A DNA stretch of 64,000 bases, from contig NZ_JAINFJ010000002.1 in NCBI RefSeq assembly GCF_019966595.1, positions 517,330 through 581,329 of the forward strand, written 5' to 3'. Shown one piece after another: positions 1-64,000 of the stretch (position 1 is its first letter; each line of letters starts with the position of its first letter). Both the position numbers and the translations under genes were made by a program. Below the pieces are notes generated by a model. That model was not told where the DNA came from. It did no database searches and saw only the letters and a list, made by a program, of their open reading frames with translations. This stretch comes from Oricola indica (GTDB lineage: Bacteria; Pseudomonadota; Alphaproteobacteria; Rhizobiales; Rhizobiaceae).

Positions 1-577
1 GGGAAGAGGGGAGATTTTTTACGACGTTTCTTAGTTGGAAGTCCTTCGAGTGATAAGGAAACAATTCGATCGTTGCGACTTCGCGGGACAGCGTCCTGTT
101 TGCCGCTGCGAAGTCTCCCGCATGCCGAACCTTTGCAAGGTCGTCTATTACTCCTTGGAACTTGCCCATCCACCACTGATACGCGCTCGACCAACACAGT
201 TCGGGATCAAGCATAAAGAACGGGTAATCGAGTTCGTCTATCTTTTCTTGCCGGACCTGGCGGACAATTGCCTCCCTGTATTTGTCGACCTTCTGTTCGG
301 CGTGGAAGTCAACGATGGAGAGGCCAGGGTTCGTCAGACATAGAAGGATCTCCGCGCGCCGCAGATCGCCCAAATAGGGCGAAGGCAAGAGGCTGAGCTG
401 AGCGGCGGACGCCCGGGATGCCACCAACCATTCGTCGGCCGTTTTCGGCATCCTGGTGTCGATCTTGGAAGCGTTCCGCCGGTGGAACAGAAAATCCTTA
501 TCGCGTGGATGGCAGTAAGGCCCTTCCTCAAGGTCGCATTCATTCCAGAACTGGATAAGTGGTTCGGCCGGATGCAA
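1..577 (-). CDS. Hypothetical protein, possibly UDG-superfamily-like, 3' end cut by the window edge
   Basis: An open frame runs on the minus strand from a TTG at 577 to the window edge, about 192 residues with no stop. The TTG follows a strong AGGGAGGGG ribosome binding site; an in-frame TAG lies further upstream and no ATG lies between, so TTG is the likely start. The protein has a segment ILLCLTNPGLS, then a WW pair, then a segment ending IELFPYHS. That arrangement recalls uncharacterised proteins distantly related to uracil-DNA glycosylases, whose active-site loop has an NPG-type motif; this link comes from memory and is weak. Other frames over the same bases give short, poorly composed proteins. 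The gene sits to the left of an integrase, so it is probably cargo of the first integrated element. Confidence 0.55.
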   Translation of the reverse strand, partial: MHPAEPLIQFWNECDLEEGPYCHPRDKDFLFHRRNASKIDTRMPKTADEWLVASRASAAQLSLLPSPYLGDLRRAEILLCLTNPGLSIVDFHAEQKVDKYREAIVRQVRQEKIDELDYPFFMLDPELCWSSAYQWWMGKFQGVIDDLAKVRHAGDFAAANRTLSREVATIELFPYHSKDFQLRNVVKNLPSS

Positions 578-733
578 ACCGCCCCTCCCTCTGGCCGTTT
601 CTTGAAGTGAAAGCTATCAGTGAACGAACGAGGCGCAACCCAGGAGTTGACGGCTCTTAAAAGAGCGCCGGCGCTCCTGGATCATACACTCCTTCATAAT
701 TCCGGCCCGCCGCGCATCGATATCACGATTTCT

Positions 734-773
734 TTGACACTCGACCGAATTCCAGCCGGGAGATTGCTATAAT
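734..773 (+). promoter_or_regulatory. Putative promoter of the excisionase-integrase pair
   Basis: An extended -10 element, TGCTATAAT (765-773), lies about 30 bases before the ATG at 806. A TTGACA hexamer occurs at 734-739 but is 28 bases from the -10, too far for a standard sigma-70 spacing, so the extended -10 is probably what matters. Nothing else was recognised between 578 and 805. Confidence 0.4.
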
Positions 774-805
774 GTTCGGTAGATACTCCAGCGAAGGCCT
801 TCGTA

Positions 806-1108
806 ATGATGTTCACTGCCGGTCTCATCCACGCGCTCCCTCCCTCCGACCGTCGATGCTTCGATCGCAAGGAGGCCGCCAGCTATGTCTGCGTCAGCGT
901 CGGCACCTTCGACCGGCTTGTCGAGAAAGGCGAATTGCCGGGACCGCTCTTGCTGCTCGGTCGCAAGGTTTGGGATAAGCGCTCCCTGGATCGCGCACTC
1001 GACGAGATGTCGGGATTGGAAACAGCTTCCGCGCCGGGCCAGGCATTTGCACCTATGACGACGGAAACGCCTCTCGACGTCTGGAGGCGCGCTAATGCCG
1101 AAAACTAA
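806..1108 (+). CDS. Excisionase-like helix-turn-helix protein
   Basis: A 100-residue protein with an AlpA/MerR-like winged helix near residues 17-60: FDRKEAASYVCVSVGTFDRL followed by KGELPGPLLLLGRKVWDKRSL. The layout (helix, turn, recognition helix, then a wing containing a conserved basic residue and a Trp) is typical of excisionases and small recombination directionality factors. ATG 806 has GAAGG nine bases upstream; ATG 809 is an alternative. Its end overlaps the integrase start by 14 bases, so the two are almost certainly co-translated and probably control integration versus excision. The long antisense frame at 767-1132 is a shadow. Confidence 0.65.
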   Translation: MMFTAGLIHALPPSDRRCFDRKEAASYVCVSVGTFDRLVEKGELPGPLLLLGRKVWDKRSLDRALDEMSGLETASAPGQAFAPMTTETPLDVWRRANAEN

Positions 1109-2189
1109 GATACCCGGCGTAAACACCGTCAAGAAGCGCCTCGCTGACGGTTCAGTTCAACGCTATTACTACCACCGAGCCACCGGTCGACGGTTGAATG
1201 GCCAACCGGGATCAGTTGAGTTTCTTTCCGACTACGTGGCCGCCGAGAAGACCCTCACCGATCGCCACGCAGGAACTTTCAACAGTCTCATCAGGGACTA
1301 CACGCTGTCGCCAGAGTTCGAGAAACTGGCGGAGAGCACCCGCACGGAATATCGGCGGATGCTGACCAAGGCAGAAGCCAAGTTCGGGAATCTGCCAATC
1401 CCGGCCCTGGAGGATCCACGAGTGCGTCACGACTTCTTGACCTGGCGCGCGAGCGTATCCAGGGAGTCCGGCGATCGCGAGGCCGACAACCGGCTTTCCG
1501 TCATTTCCTCCATGCTTACCTGGGCGAGAGAGAACGGCCGAATTCTGCATAATCATGTCGCGGGATTTCGCCGCCTTCACAAAGCCGATCGCTCCGAACT
1601 GATCTGGCTGCCAAGCCATATCGAGGCATTCATGAAGGTCGCCCCGCTCGAATTGCAACGGGCTCTGATCCTCGCTCTGCATACGGGCCAGAGACAGGCC
1701 GATCTGTTGGGCTTGTCTTGGAACAACTACGATGGATCCACGATCTCGCTTCGCCAGGGAAAGACGAAACGCCGCGTTGATATCCCGTGCACGGCCGCCT
1801 TGCGGCGAATGCTCGATGGTCTCGACCGAGACACGAACCTGGTCCTGACAACTAAGACCAAGCTTCCCTGGAAGGCACGATATTTCAAGGCGCAATGGGA
1901 GTCCGCCACGAAGGCCGCCGGCATCAGCGGTCTGCATTTCCACGATCTTCGAGGAACTGCGATAACGATGCTCGCAGAGGCCGGCTGCTCTACACCTCAG
2001 ATCGCCGCTATCACCGGCCACTCATTGAAGACGGTAACGACCATTCTCGACAAATATCTCGCTCGCACGCGCACGCTGGCGGAGGAAGCCGTTGCATTGT
2101 TCGAGAACGCAAGGAGCACAGAATTTGCAAACCGTCTGCAAACTGCGACGCAGGAAACGGTGTCTGTTGGAGCTAAGTCATTGAAATAA
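1095..2189 (+). CDS. int: Tyrosine site-specific integrase (phage integrase family)
   Basis: A 364-residue tyrosine recombinase that would integrate or excise a mobile element by strand exchange at attachment sites. The catalytic set is visible: Arg200 in HTGQRQADLLGL, His283 and Arg286 in HDLRGTA, His309 in ITGHS, and the nucleophile Tyr321 in LDKYLART. A core-binding SAM-like region spans roughly residues 60-160. It overlaps the excisionase-like gene and stops two bases before a tRNA-Arg 3' half at 2191, the classic arrangement of an integrase beside its attachment site. It probably belongs to an element lying to the left that continues out of the window. It appears intact. Confidence 0.92.
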   Translation: MPKTKIPGVNTVKKRLADGSVQRYYYHRATGRRLNGQPGSVEFLSDYVAAEKTLTDRHAGTFNSLIRDYTLSPEFEKLAESTRTEYRRMLTKAEAKFGNLPIPALEDPRVRHDFLTWRASVSRESGDREADNRLSVISSMLTWARENGRILHNHVAGFRRLHKADRSELIWLPSHIEAFMKVAPLELQRALILALHTGQRQADLLGLSWNNYDGSTISLRQGKTKRRVDIPCTAALRRMLDGLDRDTNLVLTTKTKLPWKARYFKAQWESATKAAGISGLHFHDLRGTAITMLAEAGCSTPQIAAITGHSLKTVTTILDKYLARTRTLAEEAVALFENARSTEFANRLQTATQETVSVGAKSLK

Positions 2190-2190
2190 A

Positions 2191-2235
2191 TGGCGCGCCC
2201 GAAAGGATTCGAACCTCTGACCCCCAGATTCGTAG
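2191..2235 (-). other. Displaced tRNA-Arg(ACG) 3' half, probable attachment site
   Basis: Read on the minus strand, these 45 bases begin CTACGAATCTGGGGGTC, continue with a T-arm containing GGTTCGAATCC, and end GGGCGCGCCA. That matches the anticodon loop with ACG, variable loop, T-arm, acceptor strand and CCA of an alphaproteobacterial tRNA-Arg. The 5' half (D-arm and 5' acceptor strand) is absent: the bases after 2235 do not continue the anticodon stem. This is the usual footprint of an integrase that uses a tRNA 3' half as its att core. Orientation implies that the element that displaced it lies to the right and an intact tRNA-Arg lies beyond. No second copy was seen in the window. Confidence 0.75.
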
Positions 2236-2353
2236 CTGCGTCTTTGGCCTTTCACGGGGTTTCACCCTGTTGCTTGCTCTTGCATTAACCACTTGAAAAA
2301 TATTGCTTATTTTCCTCTTGGCTTTCAAGGCGTATCTTCCCATTTGAATTCAC

Positions 2354-2375
2354 GGTGGTGACTCGGTGGTGACTC
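2354..2375 (+). repeat. Tandem 11-bp repeat before the second integrase
   Basis: GGTGGTGACTC occurs twice back to back (2354-2364 and 2365-2375), 36 bases before the start of the P4-type integrase. It could be an arm-type integrase or excisionase binding site. The rest of 2236-2411 is A+T-richer and holds no gene that I could see. Confidence 0.45.
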
Positions 2376-2411
2376 GAGACGCCGATTGGGAACCGCGCAG
2401 GGAGAGCGCAA

Positions 2412-3761
2412 ATGCCAACCATGAAACTTGGACGCCGCGCGATTGCAACGATCGAGCCGGCAGAGAGAACATTGACCTATTGGGATAGTGACGTGGCCGG
2501 CTTCGGTCTGCGCGTTTTTCCATCAGGGAAAAAATCTTGGATCTGCGAGTATCGCGCGGGCGCCGGTGGCCGCGGTGCGATCAAGCGTCGGCTGACACTT
2601 GGATCAGCTGATGGCGTGATGACGCCGGAAGCCGCACGGGAGGCAGCAAAAGATGTTTTGGCGCGTGTTCGGCTCGGCGCAGACCCGGCAGCAGAACGGG
2701 CGGAAGAACGTGCCGCAGAGACGGTTCGCGATGTCGCCGAAGCGTGGTTCGAGCGTCATATCCTGGCTAAGCGCAAAGCAACCACTGCGCGGCACTATCG
2801 TCAGGTTCTTGAAACGCACATCTATCCGCGCATCGGCACCAAGCGCGCTGTCGCACTGACACGGCAAGAGGTCGCTCGCCTGCACAGCGACATTGCGGTC
2901 AAAGGACAGGCGATCCGCAAGGAAGGTGCGAAGCCGCGCGCCTCTAAGAAGACGCCGCGCGGCGGAAAATACGCCGCCAATCAGTCGCTAAGGATCCTGT
3001 CGTCGATCTTCAATTGGGCAGCCGACACCGGCTTCGTTCCCGAAGATCATCGCAATCCCGCCAGGCGGATCGAGAAATTTGAGGAGGTCGGCCGCGAACG
3101 TTTCCTGTCGCGCGAAGAACTCGGTCGTCTTGGTGCGGCGATCAAGGAAGCTGAGACGATCGGCATCGAATGGGAAATCGACGAGACCAAACCGACGGCG
3201 AAACATGTCCCGAAAGAGCGCCGCACACTTATCACCCCGCATGTTGCTGCTGCCCTCAGGCTGTTGATCTTCACCGGGATGCGCCTCCGCGAAGTCTTGA
3301 ACCTCGAATGGGCGCACTACGACCAAGAGCGGGGGCTGTTGCTACTGCCGGATTCCAAGACGGGGAAAAAGGCGATCGTCCTTTCGTCTGCCGTAACTGA
3401 CATATTGGATACCCTGCCCCAGCTCGGTCGCTACGTTGTCGCTTCGGAAAGCGTCGGCCTACCGGAGGAAAAACCGAGAACGGACATTAAGAAACCATGG
3501 CGACTGGTGACACGGCGCGCCGGCCTTGAAGGATTGCGTATCCACGATCTGCGCCATTCCTTCGCCTCCTTCGGCGCCGGCGATGGCATTGGTCTCCCGT
3601 TGATTGGAGGCTTGCTGGGTCACTCAGATCCGAAAACGACAGCACGCTACGCCCACCTAGCTGCTGATCCGTTGCGCCAGGCAGCCAATGCCATCGCCGA
3701 CACGATCGCGCTTTCACTCAATGGCGGCGCCGAGATCGTGCCGTTTCGAAAAGAGGTTTGA
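2412..3761 (+). CDS. int: P4-type tyrosine integrase (DUF4102 arm-binding domain)
   Basis: A 449-residue integrase of the P4/CP4-57 type that commonly drives genomic islands into tRNA genes. The N-terminal DUF4102 domain is evident from DVAGFGLRVFPSGKKSW (about residues 27-43). A core-binding domain spans about residues 105-215. The catalytic domain shows Arg291 in TGMRLREVLNL, His378-Arg381-His382 in HDLRHSF, His404 in LLGHSDP and Tyr413 in TARYAHL. GGGAGAGC lies just upstream of the ATG. It reads away from the tRNA-Arg fragment and leads a module of a small hypothetical gene, an AlpA-like regulator and a primase-helicase. It appears intact. Confidence 0.93.
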   Translation: MPTMKLGRRAIATIEPAERTLTYWDSDVAGFGLRVFPSGKKSWICEYRAGAGGRGAIKRRLTLGSADGVMTPEAAREAAKDVLARVRLGADPAAERAEERAAETVRDVAEAWFERHILAKRKATTARHYRQVLETHIYPRIGTKRAVALTRQEVARLHSDIAVKGQAIRKEGAKPRASKKTPRGGKYAANQSLRILSSIFNWAADTGFVPEDHRNPARRIEKFEEVGRERFLSREELGRLGAAIKEAETIGIEWEIDETKPTAKHVPKERRTLITPHVAAALRLLIFTGMRLREVLNLEWAHYDQERGLLLLPDSKTGKKAIVLSSAVTDILDTLPQLGRYVVASESVGLPEEKPRTDIKKPWRLVTRRAGLEGLRIHDLRHSFASFGAGDGIGLPLIGGLLGHSDPKTTARYAHLAADPLRQAANAIADTIALSLNGGAEIVPFRKEV

Positions 3762-3787
3762 TCGAGACGAACTCGCGGAGGGTTTCT

Positions 3788-4438
3788 ATGCAGACGTCAA
3801 TTTCGGAAATCATGGTCGGGGTGCCGGAGCCCGGCCCTCGTGAAGAGCGCCAGTTGGATCAACTGAGGGATTGGCTCGAACGACCAAATTGGGAGCCATC
3901 GGAGTCTCATTTACTGCTTGCCGGTTTAGATCCCGATATGTCGCCGTCGATCCGCAAGGGCGGTTGGTGGTTACTGCCCGGGACATCGGAAGACCTTGAC
4001 GATGAAGAGATGCAGGATCGATTGCGCCGGACCGCTGGTCTCGGACTGAAGACATCAAATCCTGGAGACGTTATTGCCGCGGCAATCAAAGCTGAGCTCA
4101 AAGTTCCGTGGCTTTCGATAGCAGCCTCGGATTCCCAGTGTAAGCTTCCTGCGAAAATCCGACAGAAAGTCCTCAAAGCGGAAGGGAAGGCAGCCTCTAC
4201 CGCGGAGGGAATCAAAACGCGCAATCAAGAAAACCGCAATCGTCATGCGATATACCGGAAGCCGATGCTGGATCACGCACAGCGGGTCCTGGTGGACCTG
4301 AAGAAACGCGGTTATCCGATGCGAGCCGGAAAGCCCAACATCTCGGCGATCGTGCGTGAGATTCAAACGGATCCGCCGCTGACCTTCACCAATCGGGCCA
4401 TAACAGGCTGGTTTGCTAAGGGTATGCTTAAACTTTGA
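3788..4438 (+). CDS. Hypothetical protein of the island module
   Basis: A 216-residue protein that I do not recognise. The ATG at 3788 is preferred over an upstream TTG at 3758 because GGAGG lies seven bases before it. The N-terminal third is acidic and Trp-rich (RDWLERPNWEPSESHLLLAG, then GGWWLLPG); the C-terminal part is basic and looks helical, ending RAITGWFAKGMLKL. Proteins with this acidic-Trp start and basic tail recur between integrase and AlpA genes in proteobacterial islands, which suggests an island regulator or replication accessory, but nothing in the sequence proves it. It follows the integrase by 26 bases on the same strand. Confidence 0.7.
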   Translation: MQTSISEIMVGVPEPGPREERQLDQLRDWLERPNWEPSESHLLLAGLDPDMSPSIRKGGWWLLPGTSEDLDDEEMQDRLRRTAGLGLKTSNPGDVIAAAIKAELKVPWLSIAASDSQCKLPAKIRQKVLKAEGKAASTAEGIKTRNQENRNRHAIYRKPMLDHAQRVLVDLKKRGYPMRAGKPNISAIVREIQTDPPLTFTNRAITGWFAKGMLKL

Positions 4439-4518
4439 ATCTGCAAACCAGGTTTGAAAGTGCAAATTTACATGCACGTATCTAATCCATCCAAGATCAT
4501 GCAGCCTGGTGCCATCGT

Positions 4519-4731
4519 ATGAATATGGAGGCACCATTGTCCGACTCCAGTTGCTCAGAGCCCATCCTGATCTCCACTAAAGAAGCCGCACGCTTGCTAG
4601 GCCTAAGTACGTCAACTCTCGAGAAATGGCGATTCTATCGGGTCGAAGATGCGCCGCCGGTTGTTCGTATTGGCCGAGCATGCCGCTATCGGCTTTCAGA
4701 CATAAGAGCCTGGGCCGAAGATCACCTTTGA
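4519..4731 (+). CDS. AlpA/MerR-type helix-turn-helix regulator (excisionase-like)
   Basis: A 70-residue DNA-binding protein. The motif ISTKEAARLLGLSTSTLEKW, followed by PPVVRIGRACRYRLSDIRAW, is the canonical AlpA/excisionase winged-helix pattern, with the conserved Arg-Tyr before the last helix. AlpA-type proteins activate integrase genes or act as excisionases in P4-like islands. It lies between the integrase module and the primase gene and is the probable switch for the island. No gene was seen in the 181 bases after it. Confidence 0.82.
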   Translation: MNMEAPLSDSSCSEPILISTKEAARLLGLSTSTLEKWRFYRVEDAPPVVRIGRACRYRLSDIRAWAEDHL

Positions 4732-4912
4732 TGATGTGATAGGCGGGAGAGACATCTGAGCTCTCGCCGCACTCTAAGAAGCCGAAGACGGCGTCCTTCA
4801 ATCTGCGCGACCTCGTTCGATACAGAGGCTGCCGCCACCGTATTCCAGCTCAAAGAGACCGCGCCTCATCATAGTCTTTCGGGGCGTTACTCAAACGCAC
4901 CCAGAGTTACTA

Positions 4913-7675
4913 ATGGCGCGCAATGACAGACATATGATTCGCTTTTCCCGTGGCACCGGGAAGAACTTCGGAAAAGCGAAGAACCTCACCAAATCATATC
5001 TCGACTTTCGCAAGCTATTTCAAAACCCTACGCGCACAAAAGAGCGCTTCAAAGTCTACCTCTCCAAATCCGTTGACGAGCAAGTCGATCTCAAATCGGT
5101 CGATGGCTGGATTTACCGCACACAGATCGAAGGCAAGCGCCGCAACCGGGCCTCGGGCAAACCGTCCGACCTGATCACGCTCGATCTGGACTACGCCACG
5201 GCCGAGTTCATGGACCGGGTGGAGATGGGGCTGGTGCTGGCCGAGATCGACTACTTTGTCCACAGCACGCGGCGGCACGAAGACGAGAAGCCCCGGCTGC
5301 GCGTTTTCATCCCGGTTGACCGGCCGATCACGAACGACGAGTACCCGGCGATCAGCCGCATCGTGGCCGAGATGTTCGATCCCGAAATGAAGATGGTCGA
5401 TCCGGTCTCGTTCCGCCCGGCGCAGATGATGTTCCTACCGACCGTCTCGGCCGATGGCGACTGGTTCTTCCACTACAACGAGGGCGAACTGCTCTCGCCG
5501 GACGACTGCTTCGAGGCGTTCGAGGATCGCGTCGGCGACTGGCGTATCCTGACCAATCTGCCCCACTGCGAGGGCGAGAAGCTGCGCGAAACGGCCGACA
5601 AGGCTGAAGACCCGACAACGAAGCGCGGCCCGGTCGGCGATTTCTGCCGGGCGTTCGATGTGATCGAGGCCATCGACAAATTCGAGCTTCCCTACGAGCC
5701 GGTGGACGACCACTCGGCTAAGCCCCGCTACACCTATACCGGCGGCACGACGTCGAGCGGCGCTGTCGTCGAGGACGACGGCCTGTTCCTCTATTCGCAC
5801 CACGGCTCCGATCCGTGCGCTGACATGCTCGTCAACGCCTTCGATCTGGTCCGCATCCACAAGTTCGGAAAGCTGGACGACGAAGAGCCCGAAGACACCC
5901 CGATCAGTCAGACGCCATCCTACAAGGAAATGCTCGCCTTCATCGCCGACATCCCCGAGTACAAACGCTCGCAGGCGCAGTCGAAGTACGACATGAGCGA
6001 GATGTTCGATGACGTCATGGACGACTACTTCCAAGAGGGTGAGGAAGACGAGCCCGAGGAAGAGGAAGCGCCCGAGGAAGACGAGAGCGGCGATTGGGAT
6101 TCCGACATCGACGAACTGGTCGGTAAGCCGAAGCCGAAGGCCGACTCGGGGGCGGCTTCAGCCGCAGACCGTCCAAAGGACTTCGGCAAACGGAAGAAGC
6201 CCCCGAAGGACTGGTTCCCCGACGAGCTAGAGTTGGACAAGGCTGGCAACATCGTCCAGAATCTCCCGAATACCCAAGTGATCACCCACAACGATCCTCG
6301 ACTCTGGCAAGCCATCGCATTCGACGACTTCATGAAGCGCGTCGTGCTGCGCCGGGACATCCTCTCGAACATGCCCACCGTGCCGCCCTGCTATTGCCGG
6401 GACAAACTGCGCGGCGACATCTGGCAGGACATCAACGACTCGACCGTCAGGGCGATCCTTGCCGCGCCGAACGGCAAGGGCAAGCGCGGCTATGGCATGG
6501 ACAAGGTAGCCGAGCGCGACATCGCGACCGGCATCCTTATGACGGCGCTGCGGAATCGCTTCCACCCGATCAAGGACTACCTCTGGAAGTGCGAGCTTGC
6601 CGGGTGGGACGGGAAGAAGCGAGTCGAGCGCCTGTTCATCGACTACCTCGGTCTGGACGACACACCCTACGCCCGGCAGACCGCCAAGGCGGCCGTGGTC
6701 GCTTCCGTCGTCCGCATCTTCGAGCCGGGCCACAAGTTCGACTTCTCGCCGGTCCTCGAAGGCGAGGGCGGCATCCGGAAATCGAGTTTCATCGAATACC
6801 TCTACGGCAAAGAGAACTTCGGCGAGTTGACCTGCGACCTGAAGGACACGCAGCGGATCGCCGAGACCATCGGCGGCGTGTGGGCGCTAGAATTTCCCGA
6901 GATGACGTCGTTCCACAAGTCCGACTACAACGATGCGAAGCAGTTCCTCTCGGCAAAGCAGGATCAGGTTCGCATGGCCTACGACAGGCGCGTCAGCGTC
7001 TTCCCCCGGCAGGCGACCTTTTGGGGCACGACCAACAACACGAAGTACCTGAAAGACCCGACTGGCAATCGCCGCTGGTGGCCGATCCACGTCAGCGTGA
7101 CGATGATCGACACCGACAGACTGGAACGCGAGCGCGACCAGATATGGGCCGAGGCGCTGGCGATCTACAAGGCCATGCGCGCCGAACAGCCGAAGGGCGA
7201 TCTGCCACTCTACCTGACCGATCCAGAAGCGATCCGGGAAGCGACCGCTCTTCAGACCGGTGCGCGCCAGCGCCAAATGTATGAACAGTGGGTGGACGAG
7301 ATTCGCGATTGGCTCGACGCCCCGATCCCGCTGCAACGCCTGCTCGACGAGTACGGCTACGACCGCTTCCCGGACCCTGACCGTGGTTTCGACCCGGAGA
7401 CCCTTATGGTCGAGCGCGTCGTCGTGCTCGATAGCGACATCCTGAAACACGTCCTCCGTGAAGAGGGCGTCGTGAAGAACCAGCAGACCATCCAGAACTT
7501 CGACAGCGCAATGGGCGTCATCAACGAGTGGAAGCCCGCCAAACACGTTGTCGGCAAGGACCGCTTCTCCTGCTTCGGAAAGCAGGCGCGGTGGAAAGTG
7601 CGGGTCGGAGCGACCGAAGAGGAAATCGCCCTCGGCTACCGCGTGATTGATGATGATGGAGAAGACCTGATATGA
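4913..7675 (+). CDS. AEP primase-VirE (virulence-associated E) helicase replication protein
   Basis: A 920-residue, two-domain replication protein. The N-terminal part resembles an archaeo-eukaryotic primase: Asp-Leu-Asp at 91-93 in LITLDLDYA, then a His near 117 and RLRVFIPVDRP near 128-138. A low-complexity acidic linker (Glu/Asp-rich, about residues 370-410) joins it to a VirE-type superfamily-3-like helicase. The helicase has a P-loop GEGGIRKSSF near residue 620, a segment VWALEFPEM with an acidic pair, and the family signatures AKQDQVRMAYDRR and TTNNTKYLKDPTGNRRWWPI. Such proteins replicate phage satellites and islands, and the iteron field just downstream is a fitting origin. No good ribosome site precedes ATG 4913; ATG 4934 is an alternative start. 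Confidence 0.87.
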   Translation: MARNDRHMIRFSRGTGKNFGKAKNLTKSYLDFRKLFQNPTRTKERFKVYLSKSVDEQVDLKSVDGWIYRTQIEGKRRNRASGKPSDLITLDLDYATAEFMDRVEMGLVLAEIDYFVHSTRRHEDEKPRLRVFIPVDRPITNDEYPAISRIVAEMFDPEMKMVDPVSFRPAQMMFLPTVSADGDWFFHYNEGELLSPDDCFEAFEDRVGDWRILTNLPHCEGEKLRETADKAEDPTTKRGPVGDFCRAFDVIEAIDKFELPYEPVDDHSAKPRYTYTGGTTSSGAVVEDDGLFLYSHHGSDPCADMLVNAFDLVRIHKFGKLDDEEPEDTPISQTPSYKEMLAFIADIPEYKRSQAQSKYDMSEMFDDVMDDYFQEGEEDEPEEEEAPEEDESGDWDSDIDELVGKPKPKADSGAASAADRPKDFGKRKKPPKDWFPDELELDKAGNIVQNLPNTQVITHNDPRLWQAIAFDDFMKRVVLRRDILSNMPTVPPCYCRDKLRGDIWQDINDSTVRAILAAPNGKGKRGYGMDKVAERDIATGILMTALRNRFHPIKDYLWKCELAGWDGKKRVERLFIDYLGLDDTPYARQTAKAAVVASVVRIFEPGHKFDFSPVLEGEGGIRKSSFIEYLYGKENFGELTCDLKDTQRIAETIGGVWALEFPEMTSFHKSDYNDAKQFLSAKQDQVRMAYDRRVSVFPRQATFWGTTNNTKYLKDPTGNRRWWPIHVSVTMIDTDRLERERDQIWAEALAIYKAMRAEQPKGDLPLYLTDPEAIREATALQTGARQRQMYEQWVDEIRDWLDAPIPLQRLLDEYGYDRFPDPDRGFDPETLMVERVVVLDSDILKHVLREEGVVKNQQTIQNFDSAMGVINEWKPAKHVVGKDRFSCFGKQARWKVRVGATEEEIALGYRVIDDDGEDLI

Positions 7676-8052
7676 CCCTGACATTCCTGACGCCCGACCA
7701 GTGCGAGCACGACCCGGCCCCGTTCTCGATCCCGACCGATCCGGACGACCGGAAGCACGTCGGTTACTTCGACCTCCCTTACGGTCTGTGGACCGGGCAC
7801 AACGGAGCCGAGGTTCTTTTCAACCGGCAATACGACGCCCTGTGGGGGCGCTTCCCCGGCTTCCCGGCATCCCGGATGAAAGCCCGCCACTGGTCGGCCA
7901 TCTTCCCCGAGACGCCCATGGTGGAAGAGTGGTTCTACGACGACGCAACCTCGCCGAGAGCGAACGACCGTCAGTGGGAACGCGCAGAGAAGTGCTTGCT
8001 GGCGTTCCTCACCGGGCGCGATGTCCGTGGATTCCTCGTCGATTGCGCTTAG
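7672..8052 (+). CDS. Small hypothetical protein coupled to the primase-helicase
   Basis: A 126-residue protein that I do not recognise. Its ATG overlaps the stop of the primase-helicase (ATGA), so the two are translationally coupled. It has many Trp and aromatic residues (LPYGLWTGHNGAEVLF, RHWSAIFPETPMVEEWFYD), one Cys near each end, and no membrane segment. Its position between a primase and the putative origin suggests a replication accessory role, which is inference. Its last codons overlap the first TAGACAGG motif of the iteron region. Confidence 0.75.
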   Translation: MTLTFLTPDQCEHDPAPFSIPTDPDDRKHVGYFDLPYGLWTGHNGAEVLFNRQYDALWGRFPGFPASRMKARHWSAIFPETPMVEEWFYDDATSPRANDRQWERAEKCLLAFLTGRDVRGFLVDCA

Positions 8053-8435
8053 ACAGGTCTCTCCGTCAATTTACCCTGTCTGACCCCCTGTCTGTCTAAC
8101 TGAGAAGCCCCGGATTCCGGGGCTTTTTGCTGTCCGTCATCCGGCATTTAGACAGCTAGACGCCGGATTCCCTATGGAGGATATCGCGCAACCCCCCACG
8201 CTAAGCTAACCGTCGCTGCCGAAGGCGTCGATTTTTCGGAAAATAACCAGTCTCAAAATCCCGGTTTCCCTGTCTACCTGTCTAGTAGAGTCGATATTCT
8301 TTAGGGGAATCAATGGGATAGTCAATTAGACAGGGTATTAGACAGGGGGGTAGACAGCCCTCTCCGTCAATAGACCTGTCTAAGAGTGACGGAGAAGCGG
8401 GTATTTGACGGAGAACGAGGGGGGTATGACGGAGA
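8050..8435 (+). repeat. Iteron-rich region, putative replication origin of the island
   Basis: Two 8-base words recur. TAGACAGG or its complement CCTGTCTA occurs at 8050, 8269, 8277, 8327, 8339 and 8375, with near matches around 8092, 8149 and 8351. GACGGAGA or its complement TCTCCGTC occurs at 8060, 8361, 8388, 8407 and 8428. The copies at 8269/8277 are perfectly tandem, those at 8388/8407/8428 are spaced 19 and 21 bases apart (two helical turns), and 8371-8382 forms a TAGAC-CT-GTCTA palindrome. Lying directly after the primase-helicase gene, this matches the organisation of satellite and plasmid origins. No gene was recognised in it. Confidence 0.6.
8106..8128 (+). terminator. Rho-independent terminator after the primase operon
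   Basis: A perfect 8-bp hairpin, AGCCCCGG-ATT-CCGGGGCT, is followed directly by a T-run. It lies 54 bases after the end of the small gene at 8052 and would end transcription of the replication operon inside the iteron field. Confidence 0.85.
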
Positions 8436-8680
8436 AGTCGAATGATGTAGGTCGTTACGGGTCCGAAACAATTTTTCGAATGATGATAACCGTATATACG
8501 GGAAACTTCTGACAGACCGGGGCTCCGCGCACCCCCCGGAGGCCGACCGGAGGCCCCAAGTACCTAAGCGACCGTCTACCCATGGTCACGGCCGCCGCAC
8601 ACAGCCCTTTGGTTCTAAAAGCAATTTTAGGCACCTACGGCTGATCTCAATGATTAGTGCAAGCTACGAAAGAAGTAAGT
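8436..8680. other. Non-coding tail of the island
   Basis: No gene was found. The segment 8455-8510 is A+T-rich (runs such as ACAATTTTTCG and CCGTATATACGG) and could serve as an unwinding element beside the iterons. The remainder is unremarkable and leads into the tRNA-end-like sequence. Confidence 0.4.
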
Positions 8681-8708
8681 CTTGGTTCGAATCTAGGCTC
8701 CCCAGCCA
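8681..8708 (+). other. tRNA 3'-end-like sequence, possible attachment site
   Basis: CTTGG-TTCGAAT-CTAGG forms a T-arm (8681-8697) and is followed by CTCCCCA, a G discriminator and CCA; a second CCA follows at once. The partner 5' acceptor strand (TGGGGAG) and a D-arm are not found upstream, so this is not a complete tRNA gene. It may be the displaced 3' end of a tRNA used as an att site and would then mark the right border of the primase island. It is not the same sequence as the tRNA-Arg half at 2191, and no matching copy was found near 2236-2411, so the pairing of ends is unresolved. Confidence 0.5.
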
Positions 8709-8787
8709 CCAAGTCTAAGCCATTGATATTGCTCCACTTTTTCCCGAAATAGCGGCGAGAAATCAAAGGCATGTGGCCTTTTGGCGC

Positions 8788-8895
8788 AAACAGAGACCGC
8801 GTTTCCGCCCGGAAATGAGGCCAGAATCGCCGAAAGTCTCTGTCGGGCATTTCGGGTCTGACAGTTTGCGAAAAGCGCATCGCGGGTGCATCGGC
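8788..8895 (+). repeat. Direct repeat copy 1 (about 108 bp)
   Basis: This segment aligns without gaps to 9061-9169, with roughly three quarters of positions identical. The shared core is CATTTCGGG, one variable base, then CTGACAGTTT (8849-8868 versus 9121-9140). It lies in a region with no convincing gene; a 146-codon antisense frame across it shows no family features and is not called. Confidence 0.65.
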
Positions 8896-9060
8896 AAAAG
8901 TTCGTATGTTGGAGCCAAAGTTGGCCATAAGAGACTGGTTCGCGATGGTAAGTCGAAGTTTGTTTCCAGATTGCTCAGCCAACCACCCTTTCCAAAATTG
9001 CATTTCCAGTTTCGCCGCCGGATAGCTGCGTAGTTTCCGCGGGTTAGCGAGTGAGCCTCC

Positions 9061-9169
9061 AAACAGAGACTGCATTTCGAGCCACAAATCGCTGCTGAAT
9101 CGCAGAAAGTCTCAGTCGGCCATTTCGGGGCTGACAGTTTGTGAAAAGTGCATCGGCGGACCATCGGGC
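9061..9169 (+). repeat. Direct repeat copy 2 (about 109 bp)
   Basis: Second copy of the diverged repeat at 8788-8895, beginning 273 bases after the first. It ends 36 bases before the end of the serine recombinase frame. Its function is unknown; it could be the scar of an old duplication or part of a border sequence. Confidence 0.65.
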
Positions 9170-9204
9170 ACCGATGCACTGCTTCGATTACACTCTGCGA
9201 GGTT

Positions 9205-10860
9205 TCAAAGAGCGGCAACGATGCGGCGCTGGGCCTGCCAGCCGGATGGCAGTGGATTCTGACCGAGCCACTTGGCGGTCAGTCCGATCGGGTGATCACC
9301 CTGCTTGATCGACTTGACGATGTCGGGTGCAAGGAATGCGAGGTCGATCACCTGGAGGATGCGGCTCTCCGATGCAGCGATTTCCTCGAAGGTCTGACCC
9401 TGCTTGAGCGCATCGTAGTACTGATGCGCTTTGGCGATGTTGAGGATCAGGATTTCGTCGAGAGCTCGGCTCTAACCGTTCCCGACCATCAGCCTGGTTT
9501 CGACGCCGCGCTTTCGAAACTGGAACGGGATCGAGAATGACAGCGCGTCGGCGTTGATCGTTTCTGACGAGACAGACAGCCACGCAGCGACGGCCTCGCG
9601 GTCAAGAGCGATCTCGATCTCTCCGGGAGTGATCGTTGCTCGTTGAATGCAAGCCAGCACAGCTTCTTGGCTGCTCGTCACATTACCTGCTCCGGCATCG
9701 TCAAGGATATCACGGATACGCCCAATCTCATCGGCCGAAGTGTCGATTAGCAGATCGACCGGCAGACGATTTCGGAGGTGGGTTAGGATCTCGGAAGCTA
9801 GTTGCTGTTCCAGCGACTTTGCCGGGAGGCGCCATCCGCTCGATGCTTTCGACTTGTCCGTGTTGCCATTGCCGACGAACATGCGGTTGGAGACGTAGTA
9901 TCGGTACCGCCTGCCCTTCTTGTCGGCGTGGGTCGGCGTCAGGCGATCTCCGATCTCCTCGAATAGCTTGCCGGCGAGCGGCGATGTCTTCGATCCCGAT
10001 CCTGATTGTCCCCTCTCGCGCCCGGCGGCGTCCTTCAGGCGCTGCTGCACATCGTCGAAGACTGCGGGATCGATGATCGCCGGATGCTGGACGTCATAGA
10101 TTTGGCTGTGATGACGGATGCGTCCCGCGTAGATCGGATTGGTCAGGATATAATACAGATGGCCCCGCACGAAGGGGATCTGGCCGGCGACCTGGTCTCC
10201 TGATCCCTCGCCCGCCCTTTCCTTTGTTCGCAGCCGCATTCGGTCGACCTGCCGTTTGACCGCCTTGATCGATCCGTGTTCCAGATAGAGGTCGAACAGG
10301 GTTCGAACCGTACTGGCTTCGTCTTCCACAATCTTCAGCGTGCGCCCATCCGGCTTGTAGCCGAGTGGCACATTGCCACCCATCCAGAGCCCTTTCTTCT
10401 TGGAGGCTGCGATCTTGTCGCGGATGCGTTCGGCCGTGACCTCACGCTCGAACTGGGCAAAGGACAGTAGAACGTTCAGCGTCAGTCGCCCCATGCTGGT
10501 GGCCGTGTTGAAGGACTGTGTCACCGAGACGAAAGAGGCATCCGCCGCATCAAGCCGTTCAACCAGCTTGGCGAAGTCGGCAAGCGATCGCGTCAGCCGG
10601 TCGATCTTGTAGACAACAATCTGATCGACCAGGCCTTCATCGACATCGCGCAATAGTCGCTGCAGTCCTGCCCGTTCAAGCGCTCCGCCGGATATGCCGC
10701 CATCGTCATAGTGATCCGGCAGCAGCACCCAGCCTTCATGCTTCTGGCTGGCGATATAGGAGACACAGGCTTCTCGCTGCGCATGGAGCGAATTGAACTC
10801 TTGCTCCAGGCCTTCTTCCGAGGACTTCCTCGTATAGATGGCGCAGCGGATCTTCTTCAT
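9205..10860 (-). pseudogene. Large serine recombinase interrupted by an in-frame amber stop
   Basis: The frame from ATG 10860 to TGA 9205 would encode 551 residues but contains a TAG at 9472-9474 after residue 462. The N-terminal resolvase domain is intact: Tyr9-x-Arg11-x-Ser13 in AIYTRKSSEEG (Ser13 nucleophile), then YKIDRLTRSLADFAKL and FAQFEREVTAERIRDKI. The recombinase domain (GYKPDGRTLKIVEDEA) and the zinc-ribbon-like region follow. Beyond the TAG the same frame continues for 88 residues of recognisable family tail, including KQGQTFEEIAASESRI and GLTAKWLGQNPLP. The product is therefore truncated or the gene has recently decayed. It starts by an ATGA overlap with the DUF2924 gene, forming a common mobile-element cassette. 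Confidence 0.85.
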
Positions 10861-11312
10861 GACGCATCCAGTCCGAAGAAGCGTGGACCCGACCAATGGG
10901 CGCCGGTGATCTTGCGGGCTATGGCACTCAGCGACCGGTACCGCTTGCCGTCCATCTGGAAGCCGCCTTCCAACACCTCGACCTGGTACGAGCGGCCGTT
11001 CCACTCGCGGACGAGGTGGGTGCCTGGCCGCAGCGTCACTGGCGAGGCCGGCCACGCCGGCCTCGTCTTGCCATTCGGTTTGCGACCATCCTTCAAGGAC
11101 CTTTCGAGCGCCCTTCGAACCGCAGGCGAATGCCCGCCATGGGCCTTCACCTGCGCTTCATAGGCCAGTGTCCGGCGCATGAATTGCACCGACACGTACT
11201 TGGGCGGTTCGCGATCGGACTGTTTCCGCCAGGCTTCAATGCATTCTTCGCGATCCAACGTCTCGAAGGCGGCAATGTCGCCTCCGATGATGGATAACAA
11301 GGCCGAGTTCAC
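10857..11312 (-). CDS. DUF2924 domain protein
   Basis: A 151-residue protein of a family found almost always between a DUF3489 gene and a large serine recombinase in alphaproteobacterial mobile regions. Family-typical stretches are visible: RRALERSLKDGR, LRPGTHLVREWNGRSYQVEV and FRSLSAIARKITGAHWSGP-like text near the C-terminus. GTG 11312 is the start and overlaps the upstream stop as GTGA; the end overlaps the recombinase ATG as ATGA. The family's molecular function is unknown to me; an accessory role in recombination is inferred only from the conserved neighbourhood. Confidence 0.83.
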   Translation of the reverse strand: MNSALLSIIGGDIAAFETLDREECIEAWRKQSDREPPKYVSVQFMRRTLAYEAQVKAHGGHSPAVRRALERSLKDGRKPNGKTRPAWPASPVTLRPGTHLVREWNGRSYQVEVLEGGFQMDGKRYRSLSAIARKITGAHWSGPRFFGLDAS

Positions 11313-11680
11313 GATGCCGCCCTATCGCCGAATTGCTTGCCCTCCCCAACCAGAGTCGCGACGGTCTCGCCGGTCTTCGGAGAATTTGATCTCGCGACCT
11401 CGATACCCTGCTTGCGCAGGCCCGACAGTGCCGCCCGCACCGTGTGCGGCTGCCAGCCCAGGCGTTCGACGATCACCGAGATGCGCGCGCCGTTCGGCTT
11501 CGACAGCAGGGCGACCAGCTGGTCTTTCTTTGTCTTTGCAGCCGGTTTGCCGGTTTCAGCCGACTTCTGTTTGGCGGCAGCACGCGGTTTGCGCTTGGGG
11601 GCTGCTTTTTCGACGGCATGGGAAGCGGCTGCGGCTGTCGCACCACCGTTGGCATCATCATCAGTGACTTGGGTGTTCAT
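11309..11680 (-). CDS. DUF3489 domain protein
   Basis: A 123-residue protein with a long Ala/Lys/Pro-rich N-terminal tail (KAAPKRKPRAAAKQKSAETG) and a compact C-terminal winged-helix-like domain (KDQLVALLSKPNGARISVI, then LGWQPHTVRAALSGLRKQGI). ATG 11680 is chosen because GGAG lies six bases before it; a GTG at 11692 is less likely. It is the first gene of the DUF3489-DUF2924-recombinase cassette. The basic tail plus winged helix suggest DNA binding, which is inference. Confidence 0.83.
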   Translation of the reverse strand: MNTQVTDDDANGGATAAAASHAVEKAAPKRKPRAAAKQKSAETGKPAAKTKKDQLVALLSKPNGARISVIVERLGWQPHTVRAALSGLRKQGIEVARSNSPKTGETVATLVGEGKQFGDRAAS

Positions 11681-11692
11681 ATTGTTCTCCAC

Positions 11693-12224
11693 TGAGTTCG
11701 AGAATCCGGATTATCCGGCCTTGCACTGAGTGAAGCCCGCGGTGCGGGTACGGTCGGCCTATATGTGTGGCTCGGCGTACCAGCACTACCGCTTCCTTTG
11801 GTAAGGAAGTCCAGCCCTAAATTTCGGGCCTGGCTGCGTGTGTTTTTCCGGGTGGACCGCCCGAACTAATCTTGGGACTGCTTGGTAACGCAGGTACACG
11901 ATCCGGAAACCGGCTCGAGGGAACGCTCAGTCATTGGCTATTACATGTAATTCACGAGGCACACCTCGAATGGCTGCTTTGCGCCCCATGTCGGTCGTTC
12001 GGGAGCGGAGGGGCGGCACCCTGAAGCTGCTATCTCGGGTAAGCTTGGACAGTTTGAGGGCAAGGGTGTGCTTGCTCCGACGCTCAGTCCATAAGCAATG
12101 TGTATCCGCCGGCACAGCTCATTCACGCTATCGGCAGCTCCGTTTATTTCGTGCGCCGGTGCCCATCCGGCAGCAGCCCGCCCCGAACGCTGCCGCACAT
12201 GGCAGACGATAGTAAGGGCGGCGG
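11693..12224. other. Long intergenic region, no gene recognised
   Basis: Short frames occur on both strands but none has a ribosome site or family features. The part nearest the DUF3489 gene (11720-11900) has several G+C-rich self-complementary stretches, including GGTGGACCGCCC near 11850, and could encode a structured transcript, though I recognise no RNA family. The rest may be the eroded border of the recombinase element. Confidence 0.35.
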
Positions 12225-12584
12225 CTAGGCGTCATTTGTGGGACGGGAGGTGCGTAAATCTGCAATGGCGTCCAGCACTCGGCGGATCGTGGCCGCGCCC
12301 TCCGGCGTCTCGTCCCAGATGCGACGAAGGCTCGCGTGCGCCTTCGCCCATTCCGTGTCCATGTCGTTTTCCTCCTCAAGGCGGGGAACCTTGACCTTCA
12401 GGATTTTACATATTTGCACGACATTATTGCTAATTGTCTTGAAGTCTCCTGCACAAATCCTGCTGACTTGACTGGCATGCACGTTCGCCATCTTGGCGAG
12501 ATCGGCATAGCTTAGATTCCTTTTCGTCCGAGCGCGCGAAATTCGCTTCTGAAGATCACTTATTTGCTTGCCAGTTGGTTTCAT
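12225..12584 (-). CDS. XRE-family transcriptional regulator
   Basis: A 119-residue repressor-like protein. A Cro/C1-type helix-turn-helix spans about residues 7-60: RISRARTKRNLSYADLAKMA, then NVHASQVSRICAGDFKTI. The C-terminal half is acidic and helical. ATG 12584 (MKPTGKQ) is preferred over upstream starts because the helix-turn-helix then begins at the usual distance. It is divergent from the NADAR gene with only 46 bases between the starts, and an 8-bp inverted repeat fills that space, so it very likely represses itself and the NADAR gene. Confidence 0.86.
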   Translation of the reverse strand: MKPTGKQISDLQKRISRARTKRNLSYADLAKMANVHASQVSRICAGDFKTISNNVVQICKILKVKVPRLEEENDMDTEWAKAHASLRRIWDETPEGAATIRRVLDAIADLRTSRPTNDA

Positions 12585-12618
12585 GCAAATTAACATGATA
12601 TAAATAATGCTAATTTGC
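12585..12618 (+). promoter_or_regulatory. Divergent promoter with inverted-repeat operator
   Basis: GCAAATTA (12585-12592) and TAATTTGC (12611-12618) are perfect inverted copies separated by 18 A+T-rich bases. A TATAAA hexamer at 12599-12604, 18 bases after TTGGTT (12575-12580), could be the plus-strand promoter of the NADAR gene. The dyad covers the start codon side of the XRE gene and the NADAR promoter, as expected for an autoregulated operator. Confidence 0.5.
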
Positions 12619-12630
12619 AAGGAGGTCGTG

Positions 12631-13122
12631 ATGAATGAAATCCGCTTTTACCGAGCGAGCGAGAAGCCCTACGGCGCGTTCAGCAACCTCTATCGAAGAG
12701 AAGTCGTGTTTGATGGCGAGGTGTTCGCGACCAGTGAGCATGCATACCAGGCCGGGAAAGCCCGGAAGCCGGCAGTGCGGAAATGGCTCATGGAGGCCCC
12801 GTCGCCCGCGCTCCTCGCTATGGCCGCTCACGGCCTCTACTACTGGGACGTTGCTCCGGGCTGGTCTAAAATGAAGTTTGATCGCATGAGGGCGGTCCTT
12901 CGCGCCAAATTTACCCAGCATAACGATCTGCGGGTACTGCTTCTTTCCACGGGCGACGCCAGGATCGTGGAGACCGCGACCGTCGACAACGAGGTCAATC
13001 GGCTGTGGGGCGAGGTCAACGGTATCGGACGGAATATGTTGGGCGTGCTGCTGATGGAAGTTCGCGACGAACTCCGCGCCGGTGCTGATGAAAGCGAAGC
13101 CTATCTGTACGCCGCCGAGTGA
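12631..13122 (+). CDS. NADAR family protein (YbiA-like N-glycosidase)
   Basis: A 163-residue NADAR (formerly DUF1768) protein. The hallmark start FYRASEKPYGAFSNLYRREV and ATSEHAYQAGKA are present, followed by WSKMKFDRM and the C-terminal GIGRNMLGVLLMEVRDEL. Members cleave N-glycosidic bonds in riboflavin-pathway intermediates (YbiA) or remove ADP-ribose from guanine in DNA, countering DarT-type toxins, and several sit in anti-phage systems. A perfect AAGGAGGT ribosome site precedes ATG 12631. No DarT gene is adjacent; the partner here is the divergent XRE repressor. The gene ends seven bases from the convergent five-gene operon that follows. Confidence 0.9.
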   Translation: MNEIRFYRASEKPYGAFSNLYRREVVFDGEVFATSEHAYQAGKARKPAVRKWLMEAPSPALLAMAAHGLYYWDVAPGWSKMKFDRMRAVLRAKFTQHNDLRVLLLSTGDARIVETATVDNEVNRLWGEVNGIGRNMLGVLLMEVRDELRAGADESEAYLYAAE

Positions 13123-13129
13123 TCGGCAC

Positions 13130-14083
13130 TTAGAACCTCGCCGAGCGCACGCTCAGGATCTCACGGACATAGTTTGCACCCCGCTTCTTGAAGAGCCCGC
13201 GGGCGCCCGCATAGGCACAGTTCTCGGCAGCTAAGCGTTGACCGGCGATTATGCCTTCCAGCAGATCCGCCGCCTTCAGGCATGCGATCTCGAACTGTTT
13301 CGTCAGCATCCAGTCGATCACGCCTACACTCACCATGTCGCCTGACCCGCAGGTGTCCAAGACCGCCGGGGCGCCGATCGCCTCGCACCAGATCGCTTCG
13401 CCGCGATCGCGGATCTCAAGGCCAGCGCTGCCGTAGGTGATTATGTGGACGCAATCGATCAGGCGGTCCGCGAGACGCTCTCCCAGACGATCCGCAGAAT
13501 ATTTGAGGATGGTGGCGAGCCGTAGTGCCTCCTCGAAAAGCTCAGTTTCCTCGAAGTCCGACGGCTCGAAGAAAATGACAGCGCCCGCCGCACTCGCTGC
13601 CCGCACGGCTTCGAGGATGTTGTCCGACAGACGGTCGATGTAGAAGACGCTGCAATGCGACAGCATCGGTAGCGCGACCGCGAGCTCCGTTTCGCTGATC
13701 GGCTGGTAGCGTGGTAAGTCCTCTCGGGTCTCCGGGCAGACGAAGCTAAAGTCGTGCCGGCCCGACGCCGTGTCCAGTTCCTGTGCCAGGATGGGAGACC
13801 GAAGATCGGCGCGCCGCGCGATGTAGTTGATAGTTGCTCCGGCCTGTAAAAATTCGTCGATCAAACGCTTGCCCGTGTCGTCATTGCCGAGCGCCAAGAC
13901 AGGCACGACATGACGATGCAGCATAGCCAACGAGACTAGCACGTTCCCGCATGACCCACCGAGAGCCTCGTCCGCCAAGTCGCCGTCGGCATAGACGCGA
14001 TCAAGGACCGTGAAGCCGGTCCCGGCAACGTCGACGCGATAGTCTTGGCGAAAGCTCAATTCTTGCATGCTCATCTTTTGCAT
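13130..14083 (-). CDS. PfkB-family carbohydrate/nucleoside kinase
   Basis: A 317-residue ribokinase-type kinase, last gene of the five-gene operon. The family signatures are a GG-containing substrate loop near residue 42 (LGGSCGNVLVSLAMLHR) and the ATP/anion-hole motif DTCGSGDMVSVG near residue 242, with Asp of GSGD as catalytic base. The family phosphorylates sugars, nucleosides or sugar acids; the substrate cannot be read from the sequence. It starts seven bases after the SIS-HAD gene. Together with a sugar-phosphate isomerase-like domain, a phosphatase domain and a PRTase-like protein it points to phosphosugar or nucleotide chemistry rather than ordinary sugar catabolism. Confidence 0.88.
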   Translation of the reverse strand: MQKMSMQELSFRQDYRVDVAGTGFTVLDRVYADGDLADEALGGSCGNVLVSLAMLHRHVVPVLALGNDDTGKRLIDEFLQAGATINYIARRADLRSPILAQELDTASGRHDFSFVCPETREDLPRYQPISETELAVALPMLSHCSVFYIDRLSDNILEAVRAASAAGAVIFFEPSDFEETELFEEALRLATILKYSADRLGERLADRLIDCVHIITYGSAGLEIRDRGEAIWCEAIGAPAVLDTCGSGDMVSVGVIDWMLTKQFEIACLKAADLLEGIIAGQRLAAENCAYAGARGLFKKRGANYVREILSVRSARF

Positions 14084-14090
14084 TCACTTC

Positions 14091-16031
14091 TCATAGCCTG
14101 TCGAGCCCGAGTGAAGCGACGTCGAAGCGAATCCTTCTATCTTTGGATGGTATCAGAACGCGGAGGATCCTGAGAAGGGCCTCAGGACCGATCGGTCCGG
14201 CACCGAACAGAGACCAGCACCCGTTCGCTGCTCCGCAGACTTCACCGACACTGATTCCCAACCGATGGGATAGGAGTGCATAATCATTACCTAGGCGTGA
14301 TCCGCTATCCCCGAAGCAGAGCACCTCAGCCCAGGCCGGAAGCTGAGCTCGCAGGGCCTCGACGACGACCAGCTTGCTCGAGTCCGCTGGAATTATGTCA
14401 AAGCTGTGGTTCGACCTGCTGACACGGACCCTATTGTCCGCAAAAGGTGGGCAGGCTTCCATATCGACGGGAAATCGGTAGGGGTGGCGGAGCTGATCCA
14501 TGTCGACTGTGATCTGCACCTCCCGGTGTTTGAATTCGTGCCGGAGGAAGAGTTCACCTCGCTGGCGCAGCCACTCTGCGGTCTCCGTGATCGCCGGATC
14601 GGCCGGTGGGTGGTCGTGTTCGATGTCAACATCCGCGAACCGGAGATGGCCTCCGTTATAGTAGCCGATTGGGATTGACGGCAGCATCTCGGCCGGAAGC
14701 ACCTTCCTTAGATCTTCGCCAGCAGAGCCGCCCCGTCCGGTCGCGAATCCTATTGCGAGGCCTGCGCGGTGGAGGCGCACCAACTCGTCGACGATTGCCT
14801 GGTCGGGAACAGACCAACGCCCGGCGGTGGTGACGATAGTGCCGTCATAATCGAAGACGGCTCCGCCGATCTCGGCCTGGGATAGAGTCTCCAAGCGGTT
14901 GCGCCCGATCACGTCCAAGGAATCATCTGTGGGATCGTGAGCGTCCGACTTCGCGATTGCCGCGCGCTTATGGCGTAAGTGCGCCGGCATCGCGTTAGCG
15001 AGGTTGGCAAGGGATCGGTCCTCATATACCGATCGTCCGAACTCACCGGTGCCGGGCTTACCGGGATCGATCCCAAGGACTCCCCCCATGGCCTCGAGCA
15101 TGCCCAGCCCATCGACCAGCGACAAGGCGTTATCGAGGCGACCGCAGGATCTAAAATCGAGCGTAAGGCGTTTAAGCGACGTCGGGAGCATCGCCTCCAT
15201 TGCCGTCCACGTCGCACGGGAGTCGCTGCCGGTTAGGGCAAGGATGAATGTCTCATCCTTTCGATGGTGGAGCCAGGCATGCCGACCATGGGCCAGGTTG
15301 CGGAAGTCTGTGGTCTGCACGTGGCATAGCGACGCTTCCCAGATGGAAGTGTCGAACAATACCGCAGTCGGCCGGAGAAGGGGATCGCTGGCGACCAGGA
15401 CGGTATCAGTGCGCCGGAGGCGCGACATGGCGGCTATGCGCGAAGTCCTGGTGGTGGGATCGCGCATGTCCGTGAGGCAGGAGGCTAGTGCGTCTAGCAG
15501 ATTTATCGTTCCGCGAGGATCCCGCGAAACGGCGTCGCACGCGAGGAGGAGACTGACTACCGATGACAGGAGGGAATGGGTGGCGAGGTAGCCGTCCTGG
15601 GGCTCGGCAACCGGCACGACATGGACACTACCGCCGCCTTTTTCGACGATGCCGGCGGCGGCTCCATTGGGATTGCGCGTGACTAGGTGGACGCTACGGG
15701 CCTTACGATCAAACGCTGCAACTGAGGCAGCGACGGAATCGGGGTTGTCACCGCCGGCGCTGAACAACCAGACGTCGCTCTGGGTCAGGTCGTGCTGATC
15801 GAGCACCGCCTGCATCGGGGTCTGCACGGTCGTAGGGCCGAGATCCAGCGTGTCCCTACAGCGCGCGAAATATTCGGCGGCAATCGCGGATCCACCGGAT
15901 CCGATCGAGAGCGCATGGCACCTAGTTCCTGCGGTCAAGGCCGCTGCGAGACGATCCGCGTCGTAGACGCGAAAGAGTTCGAGAGTGGCCGGTAGCGCGT
16001 CCAGCTTACCGCTGAAGATCGGCGTGGTCAT
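14091..16031 (-). CDS. SIS-domain and HAD-hydrolase fusion protein
   Basis: A 646-residue fusion. The N-terminal half is a double-SIS phosphosugar-binding module: SIGSGGSAIAAEYFA (42-56) and SAGGDNPDSVAAS (91-103) are the first SIS core, and a second SIS-like half spans about 200-340. The C-terminal third is a HAD phosphatase: AVFDYDGTIV with Asp394 nucleophile and Asp396 (motif I), GFATGRGGS (motif II), a lysine near ADSSKLVVVEAL and FGDSGSRLGND (motif IV), with a Cof-type cap between. SIS domains isomerise or bind sugar phosphates; HAD enzymes remove phosphate. The gene overlaps the upstream one by ATGA. It could generate or recycle a phosphosugar used by the operon's kinase and PRTase. Confidence 0.87.
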   Translation of the reverse strand: MTTPIFSGKLDALPATLELFRVYDADRLAAALTAGTRCHALSIGSGGSAIAAEYFARCRDTLDLGPTTVQTPMQAVLDQHDLTQSDVWLFSAGGDNPDSVAASVAAFDRKARSVHLVTRNPNGAAAGIVEKGGGSVHVVPVAEPQDGYLATHSLLSSVVSLLLACDAVSRDPRGTINLLDALASCLTDMRDPTTRTSRIAAMSRLRRTDTVLVASDPLLRPTAVLFDTSIWEASLCHVQTTDFRNLAHGRHAWLHHRKDETFILALTGSDSRATWTAMEAMLPTSLKRLTLDFRSCGRLDNALSLVDGLGMLEAMGGVLGIDPGKPGTGEFGRSVYEDRSLANLANAMPAHLRHKRAAIAKSDAHDPTDDSLDVIGRNRLETLSQAEIGGAVFDYDGTIVTTAGRWSVPDQAIVDELVRLHRAGLAIGFATGRGGSAGEDLRKVLPAEMLPSIPIGYYNGGHLRFADVDIEHDHPPADPAITETAEWLRQRGELFLRHEFKHREVQITVDMDQLRHPYRFPVDMEACPPFADNRVRVSRSNHSFDIIPADSSKLVVVEALRAQLPAWAEVLCFGDSGSRLGNDYALLSHRLGISVGEVCGAANGCWSLFGAGPIGPEALLRILRVLIPSKDRRIRFDVASLGLDRL

Positions 16032-17125
16032 GCCGATCCTGCCGCTTCGTCGTAGCTGGCGTAGAGCGGACCAGAAAGGATTAGGTGGACGGTCATGTCC
16101 GGCAAGTCGGCCGGGCTCGCCTCGGGATGGAAGAGGTAGCTCTCCGTCTCGAGATACTGAACGGCCATGTCGTGTTCTATCGCGGCCATCAAGGCTCCGG
16201 CCGCAAGTACCTTGCTACCGACGGGCGAAAGCACCATGCGGGGTTCATAGGTACCCTTCATGGTGCGATCGAACCGTGTCTTGAGAGTCGAGAGAGTACG
16301 GTAGCAGTCGAGTGGATTGCGTTCGGAGGCGTAGACAACGTCCCGCGGATCCACCTCCCATTCGTCGACGAGGGCGATCCGGTATTCGGAGAGCAGGTCG
16401 TCAGCGCGGCGTGGGTCTCGTGCCGGGAAAGGCAGGAGCGGGCAGATTTTATAACAGCGCCCGATTGCCGTGCCAATCTGGGTGAGCGCGGAGGTGCGTC
16501 CGCGCGCGAGCTGCGGTATCCAGACTTGGGCCAACCCTTGGCCCTCGACCTCAACGGGCAGCGAGAAGCCCTTGACCGATCCGGCACGGCTTGCCGGCAC
16601 ACTCGAGATTTGGTCATCCATTTCGGGGTTCGAGACGATCATGAGGTGGAAGGCGCGGTCGTCGGCCACTTCACAATCCTCGAGCAACATCTTCGCGGCG
16701 GGAAAGCCGATTCCGGTGGAAAGGGCGCTGAGGTCGAGGATGATGTCAGTCACCTCGTCCGCCACGGGATGCTGGCCGAGCAATGTGACGATGCGCGAGC
16801 CACCGACGGGCGCCCCGTCGTCAGCGAACACGTCTACCTTCAAGATGGCGCAGTCGGGGACGATCGCCTTCAGGGCGCTCTCGTTTACGTCGGCCTGTTC
16901 TATCAGAGCCTCCGACGCGCCAGGTCTCTCCTCGCGGATGAAGACGGCGGATAGACGATCGCCGAGTGTGTCCGCGAGCATCTGCGAGATGCGGCGCGAT
17001 CTGGGATCGAAACCTGCCGCTGCAATGAGCAGTACGCGGCGCGATTCATCGGCGAAATAATCAGCCACGAACGCGTCGACCTCGTCATCGAAGTTGGTGA
17101 TGCAGTTCTCCCAATGCTTACGCAT
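16028..17125 (-). CDS. Uncharacterised protein of the PRTase-ATPase operon
   Basis: A 365-residue protein that I do not recognise with confidence. ATG 17125 is chosen because it overlaps the ATPase stop as ATGCGTAA; an upstream ATG at 17158 would give a deeper overlap. The N-terminal part looks like a Rossmann fold: a strand RRVLLIAAAGFDPRS (30-43) followed by alternating strands and helices (AILKVDVFADDG, ITDIILDLSALSTG-like text). Near the end, LSPVGSKVLAAGALMAAIEH and a TESYLF segment recall, distantly, the second half of CARF-type ligand-sensing domains. That resemblance is an inference that needs a structure search. No membrane segment or signal peptide is visible. It lies between the ATPase and the SIS-HAD gene with overlaps at both ends. 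Confidence 0.75.
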   Translation of the reverse strand: MRKHWENCITNFDDEVDAFVADYFADESRRVLLIAAAGFDPRSRRISQMLADTLGDRLSAVFIREERPGASEALIEQADVNESALKAIVPDCAILKVDVFADDGAPVGGSRIVTLLGQHPVADEVTDIILDLSALSTGIGFPAAKMLLEDCEVADDRAFHLMIVSNPEMDDQISSVPASRAGSVKGFSLPVEVEGQGLAQVWIPQLARGRTSALTQIGTAIGRCYKICPLLPFPARDPRRADDLLSEYRIALVDEWEVDPRDVVYASERNPLDCYRTLSTLKTRFDRTMKGTYEPRMVLSPVGSKVLAAGALMAAIEHDMAVQYLETESYLFHPEASPADLPDMTVHLILSGPLYASYDEAAGSA

Positions 17126-19034
17126 TGGCAAGCCCCGCAATCTTGCGGAGGTAGTCAATTTTTTGGGGAAGAAAGCCGCCCCGGTTGAAGGTCAGCCCGT
17201 AGACAAGTCCGGCCGTGCCAGTTAGCTCGATGAGCGCCCAGAGCTTACCACCTTGGCCGTAGTTACGCTCGATAGTGATAGCACCGTTAGCGATGGCGTA
17301 TTTCAGGACCGATCCGAGCTCGTCGTCGAAGGACTGTGCCTCCATCTCCTCCTCGAGGATCGCGATCGCGTTGGCGCCGGCGCCGAGCGGCGCGTTGGGA
17401 AGGAGAGATCCCTCTCGGCAGTCGCGTCCGATCGCGTCGACCATGTCTCGCACTCGTTGGGCATGGGGAAAGGCCCACGAGTCCATGATGGACTTGGCCT
17501 TCTCAATCAGGATCGACTGCTGGTCCCGCGCCGGCAGAGCGAGCGTGGTATTGCGAATTGCCCGAGTCTCGATGTTGGCGACGAGAGCGCCCGCGAATTG
17601 TAGGAAGACCTCAGCGTTCTCGTTGCTGGCATCGCAGACATCGTCGATGCCGTAGTGGAGCGGACGACCGTACTCGTGGTGTAGATGCACGCGGGCGCCG
17701 TGGGCGACGTCGGCATCCGCCTTGAGGGGGCTCTTGGGGTCGGGGTCGATCTCCTCGAACAGCGACGGCGTCAAACGGGCAATACGGACAGCGTAGCGGT
17801 GCAGCAGAATTCGCTTCATCGCCAGCGCGACCTCGGGACCGTCGTCATAGGACTTCGTGCGGCCGATGAAGTCGTCGACGATGTCGTCTATCTCCTTGCG
17901 CCGCGTCGCGCCGATCTTCAGCTTACTCTGATCCTTCGCGACCCGACCCTCGAGCTCCTTGATCTGTCCAGGGCTGAGCTTCGGTGGTTCACTAGGCACG
18001 AGGCGGTCGATGTCGGTGGCATTGCGATTGCGTAGGCCCTCGACCATCGGCAGATATCGTTTGGCCATGTCGCGTGCCATGGTGCGGAATTGTCGGCGTG
18101 AGGCGTCTTTCTTTTCGTTGCCCTGCTGCATTTGGATATCGACAAAGTCGCGACCGGTGGCGCGGTTGTGTGTCGGCTGGCTGGCAGGGGAGCGCATAAC
18201 GGCCCCAGGGCTGAGCGCGTCCAGCCGCATCATCATCCAACGGCCGAATTTCATCTCGCGATGCGAGAGCATGCCGAACATGGCTTCGAGTTGATCGTGG
18301 TGAAGGGCGTGTACGTCGTCGAGCATGACGAGAGGGCTCATCTCGATGATCTCGCCGTTCCACTCGATACTAATCCGACTGATGACGTCGAACGGCGCGT
18401 AGGGTGCCGTAGCTTCTATGGGTAGGTCCTCAAGCTTCGGTGCTCGTAGGCCGGCGCCCACCGAGTAGATCGCGCGCTGGACGGCGAGCGCACGATCGCG
18501 GATGCCGGCGGCGGACAGGCCGCCGATCTGCTCGAGATGGGCCTCGTAGTCGGCGCGGGGGATGAATTCGATTGCGTCGAGCCCTCGAGTCTTGTTTGCC
18601 GTGAGGTTTCGGATGAGGCCCAGCATGGCACGAGCCTGGACGAGCCAGAAGGCGAGTTTGGTCTTGACGTTGGGATCGTAAGGAAGCTCCCAGAAATCCC
18701 GGTACTCGGATTCCATCGGCACTCGCACGGCTGCCACTTTCGGTTTCCCGTTCTTTAGGAAGCCGGCCTGCGCGAGCGCATTTGCGAGTGTGCGGTTAGT
18801 GGAGTTGGTCTCGTCCTTGAGGATGGTCTCCACCATCCTGAACTCGGCCAGCGTGGCGAGCATTGTCTTACCGCTACCTGGTGCGCCGATGATGCGGACC
18901 GGCACCTCGAACATATCGTCCTTATTCCGGCTGGTCGCGAGGAACGTGGTGAGCGGCGCGGGACTGACGATCGAGAGGAAGGATTCGTCCTCCCGGACGT
19001 ATTCGGTTGCGCGACGGAGGAAGGGATTCGCCAT
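17118..19034 (-). CDS. ORC/CDC6-like P-loop ATPase of a putative conflict system
   Basis: A 638-residue STAND/AAA-type ATPase. The start MANPFLRRATEYV at 19034 lies four bases after the PRTase-like stop; an upstream ATG at 19097 would overlap that gene by 59 bases and is less likely. Walker A is GAPGSGKT at residues 50-57. Walker B is in SPLVMLDDVHALHHDQL, and a sensor-like strand follows in FGRWMMMRLDAL. The remaining half is helical, with an acidic/basic linker region (KELEGRVAKDQSKLKIGATR). Proteins beginning with an NPF motif and this P-loop are, to my recollection, named ORC-CDC6 family ATPases and occur beside PRTase-like proteins in bacterial conflict islands. It is the probable sensor/effector switch of the operon. 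Confidence 0.85.
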   Translation of the reverse strand: MANPFLRRATEYVREDESFLSIVSPAPLTTFLATSRNKDDMFEVPVRIIGAPGSGKTMLATLAEFRMVETILKDETNSTNRTLANALAQAGFLKNGKPKVAAVRVPMESEYRDFWELPYDPNVKTKLAFWLVQARAMLGLIRNLTANKTRGLDAIEFIPRADYEAHLEQIGGLSAAGIRDRALAVQRAIYSVGAGLRAPKLEDLPIEATAPYAPFDVISRISIEWNGEIIEMSPLVMLDDVHALHHDQLEAMFGMLSHREMKFGRWMMMRLDALSPGAVMRSPASQPTHNRATGRDFVDIQMQQGNEKKDASRRQFRTMARDMAKRYLPMVEGLRNRNATDIDRLVPSEPPKLSPGQIKELEGRVAKDQSKLKIGATRRKEIDDIVDDFIGRTKSYDDGPEVALAMKRILLHRYAVRIARLTPSLFEEIDPDPKSPLKADADVAHGARVHLHHEYGRPLHYGIDDVCDASNENAEVFLQFAGALVANIETRAIRNTTLALPARDQQSILIEKAKSIMDSWAFPHAQRVRDMVDAIGRDCREGSLLPNAPLGAGANAIAILEEEMEAQSFDDELGSVLKYAIANGAITIERNYGQGGKLWALIELTGTAGLVYGLTFNRGGFLPQKIDYLRKIAGLANA

Positions 19035-19038
19035 AGGA

Positions 19039-20205
19039 TCAGCCGTGCCTGTCGCGACGGAAAAAAAGTGGCTGCATAGGCTCGCCGAGCGTGCCATCGG
19101 TCTCCGCCCATAAGATCGGGATGGCGTTGTTTGGTGTGTTATGCTCGAGGATCAGTGGCAGGGCGCAGTCCGCATAGCCATACTTCATGTCGGTCTGGCC
19201 CGCCTCCTTGCAGTGCGGCTCCAGACGCTTGAACAGGGCGTGATCGTAGTAGCGCCTGCACAAGTCCACGATAGGACCATCGGTGGGCTTGGTCGGCGTT
19301 GCTGCTCTGGTCTCCTTGTCGATCGCGGCTACCCTGAGATCGCTTGGCAACAGCATCCCCTCGGTAATTAGGGTGCTCCCAAAGCTCTTGTTCTTCAGTC
19401 TCTCGTTCGCCTCGGTGACGCGCTCGACTAGGGCGTCATGCGCCTGCTTAGTCGACACGTAATGGTGGATGTGGAGCGTGTAGCCGTCCGTCAGAGGGAA
19501 ATCGTCCTTCAGACGTTTCTTGGCGTCCTGGACGATCTTTTCGAATTTGTAAAGCTTGCCCTTGGGCTTTCCGTCCGGAAAGCGAATGAAGGTAGTTCCG
19601 GAGGCGGTGAAATCGTCGATCAGGTAGACGTCGTCGAAGCGGGCTTCAGCCCCTTGTTTCTTTTTCAGGTCATCAGCTAGGCTTTTCCACTTTTCATCGT
19701 CCACGTTCATCATCGGAATGACCTGTTCCTGCGAAAGGCGTCCGGCGTTTGCCCGACGGAGGACGTCGATGCGGCTGCCGTCACTGAGCCCAACGAATAG
19801 ACAGCGGCGCAGACGCCTCCTGAAAGCCACCGCGGCTTCCGCTGTCTTCCACACCTCGTAGGGCTTAATACCGAGTTCCTCACCGACGGAGCAGCGTAGG
19901 TAGGGCGTTACCGTCTCCGGAATGAAAGTCTCGATGACGCGTTGCATCTCGAGCGTCGAGATGTAGACGAGGCGAGTCTTGACGAAATGGTAGGCAGTGG
20001 CACGATCCGCCTCAGCGAAATGGCGCAGCCATGATACGAGACTTTCGAGGAAGCGAACACCGGCTCGGAAATCCGAATAGCCGTCGTATTTCATCGACGA
20101 AATGAGGCGTAGCCACGCATACTCTTCGGTAGCGACCTCATTGTCCCATTTCATCACATCGGCCAGTAAATTCAGCGCAAGCGTATTGATCATCGAAGTG
20201 AACAT
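19039..20205 (-). CDS. Phosphoribosyltransferase-like protein (PRTase-CE type)
   Basis: A 388-residue protein, first gene of the operon. The type-I PRTase PRPP loop is visible as VYLIDDFTASGTTF (residues 193-206): hydrophobic strand, two acids, small residues and Thr. A preceding strand CLFVGLSDGSRIDVL could be part of the same fold, and the first 130 residues form a helical N-terminal domain. PRTases attach ribose-5-phosphate from PRPP to bases; the conflict-associated PRTase-CE group is paired with ORC/CDC6-like ATPases, a family name I give from memory. ATG 20205 has AAGG close upstream; ATG at codon 5 is possible. The C-terminal 100 residues contain several Cys and Asp residues (CRRYYDHALFKRLEPHC). 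Confidence 0.8.
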   Translation of the reverse strand: MFTSMINTLALNLLADVMKWDNEVATEEYAWLRLISSMKYDGYSDFRAGVRFLESLVSWLRHFAEADRATAYHFVKTRLVYISTLEMQRVIETFIPETVTPYLRCSVGEELGIKPYEVWKTAEAAVAFRRRLRRCLFVGLSDGSRIDVLRRANAGRLSQEQVIPMMNVDDEKWKSLADDLKKKQGAEARFDDVYLIDDFTASGTTFIRFPDGKPKGKLYKFEKIVQDAKKRLKDDFPLTDGYTLHIHHYVSTKQAHDALVERVTEANERLKNKSFGSTLITEGMLLPSDLRVAAIDKETRAATPTKPTDGPIVDLCRRYYDHALFKRLEPHCKEAGQTDMKYGYADCALPLILEHNTPNNAIPILWAETDGTLGEPMQPLFFRRDRHG

Positions 20206-20243
20206 ACCTTGGCGATGAATATTATATGGTCTTCGATCCTTAG

Positions 20244-20306
20244 AGAATCAGGCGGGATTCTTGCGCTCATAAAAATATTATAGTGTGGGAAACTGCTATT
20301 CGCCAA
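20244..20306 (-). promoter_or_regulatory. Promoter and dyad operator of the five-gene operon
   Basis: On the minus strand, TTGGCG (20306-20301) and TATAAT (20282-20277) form a promoter with 18-base spacing. Downstream of it, AGAATC (20244-20249) and GATTCT (20256-20261) form a perfect 6-bp inverted repeat suited to a repressor. The word AATATTATA occurs twice (20218-20226 and 20274-20282), giving a second TATAAT close to the start codon. The remainder of 20307-20593 holds no convincing gene. Confidence 0.45.
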
Positions 20307-20593
20307 TCCGATCTAAGCCATTTTTAGAAGGCATTCAGCCCATCAATGCAATGCGACTACCACGCCAATATGACCAGCGCGTCGGGAACTCGCGTACTTC
20401 GCGATCCAGTCGTGATTGGCGAAATAGTACACGCTCCGCCCGCAACGCTCGGAGCGGATTAGATCCGCGTGGACGATGCGTGTCTGATTAAAGGGCATGC
20501 TGGCATAAGAGCTGTCGGTCGACAACAGCCCCAAAACAGACATTTCGGTGTGCCAAATGAAATGTCGCACAACGGGCACTCTATAAACCATTG

Positions 20594-21241
20594 TCATTCC
20601 CAGTCGATCTCGAAATGACGCCTGAGATCAACCACCGCCCTTTCCGATAGCGGCAACGCACCGAGGTTGCGGGTCAATAGCGTGAGACGGGCGACCTCCT
20701 CCAGTTCTTCGGCTGCGTAGACTGCAGCCTGCAAATCTTTGGCCGCCACGACAGGACCGTGATTGGCAAGCAGCACTGAGGAGCGTTTTCCGACAAGTCC
20801 CCGAACCGCCTCTCCCATGGCTGGGTCACCCGGCCGGAAATATGGCAGGAGCTTCACTTTACCGAGACGCATTACGGAATAGGCCGTCAGCGGCTCGAAA
20901 ACGCAGTCCGCATCGATCTCCGGTAGCATGGAAACAGCAACGGAATGGGTGGAGTGAAGATGCACGACCGCGCCGGTTTTGGCGCCGCGCGTATCGTAGA
21001 AGGCCGAGTGCAGCGGCAACTCCTTGGTGGGTTTGTCTCCTTCCACATAGGCAAAGTCGCTTCCGAGCTTCGTAAGCTGGGCGGGATCGAGCGAACCGAA
21101 GCTTGCCCCGGTCGGTGTTACGAGGAAACCGCCCTCGATTCGTGCCGAAATGTTGCCGGAACTCCCGTTGGTAAGGCCTCGGTCGAAAAGCGAGCGCGCC
21201 AATCGGCAGATTTCTTCCCTCGCCTTGCTTTCATCGCTCAT
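20594..21241 (-). CDS. otnC: 3-oxo-tetronate 4-phosphate decarboxylase (class II aldolase family)
   Basis: A 215-residue class II aldolase/adducin protein. It would decarboxylate 3-oxo-tetronate 4-phosphate to dihydroxyacetone phosphate. The fold signatures are GLTNGSSGNISAR (phosphate loop), LPLHSAFYDTR (catalytic acid region), VVHLHSTHSVAVS (metal-binding His pair) and LLANHGPVV (third His). It overlaps the kinase gene (ATGA) and is the last gene of the catabolic operon. OtnC functions are normally paired with OtnK, as here, which makes the assignment stronger than for a lone class II aldolase. Confidence 0.9.
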   Translation of the reverse strand: MSDESKAREEICRLARSLFDRGLTNGSSGNISARIEGGFLVTPTGASFGSLDPAQLTKLGSDFAYVEGDKPTKELPLHSAFYDTRGAKTGAVVHLHSTHSVAVSMLPEIDADCVFEPLTAYSVMRLGKVKLLPYFRPGDPAMGEAVRGLVGKRSSVLLANHGPVVAAKDLQAAVYAAEELEEVARLTLLTRNLGALPLSERAVVDLRRHFEIDWE

Positions 21242-22479
21242 CCGCCGGTTCCTTCCAAAATGTTCGCTGCCCTCGAGAAGAAATCGCGTGATCCGAAATT
21301 TCCGGATTTCAACGCCAACGCAAGGTCCCTGCCCGCGACGCGCAGCGCGGGAACGCCCGGCGATATCTCCGGCCCGATTTTCAGTGCCGACATGCCGAGC
21401 GCCTTCACGACCGCACCAGACGTCTCGCCGCCCGCAGAGACGATCCGGCGATATCCGCGTTCCACAGCCGCTGCCGCCAACTTGCCAAAAAACGCTTCAA
21501 GCACGTCGGCGCTTCGTTCCCGACCGTATCGCTTTTGCGCATCCTCGACCTCTTCAGGTGAGGCGGAACTGTAAATTAGCGGAAGTCCCATCTGCCGATC
21601 AGCCCAGTCGAGCACCGATGTGACAGTATCGGCATCTGAAAGCAGCTTGCCGACTTCGATTTTCATCGCGGGTTCGCCGGCTACGATGTGCGTATCGATT
21701 TGCTCGCGCGTCGCCCGCGAGCACGAGCCGGAAAAAACGATCGCGCGCCCGCGAACACCCTTCCAAATATCCGCATCGCCTGTGCACCCCAGTACCGCCG
21801 GCAGGCCAAGCGCAAGCCCGGAACCGCCGGTCAACAGATCGAAACCGCTTCCCGCCTCCGCGAGCGTCAAGAGATCCCGGTCCTCAATCGCGTCGGCGAC
21901 AACCAGTTGCATACCGCCGGCAGTAAGGCGCAGCATCTCCGCCCGCGCCTCATCGGGATCGTCTTGTCGCGGGAGGTGACCTATTCCAAGAGTTGTTTGC
22001 CTTGCCAGCCAACGCTTAAGATCCGGATCCGTCATCGGCGTGAGCGGATGGTTTTCCATACCGCTTTCGCTCAATAACCGGTCTCCGACAAACAAATGTC
22101 CCTGGTAAATTGTTCGCCCCGTTGCGGGAAACGCGGGGCACACAAGTACCGGATTTGACGTGGCAATGGCGTCAACCAACGCTTCGATGACTGGTCCGAT
22201 ATTGCCTTGCGGTGTCGAATCGAATGTCGAGCAATATTTGAAAAAGAACAGTCGGCATCCTTGTTCCTTTAGCCATGCGTAGGCCGCCAGAGACTGTTCG
22301 ACCGCTTCCTCCCGCGGTACGGAGCGCGTCTTGAGCGCAACGATCCCCGCCTCGACGGCTGGAGCCGCCTTCTCATTTGGAACACCGACATATTGGACTG
22401 TGCGCATCCCGCCACGCGCCAGCGTGAGTCCGAGATCGGACGAGCCGGTAAAATCATCGCCGATCGCACCGAGGATCAT
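21238..22479 (-). CDS. otnK: 3-oxo-tetronate kinase
   Basis: A 413-residue four-carbon acid sugar kinase (DUF1537 family) that phosphorylates 3-oxo-tetronate at O-4 using ATP. The N-terminal substrate domain begins IGDDFTGSSDLGLTLARGG, with FFKYCSTFDSTPQGNIGPV as the second hallmark. The C-terminal nucleotide-binding domain shows SGSCSRATREQID and AGGETSGAVVKALG. Length is normal for the family. ATGA overlaps join it to otnC downstream and to the RbsD-like gene upstream. Related DUF1537 enzymes act on D-threonate, D-erythronate or 3-oxo-isoapionate, so the exact acid cannot be fixed, but the otnC partner favours 3-oxo-tetronate. Confidence 0.9.
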   Translation of the reverse strand: MILGAIGDDFTGSSDLGLTLARGGMRTVQYVGVPNEKAAPAVEAGIVALKTRSVPREEAVEQSLAAYAWLKEQGCRLFFFKYCSTFDSTPQGNIGPVIEALVDAIATSNPVLVCPAFPATGRTIYQGHLFVGDRLLSESGMENHPLTPMTDPDLKRWLARQTTLGIGHLPRQDDPDEARAEMLRLTAGGMQLVVADAIEDRDLLTLAEAGSGFDLLTGGSGLALGLPAVLGCTGDADIWKGVRGRAIVFSGSCSRATREQIDTHIVAGEPAMKIEVGKLLSDADTVTSVLDWADRQMGLPLIYSSASPEEVEDAQKRYGRERSADVLEAFFGKLAAAAVERGYRRIVSAGGETSGAVVKALGMSALKIGPEISPGVPALRVAGRDLALALKSGNFGSRDFFSRAANILEGTGG

Positions 22480-23018
22480 CTCGGCTCTCCAGTCCCGGAT
22501 GGGTGATCGCCTTGCGCCTGCGGCGATCCGGAAAGATGCGAAAGCTGCAGATCGTGACGCTCACGCCATTCTGCCGGCATTTTCCCCCCCGTCGATGCGA
22601 CCCAGTCGACGAAGGGTATGCCGGCGACCAGACCCACATTTCCGAACGGCGTCCAGCCCCCTGTGCGAACGACGTATTTGGCGCTCTGCCCGCCTTCGTC
22701 GTGAAACCAGTCGTTAGACTTCGTGTCGATCAGTGCGTCGGGAAAGATGCGATGAACGCCATCAACATAGGGCTGGTTGTATTGCCGTGCGTCTTCGATC
22801 AGAATGAGCTTCTCAACCCACATTTCCGTGCGGATCGCCGAAAGCACCTGTTCCGGCGACGGGCATGATGGAGCAACCGCAACGTCAATGACCCGCCCCT
22901 GATCCCGCAACTCCGCGGCTATCGGAAAAGCTGCGCCGACAACGAGCATGAGGTCGTAATGCCCCATTTCCGCGATGGCGCGCGCGAGCTGCGGGTGCAA
23001 GATTCCACCCTTCTTCAT
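22476..23018 (-). CDS. RbsD/FucU-family sugar mutarotase
   Basis: A 180-residue RbsD/FucU protein, which interconverts anomeric or ring forms of a free sugar. KKGGILHPQLARAIAEMGHYD contains the conserved catalytic His (in GHYD), IDVAVAPSCPSPEQVLSAI is the substrate-loop region, and RTGGWTPFGNVGLVAGIPF is the family C-terminal signature. It is about 40 residues longer than E. coli RbsD, with an extra polar tail after residue 150. It is fused by overlaps into the operon beside a Gfo/Idh/MocA dehydrogenase and a lactonase, which fits a mutarotase acting before sugar oxidation. Confidence 0.87.
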   Translation of the reverse strand: MKKGGILHPQLARAIAEMGHYDLMLVVGAAFPIAAELRDQGRVIDVAVAPSCPSPEQVLSAIRTEMWVEKLILIEDARQYNQPYVDGVHRIFPDALIDTKSNDWFHDEGGQSAKYVVRTGGWTPFGNVGLVAGIPFVDWVASTGGKMPAEWRERHDLQLSHLSGSPQAQGDHPSGTGEPR

Positions 23019-24007
23019 TCGGCGCCTCCGAGTTCATAGATCTGCGCGACCTGCAGGAGTATTTGCAGATGATCGGTTGGCGAGGTTGCAAACGGCGTCC
23101 CTCTTGCAAGCGCATCCACGAAGTGCCGGATCGCTGCATCATAGGATGCCTGGTAGTTCTGATCGTGATCGACGCCAAGTTTGAGCGGCGTATCGCCGAA
23201 AAGCTGCAGCCGCGCCCCGTTGAGGACGATACGGCCTCCGCTCCCGATAATCTGCAGATAATCCTGCGGCCTTGCCGGATATCCTTCGGCGCTGAGCGAT
23301 GCATTGATCGTTCCGAAAACGTCGTCGGCCGCCATGACGATCGTAGCGGTGTCTTCGCCCATCACCGCGTCACTCAACCGTGCGAGATCGGCAGACCGCA
23401 CGCTCAGGGGCCCCAAAAGCGCCTGCAGCATATCGAGGTGATGGATCAGGAGTTCCAGCACGATCAGGCGCGGCATCTTTGCCATAAATGGCTGACGCAC
23501 CAGTGCAGGCGGAGCCTCATCGCCGCGTGGCAGCAGGCCGGAACTGAACACGTTCAACAGGAATTGGCGCGGTCTCCCGATACTCTCGGAATGGAGCCAC
23601 TCATTGATCTGCTGAAAATGGGGGCGGAACCTCCAGTTTTCATGGATCATCACGCGTGTCGATTCCCCCTCCAGTCGCCGAGTGATTTCGCGCGCATCAT
23701 CGAGGGAGGAGGCCAACGGCTTTTGACAGAGAATGCCGGTGAGATGGTGCGAGCACCCCAGTTCGATCAGTGCACCGTGCGTATCGACAGGCGTCGCTAT
23801 GTCCAGCGCATCCGGAGTGGCGTTGGCCAACATCTCCGCAGGGTCGGCGAAAACCGCCGGGATCGAGAATTGGCTGGCACGCTGCTTCGCCGCCTCGATG
23901 TCCGGATCGGCGATCGCCACGAGTTCGACATCCGGCACCCGCGACCACGCGAGGAGGTGATGCCTGCTGACCATCCCTGCCCCGGCCAGAGCGACGCGAA
24001 GTGTCAT
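23015..24007 (-). CDS. Gfo/Idh/MocA-family sugar dehydrogenase
   Basis: A 330-residue NAD(P)-dependent oxidoreductase. The Rossmann start VALAGAGMVSRHHLLAW carries the Gly-rich loop, VAIADPDIEAAKQRA supplies the ribose-binding acid, and the usual EKP motif appears as LCQKPLA, a Glu-to-Gln change at a position that is often conserved. HENWRFRPHFQQ and the His pair in LELLIHHLDMLQAL belong to the catalytic domain. Within this operon it is the best candidate to oxidise the imported sugar to an aldonolactone, which the adjacent COG3618 amidohydrolase would hydrolyse. The substrate is not determinable from sequence. Confidence 0.88.
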   Translation of the reverse strand: MTLRVALAGAGMVSRHHLLAWSRVPDVELVAIADPDIEAAKQRASQFSIPAVFADPAEMLANATPDALDIATPVDTHGALIELGCSHHLTGILCQKPLASSLDDAREITRRLEGESTRVMIHENWRFRPHFQQINEWLHSESIGRPRQFLLNVFSSGLLPRGDEAPPALVRQPFMAKMPRLIVLELLIHHLDMLQALLGPLSVRSADLARLSDAVMGEDTATIVMAADDVFGTINASLSAEGYPARPQDYLQIIGSGGRIVLNGARLQLFGDTPLKLGVDHDQNYQASYDAAIRHFVDALARGTPFATSPTDHLQILLQVAQIYELGGAE

Positions 24008-24822
24008 GTTCCGCTCCCCAGTCCGAAAAGCCGCGCCGGCGTGTCACACAGAATCATCCGTCTGGCGGCAGGGTCACTCACCCAATGCGACAAGATCGCA
24101 CGTGTCTCCGCGTAGGCAGGCCGATACCGTGCGCCGACAAAAGGCCAGTCCGAGCCCCACACGCAGGCATCCGGCCCGAATGCTGTCAGCAATTCGTTTG
24201 CGAAGGGCGCAAGCTCGTTGTGGGGGAATGGCATTCGCGAGAGACGAAATGCGCCCGACAACTTGACCGCATGCCGCTTTTCGCTTGCCAGCGATAACAA
24301 TGCCTCAAAGCCCGGCTGTTTCGTACCAAGCGTGGGATCTGGATATCCCAGGTGGTCGAAGATCAGCCGTGCCCCCGAAGCGCACAACACGGGCAAGTAT
24401 TCCTGCAGCCGCGCGGCCGGGCACTGGACCTCCACCCACACGCCGGTGGCAGCCGCGTCCTTCAATGCGGCGGCGAGAGCCGGATCGTCTGGAGCCATCG
24501 CGCCGTTGACAATATTCAGTCGGATCCCGCTAAAACCGCGGCCATCCCGGGGCGTCGTCACTGCCGCGATCAGCCCAAACCTTCCCGGATGGCGTCTTGC
24601 CGCGTCAACCATCGCCGCGGCATCTGCACCGTAGCAACTGGGCTGCACCAAAAGCGCGGCGTCGATGTCATGCTGCGTCATTATCTCGCTAAACTGCTCC
24701 AGCGTCCCCTGCTCGGCCTCGGTTGGGAAATAACCGCCCGAGGTCGGGCAATAAGGAAATCGCGTCCGGTCCACGATATGGACATGGCAGTCGATCCCCG
24801 GCTCGCCCTGTGTATTCAGCAT
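24004..24822 (-). CDS. COG3618-type amidohydrolase, probable sugar-acid lactonase
   Basis: A 272-residue TIM-barrel hydrolase of the 2-pyrone-4,6-dicarboxylate lactonase/fuconolactonase group. Metal and substrate motifs visible are IDCHVHIVD near the start, FDHLGYPD in the middle and WGSDWPFVGA near the end, whose Asp is the catalytic base. Members hydrolyse lactones of sugar acids or pyrone dicarboxylate. It overlaps the Gfo/Idh/MocA dehydrogenase by ATGA, and the pair makes a plausible oxidation-hydrolysis couple. It overlaps the upstream D-2-hydroxyacid dehydrogenase by seven bases. Confidence 0.87.
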   Translation of the reverse strand: MLNTQGEPGIDCHVHIVDRTRFPYCPTSGGYFPTEAEQGTLEQFSEIMTQHDIDAALLVQPSCYGADAAAMVDAARRHPGRFGLIAAVTTPRDGRGFSGIRLNIVNGAMAPDDPALAAALKDAAATGVWVEVQCPAARLQEYLPVLCASGARLIFDHLGYPDPTLGTKQPGFEALLSLASEKRHAVKLSGAFRLSRMPFPHNELAPFANELLTAFGPDACVWGSDWPFVGARYRPAYAETRAILSHWVSDPAARRMILCDTPARLFGLGSGT

Positions 24823-25829
24823 GTCGAAGGCCTGTCCTTACAGCGGGGAAAGTCGATATTGTTCGCTATCGGCTGGTCGTTGAAGAAACGCCGGAGGTTG
24901 TCAAACAGCGCCTCCATTTTCGCCTGCAGCGCGTCGCGGGTCCCGGCGCTGATATGCGGAGTGAGAACGACATTGCGAAAGTCCGCGAGGGGCGTGTCAA
25001 TTGGCGGTTCTTCTTCGAAGACATCCAGCCCGGCACCGCCGATCGTGCTGTTTCGCAACGCGTCGATGAGCGCGATCTCATCGACGATCGGGCCGCGCGC
25101 CGTGTTGACGAGAATCGCCGATCTCTTCATGGCGGCAAGCTCGCGCGCGCCGATCATGTGTCTGGTTTCATGGGTGAGTGGAATATGCAGCGTGATGACG
25201 TCGGCTTCGGCAAGCAGTGCGTCCAAAGCAACCTGGCGTACGCCGAGGCGGGAGGCGGTCGCTGCGTCCAACGTGGCGTGAGGATCATAGTATATGCCGT
25301 CAGTGCCAAAAGCCGCGAACCGCGCCGCCGCAGCCTGCGCGATCCGCCCCATGCCGATATAGCCGATCGTGCGGCCCTGAAGCTCGCCTGACTCTAGCCT
25401 AAGACTGTTGATGTGCCACCGGCCATGCCGCAGTTCGCTGTCGGCAAAGGCAAGACGCCGCAATGTGGCAAGTGTCAGCAGTAAAGTATGCTCCGCCACG
25501 CCCACGGTGGTTCCGACCGGATTTATCGCCAATGTCGCGTCCGTTCGCGCCAGCGCCTCCATATCGATCGTATCCTGGTAACCGACGCCTTGGTGGTGGA
25601 TTACGCGGACGCGCTTCGCCGCCTCGATGACCGGAGCATTCAGGCGCGACGCGGCGACGATGATACCATCGGCGTCCGAAGCCTTCTTGATGCGCTCTTC
25701 CTCGCTGTCGGTCTCGAGCGTGACAAGTTCGAAATCCGGCCCGGCTACATCGCGGATAAGATCGTAGAAGTCGTCGGGCGCATGACTGAGATAGAGAATC
25801 TTCGGCCGTTCGGTTCGATCAATCGACAT
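24816..25829 (-). CDS. D-isomer-specific 2-hydroxyacid dehydrogenase
   Basis: A 337-residue NAD-dependent dehydrogenase. The NAD-binding Rossmann motif is RTIGYIGMGRIAQAAAARF, and the catalytic residues are the Arg in NTARGPIVDE, the Glu in DVFEEEPP and the His in LTPHISAGT. It would oxidise or reduce a 2-hydroxy acid, possibly the aldonate formed by the neighbouring lactonase. It overlaps the RraA-like gene by 11 bases. The last 20 residues are Cys-containing and atypical but the fold is complete. Confidence 0.88.
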   Translation of the reverse strand: MSIDRTERPKILYLSHAPDDFYDLIRDVAGPDFELVTLETDSEEERIKKASDADGIIVAASRLNAPVIEAAKRVRVIHHQGVGYQDTIDMEALARTDATLAINPVGTTVGVAEHTLLLTLATLRRLAFADSELRHGRWHINSLRLESGELQGRTIGYIGMGRIAQAAAARFAAFGTDGIYYDPHATLDAATASRLGVRQVALDALLAEADVITLHIPLTHETRHMIGARELAAMKRSAILVNTARGPIVDEIALIDALRNSTIGGAGLDVFEEEPPIDTPLADFRNVVLTPHISAGTRDALQAKMEALFDNLRRFFNDQPIANNIDFPRCKDRPSTC

Positions 25830-26496
25830 AGATCACGTCGCCTCCGTCCAGCCGTGGAGCGAGCCATTCCGGGGTGGTTTCACCACCCTCGACCGCAGAT
25901 TCCATCTTGAGTTCCTTGGCCTTGATCGCGTCGAGCCTGCCGACGACCTCGCGGATCCGACTGGCGGGAACGACAACGGCGCCGTCACGATCACCGAGGA
26001 TCACATCGCCCGGAGAGACGACAACGCCCCCGATAGAAATAGAACCTCCGACTTCGCCGGGGCCATTCTTGAACGGCGAATTTGGCGACAGACCGCGCGC
26101 GAGCACGGGAATGCCGACCGCTTCCAGCCCGGCAATGTCCCGGACAAGGCCGTCCGTAACCACCGCGACGATTCCGGCGTTTCTCGCCATGCCGATCAAG
26201 ACATCGCCCATCACGGAGACATTATCCGAGCCGGCCGCGACCACCAGCACATCCCCGGGTTTCGCCACGGATAGCGCGGCCCACGGAGCCAGATTGTCGC
26301 GCGGAACCGTTTGCACCGTCAGCGCCGTGCCGCAAAAGCTGCCGGGCACGATCGGCGCGATCTCCCGATGCATCGCGCCCGCCCTTCCCATGGCGTCGCA
26401 GACGAAACCTGTCGGCGCGCCCTTGAGGCTTTCGATGTCAGCATCGGAAGCGCGTTGTATTCCACGATGAATTTTGAGTGCAGGATCTGAAGTCAC
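25819..26496 (-). CDS. RraA-family protein (HMG/CHA aldolase-like)
   Basis: A 225-residue RraA-like protein. KPGDVLVVAAGSDNVSVMGD and GIVAVVTDGLVRDIAGLEA contain the conserved Arg-Asp pair that binds metal and substrate in RraA-type aldolases/decarboxylases. Many catabolic-operon members cleave or decarboxylate 4-hydroxy-2-oxo acids; true RraA regulators of RNase E have the same fold, but this genomic context favours an enzyme. It lies two bases from the transporter ATPase gene. Which acid it acts on is unknown. Confidence 0.87.
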   Translation of the reverse strand: MTSDPALKIHRGIQRASDADIESLKGAPTGFVCDAMGRAGAMHREIAPIVPGSFCGTALTVQTVPRDNLAPWAALSVAKPGDVLVVAAGSDNVSVMGDVLIGMARNAGIVAVVTDGLVRDIAGLEAVGIPVLARGLSPNSPFKNGPGEVGGSISIGGVVVSPGDVILGDRDGAVVVPASRIREVVGRLDAIKAKELKMESAVEGGETTPEWLAPRLDGGDVIYVD

Positions 26497-26497
26497 T

Positions 26498-27601
26498 TTA
26501 GGCGTCCTCTGGTTCTGTTCGCATAAGGGCAGCCTTGGTCCGAGAATCGAAAAGCCGGATGCCGGGTGAGTTGATGTGGAGCGTCACGGATTGGCCGGGG
26601 AAGGCCTGAAAGCTTCTGTCGACGCGCGCGGTGAGCACGGCGTCATGCTCCGCGACGCGAAAAAGCAGCAGCGTATCGGCGCCGAGCGGCTCGACCGTGT
26701 CGACGTTTCCCTGGAATGAAACCGACCCTTCCGAGGCGTCTTCGGAGATATCCTCGGGTCGTATGCCGAGGATGACGTCGTCGTCCGTGATGTCCGGCAT
26801 GGGGATCACCAAGTCCGTTCCGCCGAACTTGACGGCATACCCACCGCCGGAGCGAATGACGGTCGACGGAACGAGGTTCATTCCCGGACTGCCTAGAAAC
26901 CGGGCGACGAACGTGTCCGCCGGGTTTTCATAGACCTCCAGCGGCTTGCCGACCTGTACGATGCGTCCGCCATTCATGATGCAGATCCGCGTGCCCATCG
27001 TCATCGCCTCGATCTGGTCATGCGTGACGTAGATCATGGTCGTGCCAAGTTGCCGGTGTTGCCGAATGAGTTCCGCCCGTGTCGAAACACGTAGCGCCGC
27101 ATCGAGGTTGGAAAGCGGTTCATCCAGCAAGAAGACCTTGGGATTGCGGACAATCGCCCGCCCGAGGGCCACACGCTGACGCTGCCCACCTGAGAGGGCA
27201 TGCGGCTTGCGGTCCAGATACTCACTCAGCCCGAGTGTCGCGGCTGCCTTGGTGACACGCTGTTCGATCTCCGCCTTGTCGAAGCCGCGGCGGCGCAGGC
27301 CGAATGCGAGGTTCTCGAAGACCGTCATGTGCGGATAGAGCGCGTAGGACTGAAACACCATGGCGATGTCCCTGTCCTTTGCGGGTACCTCGTTCATCCG
27401 GGCGCCATCAATGGTCAGTTCGCCGCCGGTGATGGATTCCAATCCGGCGATCATCCGCAGGGTGGTGGATTTTCCGCAGCCCGAAGGGCCGAGAAAGACC
27501 ATGAATTCTCCGTCTTCGATTGTCAGATCAGCATTGTCGACGGCCGGCGCTGCCGTCGCCGCATATCGCTTGCTCAACCCGTTCAGTTTCACGACTGCCA
27601 T
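26498..27601 (-). CDS. Sugar ABC transporter ATP-binding protein (UgpC/MalK type)
   Basis: A 367-residue CUT1 ATPase that powers sugar import. Walker A is GPSGCGKSTT, the Q-loop is in VFQSYALYPHM, the signature is LSGGQRQRVALGRAI and Walker B is FLLDEPLSNLD. The C-terminal 130 residues form the OB-fold regulatory domain (ILGIRPEDI). It completes the importer with the two permeases and the binding protein that precede it in the operon. Confidence 0.95.
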   Translation of the reverse strand: MAVVKLNGLSKRYAATAAPAVDNADLTIEDGEFMVFLGPSGCGKSTTLRMIAGLESITGGELTIDGARMNEVPAKDRDIAMVFQSYALYPHMTVFENLAFGLRRRGFDKAEIEQRVTKAAATLGLSEYLDRKPHALSGGQRQRVALGRAIVRNPKVFLLDEPLSNLDAALRVSTRAELIRQHRQLGTTMIYVTHDQIEAMTMGTRICIMNGGRIVQVGKPLEVYENPADTFVARFLGSPGMNLVPSTVIRSGGGYAVKFGGTDLVIPMPDITDDDVILGIRPEDISEDASEGSVSFQGNVDTVEPLGADTLLLFRVAEHDAVLTARVDRSFQAFPGQSVTLHINSPGIRLFDSRTKAALMRTEPEDA

Positions 27602-27613
27602 ATCGGTGTTCCT

Positions 27614-28441
27614 TTACTTCACGGCGCCGGCCGTCATGCCTTGAATGAGTTTCTCCGAGAAAATCGCGTAGACGATTACGATCGGAATGACCGCGATCAT
27701 CATTCCCGTCGCGATCATGCCGATGTCCTCAAGCTGATCGCCCATGAATTTCTGAATTCCGAGAGGCAGGGTGCGCTTCGATTCATCGGAGATGAGGACG
27801 ACCGCGTAGAGGAACTCGTTCCAGATATGGACAGTGTTCAAAATGACGGTTGTGACGATGGCCGGCATGCCGATCGGAACCGTGATTTTCCAGAAGATCT
27901 CGGCGTCGGAATAGCCGTCCATCCGCGCCGCATCGAACAGGTCCTGCGGCAGGCGCGCGAAGAAGCCTTCGAGCAGAAACACTGTCAGCGGCAGCTGTAC
28001 CGAGACATAGACGAGGATCAGCCCGACCCGCGAATTGTAAAGACCGTAATCGACGAGTGTCTGGAACAACGCGATGATCGTGATCTGCGGCGGGAAGATA
28101 ATCGTCGAGAAGATTATGAAGTAGATGAGCCGGTTGCCCCGAAACCGATATCGCGCAAGGCAATGCGCAGCCATCGCGCCAACGACCGTTGTCACCAGAA
28201 CGGCCAGAACCGTAATCACCATCGAGTTTACGAAGTAGGTATCGTAGTTGGAGCCAGTCCAGGCCTCGACATACTTCTGCCAGCGAAACGTCTCAGGCCA
28301 TGCATAGGGCGCCTTGCTGATTTCCGATGTCGTGCGAAACGAGAGCATCGCAGTCCAGGCGAAGGGGCCTGCTGAAAAAGCCGTGTAGAGGGAAATGGCG
28401 ATGAGGAGCAGCGCCCGCGTTATTGCCTTGCTGTGTGGCAC
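27614..28441 (-). CDS. Carbohydrate ABC transporter permease (MalG type)
   Basis: A 275-residue inner-membrane permease with about six hydrophobic segments. The cytoplasmic EAA loop appears as DAARMDGYSDAEIFWKITVP near residue 190. The C-terminal MTAGAVK ending is typical of MalG-type CUT1 subunits. It lies three bases after the partner permease. Confidence 0.93.
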   Translation of the reverse strand: MPHSKAITRALLLIAISLYTAFSAGPFAWTAMLSFRTTSEISKAPYAWPETFRWQKYVEAWTGSNYDTYFVNSMVITVLAVLVTTVVGAMAAHCLARYRFRGNRLIYFIIFSTIIFPPQITIIALFQTLVDYGLYNSRVGLILVYVSVQLPLTVFLLEGFFARLPQDLFDAARMDGYSDAEIFWKITVPIGMPAIVTTVILNTVHIWNEFLYAVVLISDESKRTLPLGIQKFMGDQLEDIGMIATGMMIAVIPIVIVYAIFSEKLIQGMTAGAVK

Positions 28442-28444
28442 CGC

Positions 28445-29395
28445 TCAGTACTCCAGCCTGTCGCGTTGACGGAACGCGTATTTGAGCGCCATCACGGCAA
28501 CGAGCACCACGAAGAACCAGAATACCGCGATCGCGGAGGGGTAACCGAGGTCGAAAGTCTGCCACTGGAACGCGCGCTTGTAGACATAGGTTGAAACGGT
28601 TTCGGTGGCCCATAGGGGCCCGCCCTGGGTCATGATCCAGACCAGATCAAAGATCTTCATCTTGCCGATCAGTGACAGGATAAGCAGGTTCACCAGGGTC
28701 GGCCGGATCATCGGGATCATGACGAACCAGGCCTTGCCGAACCAGTTGCAGTTATCGAGCTCGGCGGCTTCCAGAACTTCCTTGGGCAGCGCCGAGAGGG
28801 CGGCCAGGCAAACCACCATATTGAAGCCCGCCCATTTCCAGGTGTGCGTTACCATCACCGCGACGAGCGCCGTATCCGGCTCGCCGAGCCAAGCACGGGT
28901 CCAGCTTTCAAGGCCGACCGCCCTCAGTGCGCCGTTCAGGATTCCCCAGTCGAAATTGTAGATCCACATCCACAATATGCCGACGACAACGTAGGAGATG
29001 AGAACCGGCGTGAACCAGGCTATGCGGAAGAACCGCGCGAAAGGCGCCTTGGCGTAGAGGCAAATCGCCAGGATCAGGCCGATCCCCACATCGAGCAGAG
29101 GGGCGAATCCGGCCCAGATCATAGTGTTCTTGACCGCCACCCAGAAAGTGGGATCCGCTGTCGTCATCTGCACGTAATGCTGCATTCCGACATATTCATC
29201 AGCGGCTCGCGGATGAAGAATGTGTACGGAATTGTAGAAAGTACGCAGCACCGGGTAAGCGGTGAAGACCAGATAGACCAACAAGGCCGGCGTGAGGAAC
29301 GTCATCACCGTGCCCAGCGGCGGCCCATCCGGCGAGATCCTGAAAACCCGTCCGAGAGGGCGGATCGCCCCCCTGCCGACACTCGCATCCGTCAT
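28445..29395 (-). CDS. Sugar ABC transporter permease (MalF type)
   Basis: A 316-residue inner-membrane permease, about six membrane segments, with the EAA loop LEAAELDNCNWFGKAWFVMI. The N-terminal 35 residues are cytoplasmic and basic, then a membrane segment (VMTFLTPALLVYLVFTAYP). It pairs with the MalG-type permease to form the channel of the importer. Confidence 0.93.
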   Translation of the reverse strand: MTDASVGRGAIRPLGRVFRISPDGPPLGTVMTFLTPALLVYLVFTAYPVLRTFYNSVHILHPRAADEYVGMQHYVQMTTADPTFWVAVKNTMIWAGFAPLLDVGIGLILAICLYAKAPFARFFRIAWFTPVLISYVVVGILWMWIYNFDWGILNGALRAVGLESWTRAWLGEPDTALVAVMVTHTWKWAGFNMVVCLAALSALPKEVLEAAELDNCNWFGKAWFVMIPMIRPTLVNLLILSLIGKMKIFDLVWIMTQGGPLWATETVSTYVYKRAFQWQTFDLGYPSAIAVFWFFVVLVAVMALKYAFRQRDRLEY

Positions 29396-29428
29396 AGTCC
29401 GCTCCCCAATTCGCCGGTTCGGTGCCCG

Positions 29429-29453
29429 TGCCCCGGGGAAGACCTCCGGGGCA
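29429..29453 (-). terminator. Intra-operon hairpin between binding protein and permease genes
   Basis: TGCCCCGG (29429-29436) and CCGGGGCA (29446-29453) form a perfect 8-bp stem with a 9-base loop just after the binding-protein stop. There is no T-run, so it is more likely an mRNA-stabilising or attenuating hairpin that raises binding-protein expression above the permeases than a full terminator. Confidence 0.55.
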
Positions 29454-29476
29454 GGAAAAGTGCGCTGCTCTTCAAG

Positions 29477-30754
29477 TCAGCCCGCCGAGCAGGCCTGATC
29501 CATCATCTGCGCCGCTTGACCGGCACCCACCTGACCGGCGGGGAACGCGACATTGATAACCTGCTTGAAAGTCTCGAGGCATTGGCCCTTGAGGATCGCG
29601 TGAGGGGTCCCCTGGAAGAACGTGTTGTTCTTGTCAGCAGCCTCCAACATCTTGAAATAGCCGGCGTGAGGTCCGGACACCGTGCTGGCGTCGCTCTTGA
29701 TGCCGGTTTGCACCAGAACTTTCTGCAGCCACAGATTGCCCATTTCAGGATCGGCGTATGCGTTGAGGAATTCGGCCGCCAGCTCGGCATTTGGGCTCTC
29801 GGCGTTCACGCAGAAGCTGCCACCGATATTGGCGGTCTTGCATTCCGGGCAGGCGCTTTCGTCGAGCGCGGGCGCTTGCATGATGCCAAGAGGAAAGCCT
29901 TCAGGCTGGCCGCCCTGGTCGGGCGCATTGAAGGCGCGGCTTGTGTACCAGCTCCCCATCGGCAACATGAGGCCGCCCGGATTTGAGTAGAAGTAGTAGT
30001 GACTCTCGCCGAGCTTCATTGTCGCGAAGCTGCGAGGATAGGCTCCCGCCTCGATCAAGCTCTCCATGTAGTCGAGAGCTTCCATGACATCTGGATCGCT
30101 CCACTTCTTTGTGCCCGCCAGCAGATCGCCGTAGGCGTCGATCCCGATTTTCTTGAGCAATACCTCATGGGTCAGATACGCGCCCGGAAAAGGCCGGTCC
30201 CCCGCGCCTTGCACGATCGGGGTGATCCCCTCGCCTGCCGCCGCCTCGACAAGTTTCTTGAAATCGGCAGCGCTGAGTTGGCCATCTTCCGGGAGATCGA
30301 AACCGAGATCCTCAAGCATCTCGGTATTGAAATAGATCTCGACCGTATACGCCTCCAACGGCAGCGCATACACATTCCCTTCATGGCGCCATGTGTCCGC
30401 GGCCCACCCTTCGATATTGCTCATCTCCAGGTGATCGTCGAGCGGCAGCAGAAAGCCATTGTCTATGTATTCGGTCTGCGCGGGCTCACAGTAGAAGACA
30501 TCGGGGCCCTGCCCCGCCTGCAATGCGCCCTTGAGCGCCGCGAAGAGCGGGTTCTTCTGATACCATGTCGGCTTCACAGTGACCCCGGGGTGAGCCGCTT
30601 CGAATTTTTCGATACCCGCCTCGATGAACTCGATCTTCGAGCCCTGGTCGGCCCAGTGGCTCCACAGAGACAGCTCCGTATCGGCCTTGGCGGCAGGCAT
30701 CACCGTGAGCGCCGTAACCGCGACCAAAGCCGTTGCGCGAATTGCTGATTTCAT
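29477..30754 (-). CDS. Sugar ABC transporter substrate-binding protein
   Basis: A 425-residue extracellular solute-binding protein. A Sec signal peptide spans residues 1-24 (basic start, hydrophobic core, cleavage after AAKA). ELSLWSHWADQGSK and FEAAHPGVTVKPTWYQKNP are family-1 binding-protein signatures, and PEFLNAYADPEMGN-like text (AAEFLNAYADPEMGNLWLQK) marks the C-lobe. A CPEC pair (about residues 318-321) and two more Cys near the C-terminus may form disulphides. It is the first transport gene and has its own putative promoter upstream. Confidence 0.93.
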   Translation of the reverse strand: MKSAIRATALVAVTALTVMPAAKADTELSLWSHWADQGSKIEFIEAGIEKFEAAHPGVTVKPTWYQKNPLFAALKGALQAGQGPDVFYCEPAQTEYIDNGFLLPLDDHLEMSNIEGWAADTWRHEGNVYALPLEAYTVEIYFNTEMLEDLGFDLPEDGQLSAADFKKLVEAAAGEGITPIVQGAGDRPFPGAYLTHEVLLKKIGIDAYGDLLAGTKKWSDPDVMEALDYMESLIEAGAYPRSFATMKLGESHYYFYSNPGGLMLPMGSWYTSRAFNAPDQGGQPEGFPLGIMQAPALDESACPECKTANIGGSFCVNAESPNAELAAEFLNAYADPEMGNLWLQKVLVQTGIKSDASTVSGPHAGYFKMLEAADKNNTFFQGTPHAILKGQCLETFKQVINVAFPAGQVGAGQAAQMMDQACSAG

Positions 30755-30807
30755 AATGACTTCCTCCCAATGCGGCGACGCAGCTCAAACGCGCGGCGCG
30801 CAACTTC

Positions 30808-30844
30808 AAACTACAAGCCAGTCCTGGATTGTCAATAATCTTAT
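30808..30844 (-). promoter_or_regulatory. Putative promoter of the ABC transporter operon with GntR half-site
   Basis: On the minus strand TTGACA (30835-30830) and TAGTTT (30813-30808) are 16 bases apart, 54 bases before the binding-protein start. AATCTTAT at 30837-30844, just upstream of the -35, matches seven of eight bases of one arm of the palindrome at 31706-31726. The same regulator may therefore control both sites. Confidence 0.5.
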
Positions 30845-31672
30845 CTACATTTTCTTTGCCGGCCATTTTGAAATCAGATCCATAATGTGCCCCGCAACGA
30901 AATCAGAGGCCTCGACCGGCATCATCGATCCGCAATCAGCATTCAGTTGCAATTCGGCGACCGGAAGCAGGTCCGCTATCCGCTCAGCCATTGCCGGGGT
31001 CGGGCCCGCGTGCCACCGGTTCAGGCATCCGGTCATAACCAGCGCCGGAATTTTCACGCGCCTTAACGCCTCGTCGCCCACATGGTCCCTGCGAAGCTCG
31101 CGCATCCACGCCATCGCTTCGTCGATATCGAGCTCGACGAATGGATCGTTCTCCAACCTCAACGAAACAAGGCGCTCCACCTCTTCGAAGTTCTCCGCGA
31201 CATAACTGTCGCTGAGCCCCGCCATGAACCAGTACCAGACATAGAGATCCCGGCGCCCCGATCGCAGGAATAATTCAATAAATTCAATTCCTTTTTCGAC
31301 CTGCCGGCACTCACCCCATGCGCGAAAAGGGCTTAGCAGCGTCAGCGACGCCAAGCGCTGCGGGTGCTCCTGCGTCGCCTGAAGGGCGATCTGCGCGCCT
31401 CCGTTCCAGCCAACCAGATGATAGCGCTCGACACCCATCTCATTGACCAACCGCTCGATATCGCGCGCAAAGCCACCGAGCACGCGGACGCCCTCACCAC
31501 CACCGGGCCGCCCGTGACGGGGCAGAACAACATTGTGCCTTTCGGCCAGAGTTTCTGGCAGCCTTCCCCAGGCCCCGGACCCCGATGACGCGAGCCGCGT
31601 AAGAACCAGCAGTTCAGCGCCTTCACGTTCCGAAAGCAGTACCCTCGACCCCCCCATGTCTTCTTCTCGCAA
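30845..31672 (-). CDS. Alpha/beta-hydrolase-fold protein lacking the usual nucleophile
   Basis: A 275-residue alpha/beta-hydrolase-fold protein. The likely start is TTG 31672, preceded by AGGGAGG at good spacing; ATG 31657 is the alternative. The oxyanion region VVLPRHGRPGGGEG and the elbow LVGWNGGAQIAL are in place, but the nucleophile position of the G-x-S-x-G elbow is Asn. The region where the catalytic His normally sits reads ADCGSMMPVEAS, without a His. The protein may therefore be a non-hydrolytic family member or use different chemistry. It is transcribed away from the GntR gene and just upstream of the ABC importer genes. Confidence 0.83.
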   Translation of the reverse strand: MREEDMGGSRVLLSEREGAELLVLTRLASSGSGAWGRLPETLAERHNVVLPRHGRPGGGEGVRVLGGFARDIERLVNEMGVERYHLVGWNGGAQIALQATQEHPQRLASLTLLSPFRAWGECRQVEKGIEFIELFLRSGRRDLYVWYWFMAGLSDSYVAENFEEVERLVSLRLENDPFVELDIDEAMAWMRELRRDHVGDEALRRVKIPALVMTGCLNRWHAGPTPAMAERIADLLPVAELQLNADCGSMMPVEASDFVAGHIMDLISKWPAKKM

Positions 31673-31705
31673 GGCGACCTCCCTTTCCGGTTGCAATTTT
31701 TCGTC

Positions 31706-31726
31706 GATCTTATTATTGATAAGATC
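31706..31726 (+). promoter_or_regulatory. Palindromic operator between hydrolase and GntR genes
   Basis: GATCTTAT-TATTG-ATAAGATC is a perfect 8-bp inverted repeat with a 5-base centre, placed between the divergent starts at 31672 and 31760. FCD-type GntR regulators usually bind short dyads of this size, so it is a good candidate operator of the adjacent regulator. Confidence 0.6.
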
Positions 31727-31759
31727 AGCGTCAACGAGATTTTTCTGGATAGGCACGCC

Positions 31760-32452
31760 ATGGCGAGTTCAGCTTCAACCACCCGCGGGGAAGATGCCCT
31801 CGTGGAGACGGTCCGCGAGATCGAGGAGGAAATCATCTTCGGCCGCCTCAGGCCGCGCGAAAGACTGATCGAGGACGACCTCATTGCTCGCCTTGGCCGC
31901 TCCCGGCATATCATTCGAGCCGCACTCGAACGCCTTGATACGATGGGAATCGTGCGCCGCGAACGTAACCGGGGCGCCGTGGTTCGCGATTTCTCGGCCC
32001 GTGAAGTCGAGGAGATTTACGACATGCGCGCGCTGCTTCACCGTCGCGCCTGCGAACTTATTCCCCTGCCTGCCACGCGCGATCTCGTCGATTGCCTGCG
32101 CGACCTGCAAATCCGGCATGCACGCGCGGTCGATCGCGGCGACCTCAGAGAGGTGTACTACCTGAACAATGAATTTCACGACGTCTTCTTCGATTCGTGT
32201 GGCAACAAGCTGCTTGCGGACGCGATCCGACAATACGCCTGGCTGGCGCACGCTATCCGCTCCTACCGGATGGCAGATCCGGTGATGCTCCAGCAGGCGG
32301 CTCGCGAGCATGCCGAGATCGTCGATGCATTGGCCGCAGGTGAGCGGGAAGAGCTGATACGGCTGGCCGATCGGCATATCGAGCCGTCAAAGAAGGCTTA
32401 TCTTCAGCGGGAAGACCAGGTCAGCTCCGTTAGAGGATTGCATCGGGCATGA
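31760..32452 (+). CDS. GntR-family regulator with FCD domain
   Basis: A 230-residue FadR-type regulator. The winged helix is at about residues 10-75 (IEEEIIFGRLRPRERLIEDD, then LGRSRHIIRAALERLDTMGI), followed by the all-helical FCD ligand domain with its metal-binding acids and His (NEFHDVFFDSCGN, REHAEIVDAL, RHIEPS). ATG 31760 is chosen over upstream codons because the winged helix then starts at the usual distance. It is divergent from the hydrolase-importer operon and overlaps the monooxygenase-like gene by ATGA. It probably represses the operon until a sugar-acid ligand binds. Confidence 0.9.
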   Translation: MASSASTTRGEDALVETVREIEEEIIFGRLRPRERLIEDDLIARLGRSRHIIRAALERLDTMGIVRRERNRGAVVRDFSAREVEEIYDMRALLHRRACELIPLPATRDLVDCLRDLQIRHARAVDRGDLREVYYLNNEFHDVFFDSCGNKLLADAIRQYAWLAHAIRSYRMADPVMLQQAAREHAEIVDALAAGEREELIRLADRHIEPSKKAYLQREDQVSSVRGLHRA

Positions 32453-32793
32453 GGCCGTTTGCCGTCGCTGTCCGCTTCGTCCTTCATACGGGGCAGTCCG
32501 AAAAGTTCGAGCCACTGATCCGTCAACAGGCCGCACAATCCCTCACCGAGCCGGGCTGCCTCGTCTTTGAGGTCTGGAGCGACCCTTCTCGCGTTGAGGA
32601 AATGTTTCTTTGGGAGGTTTATGAAACGCCGGAGGCGTTTGAGAGCCACCTGAAATCCGACCACTTCAAGCACTTCGATGCCGCCGTAGCGGGGCTCGTT
32701 CGGTCGAAATCCGTTGAAGTCTGGAACACAGCGCTTTCATTCGGGCGTCCCGAAAGCCAGGGAACTACGCATTCGGACAAAGTGTTGTCGTGA
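32449..32793 (+). CDS. Antibiotic biosynthesis monooxygenase (ABM)-domain protein
   Basis: A 114-residue ferredoxin-like-fold protein. AVAVRFVLHTGQSEKFEPLI starts the fold, and SLTEPGCLVFEVWSDPSR and FLWEVYETPEAFESHLKSDH are the family core. Such small proteins act as quinol monooxygenases or as stand-alone sugar/sugar-acid chemistry helpers (related to rhamnose mutarotases in fold). It overlaps both neighbours (ATGA and GTGA), so it is co-translated with the GntR and FAD genes. Its substrate is unknown. Confidence 0.85.
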   Translation: MRPFAVAVRFVLHTGQSEKFEPLIRQQAAQSLTEPGCLVFEVWSDPSRVEEMFLWEVYETPEAFESHLKSDHFKHFDAAVAGLVRSKSVEVWNTALSFGRPESQGTTHSDKVLS

Positions 32794-34169
32794 CCCGGCA
32801 AACGAGCCACGTCGAGGAAAAGGCGCGACGTCTGCCGGTCATCGATTCAGCCGACATTGTCGTTCTTGGTGGAGGGTCGGCGGGCCTTTCAGCCGCTGTT
32901 AGCGCGGCCAGGCTGGGCGCGGACGTTCTTCTCATAGAACGGTATGGATTTCTCGGCGGCGTTGCGACCGCCGCGATGGTGACGAGTTTCTGTGGGCTCT
33001 ATTTCGACCGAACGGAAGACGCCTGCAGGATTGTGCGCGGATTCGCGGATGACTTGTTATCGCTGATCGATCAGCAGGGCGGTCTTGCGCATCCTCGCCG
33101 CGTCAAACCCGGCGCGATCTCGCAAGCCTTTGACGCGACTGCCTACAAGTTCGCAGCTGACGATCTTGTTGACGATGCCGGCGTCCGACTGCGGCTGCAC
33201 AGCTACGGCGTTGCAACCCTGCCCGATCCGGATGAAGCATCGCGCATCGGCCATCTTGTCGTTGAGTCCAAATCCGGACGCGGCGCAATAGCCGGAAAAG
33301 TGTTCATCGACGCCTCGGGAGATGGCGATCTTGCGGCTATTTCCGGATGTGCCTTCGAGATCGGCGATGAACACGGTTTCATGCAGTATCCGACCACAAT
33401 GTTTCGAATGCGCAATGTCGAGGACGCGCTGGCCGCCGGCATACGAAAGACAATTGGCGGCAAGGTCGCCGACGCCATTGCCTCAGGCGAATATGATCTG
33501 CCCAGAAAGTACGTCTCCGTATCCCCTCAGCCTTTCAGCACGGAATGGCGTGCGAATGCGACGCAGGTCCGCAGCGAAAGCGATGAGGCAATCGATGGTA
33601 CGGACGTTCTTCAATTATCCCGCGCCGAGATGGAAGGGCGGCGTCAAGTTCGCGAATTCCACAGGTTCCTTAAGAGCCGCGTAGACGGTTTCGCGAAGAG
33701 CTCCATACTCGACACTGCTCCGCAAATAGGCATCCGTGAGACACGACGAATTCTCGGCCAGAGAGAACTGAACGCGGAACACGTCGCGGGAGGTAAGACG
33801 TGCCAAGACGCCATCGGCTTGGGGTGTTGGCCATTCGAAACACACCGAAGCGGCACTGTTGATTGGCGCGCAGTTGGCGGTCGTGGCTACTATGATATCC
33901 CGCTTGGCATGATGATTCCAGCAGAAGGGCCGAGGAATGTACTGATTGCCGGGCGCTGCGCTTCGGCCTCACCGGAGGCATTGGCGTCGGTCCGCGTGAT
34001 GGGCAGTTGTATGGTTATGGGCCAAGCCGCAGGCACCCTGGCGGCTCTAGCCGTCCAAGAGCCGAGAACGTTGGCTGAAATCGAAACGTCCGAATTACGA
34101 CAGGTATTGGGGAATAACGGTGTGTGCTTTTCGCCTGACGATTTATCAATAGCACCCACTCAGGCCTAA
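32790..34169 (+). CDS. FAD-dependent oxidoreductase (FAD_oxidored type)
   Basis: A 459-residue flavoprotein. The dinucleotide-binding motif is DIVVLGGGSAGLSAAVSAARLGADVLLIE split over residues 22-50, with the terminal Glu binding FAD ribose. VFIDASGDGDLAAISGC and the C-terminal RNVLIAGRCASASPEAL with VMGSCMVMGQAAGTLAALA are FAD_oxidored (PF12831) hallmarks. The start is GTG 32790 overlapping the previous stop. It is cytoplasmic, with no signal peptide. It may oxidise a hydroxy acid or sugar acid of the locus; the substrate is unknown. It is convergent with the LysR gene. Confidence 0.88.
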   Translation: MTRQTSHVEEKARRLPVIDSADIVVLGGGSAGLSAAVSAARLGADVLLIERYGFLGGVATAAMVTSFCGLYFDRTEDACRIVRGFADDLLSLIDQQGGLAHPRRVKPGAISQAFDATAYKFAADDLVDDAGVRLRLHSYGVATLPDPDEASRIGHLVVESKSGRGAIAGKVFIDASGDGDLAAISGCAFEIGDEHGFMQYPTTMFRMRNVEDALAAGIRKTIGGKVADAIASGEYDLPRKYVSVSPQPFSTEWRANATQVRSESDEAIDGTDVLQLSRAEMEGRRQVREFHRFLKSRVDGFAKSSILDTAPQIGIRETRRILGQRELNAEHVAGGKTCQDAIGLGCWPFETHRSGTVDWRAVGGRGYYDIPLGMMIPAEGPRNVLIAGRCASASPEALASVRVMGSCMVMGQAAGTLAALAVQEPRTLAEIETSELRQVLGNNGVCFSPDDLSIAPTQA

Positions 34170-34348
34170 ACCGGTCACTTGAAATCATCACTGAAATTGA
34201 CTTTGCCCATCATGGCCTCCGCGCCTCAAAATTAGGGAAGAAGGCATCTACATATATAGGGGCTATTCAGTTCCAGACCCGCTTGGGCTGTGCACAGAAT
34301 GCGAGGTGAGAGAACGATGGTGTACCGGCAAGACGCCTGGTTCCTGAG

Positions 34349-35260
34349 TTAGCCCAGTTGCGGAGAGACCTGTTTGCGAAGCCAATTGGCGAACTGGACA
34401 GTCAACGGTTTGATCTCTCCTGCAGGGATCGCAATAAAATAGCTTCGCTCCTGCGTATCCGGTACAGAAATGATCTCTGTAAGAGACCCTTGTTGAAGCT
34501 CTCTTTCGATCAGATAGGTCGGCAATATCGCGGCACCAAGGCCAACGACGGCTGCGCTGATGATGAGGGAGAATTGGTCGAAATAGCTGCCTGTTCGAAT
34601 CGAACCGTCCACCACGGTCATCGTCTGGCGCACTGCATCCCATAACAGAGGCCGCGAAGACAGGTGTAACCGCGGCGCATGGAGCAGATTGGCTGGCTCA
34701 CGCAAGTCGAATTCGTCGATCAGTTCGGGCGCCGCGACAACCGCAAGTCTTTCTCTGCACAGTTGGGAAAGGCGAGCGCCGGGCCAGTCTTCGACTCCGA
34801 AATGGATTGCGAGATCGACAGAGTTCTCCATCATATTGAACGGTTCCGTCCGGCTGTGAACCACAAGCTCGACATCTGGCTTTTCGGATCTGAAATGGGT
34901 GAGGCGAGGTATTAGCCATCGGGCACCAAACGTGGGCAATACCGCAACGCTCAGCACTTCCTTGCGGCTTCCCGCAGCGACGGCGTTTCCTATGGTCTGG
35001 CGCAACCGTCCAAGGTCGAGCGTCAATTCCCGATAGAGATTTCGTCCCGCATCCGTCAGACCGACACCACGCCCCTGACGCAGGAAGAGCGCCGCGCCGA
35101 TCTGCTCTTCCAGCTCTTTGACATGTCGGCTGACGGCCCCTTGTGTCAGCCCCAACTCTTCGGCGGCCTCGGTGAAGCTTTGGTGCTTTGCCGCGGCTTC
35201 GAAACACCGCAGGAGCGCCAGGGAGGGCAACTGATTTGAGATCTGCATCGGCGGATTCAT
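34349..35260 (-). CDS. LysR-family regulator
   Basis: A 303-residue LysR-type regulator. The winged helix is at residues 10-70 (ALLRCFEAAAKHQSFTEAAE, LGLTQGAVSRHVKELEEQIG), followed by the two-lobed effector-binding domain (VLSVAVLPTFGARWLIPRL, then GLGAAILPTYLIERELQQG). The sequence is closest in feel to GcvA/glutaryl-CoA-linked regulators. It is divergent from the acyl-CoA dehydrogenase gene, separated by 250 bases with A+T-rich stretches before 35330, and so probably controls it. Confidence 0.9.
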   Translation of the reverse strand: MNPPMQISNQLPSLALLRCFEAAAKHQSFTEAAEELGLTQGAVSRHVKELEEQIGAALFLRQGRGVGLTDAGRNLYRELTLDLGRLRQTIGNAVAAGSRKEVLSVAVLPTFGARWLIPRLTHFRSEKPDVELVVHSRTEPFNMMENSVDLAIHFGVEDWPGARLSQLCRERLAVVAAPELIDEFDLREPANLLHAPRLHLSSRPLLWDAVRQTMTVVDGSIRTGSYFDQFSLIISAAVVGLGAAILPTYLIERELQQGSLTEIISVPDTQERSYFIAIPAGEIKPLTVQFANWLRKQVSPQLG

Positions 35261-35510
35261 TAATTAAACTCATGTAAAAATGCCTTATTGTCGTATTTTA
35301 TGCAAGGTCATTACCGGTACAAAGTGCGCAGGCCCCTTAAGGGATGACTAGTTGCGGATTGGCTCGACACAGTGATCGTTTGGCCCGCGGTTGCGCCAAC
35401 CCGCGCGGCGCTGTGAAGGATGTCCAAACGCTTGGTCGGCCATTGACCATCGCGGGAATGAATTGAAGTCAGCCTGTTCCGACAGGTGACGTACTGGGAG
35501 GAAATTCGAA

Positions 35511-36713
35511 ATGAGTGACGGACACGGACCTTCTCTGTCCAAGTTCACGTGGGAAGATCCGTTCGTGCTCGAGGATCAGCTGAGTGGTGAGGAACGCCTG
35601 ATCCGCGATGCCGCGCATGGCTATGCCCAGGACAACCTGCAACGACGCGTAACCGCAGCCTATCGGGATGAGGCGACGGACCCGGAGATCTTCCGCGAAA
35701 TGGGCGAGATGGGCCTTCTGGGCGTCACCGTGCCGGAGGAATACGGCGGGGTTGGCGCATCCTATGTCGCCTACGGTCTCGTCGCGCGCGAGGTCGAGAG
35801 AGTGGATAGTGGCTATCGCTCGATGATGAGCGTCCAGTCCTCGCTCGTGATGTATCCGATCCATGCCTACGGCTCAGAGGAACATCGCCGAAAATACCTT
35901 CCGAAACTGGCCTCGGGCGAACTCATCGGCTGTTTCGGGCTGACCGAACCGGACGCAGGGTCGGATCCGGGCGGCATGCGGACCATCGCGAAAAAGACCG
36001 ACGGCGGTTACGTGCTGACCGGCACCAAAATGTGGATATCGAACGCGCCAATCGCCGATGTTTTCGTCGTCTGGGCGAAGTCCGAGACCCATGGCGGCAA
36101 GATCCGCGGCTTCGTCCTCGATAAGGGAATGAAAGGTCTGTCGGCGCCCAAGATCGCCGGCAAACTGAGCTTGCGCGCCTCCGTGACCGGCGAGATCGTC
36201 ATGGACAATGTCGAGGTCGGGGAAGACGCGCTCCTGCCCGGCGTCGAAGGATTGAAAGGGCCGTTCGGGTGTCTGAACCGGGCGCGCTACGGCATCGCCT
36301 GGGGCACCATGGGAGCAGCCGAATTCTGCTGGCAGGCCGCCCGGCAATATGGCCTCGATCGCAAGCAGTTCGGCCGCCCGCTTGCGCAAACCCAATTGTT
36401 CCAGAAGAAGCTGGCCGACATGCAAACCGAAATCGCCCTTGGCCTTCAGGCCGCGCTGCGCACCGGCCGTCTTCTGGATGAAGGCCAGGCCGCGCCCGAG
36501 ATGATATCGCTGATCAAACGCAACAACTGCGGCAAGGCATTGGAAATAGCCCGCGTCTCACGCGACATGCATGGCGGCAACGGCATATCGGAAGAGTTCC
36601 AGGTGATGCGGCACATGATCAATCTCGAGACCGTCAACACCTATGAAGGTACGCATGACGTCCACGCGCTGATCCTCGGGCGGGCCCAGACAGGTCTGCA
36701 GGCTTTCTTCTGA
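35511..36713 (+). CDS. Acyl-CoA dehydrogenase, glutaryl-CoA dehydrogenase-like
   Basis: A 400-residue acyl-CoA dehydrogenase. [17 protein letters not shown] and [18 protein letters not shown] form the FAD site, and [20 protein letters not shown] holds the catalytic Glu (YEGT). The pattern, including [15 protein letters not shown] near residue 103 and [20 protein letters not shown], is that of glutaryl-CoA dehydrogenases, which convert glutaryl-CoA to crotonyl-CoA and CO2. GGGAGGAAAT precedes the ATG. It lies 11 bases before the E1 gene, so the pair is an operon acting on a dicarboxylate- or oxoacid-derived CoA ester. Confidence 0.9.
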
Positions 36714-36724
36714 GAACTGGCCCG

Positions 36725-38914
36725 ATGGATCGCTCGACAATCGTTCACGAAAACTTCCTGCGGCGGGTCGCCCAGCAAGACTTGCCCGTCGGGAAGGCCC
36801 CGGCCGGACCGCTTTCACGGGAGGACGCCGTGTCCTTGTACCGCTCAGGCTGCCTGTGCCGGGCGCTGGATCGCACCAGCCGGAAGATGCAGGAAGCCAA
36901 GCAGGGCTTTTACACGATCGGATCCTCGGGTCACGAAGGTATGGCTGCCGTGGCCGCGGCATTGCGGCCAACCGATATGGCCTTCCTCCACTACCGCGAT
37001 GCAGCGTTTCAGATCCATCGCGCCAGCCAAGTGCCGGGCCAATCCGTGACATGGGACATGCTTTTGTCCTTTGCCTGTTCCGCGGATGATCCGATCTCCG
37101 GCGGGCGGCACAAGGTGCTGGGGTCGAAGACGCTCAACATTCCGCCACAGACGTCCACGATCGCCAGCCACATACCGAAGGCTGTTGGTGCAGCCTATTC
37201 GATCGGACTCGCCCGTCGGCACCCTCCGGAACACAAAGCCCTGGAGGACAGCGGAATCGTCATGTGTTCGTTCGGGGACGCTTCGTGCAATCACTCCACC
37301 GCACAAGGCGCCTTCAACGCCGCGCAATGGACAGACTACCAATCGGTTCCGCTGCCGCTGCTTTTCGTCTGCGAGGACAACGGCATCGGGATCTCGACGC
37401 GAACGCCGAAGGGCTGGATTGCCGCAACCTTCTCGACCCGGCCCGGCCTGAAGTATTTCGCCTGCGACGGACTCGACATCTTCGACACATACCGCGTGGC
37501 GCGCGACGCCGCGAACTATGTCCGTACCTGTCGCAAGCCGGCCTTCCTGCACATTCGGACAATCCGGCTCTATGGTCATGCTGGCGCCGATGTGCCCACG
37601 ACCTATCTGTCGCGCGACGACGTGGAAGCCGAAGAGGCGAACGACCCGTTGCTGCACACTGTACGACTGTTGGCCGAAGCCGGTGCCGCAACCCCTTCGG
37701 AAAGCCTGGGAATTTATAGCGAGACGGCAGAACGCGTCGACCGCATCGCAGCCGAGGTTGTCACGCGTCCCCGTCTGTCGACGGCCGGCGAGGTCATGGC
37801 CAGCCTCATCCCGCCGCCGCGCGCCTGCAAGCCGACGAACGGCCCAGGCATCGAGGATAGGGCACGGATCTTCGGGAGCGATCTGAAGGCGATGAACGAG
37901 CCCCAGACCATGTCGCGGCTCATCAACTGGACGCTGACGGATCTGATGCTCGACCACGGCGAAATCGTGTTGATGGGCGAGGATGTCGGCCGCAAGGGTG
38001 GCGTCTACGGCGTGACGCAGAAGCTGATCGCGCGCTTCGGCGCGTCTCGGGTTATCGACACGTTGCTTGACGAACAATCCATCCTCGGGCTCGGGATCGG
38101 CCTCGCCCACAACGGCTTCGTGCCCATTCCCGAAATCCAGTTCCTCGCCTATCTGCACAATGCCGAGGACCAACTTCGCGGCGAGGCCGCAACGTTGCCC
38201 TTCTTCTCGGACGGGCAGTACACCAACCCGATGGTGCTGCGAATTGCCGGGCTCGGCTACCAGAAGGGCTTTGGCGGACATTTCCACAACGACAATTCGG
38301 TGGCGGTGCTGCGGGATATTCCGGGGCTGATCCTGGCGTGTCCATCCAACGGTGCGGATGCCGCGATGATGCTGCGCGAATGTGTTCGGCTGGCCCGGGA
38401 GGAACAAAGGTTGGTCGTGTTCCTGGAACCGATCGCGCTCTACCACACGCGCGACCTGCACGAGCCGGGCGACAAGGGATGGATGACGGCTTATCCCGAC
38501 CGGTCGCAGCGTGTCGCGCTCGGCGAGGTCGGCATCTATGGCGACGGCGATGACCTTGCAATTCTGACCTTCGGTAACGGCGCCTATCTATCGCATCAAG
38601 CGAAGCAGGAACTGGAGCAGGCGGGAATCGCAACGCGCGTGATCGATCTCCGCTGGCTGTCCCCGCTACCGGAGGAGGCCATCGAAAAGGCGGTTTCCGG
38701 CTGCAGGCACGTGCTGATCGTGGATGAAACCCGCCGGACTGGCGGTCTGGCGGAATCGCTTATGGCGCTGATGAGCGAACGCACCGCGATCCCGCCTGTG
38801 CGCCTGTGCGCCGAGGACAGTTTCATCGCCACCGGCCCATCCTATGCCGCGACGATGCCCTCGGCAGAGGCGATCGTGGCCGCCGCCCGCGCCCTAACGG
38901 GAGCATCGGCATGA
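36725..38914 (+). CDS. Fused E1 alpha-beta 2-oxoacid dehydrogenase (ThDP-dependent)
   Basis: A 729-residue fusion of E1 alpha (about 1-380) and beta (about 390-729) subunits that would decarboxylate a 2-oxo acid with thiamine diphosphate. The alpha half has GSSGHEGMAAVAAAL, the ThDP motif from FGDASCNHS to CEDNGIGIST, and LYGHAGAD. The beta half has VLMGEDVGRKGGVYGVTQ, QFLAYLHNAEDQLRGEA and VIDLRWLSPLPEEAI. Branched-chain and related oxoacid dehydrogenases are the usual fused relatives. No E2 or E3 gene is nearby, so it must borrow them or work differently. It overlaps the next gene by ATGA. Confidence 0.9.
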   Translation: MDRSTIVHENFLRRVAQQDLPVGKAPAGPLSREDAVSLYRSGCLCRALDRTSRKMQEAKQGFYTIGSSGHEGMAAVAAALRPTDMAFLHYRDAAFQIHRASQVPGQSVTWDMLLSFACSADDPISGGRHKVLGSKTLNIPPQTSTIASHIPKAVGAAYSIGLARRHPPEHKALEDSGIVMCSFGDASCNHSTAQGAFNAAQWTDYQSVPLPLLFVCEDNGIGISTRTPKGWIAATFSTRPGLKYFACDGLDIFDTYRVARDAANYVRTCRKPAFLHIRTIRLYGHAGADVPTTYLSRDDVEAEEANDPLLHTVRLLAEAGAATPSESLGIYSETAERVDRIAAEVVTRPRLSTAGEVMASLIPPPRACKPTNGPGIEDRARIFGSDLKAMNEPQTMSRLINWTLTDLMLDHGEIVLMGEDVGRKGGVYGVTQKLIARFGASRVIDTLLDEQSILGLGIGLAHNGFVPIPEIQFLAYLHNAEDQLRGEAATLPFFSDGQYTNPMVLRIAGLGYQKGFGGHFHNDNSVAVLRDIPGLILACPSNGADAAMMLRECVRLAREEQRLVVFLEPIALYHTRDLHEPGDKGWMTAYPDRSQRVALGEVGIYGDGDDLAILTFGNGAYLSHQAKQELEQAGIATRVIDLRWLSPLPEEAIEKAVSGCRHVLIVDETRRTGGLAESLMALMSERTAIPPVRLCAEDSFIATGPSYAATMPSAEAIVAAARALTGASA

Positions 38915-39954
38915 AGACAGCCGCCATCATCTGTCCCGGTCGGGGAACCTACAACAAGTCTGAGCTCGGCTATCTCGGGCGGCACTTTCCCGATCCGGGC
39001 CTGCTTTCGCAATTCGACGCGTTGAGGAGCGCCGAAGGACAGCCGACGCTCTCGGAACTTGACGGGGCCACCCGCTTCTCGATGGCCACGCACACCCGCG
39101 GCGACAATGCGGCGGGGCTGATCTATGCCGCGACGCTTGGCGACTTTCTGTCGATTGATCGCGAGCAGGTGAAGATCGTCGCGGTCACCGGCAATTCCAT
39201 GGGATGGTACTCGGCGCTCGCTTGCGCCGGCGCAGTCTCGGCTCTGGACGGCTTCTCGATTGCCAATACCATGGGCACACTGATGCACGAGGCGATGATC
39301 GGCGGACAGCTGATATATCCATTCGTCGGGGACGACTGGCGCCCGGATCCGGCCCGCAAGACAGCGCTTTTGGCTGCTGTCGATGCCATCGCCGCCCAAC
39401 CGGACAACGCCCTCTCAATCTCGATCGACCTTGGCGGCATGTTGGTCCTTGCCGGAAACGAGGCGGGTTTGACGGCGTTCGAGGCCGCAGTCGAGCCCTT
39501 GCAGGGCAGATTCCCCATGCGCCTTGGCAACCACGCGGCGTTTCACACAGCATTGCAGGCGCCGGTTGCGGCGCAGGGTCGCGCGATGCTGTCACCCGGG
39601 CTTTTCACCCAACCCGATCTGCCGTTGATAGACGGGCGCGGCGAGATCTGGTGGCCGAAGACGGTCAGCACCGAAGCGCTCTGGGACTACACGCTGGGCG
39701 CACAGGTCACGAAAGGCTATGATTTCACCCGCGCCGTAACGATCGCCGCGCGCGAGTTCGCTCCCGATGTTTTCATCATCACCGGCCCCGGTACGACGCT
39801 TGGCGGAGCGGTCGCGCAGTCGCTCATCCTCGCGAATTGGCGCGGCATGGGCAGCAAGGACGATTTCAGGTCCGTTCAGGAAACCTCCCCGGTTCTGGCT
39901 TCAATGGGCCTCCCGGATCAGCGCACCACGGTGTCCGGGGCAGGAACCCAATGA
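38911..39954 (+). CDS. Malonyl-CoA:ACP transacylase-like protein
   Basis: A 347-residue FabD-fold protein. It begins TAAIICPGRGTYNKSELGYL and has the nucleophile elbow TGNSMGWYSAL (G-x-S-x-G, Ser catalytic) and, near residue 210, FPMRLGNHAAFHTALQAPV, whose His resembles the second catalytic residue. It is longer than FabD and lacks a clear FabD GQGSQ start, so the acyl substrate may not be malonyl. Downstream of GcdH-like and E1 genes it may handle an acyl group formed by them. ATG 38911 overlaps the E1 stop. Confidence 0.82.
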   Translation: MKTAAIICPGRGTYNKSELGYLGRHFPDPGLLSQFDALRSAEGQPTLSELDGATRFSMATHTRGDNAAGLIYAATLGDFLSIDREQVKIVAVTGNSMGWYSALACAGAVSALDGFSIANTMGTLMHEAMIGGQLIYPFVGDDWRPDPARKTALLAAVDAIAAQPDNALSISIDLGGMLVLAGNEAGLTAFEAAVEPLQGRFPMRLGNHAAFHTALQAPVAAQGRAMLSPGLFTQPDLPLIDGRGEIWWPKTVSTEALWDYTLGAQVTKGYDFTRAVTIAAREFAPDVFIITGPGTTLGGAVAQSLILANWRGMGSKDDFRSVQETSPVLASMGLPDQRTTVSGAGTQ

Positions 39955-40001
39955 CCACCCGCATGCTCTGCACGAACCTGGCGGGCGCGGCGCGGCTCCC
40001 G

Positions 40002-40709
40002 TCAAGGCGCGGAGTCATAGCTCACCGACAGCGCCCCGGCTTTCTCCAAGTTGGCGATGAACCGCGCCTTGCTGCGCAGGACATGCTCTTCCGAAAGCGC
40101 ACCTGCAGCCTCCGCATCGCCCCTCCGGAAGGCCTCCAGCATCAGCCGGTGGTCATCGTTGCGTTCCGGCAGCCCGGATTCCGTCGCCAGCGACTGGCGT
40201 CGGAAGAGACGCGACTGAAGGAACAGCCGCCGCTGCAGGACGATGAACGGACGGTTCCCGGTGGCCGAGGCGATGGCGTCGTGAAACCGCGTGTTCAGCT
40301 TGATATAGGCGTCGATGTCGTCGTCGCCGATCACCGCATCCATCTTCTCGATCAAAACCTCCAATTCGTCCATCTGCCGATGCGAAAGGTTTCGTGCGGC
40401 CTCGCGCCCTCCGAGCCGCCAGAGCGCGCCGCGGATGTCGTACTCGTGCAGTACGTCCTGCAATTGCACCCGTCTGACGATAACGCCCCGATTGGGAAGT
40501 ACCTCGACCAAGCCGGCTTCCTGAAGAATCCGACAGGCTTCCCGAATGGGGCCGCGGCTGACGTCCCATTGCGCCGCCAGACTCTTTTCCTTCAGCCGAT
40601 CGCCGGCTTTCAGATCGCCTTCAAGGATCAGATGCTCCAGCCGCTCGAGCAGCAGGTCCACCAGGGGACGTTCTCCGAAGTCCGCCGTTCCGTTCCGATC
40701 AGAATTCAT
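40002..40709 (-). CDS. GntR-family regulator with FCD domain
   Basis: A 235-residue FadR-type regulator. The winged helix (LILEGDLKAGDRLKEKSLAA, DVSRGPIREACRILQEAGLV) is followed by an FCD domain with NTRFHDAIASATGN and DDHRLMLEAFRRGD, the metal-binding His positions. It is divergent from tctC and convergent with the malonyltransferase-like gene. It probably controls the TctABC locus; dyads lie in the shared upstream region. Confidence 0.9.
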   Translation of the reverse strand: MNSDRNGTADFGERPLVDLLLERLEHLILEGDLKAGDRLKEKSLAAQWDVSRGPIREACRILQEAGLVEVLPNRGVIVRRVQLQDVLHEYDIRGALWRLGGREAARNLSHRQMDELEVLIEKMDAVIGDDDIDAYIKLNTRFHDAIASATGNRPFIVLQRRLFLQSRLFRRQSLATESGLPERNDDHRLMLEAFRRGDAEAAGALSEEHVLRSKARFIANLEKAGALSVSYDSAP

Positions 40710-40743
40710 CGTTCATCTTCCATCGATTTTGACCTTCAAAAAG

Positions 40744-40793
40744 TGTCGACATCTCGTAGTTTGTGTTGACACATGTAGGGCAATGCGTACAAA
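40744..40793 (+). promoter_or_regulatory. Dyads and promoter between GntR and tctC
   Basis: TGTCGACA (40744-40751) is a perfect palindrome, and TGTGT-TG-ACACA (40762-40773) is a second dyad that overlaps the -35 hexamer TTGACA (40766-40771). TACAAA (40788-40793) follows at 16 bases. The promoter would give a 5' leader of about 320 bases before tctC. I see no gene or known RNA in 40800-41125. Confidence 0.45.
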
Positions 40794-41125
40794 TTCTATC
40801 ATAACGCCTGGCATTCCATGGAAAGCAAGTTGTTTCAGGAAGGCGCTCGTCGATGGCGGAAGGCAAGGTGACGTCAGGTGTCGCGATCTCAGGATGTTCG
40901 GGACGGGATGCCTCGTAGCGCCAGCACGCTGGTCCGGACGAACATCGTTCAGTGAACGACGGAGTTCGCCGCCGAGGAAGACATCGCACGGGAAGGCGCC
41001 CGAAGGCTTGCCCCATCCCGAATGTCAAGGCGGGACCGGGACACGGCGTGAAGGACAATAGCTGCCCGAGGAGGATCGGACAGTAAATTTCAATCGAACC
41101 GCAAAAACACAGGGAGGAAGACTTT

Positions 41126-42076
41126 ATGAAACTGTTTTTAAGGACCGTGGCGGCTGCCGCTTTGTTGGTCGGTGGACCAGCCGCTGCCCAGACCTATCCT
41201 GAAAAGCCCATCCGATTGATCGTTCCGTTCAATCAGGGCGGCCTTACCAGCAACTCCGCCCGGGTGATGGTCAAGGCGATCGAGGACAACGATCTGCTGC
41301 CGGTTCCGATCATCGTCAGCTACATCCCAGGCGCAGCCGGCACCATCGGCGCGCGTCAGGTGAAAGACTCCGAACCGGATGGCCATTCCGCGCTGATCTG
41401 GCACGTCGCTGCGAACGGTGCGCAGGCCATGGGCAATGTCGATTTCGGACCCGACGATTTCAAACTCGTCGCCGGCACCGACCGCCAGTGTTACATGCTC
41501 GTGGTGCGTGAAGAGTCGGAATATCAAACCCTTCCCGAGCTTCTGGAAGCCGCGAAGGCAAATCCCGACACGATCATTTCGGCGGATAATCTGGGTGGTG
41601 CGAACCACATAGCGTCCGTTCTCGCCGAGGACTCTTTGCCTGGCGCGAGATTCAGGCACGTCCAGTTCGGTGGGACCGCAAAGACATATCCCGCGTTGCT
41701 GGGTGGACACGCAGAGGTCAACGCGACCTCCACCTCTTCGCTGTCGAGTACATCGACCAATGGGCTGCGTGTGCTCGGTTACATGGGACCCGAGCGGCAT
41801 CCCGACTACCCGGACGTGCCGACATTCCACGAACTCGGCTACGATACCGAGTTCTGCATGTACAGCTGGTGGTTCATGCCCAAGGATACTCCGGAGGACC
41901 GGGTTGCCACCTTCCGCGACGCCATGGTCAAGGCAATGGAGACTGACTACCTTCGCGAGCAGTCTGTGGTGCACGGTGTCGAGCACGTCATCCTTACCGG
42001 CGACGAACTGAAGTCCGCGATGGAGACCGAGAAGGCCAAGATCTCGGCGATCGGGGCGCGTCTGCGCGGCGAATAG
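41126..42076 (+). CDS. tctC: Tripartite tricarboxylate transporter binding protein (Bug/TctC)
   Basis: A 316-residue periplasmic binding protein. The signal peptide ends after PAAAQ (residues 1-21). YPEKPIRLIVPFNQGG is the Bug-family start, GAAGTIGARQVKDSEPDGHS is the first ligand loop, and DVPTFHELGYDTEFCMYSWW belongs to the C-lobe. AGGGAGGAAG precedes the ATG. It delivers a carboxylate to TctA/TctB encoded next. Confidence 0.93.
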   Translation: MKLFLRTVAAAALLVGGPAAAQTYPEKPIRLIVPFNQGGLTSNSARVMVKAIEDNDLLPVPIIVSYIPGAAGTIGARQVKDSEPDGHSALIWHVAANGAQAMGNVDFGPDDFKLVAGTDRQCYMLVVREESEYQTLPELLEAAKANPDTIISADNLGGANHIASVLAEDSLPGARFRHVQFGGTAKTYPALLGGHAEVNATSTSSLSSTSTNGLRVLGYMGPERHPDYPDVPTFHELGYDTEFCMYSWWFMPKDTPEDRVATFRDAMVKAMETDYLREQSVVHGVEHVILTGDELKSAMETEKAKISAIGARLRGE

Positions 42077-42136
42077 TATCCCTGATGGCGCCGGTCCCGA
42101 AGCGGGGCCGGTGCAGCCAACAAGAGATTTGGAAAT

Positions 42137-42628
42137 ATGAACGACAAACGGTCCTCCGGATGGTTTGAGGTCGCCGTGTATTCGGCGCTCCTTTTCATCG
42201 TGGTGTCGATCTTCTGGTCGACCCTAAGCCTGCCCGCTTCGACACGCGAGCCTCTCGGGTCCGCATCCATCCCCCAGATTGTCTCAGTGCTCATCGGGTT
42301 ATTGTGCGTTATCCTGATCTGGCGCACGCTTGCCGAGATGCGCCCTGCAGCCGACCCGACGGCGGAGGCGGAGGACGAAGCAGTCAGCCACAGGCGACGT
42401 ACCGATAAGGCCGCGATCTGTCTGGGCATCGCGATCGCCTTTGCTTTCGCGCTCCAGCAACGGCTGCTTGACGCAGTTATTCTGACGCCCGCATTTCTTC
42501 TCGCGCTCATGCTCGTCCTGAACGGGTTTCGGCCCCGCACGATTCTGCCCTCGGTGGCAATCGCGCTGATCGTCGGAATCACCACGGTCTACGCGTTCAA
42601 GAATTTCTTCTACATCGATCTACCCTAG
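42137..42628 (+). CDS. tctB: TctB-family small membrane subunit
   Basis: A 163-residue protein with about four hydrophobic segments (for example FEVAVYSALLFIVVSIFW, IVSVLIGLLCVILIW and LPSVAIALIVGITTVYAF) separated by a charged cytoplasmic loop. Its length and its position between tctC and tctA identify it as TctB despite low sequence conservation in the family. Confidence 0.9.
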   Translation: MNDKRSSGWFEVAVYSALLFIVVSIFWSTLSLPASTREPLGSASIPQIVSVLIGLLCVILIWRTLAEMRPAADPTAEAEDEAVSHRRRTDKAAICLGIAIAFAFALQQRLLDAVILTPAFLLALMLVLNGFRPRTILPSVAIALIVGITTVYAFKNFFYIDLP

Positions 42629-42643
42629 GCAGGAACGACGACA

Positions 42644-44146
42644 ATGGATGCTTTTCTTTCTGCAACAGGACATATCCTGACACCGGCGCCGTTGTTCTGG
42701 TGCTTTCTTGGCGTGGCTCTCGGAGCGATCGTCGGCGCGATCCCGGGACTGAGCGGGTCGATGCTGATCACGATGACCGTGCCGCTGACCTTTTTCATGG
42801 GAAGCTATTACGACGCGCTGATCCTTCTGGTCGCCATGTATGTCGGCTCGGTCAGCGGCGGCCTTGTCTCGGCCACGCTATTGCGGATGCCTGGAACACC
42901 CTCCTCGATCATGACAACGCTGGACGGCTACCCGATGGCGCAGCGCGGCCAAGTGGGCCGTGCGCTGGGCCTCGGAATTACCGCCAGCTTCGTCGGCGGT
43001 CTCATATCCTGGGTGTTCCTGATCGGCCTTTCGCCGACGCTCGCGGTTTGGGCGACCTATTTCGGGCCCTGGGAATACTTCACGATGGTTCTTATGGCGC
43101 TGGTGCTGATCGCCTCACTTAGCCAGGGCTCTATGGCAAAGGGTCTGCTTGCCGGCTTCCTCGGGATGCTCGCGTCCATGCCGGGGGTCGACCCGAGTAC
43201 CGGAATGCTGCGATTGACTTTCGGATTCGATTCCTGGGCGGGCGGCTTCAGCCTCCTACCAGTCCTTCTGGGCGTGTTTGTCGTAAGCCAGGTCTTGAAA
43301 TACATCATCGATGCCGAACGCCCGGTTCTGCGGATTGCCGCGTCGAACGAAGGGATCTTCATGAGCCTCGCCGACTGGAAGCGGCAGGCGACAAACCTGA
43401 TCCGCTCCTCGGTGATCGGAACCTGGATCGGCATCCTTCCTGGGATCGGGGCCTCGATCGGGTCGATCTGCGCGTACACGGCCGCCAAGAACCTGTCGAA
43501 GACGCCCGAGAAGTTCGGTACCGGAATCGATGACGGTGTCGTCGCATCGGAGGCAGCCAACAACGCGACGATCGGCGGCGCCCTCGTCCCGCTGGTGACC
43601 ATGGGCATCCCGGGAAGCGTGATCGACGCCATCCTGATAGGCGCCCTGCTGATGCACAATCTGCAACCAGGTCCGCTGCTCTTCGTGACCAACCCGGAAG
43701 TGCCCTACACCATCATTTCGACTCACCTCATCGCCAACTGCATGATGCTGGTTGTGATGTTGCTATCGGTGAAATGGATGTCGAAACTGATCCTGGTTCC
43801 GACTGCCTACCTGATGCCCATCATTCTGATGTTCTGCCTGATCGGTTCATATTCTTTGCAGAACCGCCCGTTCGACGTCTGGGTAACGCTCGCCTTCGGG
43901 GTGATCGGGTTCGTCCTTGAGAAGGTCAAGGTCCCTTTGGCGCCCTTCGTGATCGGTTTTATTTTGGCCGTTCTCGCGGAATCCGAGCTTCGCTCGGGTC
44001 TCATGGCCTCGGCAGGATCAATCACACCACTCTTCACCCGACCCGTCGCGGCGTTGTTCCTGACCGTTTCGATCTTCATGCTGGTCTGGTCGTTCTGGAG
44101 CGATAGCCGCGGCGCGCGCCTGCGGAAGCGGGATTTGGTCGAATGA
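42644..44146 (+). CDS. tctA: TctA-family large permease
   Basis: A 500-residue permease with around twelve membrane segments. GAIVGAIPGLSGSMLITMTV is the first TctA signature, and GILPGIGASIGSICAYTAAK is the inverted-repeat counterpart. MLLGTITPGSVID-like text appears as TMGIPGSVIDAILIGALLMH. It forms the transport channel with TctB and overlaps the next gene by ATGA, tying the transporter to the enzyme genes. Confidence 0.93.
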   Translation: MDAFLSATGHILTPAPLFWCFLGVALGAIVGAIPGLSGSMLITMTVPLTFFMGSYYDALILLVAMYVGSVSGGLVSATLLRMPGTPSSIMTTLDGYPMAQRGQVGRALGLGITASFVGGLISWVFLIGLSPTLAVWATYFGPWEYFTMVLMALVLIASLSQGSMAKGLLAGFLGMLASMPGVDPSTGMLRLTFGFDSWAGGFSLLPVLLGVFVVSQVLKYIIDAERPVLRIAASNEGIFMSLADWKRQATNLIRSSVIGTWIGILPGIGASIGSICAYTAAKNLSKTPEKFGTGIDDGVVASEAANNATIGGALVPLVTMGIPGSVIDAILIGALLMHNLQPGPLLFVTNPEVPYTIISTHLIANCMMLVVMLLSVKWMSKLILVPTAYLMPIILMFCLIGSYSLQNRPFDVWVTLAFGVIGFVLEKVKVPLAPFVIGFILAVLAESELRSGLMASAGSITPLFTRPVAALFLTVSIFMLVWSFWSDSRGARLRKRDLVE

Positions 44147-45261
44147 AGGACGCGACGATCAAGTGCATCACCTGCCACAACATCGCGATTGACGAGAAAA
44201 CCGACTGGACGTTCATCGAGGTAACCTGCTCGGACGGGATCACGGGTTGGGGCGAAAGTTCGGTGAACGGCGCCGGTCCCGTCCTTGCGGCGATGACGGC
44301 TCAGCAGGCCTCCAAGTTCACCGGCGCCCCCGCGTTCCCCAACACCGTCCAATGGCTTAGCGGGGCGCGCAACGGCGGATTGTTGCAACACGCGGTGCTC
44401 AGCGGAATTGAGCAGGCGCTCTGGGATGCGCAGGGGCAACGGTTGGGGGTTTCCGCACAGGACCTGCTCGGAGGCGCGGTACGTGATCGAATACCCGTCT
44501 ATGCAAACATAAACCGACGCACGCGCAACCGCGTGCCCGAAGGCTTCGCCGAATCCGCTCGGGTCGCGCTGGCGGCGGGCCACTCCCACTTCAAACTGGC
44601 CCCTTTCGACGGTCTTGGACTTGGCGACCACAATGGCGACGAGGCGAGGATGGCAGCCGGGATCGCCTGCGTTCGGGCGGTCTGCGACGAGGTCGGCGAT
44701 CCCGGCAAGGTGATGGTGGATTGCCACTGGCGCTTCGAAGAGGCATTGGCGTTCCGACTGATTCATACGGCAGCCGAGCTTGGACTGTTCTGGCTGGAAT
44801 GCCCCGTCCCGGAGACGCCGTCGAACTTCCCGCTTCTCGGACGACTCAAAGACGAAGCAAGCCGCAGAGGATTACGCCTGGCCGGCGTTGAAAGGTGCCT
44901 CGACCTCGCCGACATCCGCGCTCATGTGGATGGCCGACACTATGATGTGCTCATGCCGGACGTGAAGTACATCGGAGGCCTTTCGGGCGCGCGCAGCGTG
45001 GCAGAGCTTGCGGCGACATCGCAGCTCCACATCTCGCCGCACAACCCGACGGGCCCGGTGTGCCATGCTGCCAGTGTCGCGATCTCGTCGGTGCTGACCA
45101 ATTTCCTCGTACTGGAAATTCAGTTTGACGAAACCCCAATCTTCGACGCCCTGACAGGGCAGACGATGGTTGTCACCAATGGCGCAATCCCTGTGCCGCA
45201 GGGGCCGGGGTTCGGCCTATCCCTTGATCGAAATCTTCTAGCTGAACTGGCCGTGTCATGA
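44143..45261 (+). CDS. Mandelate racemase/muconate lactonising enzyme family protein
   Basis: A 372-residue enolase-superfamily enzyme. The metal ligands fit VDCHWRF (Asp), WLECPVPE (Glu) and AGVERCLDL (Glu). The Lys in FKLAPFDG and the His in ISPHNPTGP would be the catalytic acid-base pair. Sugar-acid dehydratases of this superfamily have the same layout. Adjacent Tct transport and UxaA-type genes suggest that the substrate is an imported hydroxy-carboxylate. The specific substrate is not determinable. Confidence 0.88.
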   Translation: MKDATIKCITCHNIAIDEKTDWTFIEVTCSDGITGWGESSVNGAGPVLAAMTAQQASKFTGAPAFPNTVQWLSGARNGGLLQHAVLSGIEQALWDAQGQRLGVSAQDLLGGAVRDRIPVYANINRRTRNRVPEGFAESARVALAAGHSHFKLAPFDGLGLGDHNGDEARMAAGIACVRAVCDEVGDPGKVMVDCHWRFEEALAFRLIHTAAELGLFWLECPVPETPSNFPLLGRLKDEASRRGLRLAGVERCLDLADIRAHVDGRHYDVLMPDVKYIGGLSGARSVAELAATSQLHISPHNPTGPVCHAASVAISSVLTNFLVLEIQFDETPIFDALTGQTMVVTNGAIPVPQGPGFGLSLDRNLLAELAVS

Positions 45262-46418
45262 TTCAAGAGTTTCTGGGATTCCGTCGACCGGACGGATCTG
45301 TCGGTGTGCGCAATGACCTGCTGATCCTGTCGACGACCGGACTTACCGGGCCCGTCGCCCGGCGGATCGGAAAGGCGCTTCCGGAGGCCAAGGTTATCAC
45401 AACGCCCTACGGGAGTGGCGTGGTCGGAGATGACGGCGCCCTGCGTGACCGGATGTTGCTCGGCTTTGCGTGTCATCCGAACGTCGGCGCTGTGTTGCTT
45501 CTGAGCGGCAAACAACCCGAAGCCGAGGAATACCGCGACCAGATCGCCGCGACCGGACGGCCGGTCGAATTGCTTCTTCTCGACCTGAACAATCAGGATT
45601 CCCTGCGTTTGACGGATACGGGAATCCGTGCCGGCGCCCGACTTCTGCGTCAGCTCAGCCGCGAGTCCCGCAGTCCGGCCCCGATCTCCGAGCTGTTTCT
45701 GGCTGCCGAATGTGGGCGCTCCGATCCCAGTTCGGGTCTTGCAGCCAATCCGCTGGTCGGGCACGTCGCCGATCGTGTCGTCGCCCTGGGCGGCAGGTTC
45801 GTCGCCGGGGAAACGATGGAATGGTTCGGGGCCGAACATTTCCTCAATCGGCGCGCGGCCTCGCCCGAGATCGCAGAAGCGATCAGGAACGCTCTGGCCC
45901 GTAGAATGGATCACGCGAAATCTGCCGGGATCGACCTCATCGGGAACAACCCCGGCCCGACCAACATCGCCGGCGGGTTGACGACCCTTGAAGAGAAATC
46001 GCTCGGCGCGATCCACAAGTCAGGCTCCAGCCCGATCGTCGGTGTGCTTGCTCACGGACAGCGCCCTTCCGGCCCGGGATGCTGGCTCATGGACCAGCCG
46101 TTTTATGCACCCGAGTCGCTATCCGGCCTGTCGGCGGCAGGTGCTCAGATCGTTCTGTTCACAACCGGGCCTGGCAATAGTTATTGCAGCCTACTCGCCC
46201 CGACTATCAAGATATCGGCCAACGTCGAAACCTGCGCGAACCTTCCAGAGCAGATCGATTTCGACGCCAGCGGGATCCTGCTCGGAATGGTTTCGAAAGA
46301 AGAAGCAACCGATCGTCTGATCACACACATCCTGGAAACGGCTTCCGGCGCCTCGACCTTTGGCGAGATCCTGCTGGAAGGAGAAGAAGTCGTAACCCGT
46401 ATCGGAGCATCGCTGTAA
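45258..46418 (+). CDS. UxaA-family large subunit (altronate dehydratase/sulfolactate lyase type)
   Basis: A 386-residue protein homologous to the C-terminal part of altronate dehydratase. GFRRPDGSVGVRNDLLIL is the start signature, and GNNPGPTNIAGGLTTLEEKS and FTTGPGNSYCSLLAPTIKIS form the core with its Cys. The SAF domain is encoded separately by the next gene. Split proteins of this type include (2R)-sulfolactate sulfo-lyase SuyB as well as uncharacterised dehydratases, so beta-elimination of water or sulfite are both possible. Confidence 0.87.
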   Translation: MIQEFLGFRRPDGSVGVRNDLLILSTTGLTGPVARRIGKALPEAKVITTPYGSGVVGDDGALRDRMLLGFACHPNVGAVLLLSGKQPEAEEYRDQIAATGRPVELLLLDLNNQDSLRLTDTGIRAGARLLRQLSRESRSPAPISELFLAAECGRSDPSSGLAANPLVGHVADRVVALGGRFVAGETMEWFGAEHFLNRRAASPEIAEAIRNALARRMDHAKSAGIDLIGNNPGPTNIAGGLTTLEEKSLGAIHKSGSSPIVGVLAHGQRPSGPGCWLMDQPFYAPESLSGLSAAGAQIVLFTTGPGNSYCSLLAPTIKISANVETCANLPEQIDFDASGILLGMVSKEEATDRLITHILETASGASTFGEILLEGEEVVTRIGASL

Positions 46419-46705
46419 TGGAGAATATACCTCAAAAGGTCATCGTTCAGGACTGGTCCGACTCCATCGGCGTTGCCCTAGTTCCGATCTGGGCAGGCGA
46501 GGTCCTGAACATCAAGATTGGCACAGAGACACGTACAGTAAGGATTCAGAACGATATTCCCCGGTACCACAAGTTCGCGGTCATTGACTTGCCCGGTGGT
46601 GCAGAGGTCCTAAAAAACGGAGAAGTCATCGGCCGTCTGCTGCGTGAAACGAAGATCGGTGAACACGTTCACACACACAACCTCACCGGCCTGACTATGA
46701 AGTAA
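46418..46705 (+). CDS. SAF-domain small subunit of UxaA-type lyase
   Basis: A 95-residue SAF-domain protein (PQKVIVQDWSDSIGVALVPI, then RETKIGEHVHTHNLTGLTMK) equivalent to the N-terminal region of UxaA or to SuyA. Its ATG overlaps the large-subunit stop as TAATG, with the order large-then-small. The conserved His pair HVHTHN is the expected metal/substrate site of SAF-containing dehydratases. Confidence 0.88.
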   Translation: MENIPQKVIVQDWSDSIGVALVPIWAGEVLNIKIGTETRTVRIQNDIPRYHKFAVIDLPGGAEVLKNGEVIGRLLRETKIGEHVHTHNLTGLTMK

Positions 46706-46850
46706 AGAACCGTTGGAGCAACTTGGCCAATAGCGGTGCGATATGCGAGGCACAGTTCCCTTTCCGACCCTGATCCGGCGGTTATGCGGCGCGCAATATG
46801 CAGGCCGCAGCGGATGTGAAATAGCCTGTTGCAGTCAAGGAGATGAAATC

Positions 46851-47720
46851 ATGACCAAACGGCTGTTGACCTGCGCAGTACTGGGCAACTTTACGACGCG
46901 CTCCCTAAACCCTGCCTTGCCGATTACGCCAGCGGAGATCGCCGACGACTGTCTTGCCGCGGCTGAAGAAGGGGCGTCAATTGTACACATTCATGTACGC
47001 GATCCCCAAACCGAACTTCCCTCGATGGAGGTCCCGCTTTACGCTGAGGTGGTATCCCGGATTCGCGATGTCCGCGAAGACTTGATCATCAACCTCACGA
47101 CCGGGAATGGCGGGCGCTTTCATCCAACCGATGGCAACCCGGTATTGCCCGGGCCACGCACCAATCTTCTACCGCCCGACGACCGAGTGCGTCATATTCA
47201 GGAAATCAAGCCGGATGTCGCGACACTGGACCTGAACACGATGGTATTTGGCGGAGAAGTGGTAATCAATCCGCCATCCTCTGTTCGACGTATGGGAGAA
47301 CTAATCCTGGCAGCAGGGTCGCGTCCTGAAATCGAGCTGTTCGATTCCGGTGACATAGCGCTTTTGAAAGCATTACAAAAAGAGGGCAGCCTACCCGAAG
47401 CGCCCTTGTGTTCCATAGTCATGGGCGTGCCCTACGGCTTTGCGCCCGGACCGGAAACCGTGCTGTATGCGCGTGGACTGTTGCCGCCAGGAGCCAAATG
47501 GACAGCTTTCGGAACAGGGCGTTATGCCTTTCCCATGTTAGCACAATCGCTTCTGGCAGGCGGCCACGCGCGAATCGGCCTTGAGGATGCCGTCAGGCTC
47601 GACGCCGAAACGCTCGCGCCATCAAACGCGGCGATGGTCGCCAAGGCCCGGCGAATGATGGAAGACCTCGGTCATCCCCCTGCGACCCCCGAGGAGGCGC
47701 GCGCGCTGCTGGACCTGTGA
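46851..47720 (+). CDS. BKACE-family enzyme (DUF849, beta-keto acid cleavage)
   Basis: A 289-residue TIM-barrel enzyme. VHIHVRDPQTELPSMEVPLY contains the Zn-binding His-x-His, and NLTTGNGGRFHPTDGNP and SIVMGVPYGFAPGPETVL are further family stretches. BKACE enzymes condense a beta-keto acid with acetyl-CoA to yield acetoacetate and a CoA ester. AAGGAGAT precedes ATG 46851; an upstream in-frame ATG at 46743 lacks one. It may complete degradation of the acid handled by the preceding lyase. Confidence 0.9.
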   Translation: MTKRLLTCAVLGNFTTRSLNPALPITPAEIADDCLAAAEEGASIVHIHVRDPQTELPSMEVPLYAEVVSRIRDVREDLIINLTTGNGGRFHPTDGNPVLPGPRTNLLPPDDRVRHIQEIKPDVATLDLNTMVFGGEVVINPPSSVRRMGELILAAGSRPEIELFDSGDIALLKALQKEGSLPEAPLCSIVMGVPYGFAPGPETVLYARGLLPPGAKWTAFGTGRYAFPMLAQSLLAGGHARIGLEDAVRLDAETLAPSNAAMVAKARRMMEDLGHPPATPEEARALLDL

Positions 47721-47904
47721 TCCAGCCTGGTCGCGATCATAGTATCCGATGTGGATAGACCGTGAGCGGACATACCCGACACGACCCGTCCAAAGTCCAT
47801 CTCAAGGTCTTCGGCCATCGCACGGTATCCTACAGGCTACGTGACCTGCCACGGGATATTTCCTCCACCGTCGATTAGAGTCCGGCCCAACTTGAGGACG
47901 GACA

Positions 47905-48171
47905 ATGAAGCGAACGAGATTCACGGACGAGCAGATCATCGGCATCCTGGCGGAGCACGAGGCAGGCGCGAAGTGCGCAGACCTTTGTCGCAAGCACGGC
48001 ATGTCGGAAGGCACCTTCTACAACTGGAAGGCAAAGTTCGGCGGGATGACGGTGTCGGAGGCCAAGCGGCTGAAGGCGCTCGAGGATGAGAACTCGAAGC
48101 TCAAGAAGTTACTGGCCGAGCAGATGCTCGATCTCGCCGCGATGAAGGAATTGGTTTCAAAAAAGTGGTGA
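47905..48171 (+). CDS. IS3-family transposase OrfA
   Basis: An 88-residue protein with a helix-turn-helix (FTDEQIIGILAEHEAGAKCA, DLCRKHGMSEGTFYNWKAKF) and a C-terminal leucine-zipper-like helix. The slippery heptamer A-AAA-AAG lies in its zero frame at 48159-48165, two codons before the stop, which would move ribosomes by -1 into orfB to make the OrfAB transposase. Confidence 0.92.
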   Translation: MKRTRFTDEQIIGILAEHEAGAKCADLCRKHGMSEGTFYNWKAKFGGMTVSEAKRLKALEDENSKLKKLLAEQMLDLAAMKELVSKKW

Positions 48172-49093
48172 CGCCTGCCGTGAAGCGCGAGGCGGTCGCG
48201 CATCTGAAGGCCCGGTTCGGGCTTTCGGAACGGCGGGCGTGCCGGATTGCCGGGGCGGATCGCAAGATGGTCCGATATCAGGCGCAGCGCGCTCCCGATA
48301 CGGAGCTGCGTGGTCGGTTGCGTGAGCTGGCCAACGCGCGTCGACGGTTCGGCTACCGGCGGCTCTTCGTGCTGCTGCGCCGCGAGGGTGAGTCTTCCGG
48401 GACCAACCGGATCTATCGCTTGTATTGCGAGGAAGGGCTGACAGTGCGCAAGCGGAAGGCCCGTCGCAAAGCTGTCGGGACACGAGCGCCGACCCTGGTC
48501 GAGGCGCGCCCTAATGCGCGCTGGTCACTGGATTTCGTTCACGACCAATTCGCCAATGGCCAGCGCTTCCGGGTGCTCAACGTGGTCGATGACGTCACTC
48601 GTGAATGCCTGGCGGCTATTCCGGACACCTCGATCTCGGGGCGTCGGGTGGCGCGTGAACTGACCGCCTTGGTCGAGCGTCGCGGCAAGCCGGGGTTGAT
48701 CGTCTCGGACAACGACACGGAGCTGACGTCCAACGCGATCCTACGCTGGTGCTCCGAGAATCGCGTCGAATGGCATTACATCGCGCCGGGCAAGCCGATG
48801 CAGAACGGCTTCGTGGAGAGCTTCACGGTCGGATGCGGGACGAACTGCTCAATGAGACCATGTTCCGGAACCTGGCCCATGCGCGGGTCGTGATCGCCGC
48901 CTGGGCCGCTGACTACAACACCGAACGTCCCCATTCGGCCTTGGACTACCCGACCCCGGCTGACTACGCGCGGACCCTGACCACCGCAATCGCCCGCCCC
49001 GCTACGCGAGATGAAAGCTCCACGCGTCGGGCGATTGCTCTTCCTGCGCCGATCGGCGTAAACACCAACCTGGCTCCGGTTGCGGCTGGATGA
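48165..49093 (+). pseudogene. IS3-family transposase OrfB with one-base frameshift
   Basis: OrfB carries an HTH-21-like region and an rve integrase core with the DDE acids in WSLDFVHD, VSDNDTEL and NGFVESF. Right after VESF the frame breaks: the text continues in another frame as GRMRDELLNETMFRNLAHAR and ends in NTERPHSALDYPTPADYA. Comparison with the expected NGRMRDEL shows that one base is missing at about 48824. This copy is therefore likely inactive unless the missing base is a sequencing error. Confidence 0.88.
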
Positions 49094-49157
49094 AAGACCC
49101 GTGGCAGGTCAGCTGCGTTCTAATCCGTTAAGAGCAAAAAGACGCCGGCGAGCATGC

Positions 49158-49796
49158 CTACTCACCATTGTTGGTTTCGGTCTTGATGCCGTGGCTCTTT
49201 TAATACTCATAGATCTCGCGAACCGACCTGACACCCGGATCTTCGTCCTCACTTTCTCCACGAGACTGATGCCAATTCGGAATGCGCCCCACAAACGGGG
49301 AGATCAGGTACGCTCCGGCATCGGCGGGCACCCTTGCCTGTTCGAAGCAAAATATCAGCGTCAGATTGCAGTCGACGCCCTCTGTTTGGCGATGCGCCGC
49401 AGCCTGAATGCCCTCCCAGGTGGATGCGATCTTGATGAGGATCCGGTCCTTTCCGATACCGAATTCCTTCTAGGCCTCCAGCAAACGGTATGCATTCTCG
49501 ATCGTCGCATCCCTGTCGAAGGACAAACGGGCATCGACCTCGGTTGAAACCCTGCCCGGCACAAGCTCCGCCATTCTCGCCCCGGGAGCCACAGCGACCC
49601 GTTCCGCGGTCATCTCGGAAGCCCTGGCCCGTCGCATGGCCGGTTGCGCGCCCCAGTCGAGGCAATCCTGATAGATTTCCGTGACATGCGGATTTTCGAG
49701 CGATTTGAGAACGATGGAAGGATTGGTGGTGCAATCGACCGGGTGGATCCGCGCGACAGCCACCACGTCACCAGTGTCCGCGACAACCGTGGTCAT
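49158..49796 (-). pseudogene. Decayed transaldolase
   Basis: From ATG 49796 the frame reads TTVVADTGDVVAVARIHPVD and TTNPSIVLKSLE, the start of a TalB-type transaldolase. It has a TAG at 49470-49472 after LLEA, continues in frame through [18 protein letters not shown] (the Schiff-base lysine region) and [18 protein letters not shown], meets a TAA at 49200-49202, and ends at 49158, well short of the usual 315 residues. Two stops and a lost C-terminus make it non-functional. It lies between the IS and the KDPG-aldolase gene, downstream in the catabolic operon. Confidence 0.85.
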
Positions 49797-49853
49797 CTTG
49801 CGCAACGGACAGAGGATTGTTTCCGCTCATCCGATCCAGAGGGGTGGTGATTG

Positions 49854-50477
49854 TCAGTTGGCGGCGCTGCCGCGCACGAATAGCCTGATCTCGTCGACCA
49901 GCGGACCCGCATAGTCGGATTTGAGCATCCATGACCCGCCGACCGCGCAGACGTTGGGAAGCCGCGCATAGTTCGCGAGGACGGAAGAACTGATTTTTCC
50001 CGTCGCCATGAATGTCGTGTCCCGAAAGATATTCGCGAAGTCGGCCAAAACCTCGAGGGCATTGGCGGCTTCGGCCGGATAGAACTTAAGAAGGCGATAT
50101 CCAGCTTCCCGGGCGAACATAACCTCCGATGCCGTCTGCACGCCGGGCACGAGCGGCAATCCGGATTGCGAGACGATTTCGGCAAGCTGCGGGGTCAACC
50201 CCGGGCTGACGAGGCAGTCTGCACCCGCATCGTGAGCCCGGTCGAGAGATTCAGCGTCCATGATCGTTCCCGCCGCAAAGAGGCAAGACGGATGGCGAGC
50301 CTTGGCTTCCCGCAACACATTCGGCGCATGCGGGGTCCGGAAAAGGATCTCCACGGCCGTGGTACCGGATTGCACCAACCTGTCGACCAATTCGAGGCCG
50401 TCGGCGACCTCTCTCGCTGTCACGATCGGCATGATGCCGGCTTCCGCAATCCGTTTTGCGGTTTCCTGCATGTCCAT
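49854..50477 (-). CDS. KDPG-type aldolase (2-dehydro-3-deoxy-phosphogluconate aldolase family)
   Basis: A 207-residue class I aldolase. It would split a 2-keto-3-deoxy sugar-acid phosphate into pyruvate and an aldehyde phosphate. GIMPIVTAREVADGLELVDR, TTAVEILFRTP (catalytic Glu) and LLKFYPAEAANAL (Schiff-base Lys) are diagnostic. ATG 50477 overlaps the kinase stop by one base. With the kinase next to it, the pair covers the lower part of a phosphorylative Entner-Doudoroff-like route; sulfo-sugar variants use the same family. Confidence 0.9.
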   Translation of the reverse strand: MDMQETAKRIAEAGIMPIVTAREVADGLELVDRLVQSGTTAVEILFRTPHAPNVLREAKARHPSCLFAAGTIMDAESLDRAHDAGADCLVSPGLTPQLAEIVSQSGLPLVPGVQTASEVMFAREAGYRLLKFYPAEAANALEVLADFANIFRDTTFMATGKISSSVLANYARLPNVCAVGGSWMLKSDYAGPLVDEIRLFVRGSAAN

Positions 50478-51400
50478 CAGCTTGTCACCTTTTTTTCCAG
50501 AACAGTCATGACCTGACGACGGTCCGGCGCTCCGAGCCTTCCGCCGAAGGTTTCGCATTTGATTGCCGCAGCCGCATTCGCGAAATCGATAATATCGGCG
50601 ATGGGCATCCCCTCCGCCAAGGCGAGTGTGAACGCGCCGTGGAAGACATCGCCCGCCGCCAAAGTGTCTACGGCGACGACGCGAGGCGGCTTGCTGTGAC
50701 GAACACCACCGTCCTCGACCCAGTAACAACCGAGCGGCCCGGCGGTGACGGCGACGAAACAGTCGTAGCGAACGGCAAGCGCCTCGACCGCCTCGGTGAC
50801 GGTTTCGCGACCTGAGAGTGCGAGCGCTGCAGGCTCGGAGAAAACCGCATGGCTGCAAAGTTCTACCAGATCGCCGATCACCTCTTTTGGCGCAACGTCC
50901 GCGTCGAGGACGGCTGGAACGCCGGCGTCGCGGGCGGCGCGCAGGATCGCCGCGGCGCCCTGCGGCCATCGTACGTCCACGAGAATCGCGTCCGCTTCGA
51001 CAACCCTATCGAGCGGCAGCCACTCGGCCCCGGTGGGGAGCGCCTTGTCATAATAAGGCACGGCGAGCCGCTCGCCTTCGGAATCAACCAGAACGGCGCA
51101 TATCGCCGACCGCGCTTCGTCAAATCGCTTCACGAAGCGGCAATCCACGCCGTCCCGCTCGAGATCGGCGACAATCCTGTCACCAGCGAGATCGGCCCCG
51201 GCGCGCGAGATCAGCATGCAATCGCCACCGAGGCGTGCCGCAGCAGCTGCCGCGCTCGCCGCCATGCCATGCGCGACCTCCGCCATTTCGATCGGAAGCA
51301 GCTTGCCGGGGCCCGTGGGCATGTGATCGACGCGGAAAATATAGTCCAGCGTCGTCGCGCCAGCGAAAATCAGGCGACGCGGCGCCTCGTCGGTTCTCAT
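50477..51400 (-). CDS. PfkB-family kinase, 2-keto-3-deoxy-sugar-acid or ketose kinase type
   Basis: A 307-residue ribokinase-type kinase. The start RRLIFAGATTLDYIFRVDHM and the motif DTLAAGDVFHGAFTLALAEG (catalytic Asp) are close to KDG kinases and to sulfofructose kinase YihV-like proteins. The substrate is not resolvable by eye. It lies four bases after the CaiB/BaiF gene and overlaps the aldolase start, so kinase and aldolase are coupled, as expected for phosphorylation followed by aldol cleavage. Confidence 0.9.
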   Translation of the reverse strand: MRTDEAPRRLIFAGATTLDYIFRVDHMPTGPGKLLPIEMAEVAHGMAASAAAAAARLGGDCMLISRAGADLAGDRIVADLERDGVDCRFVKRFDEARSAICAVLVDSEGERLAVPYYDKALPTGAEWLPLDRVVEADAILVDVRWPQGAAAILRAARDAGVPAVLDADVAPKEVIGDLVELCSHAVFSEPAALALSGRETVTEAVEALAVRYDCFVAVTAGPLGCYWVEDGGVRHSKPPRVVAVDTLAAGDVFHGAFTLALAEGMPIADIIDFANAAAAIKCETFGGRLGAPDRRQVMTVLEKKVTS

Positions 51401-51404
51401 GGGA

Positions 51405-52631
51405 CTAGTCCGCTTTCGCTTTGCGCTCCGCGATGTCGGCCTGTTCGATCAGGCCGCGATCGCGCAACTGCCTTATCCTCTCCGGCGCGATTCCGAATTC
51501 GGCTAGGATTTCCTCGGTGTGCTGACCGACCACGGGCGCCGGCTTGTCGATACTCGGCGGCGTCTTGCTCATCCGGACAGCGGGGCCGATGACCTTCACA
51601 GGCCCCGCCGACGCGTGCTCATAGGTTTGAACGAGCCCCCGGTGACGAACCTGCGGATCGTCCATGACCTCGAGATGGCTCTTGATTTCACCGCACCAGA
51701 TATCGGCCGCGAGGAGCGCATCCAACAGGTCCTTCATCGACCACTTGCCGGTTTCTTCGGCGATCGCTGCCCACACCTCGTCGCGATCGTCGTACAGGGT
51801 CTGCGGATCGTTGTACTTCAGCAGGTTATCCTTTCCGAGCACCTCGACCAGCCTGGCGAAAGGGCTCATGGCGATCGAGACCCAGCCGTCCTTGACCGGA
51901 TAGACACCAAACGGCGCATCCATTCCCGGATGCCCGATCGACGAATTGGGACGCTCGAAATTCTCGCCAAAATTCATGACCCAGACCATTTCCTGGTTCT
52001 GGTGCTGGAGAAGCGCGGACAACAGATCCACCTTGATCTCCTGCCCTTCGCCAGTGCGTTCGCGCCAGTGAAGTGCCGTGAGGATCCCGTAGACGATGTT
52101 CAACGCGCCGATCTGGTCTGCAAACCCGGCACCGACCGGGACCGGCGGACCATCACCGCGACCCGTCGCCGCGGCCAGTCCGGTCAATCCCTGCAGCAAC
52201 ATGTCCTGTCCCGGACGGGACACGTAAGGGCCGCTGTCTCCATAGCCCGATGCAGAGCAGTAGATGATCCCTGGATTGATCCTGGAAAAATCGTCATAGC
52301 CATAGCCCAGACGCTCCATCACGCCGGGCCGGAAATTGTGCAATACGACATCGACGTTCTTGGCGAGTTCGTAGATCGTTTCGCGGCTTTCGTCCGCCTT
52401 GAGGTCGATGGCCAGTGATCGCTTGTTCCGGTTCCATGCGAGGAAATTCGGGCTCTCCGTTCCTCCGACCCAACGGTTCTTGAAGGTCATCGTACGAAAC
52501 AGGTCGCCCTTCCCCGGCCGTTCGATCTTGATGATCTTCGCGCCAGCATCGCCGAGAAGCTGCGTAGCGAACGGTCCCTGCAGCAGGTGGCTGAAATCGA
52601 GAACGGTGATGTCGTCCAATGCATGTGTCAT
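51405..52631 (-). CDS. CaiB/BaiF-family CoA-transferase
   Basis: A 408-residue family III CoA-transferase. ITVLDFSHLLQGPFATQLLG and DAGAKIIKIERPGKGD form the CoA-binding start; NVDVVLHNFRPGVMERLGYG is a second hallmark; the catalytic Asp lies in the SRPGQDMLLQGLTGLAAATG stretch. ATG 52631 is preferred over an upstream in-frame start that overlaps the preceding gene. Such enzymes move CoA between carboxylic acids. Its presence in a sugar operon, with an enoyl-CoA hydratase further upstream, suggests that a CoA ester forms during catabolism. Confidence 0.9.
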   Translation of the reverse strand: MTHALDDITVLDFSHLLQGPFATQLLGDAGAKIIKIERPGKGDLFRTMTFKNRWVGGTESPNFLAWNRNKRSLAIDLKADESRETIYELAKNVDVVLHNFRPGVMERLGYGYDDFSRINPGIIYCSASGYGDSGPYVSRPGQDMLLQGLTGLAAATGRGDGPPVPVGAGFADQIGALNIVYGILTALHWRERTGEGQEIKVDLLSALLQHQNQEMVWVMNFGENFERPNSSIGHPGMDAPFGVYPVKDGWVSIAMSPFARLVEVLGKDNLLKYNDPQTLYDDRDEVWAAIAEETGKWSMKDLLDALLAADIWCGEIKSHLEVMDDPQVRHRGLVQTYEHASAGPVKVIGPAVRMSKTPPSIDKPAPVVGQHTEEILAEFGIAPERIRQLRDRGLIEQADIAERKAKAD

Positions 52632-52647
52632 CTTATGGGTATCCTTG

Positions 52648-53817
52648 TCAGTGCAACTGGGCCGCGGTTTCGCAGGCCTTCGCAAAAGTCGTGTTCGCAT
52701 CCGCGATCAGTGCGTCGCGATCCCCGCCGTTCTTCAGCCACCGATGAACCAGGAGGCCCATATGTTCGAAGGCCGGGATGAAGCCATCGAAGCGAGGACG
52801 CAGATAGGCCTTCTCGATTGTCTCCAGCGTGTCTTGAAAGAAGTTGCCGCCGAGCGCGTTAACGGCGGGATCGATCCAGGCGTCACGTAAACCGGGCTGT
52901 CCGCCGGCCTCGAAATAGGCGGTAGCCTGATGTTCAGGCCTGTGAACCCACTTGAGATAGGTCACCGCCTCGTCGACATGCCGGCAATCGGCCGAAATCG
53001 CCATGCCGGCACCACCGAGAATGGCGCCGGCTGCCGGATCGGCGCCCGGTCCGGCGATATTCGCGAATTTCAGCCGCGGGTCAGCGCCCTTGCGCGCATA
53101 ATTGCTGTATCCGAACGCGAACGGCACATAGACGATCTCGTCACCCGACGACATCGCATCGAATGTCGCGATCGGGTTCCAGTCTCGCGATTGCGGTATC
53201 GAGAGGTCGGCCAGCGCCCTGAGATAGTCGAGCACTTCACGGAAAACAGGCCGTTCCACCAGATCGCCCGCGCCTACCTCGATCGGATATCCGAGATTGG
53301 CCGCCATGGTGGCGACGAGACACGCGGAATCGCTCTGGCATGACGGCATGGCAAGCCACTTGCCCGCGCTGCGCGCTTTTGCGCCGAGCGACAAGACCTC
53401 GTCGTAGGTTCGCGGCACCTCGCTGTCGAGGCGCTCGACAAGGTCCGGTCGACAGCAGGCCACCTGGCAGGCCGCATCCGTGGGCATGGCGAATAGTCCG
53501 CCGAAATCATACGACCGCGTCGAGGGACCGACGCTTTGGCGCTCCATGAGGGCGAGAAAGTCCTCGGGAAGGAGCGGCCGGAGATCCTTGAGACATCCAA
53601 GGGTTCGCGCTCTCCCCGTAAACGGATGATCGATAACGAGAAGATCGTAGTCCCGGGCAAGATCCTCGACCGGCTGGACGCCGAAATCGCGCAGGCTTCT
53701 CCGGCTCCACTCGACCCGAATTCCCGGATACTCCTTGGAGAAAGCTTCGGTGTTCTCTGCCAGGGGCGCGTAACCGCGCGCATGATCCCATGTGATGCCA
53801 CGCAGCAAGACGGTCAT
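52648..53817 (-). CDS. Substrate-binding-protein-like protein without signal peptide
   Basis: A 389-residue homologue of extracellular solute-binding proteins (family 1): NTEAFSKEYPGIRVEWSRRS, YDLLVIDHPFTGRAR, LFAMPTDAACQVACCRPDLV and EAVTYLKWVHRPEHQATAYF fit the fold. ATG 53817 overlaps the SMP-30 stop (ATGA), and the protein begins TVLLRGITWDHARGYAPLAE with no hydrophobic signal, so it should stay in the cytoplasm. The longer in-frame extension upstream is not signal-like either. The operon already has a normal secreted binding protein at 60282. This one may bind or act on a cytoplasmic intermediate; that is inference. Confidence 0.85.
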   Translation of the reverse strand: MTVLLRGITWDHARGYAPLAENTEAFSKEYPGIRVEWSRRSLRDFGVQPVEDLARDYDLLVIDHPFTGRARTLGCLKDLRPLLPEDFLALMERQSVGPSTRSYDFGGLFAMPTDAACQVACCRPDLVERLDSEVPRTYDEVLSLGAKARSAGKWLAMPSCQSDSACLVATMAANLGYPIEVGAGDLVERPVFREVLDYLRALADLSIPQSRDWNPIATFDAMSSGDEIVYVPFAFGYSNYARKGADPRLKFANIAGPGADPAAGAILGGAGMAISADCRHVDEAVTYLKWVHRPEHQATAYFEAGGQPGLRDAWIDPAVNALGGNFFQDTLETIEKAYLRPRFDGFIPAFEHMGLLVHRWLKNGGDRDALIADANTTFAKACETAAQLH

Positions 53818-54725
53818 TTGCTTCTCCCCGCCGCAAATACGCGCTGTACCTCGCTCACCACCGGTTCGGCCGACGTGTCGGACTGAATCCGGGTCAGATG
53901 CCACCGGCCAAGATTGGCCGTGTAGATCGCGGACCCCGCAAAGGCGATGTTGGTGGGATGGCAAAGCAGTTCCGCCGATGGATCATGGGCGTAGACCTCC
54001 ACCGCGCCCGCCTTGTCGACCCTGAGGATGCAAGACGGTTCATAGCAGGCGACGAAGAGCGTTCCCTGACCGTCAAAAGCAATGCCGTCCGGTAGCCCGG
54101 GCAAATTGTCGATAAAAGTCGTCGCCTCCGACGGTTCGCCGTGGGCGCCGATAGCGATACGTGTAACCTTTCGCGCGAATGTTTCGGCAACGAACAGGCT
54201 GTTTCCGTCGTCGGAGATGGCCATACCGTTAGCGAAAGTCATCGGCGCGCTCCACCACAGGCCGGCCTGCCCGGTTATCAGGTCGTAGCGCCAAACTCCG
54301 GGGCCGGCTTCGCGCGCTGCAAAGCTGTCTGACACGTAGAGGCAATTGCGGTGCGCATCGACGACCGGGTAGTTCGGGATGCGCATTCCGGGCGCGTCCA
54401 GGCGGGTCAGTTCCCGCGTCGCGATTTCCAGACGCCAGACGGACGCGCTGCGCTGGTCGCACACATAGGCAAATCCGCGCCCGTCGAAGGCGATGCCCAG
54501 CGTAAATCCGCCGGTGGACGCGATCTTCTCGATCGAGCGGTCGCCTGTGTCGACCCTCAGGATGTCGCCTTCCGCGTTTCCGCACCAGAGCGCGCCATCC
54601 GGCCCGATCGCCACGCCCTCCGGGTGATGGAGACGGGGCATCGAGTACTGCCCGTCGAAGAAGATTTCCGCCCTTGAGAGCGGGATGACGGGCTCACCAA
54701 GGCTTGCAGGGGAAGCGAAAGTCAT
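53814..54725 (-). CDS. SMP-30/gluconolactonase-family protein
   Basis: A 303-residue six-bladed beta-propeller lactonase. HHPEGVAIGPDGALWCGNAE supplies the first metal-ligand Glu; FANGMAISDDGNSLFVAET and LPDGIAFDGQGTLFVACYE supply the Asn/Asp ligands of the central site. It would hydrolyse a sugar lactone made by the operon's dehydrogenase. It overlaps the ATPase gene upstream and the binding-protein-like gene downstream, both as ATGA. Confidence 0.9.
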   Translation of the reverse strand: MTFASPASLGEPVIPLSRAEIFFDGQYSMPRLHHPEGVAIGPDGALWCGNAEGDILRVDTGDRSIEKIASTGGFTLGIAFDGRGFAYVCDQRSASVWRLEIATRELTRLDAPGMRIPNYPVVDAHRNCLYVSDSFAAREAGPGVWRYDLITGQAGLWWSAPMTFANGMAISDDGNSLFVAETFARKVTRIAIGAHGEPSEATTFIDNLPGLPDGIAFDGQGTLFVACYEPSCILRVDKAGAVEVYAHDPSAELLCHPTNIAFAGSAIYTANLGRWHLTRIQSDTSAEPVVSEVQRVFAAGRSK

Positions 54726-55795
54726 GCGGCATATCCCCCGGTTTCGAACTCGATCCGCGTTCCGGTCACTCCGTCAAAATAATGCAGCGTATCGCGGTCG
54801 AACCTGATGCCGACCCGGTCGCCCATCCGGAAACCGGTATCCTTGGGCGCCTTGATCGAGACGAGATCGTGGCCGATGCGAACCGTTATCAGCGCAGTGT
54901 CGCCCAGGAGTTCCGCGGTGTAGACTTCGGAATCGAAATCGCCCTCTCCCGGCGCGACAGCCGCCATGTCTTCGGGCCGCTGCCCGATCGTCAGTGCCGA
55001 AGGGGCATTGTCCGGGGCGCGCAGGCGAAAGCTCGGATTGCGCAATTCGCCGTCCGAAACCTGCATCTCGAACAGGTTCATCGACGGACTGCCGAGGAAG
55101 GACGCAACGAATGCGTTGGCCGGCCGATTGTAGATATCCAACGGGGCCCCGATCTGCTGGATTTCACCCTTCGCCATTACCGCAACCCGGTCCGCCAGCG
55201 TCATGGCCTCCACCTGGTCATGGGTGACGTAAATCGTCGTGGTATTGAGTTCTTTCTGCAGATGCTTGATCTGCGCGCGCATGGACACGCGGAGCTTCGC
55301 GTCGAGATTAGAGAGCGGTTCATCCATGAGAAAGAGTTGGGGCGTACGCACGATCGCCCTGCCAAGCGCGACCCGCTGCCGCTGACCGCCAGACAAGGCG
55401 TGAGGGCGTCGCTCGAGATACTCGGAGAGTTCGACGCGATCAGCAGCGGCTTGCACGCGCTTCATTCGCTCCTGACGCGGAACGCCAGCGACCTTCAGCG
55501 GATAGCCGATATTCTGTGCGATCGTCATATGCGGATAGAGCCCGTAATTCTGGAAGACCATCGCGAGGTCCCGCTCACCGGGCGCGAGGTCGTTGACCAC
55601 ACGGTCCCCGATGCGGATTTCGCCGGATGTGAGCTCTTCGAGCCCGGCCACCATGCGCATCGTGGTCGATTTCCCGCAGCCTGACGGCCCAAGCAATACG
55701 AGAAACTCACCGTCCGCGATCTCCAGCGATACGTCATTGACGCCGACAAAGTGGCCCCATTTCTTGACAACGCGATCCAGAGCTACCGAAGTCAT
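54722..55795 (-). CDS. Sugar ABC transporter ATP-binding protein (UgpC/MalK type)
   Basis: A 357-residue CUT1 ATPase. Walker A is GPSGCGKSTT, the Q-loop VFQNYGLYPHM, the signature LSGGQRQRVALGRAI and Walker B FLMDEPLSNLD, with a C-terminal OB-fold regulatory domain (TIGQRPEDMAA). It belongs with the permeases at 58454-60180 and the binding protein at 60282, though separated from them by four enzyme genes. ATGA overlaps join it to both neighbours. Confidence 0.94.
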   Translation of the reverse strand: MTSVALDRVVKKWGHFVGVNDVSLEIADGEFLVLLGPSGCGKSTTMRMVAGLEELTSGEIRIGDRVVNDLAPGERDLAMVFQNYGLYPHMTIAQNIGYPLKVAGVPRQERMKRVQAAADRVELSEYLERRPHALSGGQRQRVALGRAIVRTPQLFLMDEPLSNLDAKLRVSMRAQIKHLQKELNTTTIYVTHDQVEAMTLADRVAVMAKGEIQQIGAPLDIYNRPANAFVASFLGSPSMNLFEMQVSDGELRNPSFRLRAPDNAPSALTIGQRPEDMAAVAPGEGDFDSEVYTAELLGDTALITVRIGHDLVSIKAPKDTGFRMGDRVGIRFDRDTLHYFDGVTGTRIEFETGGYAA

Positions 55796-56889
55796 TGATT
55801 TACCTTGTTCTTGTCAAAGAAGCGGACATCGAAGGGGAGCGTTTCCCGCGCGCCGCCAACATCCTGCAAAACGAGGTCGTTCGCCGACATCTCGACGGCG
55901 GCGACCTCCCGAAACCCTTCCGGCAGGGGTATTGCGCCCAGCGCGTAGCGCACCGTCAAACCGCCGGGACGGTCCAGCGACAGCGCGGTCCGGACCGGCA
56001 AAAGGTTGCCACCCGACCCTGCCGAATACCCGGAACATCCCTCTTCGATACCGAGCACGTTTTCGTGGACGCCGTTCCACGGCGCATAGGTTCGGCCGCC
56101 ATTGCTCATCCAGAGGCTGGTCTGCGACAGCACCGCGGCGTCCTTCAATCCAATGAAAACGAAGCTGTCCCGCTGCGCGACCGCCGCCGACCATCCGAAT
56201 GCCGTCTTTTCCTCGTCGTAGAGGGTGAGGAAGTCTTCATGCTTCTTCGCAGCCGGATAGCTCCGCAGATCGGCTCGGGTCCCGTCCGCAAGTTCGACAT
56301 CGCCCAGGCTTTCGAACTGCTGCGGATAACGAAGCAGGAACGTCGTCCCTTTTTCCGGGGGATCGAGCGGTGCTGCAGCTGTTCGCCCGAACTTCTTGGG
56401 TGAAAACGACAGGCGCATTCCGCCGGGCGCGGCGACCATCGCGTGGTGCGACAGGCTGATTTCGCCGGCGCATCGGCTGAAGCTGTGCTCCTGATAGACG
56501 AAGGGATGGCCCGGTCGCACAGAGATGCGCTTTTCCACGGAGGCTCCTTCAACGGTCTCGCCAAGCGCGAACCGCAGTGTCTTCGCATCATCGGGCGCCG
56601 CGTCTTCCGCAACCAATGTCCATTGTCCGTTTGCGGTCCAGCCATGAGGCGGCGCAGCGGAGCCTTCTGCAGGCGCGCCGAATGGCGCGCAGAGAAAATC
56701 GCCTTCCAGATAGCGCAGATGCGGGGGCGCGCCCTCCGGCACTGTTTCCGGCCGATCAACCCAGGCGGCGCGATGCAGCGGCCGCACCTCTCGGCCGTTA
56801 CGCGCGATGCAGAGGTTCGACAGGATACCACCGAGGCTCAACACCTCGAGGGAAATCCCTTCCGTCGCTAATCTGGTCCGGTCAGTCAC
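55792..56889 (-). CDS. Aldose 1-epimerase-like protein
   Basis: A 365-residue beta-sandwich protein of the aldose-epimerase/galactose mutarotase-like class. EVLSLGGILSNLCIARNGRE, PHLRYLEGDFLCAPFGAPAE, SLSHHAMVAAPGGMRLSFSP (His pair) and NGVHENVLGIEEGCSGYSAG (Glu) are consistent with a mutarotase-fold enzyme. It overlaps the SDR gene by eight bases. A mutarotase ahead of a sugar dehydrogenase and a lactonase makes sense; a different sugar-modifying activity is possible. Confidence 0.8.
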   Translation of the reverse strand: MTDRTRLATEGISLEVLSLGGILSNLCIARNGREVRPLHRAAWVDRPETVPEGAPPHLRYLEGDFLCAPFGAPAEGSAAPPHGWTANGQWTLVAEDAAPDDAKTLRFALGETVEGASVEKRISVRPGHPFVYQEHSFSRCAGEISLSHHAMVAAPGGMRLSFSPKKFGRTAAAPLDPPEKGTTFLLRYPQQFESLGDVELADGTRADLRSYPAAKKHEDFLTLYDEEKTAFGWSAAVAQRDSFVFIGLKDAAVLSQTSLWMSNGGRTYAPWNGVHENVLGIEEGCSGYSAGSGGNLLPVRTALSLDRPGGLTVRYALGAIPLPEGFREVAAVEMSANDLVLQDVGGARETLPFDVRFFDKNKVNQ

Positions 56890-57652
56890 CCTTGATCACC
56901 AATCCGCCGTCGACGCGCAGAATCTCACCCGTGATGAAGGACGAGCGATCGCTGGCCAGAAAGAGAACGGCTTCCGCGACCTCTTCCGGTTGCCCAAACC
57001 GGCCGATCGGGTGCGCTTCGTTCCAACGCCTTGCAAGGTCGTCCGGGTCCGCCGTCTCGCGAAACACCTTTTCGTTGAGCGGCGTCATGATCGTGCCCGG
57101 TGCAACCGCGTTCACGCGAATGCCTGCCGGGGCGAGATCCAGCGCAGCCTGTTGCGTGAGCGCGTTGATACCGCCCTTCGCCGCGGCGTAACCGGCCCAG
57201 CCGTGAAATCCCTTGAGGGCCTGGACCGAGCTCATATTGACGACCGAACCCGCCTTTTGCCTCCGCATGTGGGGCACGACGCATTTCATGAAACGCCAGA
57301 CGGAACTCAGATTGTTGGAGATCACCTCTTCCCAGGCGTCCTCCTCCATCTCGTCGACCACCCCGGGAATGGCGCGGGCAGCGTTGTTGACCAGGATGTC
57401 TATCCGTCCCCAGCGCGTCATGGCCTCGTTCGTGGCATTCTCGACCTGGCCAAAATCGCGCACGTCTGTCGACACGAAGGCCGCAGTACCCCCGTTTTCG
57501 ACAACACTTCGCTCGGCCGCGGTGCCTGCATCCTGATCGAAATCGGCGATCAGGACCTTAGCGCCAGCGTCGACCAGAAGATCGACACATGCGCGCCCAA
57601 TCCCCATGGCCCCGCCGGATACGATAGCCACTCGTTCATCAAGTTCACGCAT
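56882..57652 (-). CDS. SDR-family oxidoreductase (sugar dehydrogenase-like)
   Basis: A 256-residue short-chain dehydrogenase. VAIVSGGAMGIGRACVDLLV is the NAD(P) loop, ILIADFDQDAGT carries the cofactor-selecting Asp (NAD preference), ILVNNAARAIPG is the NNAG-type motif, and the catalytic Ser and Tyr-x3-Lys lie in MSSVQALKGF and GYAAAKGG. It is the operon's probable sugar dehydrogenase, producing the lactone for SMP-30. Confidence 0.92.
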   Translation of the reverse strand: MRELDERVAIVSGGAMGIGRACVDLLVDAGAKVLIADFDQDAGTAAERSVVENGGTAAFVSTDVRDFGQVENATNEAMTRWGRIDILVNNAARAIPGVVDEMEEDAWEEVISNNLSSVWRFMKCVVPHMRRQKAGSVVNMSSVQALKGFHGWAGYAAAKGGINALTQQAALDLAPAGIRVNAVAPGTIMTPLNEKVFRETADPDDLARRWNEAHPIGRFGQPEEVAEAVLFLASDRSSFITGEILRVDGGLVIKGD

Positions 57653-58435
57653 CTATTTTCCCTTGAACTGGGGTTGCCGTTTTTCGAGAAACGCATCGAT
57701 GCCTTCCTGCCCGTCATCAGAGCAGTAGAGCCGGAAAAGCACCTCCTGTTCGAATGACAACGCGGCGGGAAGCGAGGCGTCCTCGCCTAGCCTGATCAGG
57801 CGCTTCATCTCGGTCAGCGCGAGCGGCGCGACCTTGAGCATCGCCTCGGCTTTTCCTTTGGCGACCGACAGAAGATCATCCGGATCGCACAGCGCCGAAG
57901 CCAGCCCGACCTCGTAGGCCCTTTCGCCCTTCATTCGCCAGGCGGTCAGCAGCAAATCCGCCGCACAATGCCTTCCGACGGAGCGAAGCAGGCGCTGCGT
58001 TCCGCCTCCTCCGGGCGAGAGCCCGAGCAGTCCCTCGGGAAGGCCGAGCCGCGCGCTCGTGGAGACAACCAGAAGATCGCAGCACAAGGCGATTTCGAAT
58101 CCACCTCCAAGAGCATATCCATTGATCGCCGCGATCGTCGGTTTGGGAAACGCCTCCAGCCGATCGTTGAAACGCCGGCCGGCAAACTGGAAGTCCATGA
58201 ACTCGCGTTCGCGACGCCCCTTGTAACCGGCGATATCCGCACCGGCGGCGAACGCCTTGCCGCCGGCGCCGGTCAGGATCAGAACCTTGATCTCGCTGTT
58301 GGTCTCGACCTCGTCCAGTCGGGCCTGCAACTGAACCAGCATGTCCCGGGAAAGCGCATTGAGTTTGTCCGGTCGGTTCAATGTCAGAAGACCGATCCCG
58401 GGAGATATTTCGTCTAGAAGCACCAGAGACGACAT
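57653..58435 (-). CDS. Enoyl-CoA hydratase/isomerase family protein
   Basis: A 260-residue crotonase. The oxyanion-hole strands are ITGAGGKAFAAGADIAGYK and ALGGGFEIALCCDLLV, with the first catalytic Glu in GGFEIA, and GLPEGLLGLSPGGGGTQRLL holds the second. It abuts the SDR gene. With the CaiB/BaiF enzyme it is the second CoA-dependent step in an otherwise carbohydrate-like operon. Confidence 0.92.
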   Translation of the reverse strand: MSSLVLLDEISPGIGLLTLNRPDKLNALSRDMLVQLQARLDEVETNSEIKVLILTGAGGKAFAAGADIAGYKGRREREFMDFQFAGRRFNDRLEAFPKPTIAAINGYALGGGFEIALCCDLLVVSTSARLGLPEGLLGLSPGGGGTQRLLRSVGRHCAADLLLTAWRMKGERAYEVGLASALCDPDDLLSVAKGKAEAMLKVAPLALTEMKRLIRLGEDASLPAALSFEQEVLFRLYCSDDGQEGIDAFLEKRQPQFKGK

Positions 58436-58453
58436 GTTGGATTCCCTATCGGT

Positions 58454-59287
58454 TCAGCCCTTCACCGCGCCTGCGGTGAGACCGGCCACGAACTGGCGTT
58501 GAAGGAAGAAGAAGACTGCGATCACGGGTACGGAAATCATGACGGACGAGGCCATCAGCTCACCGTAGCGAACACCGTACTGGCCGATATAATCGTTCAT
58601 GCCGACTGGCAGGGTTCGCATCTCCTTGCTGGATGTGAAGGACAGCGCGAACAGAAACTCCTGCCAGGTCACGATCAGCACGAAGACGGATGTCGCGACG
58701 ATGCCAGGGCGCGCCAGCGGAATGACGATATCGACGAAGGCACGCAGCGGCGATGCACCGTCGATCGCGGCGGCCTCTTCGAGTGTTCGCGGAACCCGCA
58801 TGAGGAAACCGCGCATCATCCAGATCGCCACAGGAAGCGTTACCGTGATGTAGGCGATGATCAGCGAGGCATAGGTGTCCAGAAGACCCGCGCTGCGGAC
58901 GATCTTATAGATCGGGATGATCATGGCGCCCGCCGGAAAAAACTGCGCAAGCACGACCATCGCGAGAAATACCGACAGTATCCGGTACTGAAAACGCGAC
59001 AGGCTATAGGCAGCCAGCAGCCCCAACGGAATAGTGATCGCCAGCGTCGCGCCGGACACGATCATACTGTTGAGGAAGTAGCGGCGAAATTCAGGGCGCA
59101 ACGCGAGAACATAGTTCTCGAGCGTCGGGTTCCTGGGCCACAACTCCGCAGGTATCGCGAATGCTTCCGTCGCCGGCTTGAAGGAGACGCTCAGCATCCA
59201 GAAGAAGGGCAGGAGAACAAGGGCTGCAACCACGATCTGCAGGACACTGAGACCCGCGATCCTCAGCCGTTTCGCGTGCCGGGTCAC
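58454..59287 (-). CDS. Carbohydrate ABC transporter permease (MalG type)
   Basis: A 277-residue permease with about six membrane segments, starting with SVLQIVVAALVLLPFFWMLS. The EAA loop is EEAAAIDGASPLRAFVDIVI, and the end LTAGAVKG is typical. It overlaps the partner permease by ATGA. Confidence 0.93.
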   Translation of the reverse strand: MTRHAKRLRIAGLSVLQIVVAALVLLPFFWMLSVSFKPATEAFAIPAELWPRNPTLENYVLALRPEFRRYFLNSMIVSGATLAITIPLGLLAAYSLSRFQYRILSVFLAMVVLAQFFPAGAMIIPIYKIVRSAGLLDTYASLIIAYITVTLPVAIWMMRGFLMRVPRTLEEAAAIDGASPLRAFVDIVIPLARPGIVATSVFVLIVTWQEFLFALSFTSSKEMRTLPVGMNDYIGQYGVRYGELMASSVMISVPVIAVFFFLQRQFVAGLTAGAVKG

Positions 59288-60180
59288 GAGCGTACCTCCT
59301 TATAGCCGAAGAAGCGGAACATCATCAGTGATGCAACGACCAGCACCAGCACCAGGACGGAAATCGTTCCGTAGGCGGCCGCTTCGCCGAAGCGGAACTG
59401 CCCGAACCCGACTTCATAGATGCGAGTCGGGAAAATCGCGGTCTTGTTCAGTGGACCGCCGCGCGTCAGCACATAGATGATGTCGAAATAGTTGAAAGTC
59501 AGGATGGTGGTCAGCAGGACATTGACCGCCGCCACCGGCGCGATCGCCGGGATGACGACGTCGATCAGCCGCCTGACCGGCCCTGCCCCGTCGACTTTCG
59601 CGGCTTCGATCTGTTCCTTGTCGACGTTCTGCAGAGCGGCGAGGAAGATCACTGTGGAGAACGGGAACCCTTTCCAGAAGGCCACGAATATCACCGCGGC
59701 CATGGCGATGCTTGGCTCCGCGAGCCAGCCTATCCCCCTGTCGATTGCACCGAAGCGCATCAGAAACGAGTTCACCAGCCCCAATTGCGGATCGTACATG
59801 AAGCGCCACAGAATCGCCACGACAACGCCGGGCAACACCCAAGGCAGCAGCACCAGTGACCGCAGAATTCCCTGTCCGGGGAGCTGCTGGTTCAGCAGCA
59901 AGGCGATGAAGAAACCGACCACATTCTGCAGCAGAACCACGCCCATCGTCCACACGACGGAATTGCGCAGGATCTGCCAGAAAACTGGATCAGCGAGGAT
60001 GCGCCGATAGGTCTCGAACCCGACATATTCCGGCGTCGGATTGATGAAGGAGCTGGCAAACAGGCTTTCCCTGAACGTATCGACCATCGGCCAGTACATC
60101 AGGACCGACACGAGGATCGCGGCCGGCATCATGAAGCCGAAGGCGATCCACAACTCGCTATTGCGCTTGCTGCTGCGCAT
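59284..60180 (-). CDS. Sugar ABC transporter permease (MalF type)
   Basis: A 298-residue permease with about six membrane segments. The first is FGFMMPAAILVSVLMYWPMV, and the EAA loop is IEAAKVDGAGPVRRLIDVVI. It forms the channel with the MalG-type subunit encoded next. Confidence 0.93.
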   Translation of the reverse strand: MRSSKRNSELWIAFGFMMPAAILVSVLMYWPMVDTFRESLFASSFINPTPEYVGFETYRRILADPVFWQILRNSVVWTMGVVLLQNVVGFFIALLLNQQLPGQGILRSLVLLPWVLPGVVVAILWRFMYDPQLGLVNSFLMRFGAIDRGIGWLAEPSIAMAAVIFVAFWKGFPFSTVIFLAALQNVDKEQIEAAKVDGAGPVRRLIDVVIPAIAPVAAVNVLLTTILTFNYFDIIYVLTRGGPLNKTAIFPTRIYEVGFGQFRFGEAAAYGTISVLVLVLVVASLMMFRFFGYKEVRS

Positions 60181-60241
60181 GTTGATTTCCCGGTTCGTAG
60201 CGAACGCCTGCCGTAAAGGCCTATGGCGCCAGAATTGGATG

Positions 60242-60270
60242 TTCGCCGGGCGCAGTCAGCGCCCGGCGAA
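60242..60270 (-). terminator. Perfect 12-bp hairpin between binding protein and permease genes
   Basis: TTCGCCGGGCGC (60242-60253) and GCGCCCGGCGAA (60259-60270) pair perfectly around a 5-base loop, 11 bases after the binding-protein stop. Without a T-run it is more likely a stabiliser or attenuator that favours binding-protein expression, as at 29429-29453 in the other transporter. Confidence 0.65.
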
Positions 60271-60281
60271 GCCTCATTTGG

Positions 60282-61511
60282 TTACAGACCGTCGATCGCC
60301 GCACATGCGGCGGCAGCCGCATCGCTTACGGACGCCGATCCGGATAGGAAGTTCTGCACCATGTTCTGCTGGATCTCGGAGACCTGCAGATACTGCGTCG
60401 AAAGCGGGCGCGGCTTCGCATTGTTGAGATGCTCGAGCATCATGTCCGGCTTTGCGCGGTTTTCCTGCAGGAAGGTCGAGGCCGCGTTCACATTGGCCGG
60501 AATGAGGTCCACGACATCGCCGTTCACATCCTCGCGGGTCATGAACTCAACGAATTTGAGCGCCGCTTCCTGATGCTCGGTGCCTTTATAAACGACAAGG
60601 TTCCAGCCGCCGAACGTACCCACCGCCGTCTTTCCTTCCGGCGCGAAACCGGCATAGACGTCCCAGTCGATCTCGGATTTTTCGAGAGCCGGCTGTTCGA
60701 GCGCGGGCCAAAGCTCGATGGCGAGCGTTCCATTGAGGAAGAGTTCGCGCATCGGCTCGTTGGGCGCATTCAGGATACCGGCCGGCGCGTATTCAGCCAT
60801 GCGCTTGTAGTATTCCAGCGCTTCGATCGCCTCCGGCTGCGTCAACGCGCACTTGCCGTTTTCGTCAAGCACCGTGCCGCCATTCGAATAGATCAGCGAA
60901 TTGGTCATGACGACCGGGTACTCGCTCTTGTTGCCCGTCAGGCCGATCGCGTAACGACCGGTTGCCGGATCGGTCAGTTTGGGCGCTGCTGCTTCCAGCC
61001 CCTCCCAGGTCGAAATCGTTGCCGGGTCGACGCCTGCTTCCTCGAAGAGGTCCTTGTTGACGAATGCAAAGAACCAGACATCGACGTTGAAAGGCACGCC
61101 CCAGAGATTGCCATTGTAATTGGCGGATTCCCAGGCACCGGGGAAAAACGCATCACCGCTGATGCTCGTGCCCTCGATCATGTCGTCGAGCGACAGGATG
61201 GCTCCGGCCTCGGCAAAGGCGGCGTTCCAGATCTGGTCCACGGTCGAGACATCCGGACCGTTACCGGCCTGGACGGCGGTGAGAAGACGCTGCTGATACT
61301 CCGGATAGGGTATCGTCGTCACTTCGACCTTGATGTCAGGGTTTTCCTCCTCGAAGCGCTTGACCGCTTCCTGCTGGAATACCGACAGACCGGATTCCGT
61401 CTGCTGGTTGTCCCAGAACTTCAGGACAATCTGTTCTGCATGGGCCACGGGTGCGGCCAGCATCGTTCCGGCGGAGAGAACCGCCACGCTGAGTGTTTTC
61501 CTGGAAATCAA
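60282..61511 (-). CDS. Sugar ABC transporter substrate-binding protein
   Basis: A 409-residue extracellular solute-binding protein. The best start is TTG 61511, preceded by AGGGAGGAAG; the longer frame from 61544 would overlap the regulator. A Sec signal peptide follows (residues 1-25, cleavage after AHA). IVLKFWDNQQTESGLSVFQQ, EENPDIKVEVTTIPYPEYQQ and GPDVSTVDQIWNAAFAEAGA are family-1 signatures. It is the periplasmic receptor of the importer completed by 58454-60180 and 54722-55795. Confidence 0.92.
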   Translation of the reverse strand: MISRKTLSVAVLSAGTMLAAPVAHAEQIVLKFWDNQQTESGLSVFQQEAVKRFEEENPDIKVEVTTIPYPEYQQRLLTAVQAGNGPDVSTVDQIWNAAFAEAGAILSLDDMIEGTSISGDAFFPGAWESANYNGNLWGVPFNVDVWFFAFVNKDLFEEAGVDPATISTWEGLEAAAPKLTDPATGRYAIGLTGNKSEYPVVMTNSLIYSNGGTVLDENGKCALTQPEAIEALEYYKRMAEYAPAGILNAPNEPMRELFLNGTLAIELWPALEQPALEKSEIDWDVYAGFAPEGKTAVGTFGGWNLVVYKGTEHQEAALKFVEFMTREDVNGDVVDLIPANVNAASTFLQENRAKPDMMLEHLNNAKPRPLSTQYLQVSEIQQNMVQNFLSGSASVSDAAAAACAAIDGL

Positions 61512-61533
61512 AACTTCCTCCCTTGTTACTCGG

Positions 61534-63264
61534 TTAATTTCCAACTCTCTGTTCCGTCCCGATTTCCTCCGGGTCGCTCATCTCGCCGCCCTCATCGGCG
61601 ACGACGACGCTCGAACCGGTCGTGGACAGCTCTAATCGATGCGCGGAGAGCGTTCCGACATCGGTAATCACGGTGTGTTCGCCCGTAAGACGCGCGGCCT
61701 GCACACTTCCCTCCAGCCCGACCACGCTGTGGTCGGCCAGAACGAGGACCTTGCGCGCGGCGGCGCAAAAGCGCCCGCAGACAAGCGCCGAACGCTCGTC
61801 ATCGAAGGACAGCCCGAATCCCGCAGACAGTCCGTCCGGTGAAATCACGGCGTGGTCGACACGGATTGTCGACAAGAGAGACCCGACGCTCGGCCCCACA
61901 AGGGATCGGGTCGAGGCACGATATTCGCCACCGGTCAGATAGACCGTCAGGTTCCGGGCATCCGCAAGACACTCCAGAACGCTTAGAGAGTTGGTATAGA
62001 TCTTCAGGTCGCGACCGATTTCCTTGATCGCCTCGGCGAAGTAAAGCGAGCATTCGCCGCCGTCGAGAAGGAGCGCTTCGCCCGGACGGATGAGATCGGC
62101 CGCCGCTGCGGCGATCTGACGTTTGATCGCCCGAATTTCCTCGGCAACCTCGTCTTCGGCATTTCGCGTCACAAGGGTCGCGCCGAGTTCGGCTGCCCGC
62201 CTCCGCATCGCGGCGGCGAGGCCGCGATACCACTCGTGCGAGGGATAATGCAGCATGAAGCCGATTGTCCGCCCCTCGATGCCGGGTCCCTTGTAGGAAA
62301 ACGGCGCCTCCAGGGATTGACGGACGTCAGGAACAATCTGCCAGACCCCGTCTTCATGCCGATAGAAGCTGTCGAGATTGTCCGCTGTGATGACTTGCGC
62401 CGGGGTAACGATTTCCTCGCCAATGCTTCCGCCGTCGAAGACCGTGCAAATCGAGTCGATAGCGACGCTGCCGACGACCTCCGGAAACAAAGCCAGGACG
62501 GCGCGAAGCGAGCCGCCGGAGGCAAGTTCGGAAAACAGATTTCCGCCCTCGCCCCCGACCGAATATCCAGAAACGGACAGGTCGTGACGCTTGGCCAGTT
62601 CCAAAGTGGCGAGGATGGTGTGATCGTTGACGCCGAAAACGACATTGATCTCCGCGTGCGCATCGAACACATCCGAGACTTGGCGCATCACTTCCTTGAG
62701 AAGCCCGCGACCGTTCACTGTCCTGAAATTGGCGCCGCCGCCGAATTCCTCGACAAAACCCTCACGGAAGCCATTCAGCCTCTCTCGCGTGTTCTGCAAC
62801 CCTTCGAGAGCGACGAGCAGTACCTCGGCACGATCACCCGCCGCGCGAATTTCGCGAGCCGCGTGCACACCGAGTTTCTTTGCTTCGGCGAAGTTCCTCG
62901 GACCGAGATAGACCCCTCCGAGTTGGGGCGCTGATTCCGCGACAAGCAGCGCGCCCTTGCGTATGGCCTGCTGCCGCAGGGTATGCGCCCATGCGCCTTT
63001 GACCGGCGGCAGAATCAGCGCATCGAAATCTCCGGGAGACGCCCCCTCGACTATCGGCGCATCCGCTCCCTTCTGCTCCGCCTTAAGGCGCTTCGCACCA
63101 CCCCGCGTACGGGTGAGCTTGCCCTCTTCCTCGAGTCGAACAAGATCCCGCCGCAACGTCACCGAGGAAACATCATCGCAAACGCCTGCGATCTCCTTCA
63201 GAGAGACGACAGATTGCTCACACAGGAGCCCTAGGATCAGCTCTTCTCGTTTCTCTTTGATCAT
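61534..63264 (-). CDS. DeoR-type regulator with an internal sugar-binding-like region
   Basis: A 576-residue regulator, about twice the normal DeoR length. Residues 1-60 are a DeoR winged helix (MIKEKREELILGLLCEQSVV, SSVTLRRDLVRLEEEGKLTR, GGAKRL). About 70-360 resemble a periplasmic-binding-protein-type sugar sensor of the LacI/ribose group (FDALILPPVKGAWAHTLRQQ, NVVFGVNDHTILATLELAKR, LKIYTNSLSVLECLADARNL follows later). The last 190 residues are a DeoR effector domain (LIRPGEALLLDGGECSLYFA, LTGGEYRASTRSLVGPSVGS, KVLVLADHSVVG). It leads the catabolic operon, and two near-identical TGATCA-containing repeats flank its promoter. It probably senses both the imported sugar and a phosphorylated intermediate. 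Confidence 0.87.
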   Translation of the reverse strand: MIKEKREELILGLLCEQSVVSLKEIAGVCDDVSSVTLRRDLVRLEEEGKLTRTRGGAKRLKAEQKGADAPIVEGASPGDFDALILPPVKGAWAHTLRQQAIRKGALLVAESAPQLGGVYLGPRNFAEAKKLGVHAAREIRAAGDRAEVLLVALEGLQNTRERLNGFREGFVEEFGGGANFRTVNGRGLLKEVMRQVSDVFDAHAEINVVFGVNDHTILATLELAKRHDLSVSGYSVGGEGGNLFSELASGGSLRAVLALFPEVVGSVAIDSICTVFDGGSIGEEIVTPAQVITADNLDSFYRHEDGVWQIVPDVRQSLEAPFSYKGPGIEGRTIGFMLHYPSHEWYRGLAAAMRRRAAELGATLVTRNAEDEVAEEIRAIKRQIAAAAADLIRPGEALLLDGGECSLYFAEAIKEIGRDLKIYTNSLSVLECLADARNLTVYLTGGEYRASTRSLVGPSVGSLLSTIRVDHAVISPDGLSAGFGLSFDDERSALVCGRFCAAARKVLVLADHSVVGLEGSVQAARLTGEHTVITDVGTLSAHRLELSTTGSSVVVADEGGEMSDPEEIGTEQRVGN

Positions 63265-63386
63265 TTTTGATCACTTTATTGGCCAGAATATGCACAATTT
63301 CTATATTTTGATTCTTTTCGAGTCAATATGCTTGCGTATTTTTCCGTTATGGTTGTTTTACTGATCATTTTTGATCAATTTATTGG
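63258..63386 (-). promoter_or_regulatory. Paired TGATCA repeats and promoter of the DeoR-led operon
   Basis: A 25-base word, TGATCATTTTTGATCA then (C/A)TTTATTGG, occurs at 63258-63282 and 63362-63386, differing at one base. Each contains two TGATCA palindromes. The first covers the regulator's start codon, and the two are 104 bases apart, suiting DNA looping by a multimeric repressor. Between them on the minus strand TTGACT (63326-63321) and TATAGA (63305-63300) form a weak promoter with 15-base spacing. Confidence 0.65.
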
Positions 63387-63644
63387 AGGCTAACTCTGAG
63401 ATCGGCGGAGTAAAAAGTTGACCACGGAAGCGGCGGAATAGACCGGGGCCGGCGAAGGAAAATCCGGCCATCGATTTTGTTTATGCAACGGACGCAGAGG
63501 GGGCCGGAGGATTTACGCCGTAGAATTATCGCTGAATGTACGACTGGCGGTTTCTGAAAAAACTATCCCGCTTCACGCTTCGAAGCACTTCGACATATCG
63601 CGAGAAACGGAAAACAAAACTCTGACGGCTTCGATTCCGTTCGA
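63387..63644. other. Non-coding stretch with possible IS21-type end
   Basis: No gene was recognised. GGCGGAGTAAAAAGTTGACC near 63398 resembles the end repeats of some IS21-family elements, judged from memory, so this may be another IS scar. The rest shows nothing notable. Confidence 0.35.
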
Positions 63645-63740
63645 CTACGCGAGATGAACGCTTTGCGCGACGGGCGATTGCTCAACCTGCGCCGCTCAGT
63701 GTGTGAATACCAACCGGGCTCCGGTCGCGGCTGGATGAAA
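63645..63740 (+). mobile_element. Remnant of an IS3-type element 3' end
   Basis: These bases resemble 49012-49095, the 3' end of orfB in the IS3 copy: both begin CTACGCGAGATGAA, share CGGGCGATTGCTC and end CGCGGCTGGATGAAA or GCGGCTGGATGAAA. Only this fragment is present, diverged from the intact copy, so it is an old remnant. Confidence 0.7.
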
Positions 63741-63767
63741 CTTCCGTCGCCGGTCATCGACCAGTGA

Positions 63768-64000
63768 CTGACCCACTCGGATCAGGACTCGCAGTTCACC
63801 AACAAGGACTGGGCGTCATTCTTGAGAGCCCACAAAGGGCGCTTCCTCGACAACATCTTCATGGAGCGGCTCTGGCGGACCCTGAAATACGAGTGCGTCT
63901 ATCTGCATGTTTGGGAAACCCACTGTGAGACGAGGGTGGCCATCCGGAAATGGATGACATTCCACAACCACCAGCGCCCTCGTTCAGCCCTCGACGGAAA
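63768..64000 (+). pseudogene. Truncated IS3-family transposase, continues past the window
   Basis: The open frame begins after a stop at 63765-63767 and runs to the window end. It encodes HSDQDSQFTNKDWASFLRAH, then FLDNIFMERLWRTLKYECVY and FHNHQRPRSAL, the C-terminal half of an IS3-type integrase core (second Asp in HSD, Glu in MERLWR). The 5' half with the first Asp is absent, so this is a fragment. Confidence 0.8.

Follow-up and report, generated by a model that had tools for sequence, protein, structure and literature searches.

A 13-gene operon on the minus strand (63264–49854) of the window, i.e. the whole stretch of 64,000 nucleotides analysed here, may encode a CoA-ester variant of an oxidative, Entner–Doudoroff-like sugar route, a reading that we draw from comparative sequence evidence and to which we give slightly less than an even chance. 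What defines Entner–Doudoroff-type routes is the dehydration of an aldonate, and to our knowledge the enzymes known to catalyse it are metal- or Fe-S-dependent and take the free acid as substrate. Somewhat more tentatively, we propose that a widespread module using CoA catalytically, i.e. a type III CoA-transferase (CaiB), a hydratase of the crotonase or MaoC fold and a cytoplasmic sugar-binding-protein-like component (SBPcyt) that would be integral and perhaps catalytic, was assembled more than once and, in at least eight phyla, replaces the IlvD/Edd- and enolase-type dehydratases of sugar routes.

Gene content of the operon

All genes of the operon are co-directional, with intergenic gaps of −13 to +101 bp, and 12 of the 13 were assigned to families by Pfam, the remaining one (55792–56889) by fold (Table 1). 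An earlier note on this DNA had named an SDR, an epimerase-like protein, a lactonase, a PfkB kinase, a KDPG-type aldolase, an enoyl-CoA hydratase (ECH) and a CaiB/BaiF protein, all of which are present according to family models or, for the epimerase-like protein, fold. Its gene set at 49854–61511 stands, but the operon extends past 61511 to a regulator gene ending at 63264, and the solute-binding-protein-like SBPcyt, encoded between the lactonase and CaiB, had been overlooked. The gene set is not a chance assembly, since 12 related operons keep most of it.

Table 1. Genes of the operon, with coordinates in the window
Product	Position	Strand	Basis of assignment
Regulator: DeoR HTH, Peripla_BP_4 and DeoR C-terminal sensor in a single protein	61534–63264	−	Pfam
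Periplasmic sugar-binding protein of ABC transporter	60282–61544	−	SBP_bac_1
ABC permease 1, MalF type	59284–60180	−	BPD_transp_1
ABC permease 2, MalG type	58454–59287	−	BPD_transp_1
Crotonase-family enoyl-CoA hydratase, proposed aldonyl-CoA dehydratase	57653–58435	−	ECH_1 4.7e-57
SDR, proposed sugar 1-dehydrogenase	56882–57652	−	adh_short_C2
Aldose 1-epimerase (galactose mutarotase)-like fold	55792–56889	−	AlphaFold2 model, structure matches
ABC ATPase, MalK/UgpC type	54722–55795	−	Family model
SMP-30/gluconolactonase-family lactonase	53814–54725	−	SGL 1.8e-20
SBPcyt: sugar-binding-protein fold without signal sequence, CaiB-linked family	52648–53826	−	Family models, alignments, predicted structure
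Type III CoA-transferase (CaiB/BaiF), catalytic Asp174	51405–52637	−	CoA_transf_3 1.1e-103
PfkB-family sugar kinase	50477–51400	−	PfkB 1.3e-44
KDPG/KHG aldolase	49854–50486	−	PF01081; TIGR01182 above cut-off

At the family level, a sugar dehydrogenase and a lactonase are thus present as the SDR and SGL proteins. The top NCBIfam model for the SDR, PRK06138 (SDR family oxidoreductase), scored under its cut-off (270.6 vs 312), and the ‘glucose 1-dehydrogenase’ subfamily model PRK07231 scored above its own (233.7 vs 215). The aldolase reached 166.0 bits against TIGR01182 (cut-off 156.05), while for the PfkB kinase all 20 listed NCBIfam models were under cut-off, with ribokinase best and the KDG kinase models far under. 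The product of 55792–56889 matched neither a Pfam nor an NCBIfam model at E 0.001, and galactose-mutarotase-like structures were among the top structural matches of its AlphaFold2 model.

SBPcyt is a distinct family, present in at least eight phyla, with its own set of 26 invariant residues (42 members). Its predicted model (pLDDT 95.9) shows the two-lobed fold of solute-binding proteins and matches 7qhv (TM 0.82) and 5iai (Z 39.0 over 376 residues, rmsd 3.0) along the full length. The first conserved motif, W-x-H-x-R, lies at most 20 residues from the start in all 24 aligned members and within 25 residues in 37 of 46 first-pass reading frames, one of the other nine being cut by the contig and eight having longer N-termini from start choice; judging by sequence, the family seems to lack an export signal. 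CaiB was found within 1.5 kb at 15 of 19 SBPcyt loci of the host’s order vs 0 of 30 loci of ordinary solute-binding proteins from the same order. No fusions among the SBPcyt, CaiB and hydratase genes were found in the SBPcyt loci surveyed.

A possible CoA-ester route

The data show which genes are present, how far they are conserved, and their residues and predicted folds; from these we infer every reaction of the route. The sugar would enter via the CUT1-type ABC transporter, the mutarotase-like protein would set the correct anomer, the SDR would oxidise the sugar to the lactone and the SMP-30 lactonase would convert this to the aldonate. CaiB would then place CoA onto the aldonate, whereupon the crotonase-type protein would remove the C2 proton, acidified by the thioester, and expel the C3 hydroxyl; tautomerisation would then yield a 2-keto-3-deoxy-acyl-CoA. 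By moving CoA to the next aldonate, CaiB would make CoA catalytic, comparable to CaiB and CaiD of carnitine metabolism. The PfkB kinase and the KDPG aldolase would process the resulting 2-keto-3-deoxy acid, on which DHDPS-, RraA- or FAH-type enzymes could act in other operons. As a guess, SBPcyt would probably serve as a cytoplasmic binder of either the free sugar acid or the product, passing its ligand to CaiB or the hydratase. Two points count against the CoA-ester reading, i.e. none of the 13 genes encodes a CoA ligase that could prime the cycle, and the 2-keto-acyl-CoA would be a reactive intermediate.

Conservation in sister operons

Two types of sister operon, A and B, were compared. CaiB and the SDR were found in all 12 type A relatives, ECH in 11, SMP-30 in ten, and the mutarotase-like protein and SBPcyt in seven each; the five operons without an SBPcyt match count against the CoA-ester reading. 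PfkB and the aldolase occur in a single type A operon, so that the kinase and aldolase, taken by the earlier note for the core of the route, prove accessory. Regarding regulation and uptake, a DeoR-type regulator was matched in 11 of the 12 loci (the exception, L087, is cut by the contig start), the periplasmic sugar-binding protein shows 55–77 % identity across 11 loci (L082 is without it) and the MalG-type permease 71–85 % in the 11 loci possessing one. No canonical dehydratase was found inside any of the 12 operons.

Type B operons differ in that 11 of 13 additionally carry a fused class I CoA-transferase. In three of the 13 (L089, L090 and L093) a canonical dehydratase, UxuA, adjoins SBPcyt and is accompanied by CaiB and ECH, and in five others (L088, L091, L092, L095 and L097) the sequence ends less than 2 kb upstream of SBPcyt, so that a UxuA located farther away would escape this count. 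L086 and L099, which possess CaiB and show no hydratase match in the stretch analysed, also count against the CoA-ester reading.

Distribution of the module across phyla

Genome contigs were scanned for SBPcyt loci with one peptide pattern; from the best 80 of 576 relatives, 63 loci with at least 9.5 kb of flank on each side were used for the counts. In Mesorhizobium operons the CaiB/ECH half lies beyond 6 kb of SBPcyt, and counts therefore use 9.5 kb. The search for neighbouring families used tblastn (E 1e-7) with chosen queries partly drawn from such loci, so families not used as a query were missed; of 156 unassigned ORFs in the gene runs, 95 (170–600 aa) were scanned, and of the 77 families matched the 25 most frequent were considered.

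CaiB is present in 59 of these 63 loci, a hydratase in 60 and both in 57. The hydratase fold in the 57 loci is MaoC only in 32, crotonase only in 22 and both in three, and sugar-dehydrogenase families lie near the pair in 53. Gfo/Idh, lactonase, RhaM or RhaT occurred in 36 of the 63 SBPcyt loci vs 0 of 20 ordinary CaiB loci, the latter being 20 of 96 matches from nine genomes of the host’s order, chosen mainly among the first matches, where contigs were long, with two stretches (L270 and L279) shorter than the others. The recurrence beside sugar genes in many phyla suggests an undescribed CoA-dependent breakdown of sugars; in the titles and abstract openings of the open-access literature, outside which most subscription journals fall, we found nothing on aldonyl-CoA esters or this gene set.

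Two distant loci, L163 (Desulfovibrio MAG) and L131 (Clostridia MAG), combine RhaT, Gfo/Idh, an amidohydrolase, RhaM and a DHDPS-family protein with CaiB, MaoC and SBPcyt, and L131 also encodes a lactaldehyde reductase FucO above cut-off. No recognised dehydratase was found within 10 kb of either, CaiB and MaoC standing where one would be expected. By gene content, both represent a putative oxidative route of the 6-deoxyhexose (rhamnose/fucose) type, aldolase included, in which a recognised dehydratase is the only part missing. In Roseibium and Nitratireductor, RhaM, an amidohydrolase, Gfo/Idh and an SDR likewise adjoin CaiB and SBPcyt.

A Microvirga locus (L102) has two UxuA-type genes with SBPcyt, SMP-30, an SDR and an epimerase, and no annotated CaiB. 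Its SDR and SMP-30 are only 29–31 % identical to those of the operon, and it is therefore an analogy and was rejected as a gene-for-gene displacement. For the SBPcyt–CaiB–CaiB–ECH–ALDH class we considered a possible role in agar (anhydrogalactose) use, given that the names of some carriers refer to agar and that some have MR/MLE genes nearby.

Canonical dehydratases and other readings

In agreement with the earlier note, none of the 13 genes encodes an IlvD/Edd, MR/MLE, UxuA or UxaA protein, but the genome-wide hunt for the missing dehydratase did find matches elsewhere, i.e. seven to PF00920, one full and a second, fragmentary one to the UxuA family, and others to MR_MLE and the UxaA family. 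Within the window, on the opposite strand and in a different gene group, an enolase-superfamily gene (MR_MLE, 44143–45261) lies 4.6 kb from the operon end and is followed by a split UxaA/GarD-family dehydratase (45258–46418 and 46412–46705) 3.1 kb from the operon end. These genes, 3.1–5.7 kb from the operon, count against the CoA-ester reading, as do the UxuA, IlvD and MR/MLE matches beside the operon of L080. Whole-genome absence failed as a test on eight genomes, with MR/MLE matches above cut-off in all eight and PF00920 matches in seven; therefore, we restrict the claim that a dehydratase is absent to a distance of about 10 kb. At this distance no recognised canonical dehydratase was found in 41 of the 57 loci with CaiB and hydratase (from the best 80 of 576), whereas an MR/MLE, UxuA or UxaA match in the other 16 counts against the reading. 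So do L174 and L191, in which CaiB and MaoC share their gene run with UxaA.

A dehydratase encoded elsewhere, for example the nearby MR/MLE or UxaA-family protein or an IlvD/Edd paralog, might instead dehydrate the aldonate, with CaiB, the hydratase and SBPcyt acting at a different step or on a different substrate from the same glycoside, perhaps an acyl group or a second acid. The 16 loci and three type B operons holding both kinds of enzyme, the PF00920 and neighbouring genes of the host and the fused class I CoA-transferase of type B all favour this explanation, which we nevertheless regard as unlikely, given the 41 loci with no dehydratase in reach, the 12 type A operons in which none was found, the retention of the CoA pair but not of the kinase and aldolase, and L163 and L131, which within 10 kb are short of the dehydration step only. 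The suggestion of the earlier note that the hydratase-family protein might act as the dehydratase through a CoA ester is weakened by the joint occurrences and by the dehydratase-family matches elsewhere in the genome, but has clear comparative support, since type A operons keep CaiB (12/12) and hydratase (11/12) and not the kinase and aldolase (1/12), since 53 of the 57 loci have sugar-dehydrogenase families close to the pair, since the putative routes of L163 and L131 lack a recognised dehydratase only, and since the hydratase alternates between the crotonase and MaoC folds, whose shared chemistry is the (de)hydration of acyl-CoA.

Rather improbable is a β-oxidation-like route for a 2-deoxy or reduced sugar acid, in which CaiB would make the CoA ester, the hydratase and SDR would be 3-hydroxyacyl-CoA enzymes and cleavage would come later, a scheme similar to the acyl-CoA deoxyribonate route proposed for Klebsiella michiganensis. 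The available text of PMC6365646 gives a genetic precedent for acyl-CoA sugar acids, and relatives of the SDR include both sugar dehydrogenases and 3-oxoacyl-ACP reductases. However, neither a thiolase nor a CoA synthetase is among the 13 genes, the lactonase and mutarotase-like protein suggest that C1 is oxidised first, and 2-keto-3-deoxy acids are indicated by the KDPG aldolase of the operon and by the DHDPS-family proteins found in L131 and L163.

Catalytic residues bear on a further option, to which we give little credence, i.e. that retro-aldol lyase activity of the crotonase and MaoC proteins, or racemase activity of CaiB, would put the CoA ester to use in C–C cleavage or epimerisation and not in dehydration. 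The crotonase and CaiB superfamilies do include such lyases and racemases, and type B hydratases have L, F, M or Y in place of the second crotonase catalytic acid (Asp160 at this position in the operon hydratase), which also counts against the CoA-ester reading. The first catalytic Glu (Glu134 in the operon) is kept in 62 of 62 ECH proteins and the nucleophilic Asp of CaiB in 169 of 169 aligned sequences. Against lyases or racemases speak (de)hydration as the chemistry common to MaoC and crotonase, the Asp/His spacing of MaoC (GDFxPHH in at least 56 of 87) and Gln in 168 of 169 CaiBs at the alignment column that we take to be the catalytic His position of α-methylacyl-CoA racemases, which disfavours CaiB as a racemase. 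Finally, it is scarcely credible that both CoA enzymes function in the metabolism of fatty acids or aromatics, their place in the operon being fortuitous: ECH or MaoC was also near seven of 20 ordinary CaiB loci, but conservation with sugar genes, both in type A operons and across phyla, disfavours a fatty-acid function.

In a CaiB tree rooted at the midpoint only, most CaiBs of MaoC modules and those of the operon type fall into separate clades, with host-genome paralogs from outside such modules between them; the CaiB of one MaoC module, L106, forms a long branch away from the clade of MaoC modules, which, like the rooting, counts against the CoA-ester reading. Because of this separation by non-module paralogs, the tree suggests that similar CoA gene sets were assembled more than once.

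Comparison with known systems

If true, the CoA-ester alternative would account for many seemingly incomplete sugar operons, correct fatty-acid annotations of CaiB, MaoC and enoyl-CoA hydratase genes, and give a function to a large family now named ‘extracellular solute-binding protein’.

The operon unites the dehydrogenase, lactonase, KDPG aldolase and sugar kinase families that also occur in oxidative Entner–Doudoroff-type routes (dehydrogenase, lactonase, aldonate dehydratase, KDG kinase, KDPG aldolase), but has CaiB, crotonase and SBPcyt and no IlvD/Edd, MR/MLE, UxuA or UxaA dehydratase. Similarly, the Roseibium and Nitratireductor loci have RhaM, amidohydrolase, Gfo/Idh and SDR in common with oxidative L-fucose/L-rhamnose clusters (fuconate dehydratase, FAH hydrolase, RhaM) and also an annotated L-fuconate dehydratase, in contrast to L163 and L131, with no such match within 10 kb. 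SBPcyt has the fold of SmoF-like ABC sugar-binding proteins (7qhv, 7ofy) over its whole length, but differs from them by its linkage to CaiB and hydratase, its invariant residues and the lack of a visible signal sequence.

In carnitine metabolism, according to the available text of PMC3680233, the type III CoA-transferase CaiB swaps CoA between substrate and product and the hydratase CaiD acts on the CoA ester. By analogy, the type III CoA-transferase with its nucleophilic Asp and the crotonase-fold hydratase with its catalytic Glu could exchange CoA likewise; however, the operon CaiB reaches only 110.2 bits against the L-carnitine CoA-transferase model NF002914 (cut-off 413), and the operon has sugar transport and oxidation genes and no CaiC ligase, CaiA or CaiT. 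For the deoxyribonate pathway of K. michiganensis, the available text of PMC6365646 describes a CoA synthetase, a β-hydroxyacyl-CoA dehydrogenase, a thiolase and another CoA-transferase. Judged against that text, the operon differs in its type III CoA-transferase and hydratase, with no CoA synthetase or thiolase among the 13 genes, and resembles the pathway, for which acyl-CoA intermediates were proposed, in having a lactonase in the cluster and a sugar acid that, as proposed here, would be handled as its CoA ester.

Operon composition

The operon comprises 13 consecutive minus-strand genes (63264 to 49854) spaced by -13 to +101 bp. Among these 13 genes we found no IlvD/Edd, enolase-superfamily, UxuA or UxaA member, in agreement with the earlier note, which had described the usual dehydratase as missing. 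Its 'epimerase-like' protein was also named correctly, because the mutarotase-like protein is predicted to fold like galactose mutarotase (model pLDDT 89.0), with mutarotase-like structures on top of the Foldseek list (TM 0.5-0.6). The note had overlooked the SBPcyt gene.

Features of the operon and of the surrounding window
Feature	Position	Strand	Remarks
Regulator	61534-63264	-	DeoR HTH, periplasmic-binding-protein domain and DeoR C-terminal sensor in one chain; match in 11/12 type A loci
Sugar ABC transporter		-	Binding protein, two permeases, ATPase
Crotonase-family hydratase (ECH)		-
SDR		-
Mutarotase-like protein	55792-56889	-	No Pfam match; predicted fold
SMP-30 lactonase		-
SBPcyt	52648-53826	-	Second solute-binding-protein-like gene
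Type III CoA-transferase (CaiB/BaiF)		-
PfkB kinase		-
KDPG aldolase		-
Transaldolase-like relic	about 49130-49796	-	By eye; in-frame stops; directly downstream of operon
Integrase-core gene piece	48165-48893		Adjoins the relic
Second possible sugar-acid/CoA cluster	41126-47720	+	Tct-type transporter genes (by reading), then MR/MLE, split UxaA/GarD dehydratase (large part and separate SAF domain) and BKACE (beta-keto acid cleavage enzyme)
Possible conflict or defence-type cluster	13130-20205	-	Five-gene row: PfkB-like kinase, 646-aa HAD hydrolase-domain protein, PRTase-CE domain protein, two proteins (376 and 659 aa) without Pfam match
Mobile-element remains	1095-11055		VapE-domain protein (4913-7675) surrounded by several integrase-like genes and one recombinase-like gene (by reading)

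The SBPcyt family

The full length of SBPcyt is predicted to adopt the sugar-binding-protein fold (AlphaFold2 model, pLDDT 95.9, pTM 0.92), with a TM of 0.82 to SmoF (7qhv) and a Z of 39.0 to 5iai (rmsd 3.0 over 376 residues). No signal sequence was seen, the N-terminus passing directly into the first strand. The family is clearly delimited, i.e. 101 related genomes gave 26 matches of at least 150 bits, including two from the genome that holds the window, and the next match scored 49.5 bits; 26 invariant columns are common to 42 diverse members. SBPcyt has no NCBIfam match, and annotated genes are labelled solute-binding or ABC transporter substrate-binding proteins. Any role assigned to it would be a guess.

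A second SBPcyt-CaiB pair lies about 90 kb from the operon (L041, own genome, C22:468500-488490), adjoining ABC transporter genes and an MR/MLE-type match. There is also a second SBP-like family with no evident signal sequence, SBPcyt2 (L101:17670-18797, L109:15436-16668 and L112:5423-6610), often beside Gfo/Idh and MaoC and matched in 25 of 63 loci from the best 80 of at least 576 SBPcyt relatives.

Sister operons

Among 397 genomes of the order, 25 (counting the one with the window) encode close relatives of the operon's CaiB (E up to 1e-100). Type A (n=12) consists of L078-L087 and L047 (CaiB at least 67 % identical) plus L100, from a Shinella sp. HZN7 plasmid. CaiB and SDR occur in 12/12, ECH in 11/12, SMP-30 in 10/12, binding protein and permeases in 11/12, the transporter ATPase in 8/12, the mutarotase-like protein and SBPcyt in 7/12 each, and PfkB plus KDPG aldolase in a single operon. 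Because of these counts, the CoA pair is, as judged from gene content, the core of the system, with kinase and aldolase accessory. Indeed, ECH, SDR, mutarotase-like protein, lactonase and CaiB are the only recognised enzymes in four operons (L081, L083, L084 and L085). No canonical dehydratase was seen inside type A operons (0/12); UxuA, IlvD and MR/MLE matches lie beside that of L080. Since SBPcyt had no match in five of the 12, another protein may take its place or its gene may lie at another site.

Type B (L028 and L088-L099, n=13; CaiB 60-63 %) has SDR and CaiB throughout, ECH in 12/13, SMP-30 in 11/13, the mutarotase-like protein in 9/13, a different kind of ABC transporter (identified in L089) and an added fused class I CoA-transferase in 11/13. 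An RraA-type protein was present in four and a UxuA-family dehydratase in three of the 13, counts limited by some type B stretches that end close upstream.

Spread across phyla

Scanning genome_contigs with the SBPcyt alignment gave at least 576 relatives among at least 595 candidate stretches, of which the best 80 were kept. By record title, these cover Pseudomonadota, Bacteroidota, Bacillota, Chloroflexota, Acidobacteriota, Verrucomicrobiota, Desulfovibrio and Dormiibacter, and a Streptomyces plasmid with SBPcyt adds Actinomycetota. Sixty-three of these best 80 extended 9.5 kb or more to each side, with CaiB in 59, a hydratase in 60 and both in 57; of these 57, 32 had MaoC as their only hydratase fold, 22 had only crotonase and three had both folds. 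Sugar-dehydrogenase families (Gfo/Idh, SDR or ALDH, the latter two common anywhere) lay near 53 of the 57 CaiB-plus-hydratase loci and a lactonase family near 12, while 41 had no canonical dehydratase match.

CaiB was found within 1.5 kb of 0/30 ordinary SBPs versus 15/19 SBPcyt genes of the same order and 57 of the best 80 of at least 576 SBPcyt relatives. Conversely, Gfo/Idh, lactonase, RhaM or RhaT accompanied 0/20 ordinary CaiB loci, drawn from nine genomes, versus 36/63 SBPcyt loci (Fisher p 1.2e-6). The CaiB-hydratase link alone means little, because ECH or MaoC was also present in 7/20 ordinary CaiB loci.

The strongest operons

RhaM is a rhamnose mutarotase family, the DHDPS family includes several 2-keto-3-deoxy acid aldolases, and the KDPG aldolase, DHDPS-, RraA- and FAH-type families have such 2-keto acids as substrates. 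A Desulfovibrio MAG (L163) carries, in one gene run, DHDPS-family, IclR, RhaT, Gfo/Idh, amidohydrolase, RhaM, CaiB, MaoC and SBPcyt genes. A similar set in a Clostridia MAG (L131) forms two divergent arms with two CaiBs, and its lactaldehyde reductase FucO scores over the cut-off. Both operons hold candidates for each step of oxidative 6-deoxyhexose breakdown to pyruvate and lactaldehyde bar a canonical dehydratase, for which no match was obtained within 10 kb either side. In Sphingobacterium (L130), the last gene encodes the L-fucose permease FucP, over its cut-off, which was tested on this protein alone; the L130 protein shares 60-86 % identity with 12 other operon-end proteins. In an Anaerolineae locus (L125), transporter, ECH and SDR are 55-61 % identical to those of the window; a metallo-beta-lactamase-fold protein precedes CaiB, and SDR is followed by an FAH-family protein.

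Marine-type bacteria (L138, L152, L160, L175, L183 and L185, about 10000-16000) carry an SBPcyt-CaiB-CaiB-ECH-ALDH set; some carriers are named for agar, a possible link to agar sugars, and in L185 a GH2 protein follows and the other arm carries DUF6786 and SDR. Modules whose last gene is fucose-permease-like lead on to a 3-oxo-isoapionate-kinase-like gene (L182:18992-20389, below its cut-off), with similar genes in L180 and L186. RuBisCO-like proteins occurred in 5/95 scanned neighbours.

The hydratase slot

Crotonase and MaoC (hot-dog) proteins have unrelated folds, and what their chemistry has in common is water addition to or removal from acyl-CoA. That either can fill the slot argues for hydration or dehydration of an acyl-CoA as its reaction, and acid-base chemistry on CoA thioesters is common to both, according to part of PMC9007349. 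Among the catalytic residues, CaiB Asp174 is kept in 169/169 and the first crotonase Glu in 62/62. The second acidic position of crotonases varies: the window has Asp, type A either Asp or Glu, and type B Leu/Phe/Met/Tyr; solved hydratases vary here too (Gln and Lys in 5z7r and 4fzw). The GDFxPHH motif, in which Asp and His keep their usual distance, occurs in at least 56 of 87 MaoC matches.

In the midpoint-rooted CaiB tree, with several forks open, one clade (25 rows, 98/96) unites the CaiBs of MaoC modules with those of marine ECH/ALDH modules, and a separate clade (14 rows, 100/99) holds the CaiBs of window-like operons. Five of six non-module paralogs of the own genome fall on the window's side, between such groups, and L106 (MaoC module) lies outside the MaoC clade on a long branch.

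Proposed mechanism and known systems

The earlier note had proposed that the hydratase-family protein performs the dehydratase step through a CoA ester. Taken together, the core CoA pair, the hydratase slot and the L163 and L131 operons lead us to prefer such CoA-ester dehydration of an aldonate. CaiB would charge the aldonate with CoA, the hydratase would take off the C2 proton and C3 hydroxyl, and CaiB would transfer CoA from the product to the next substrate.

Several points speak against this, however. A canonical dehydratase is also present in 16 of the 57 CaiB-plus-hydratase loci, and the UxuA-family enzyme of three type B operons stands alongside CaiB. On the other strand, 3.1-5.7 kb past the operon end, there are an MR/MLE gene and a UxaA-family gene that is split, the window genome holds seven PF00920 matches, and absence of a dehydratase from whole genomes failed as a test of CoA-ester dehydration. 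In addition, L086 (type A) and L099 (type B) had no hydratase match.

Full-text search of the open-access literature found nothing on aldonyl-CoA or a CaiB-hydratase-SBPcyt gene set. Neither is mentioned in the available part of Price et al. 2022, where mutant fitness was used to fill catabolic pathway gaps (PMC9007349). There is a fair chance that the CaiB-hydratase-SBPcyt system represents a new kind of sugar-acid chemistry. According to excerpts of PMC6365646, sugar acids as CoA esters were proposed from mutant fitness in Klebsiella michiganensis, but with enzymes other than those of the window operon. CaiB/CaiD of carnitine metabolism, as outlined in part of PMC3680233, would be the model for the proposed CoA mechanism.
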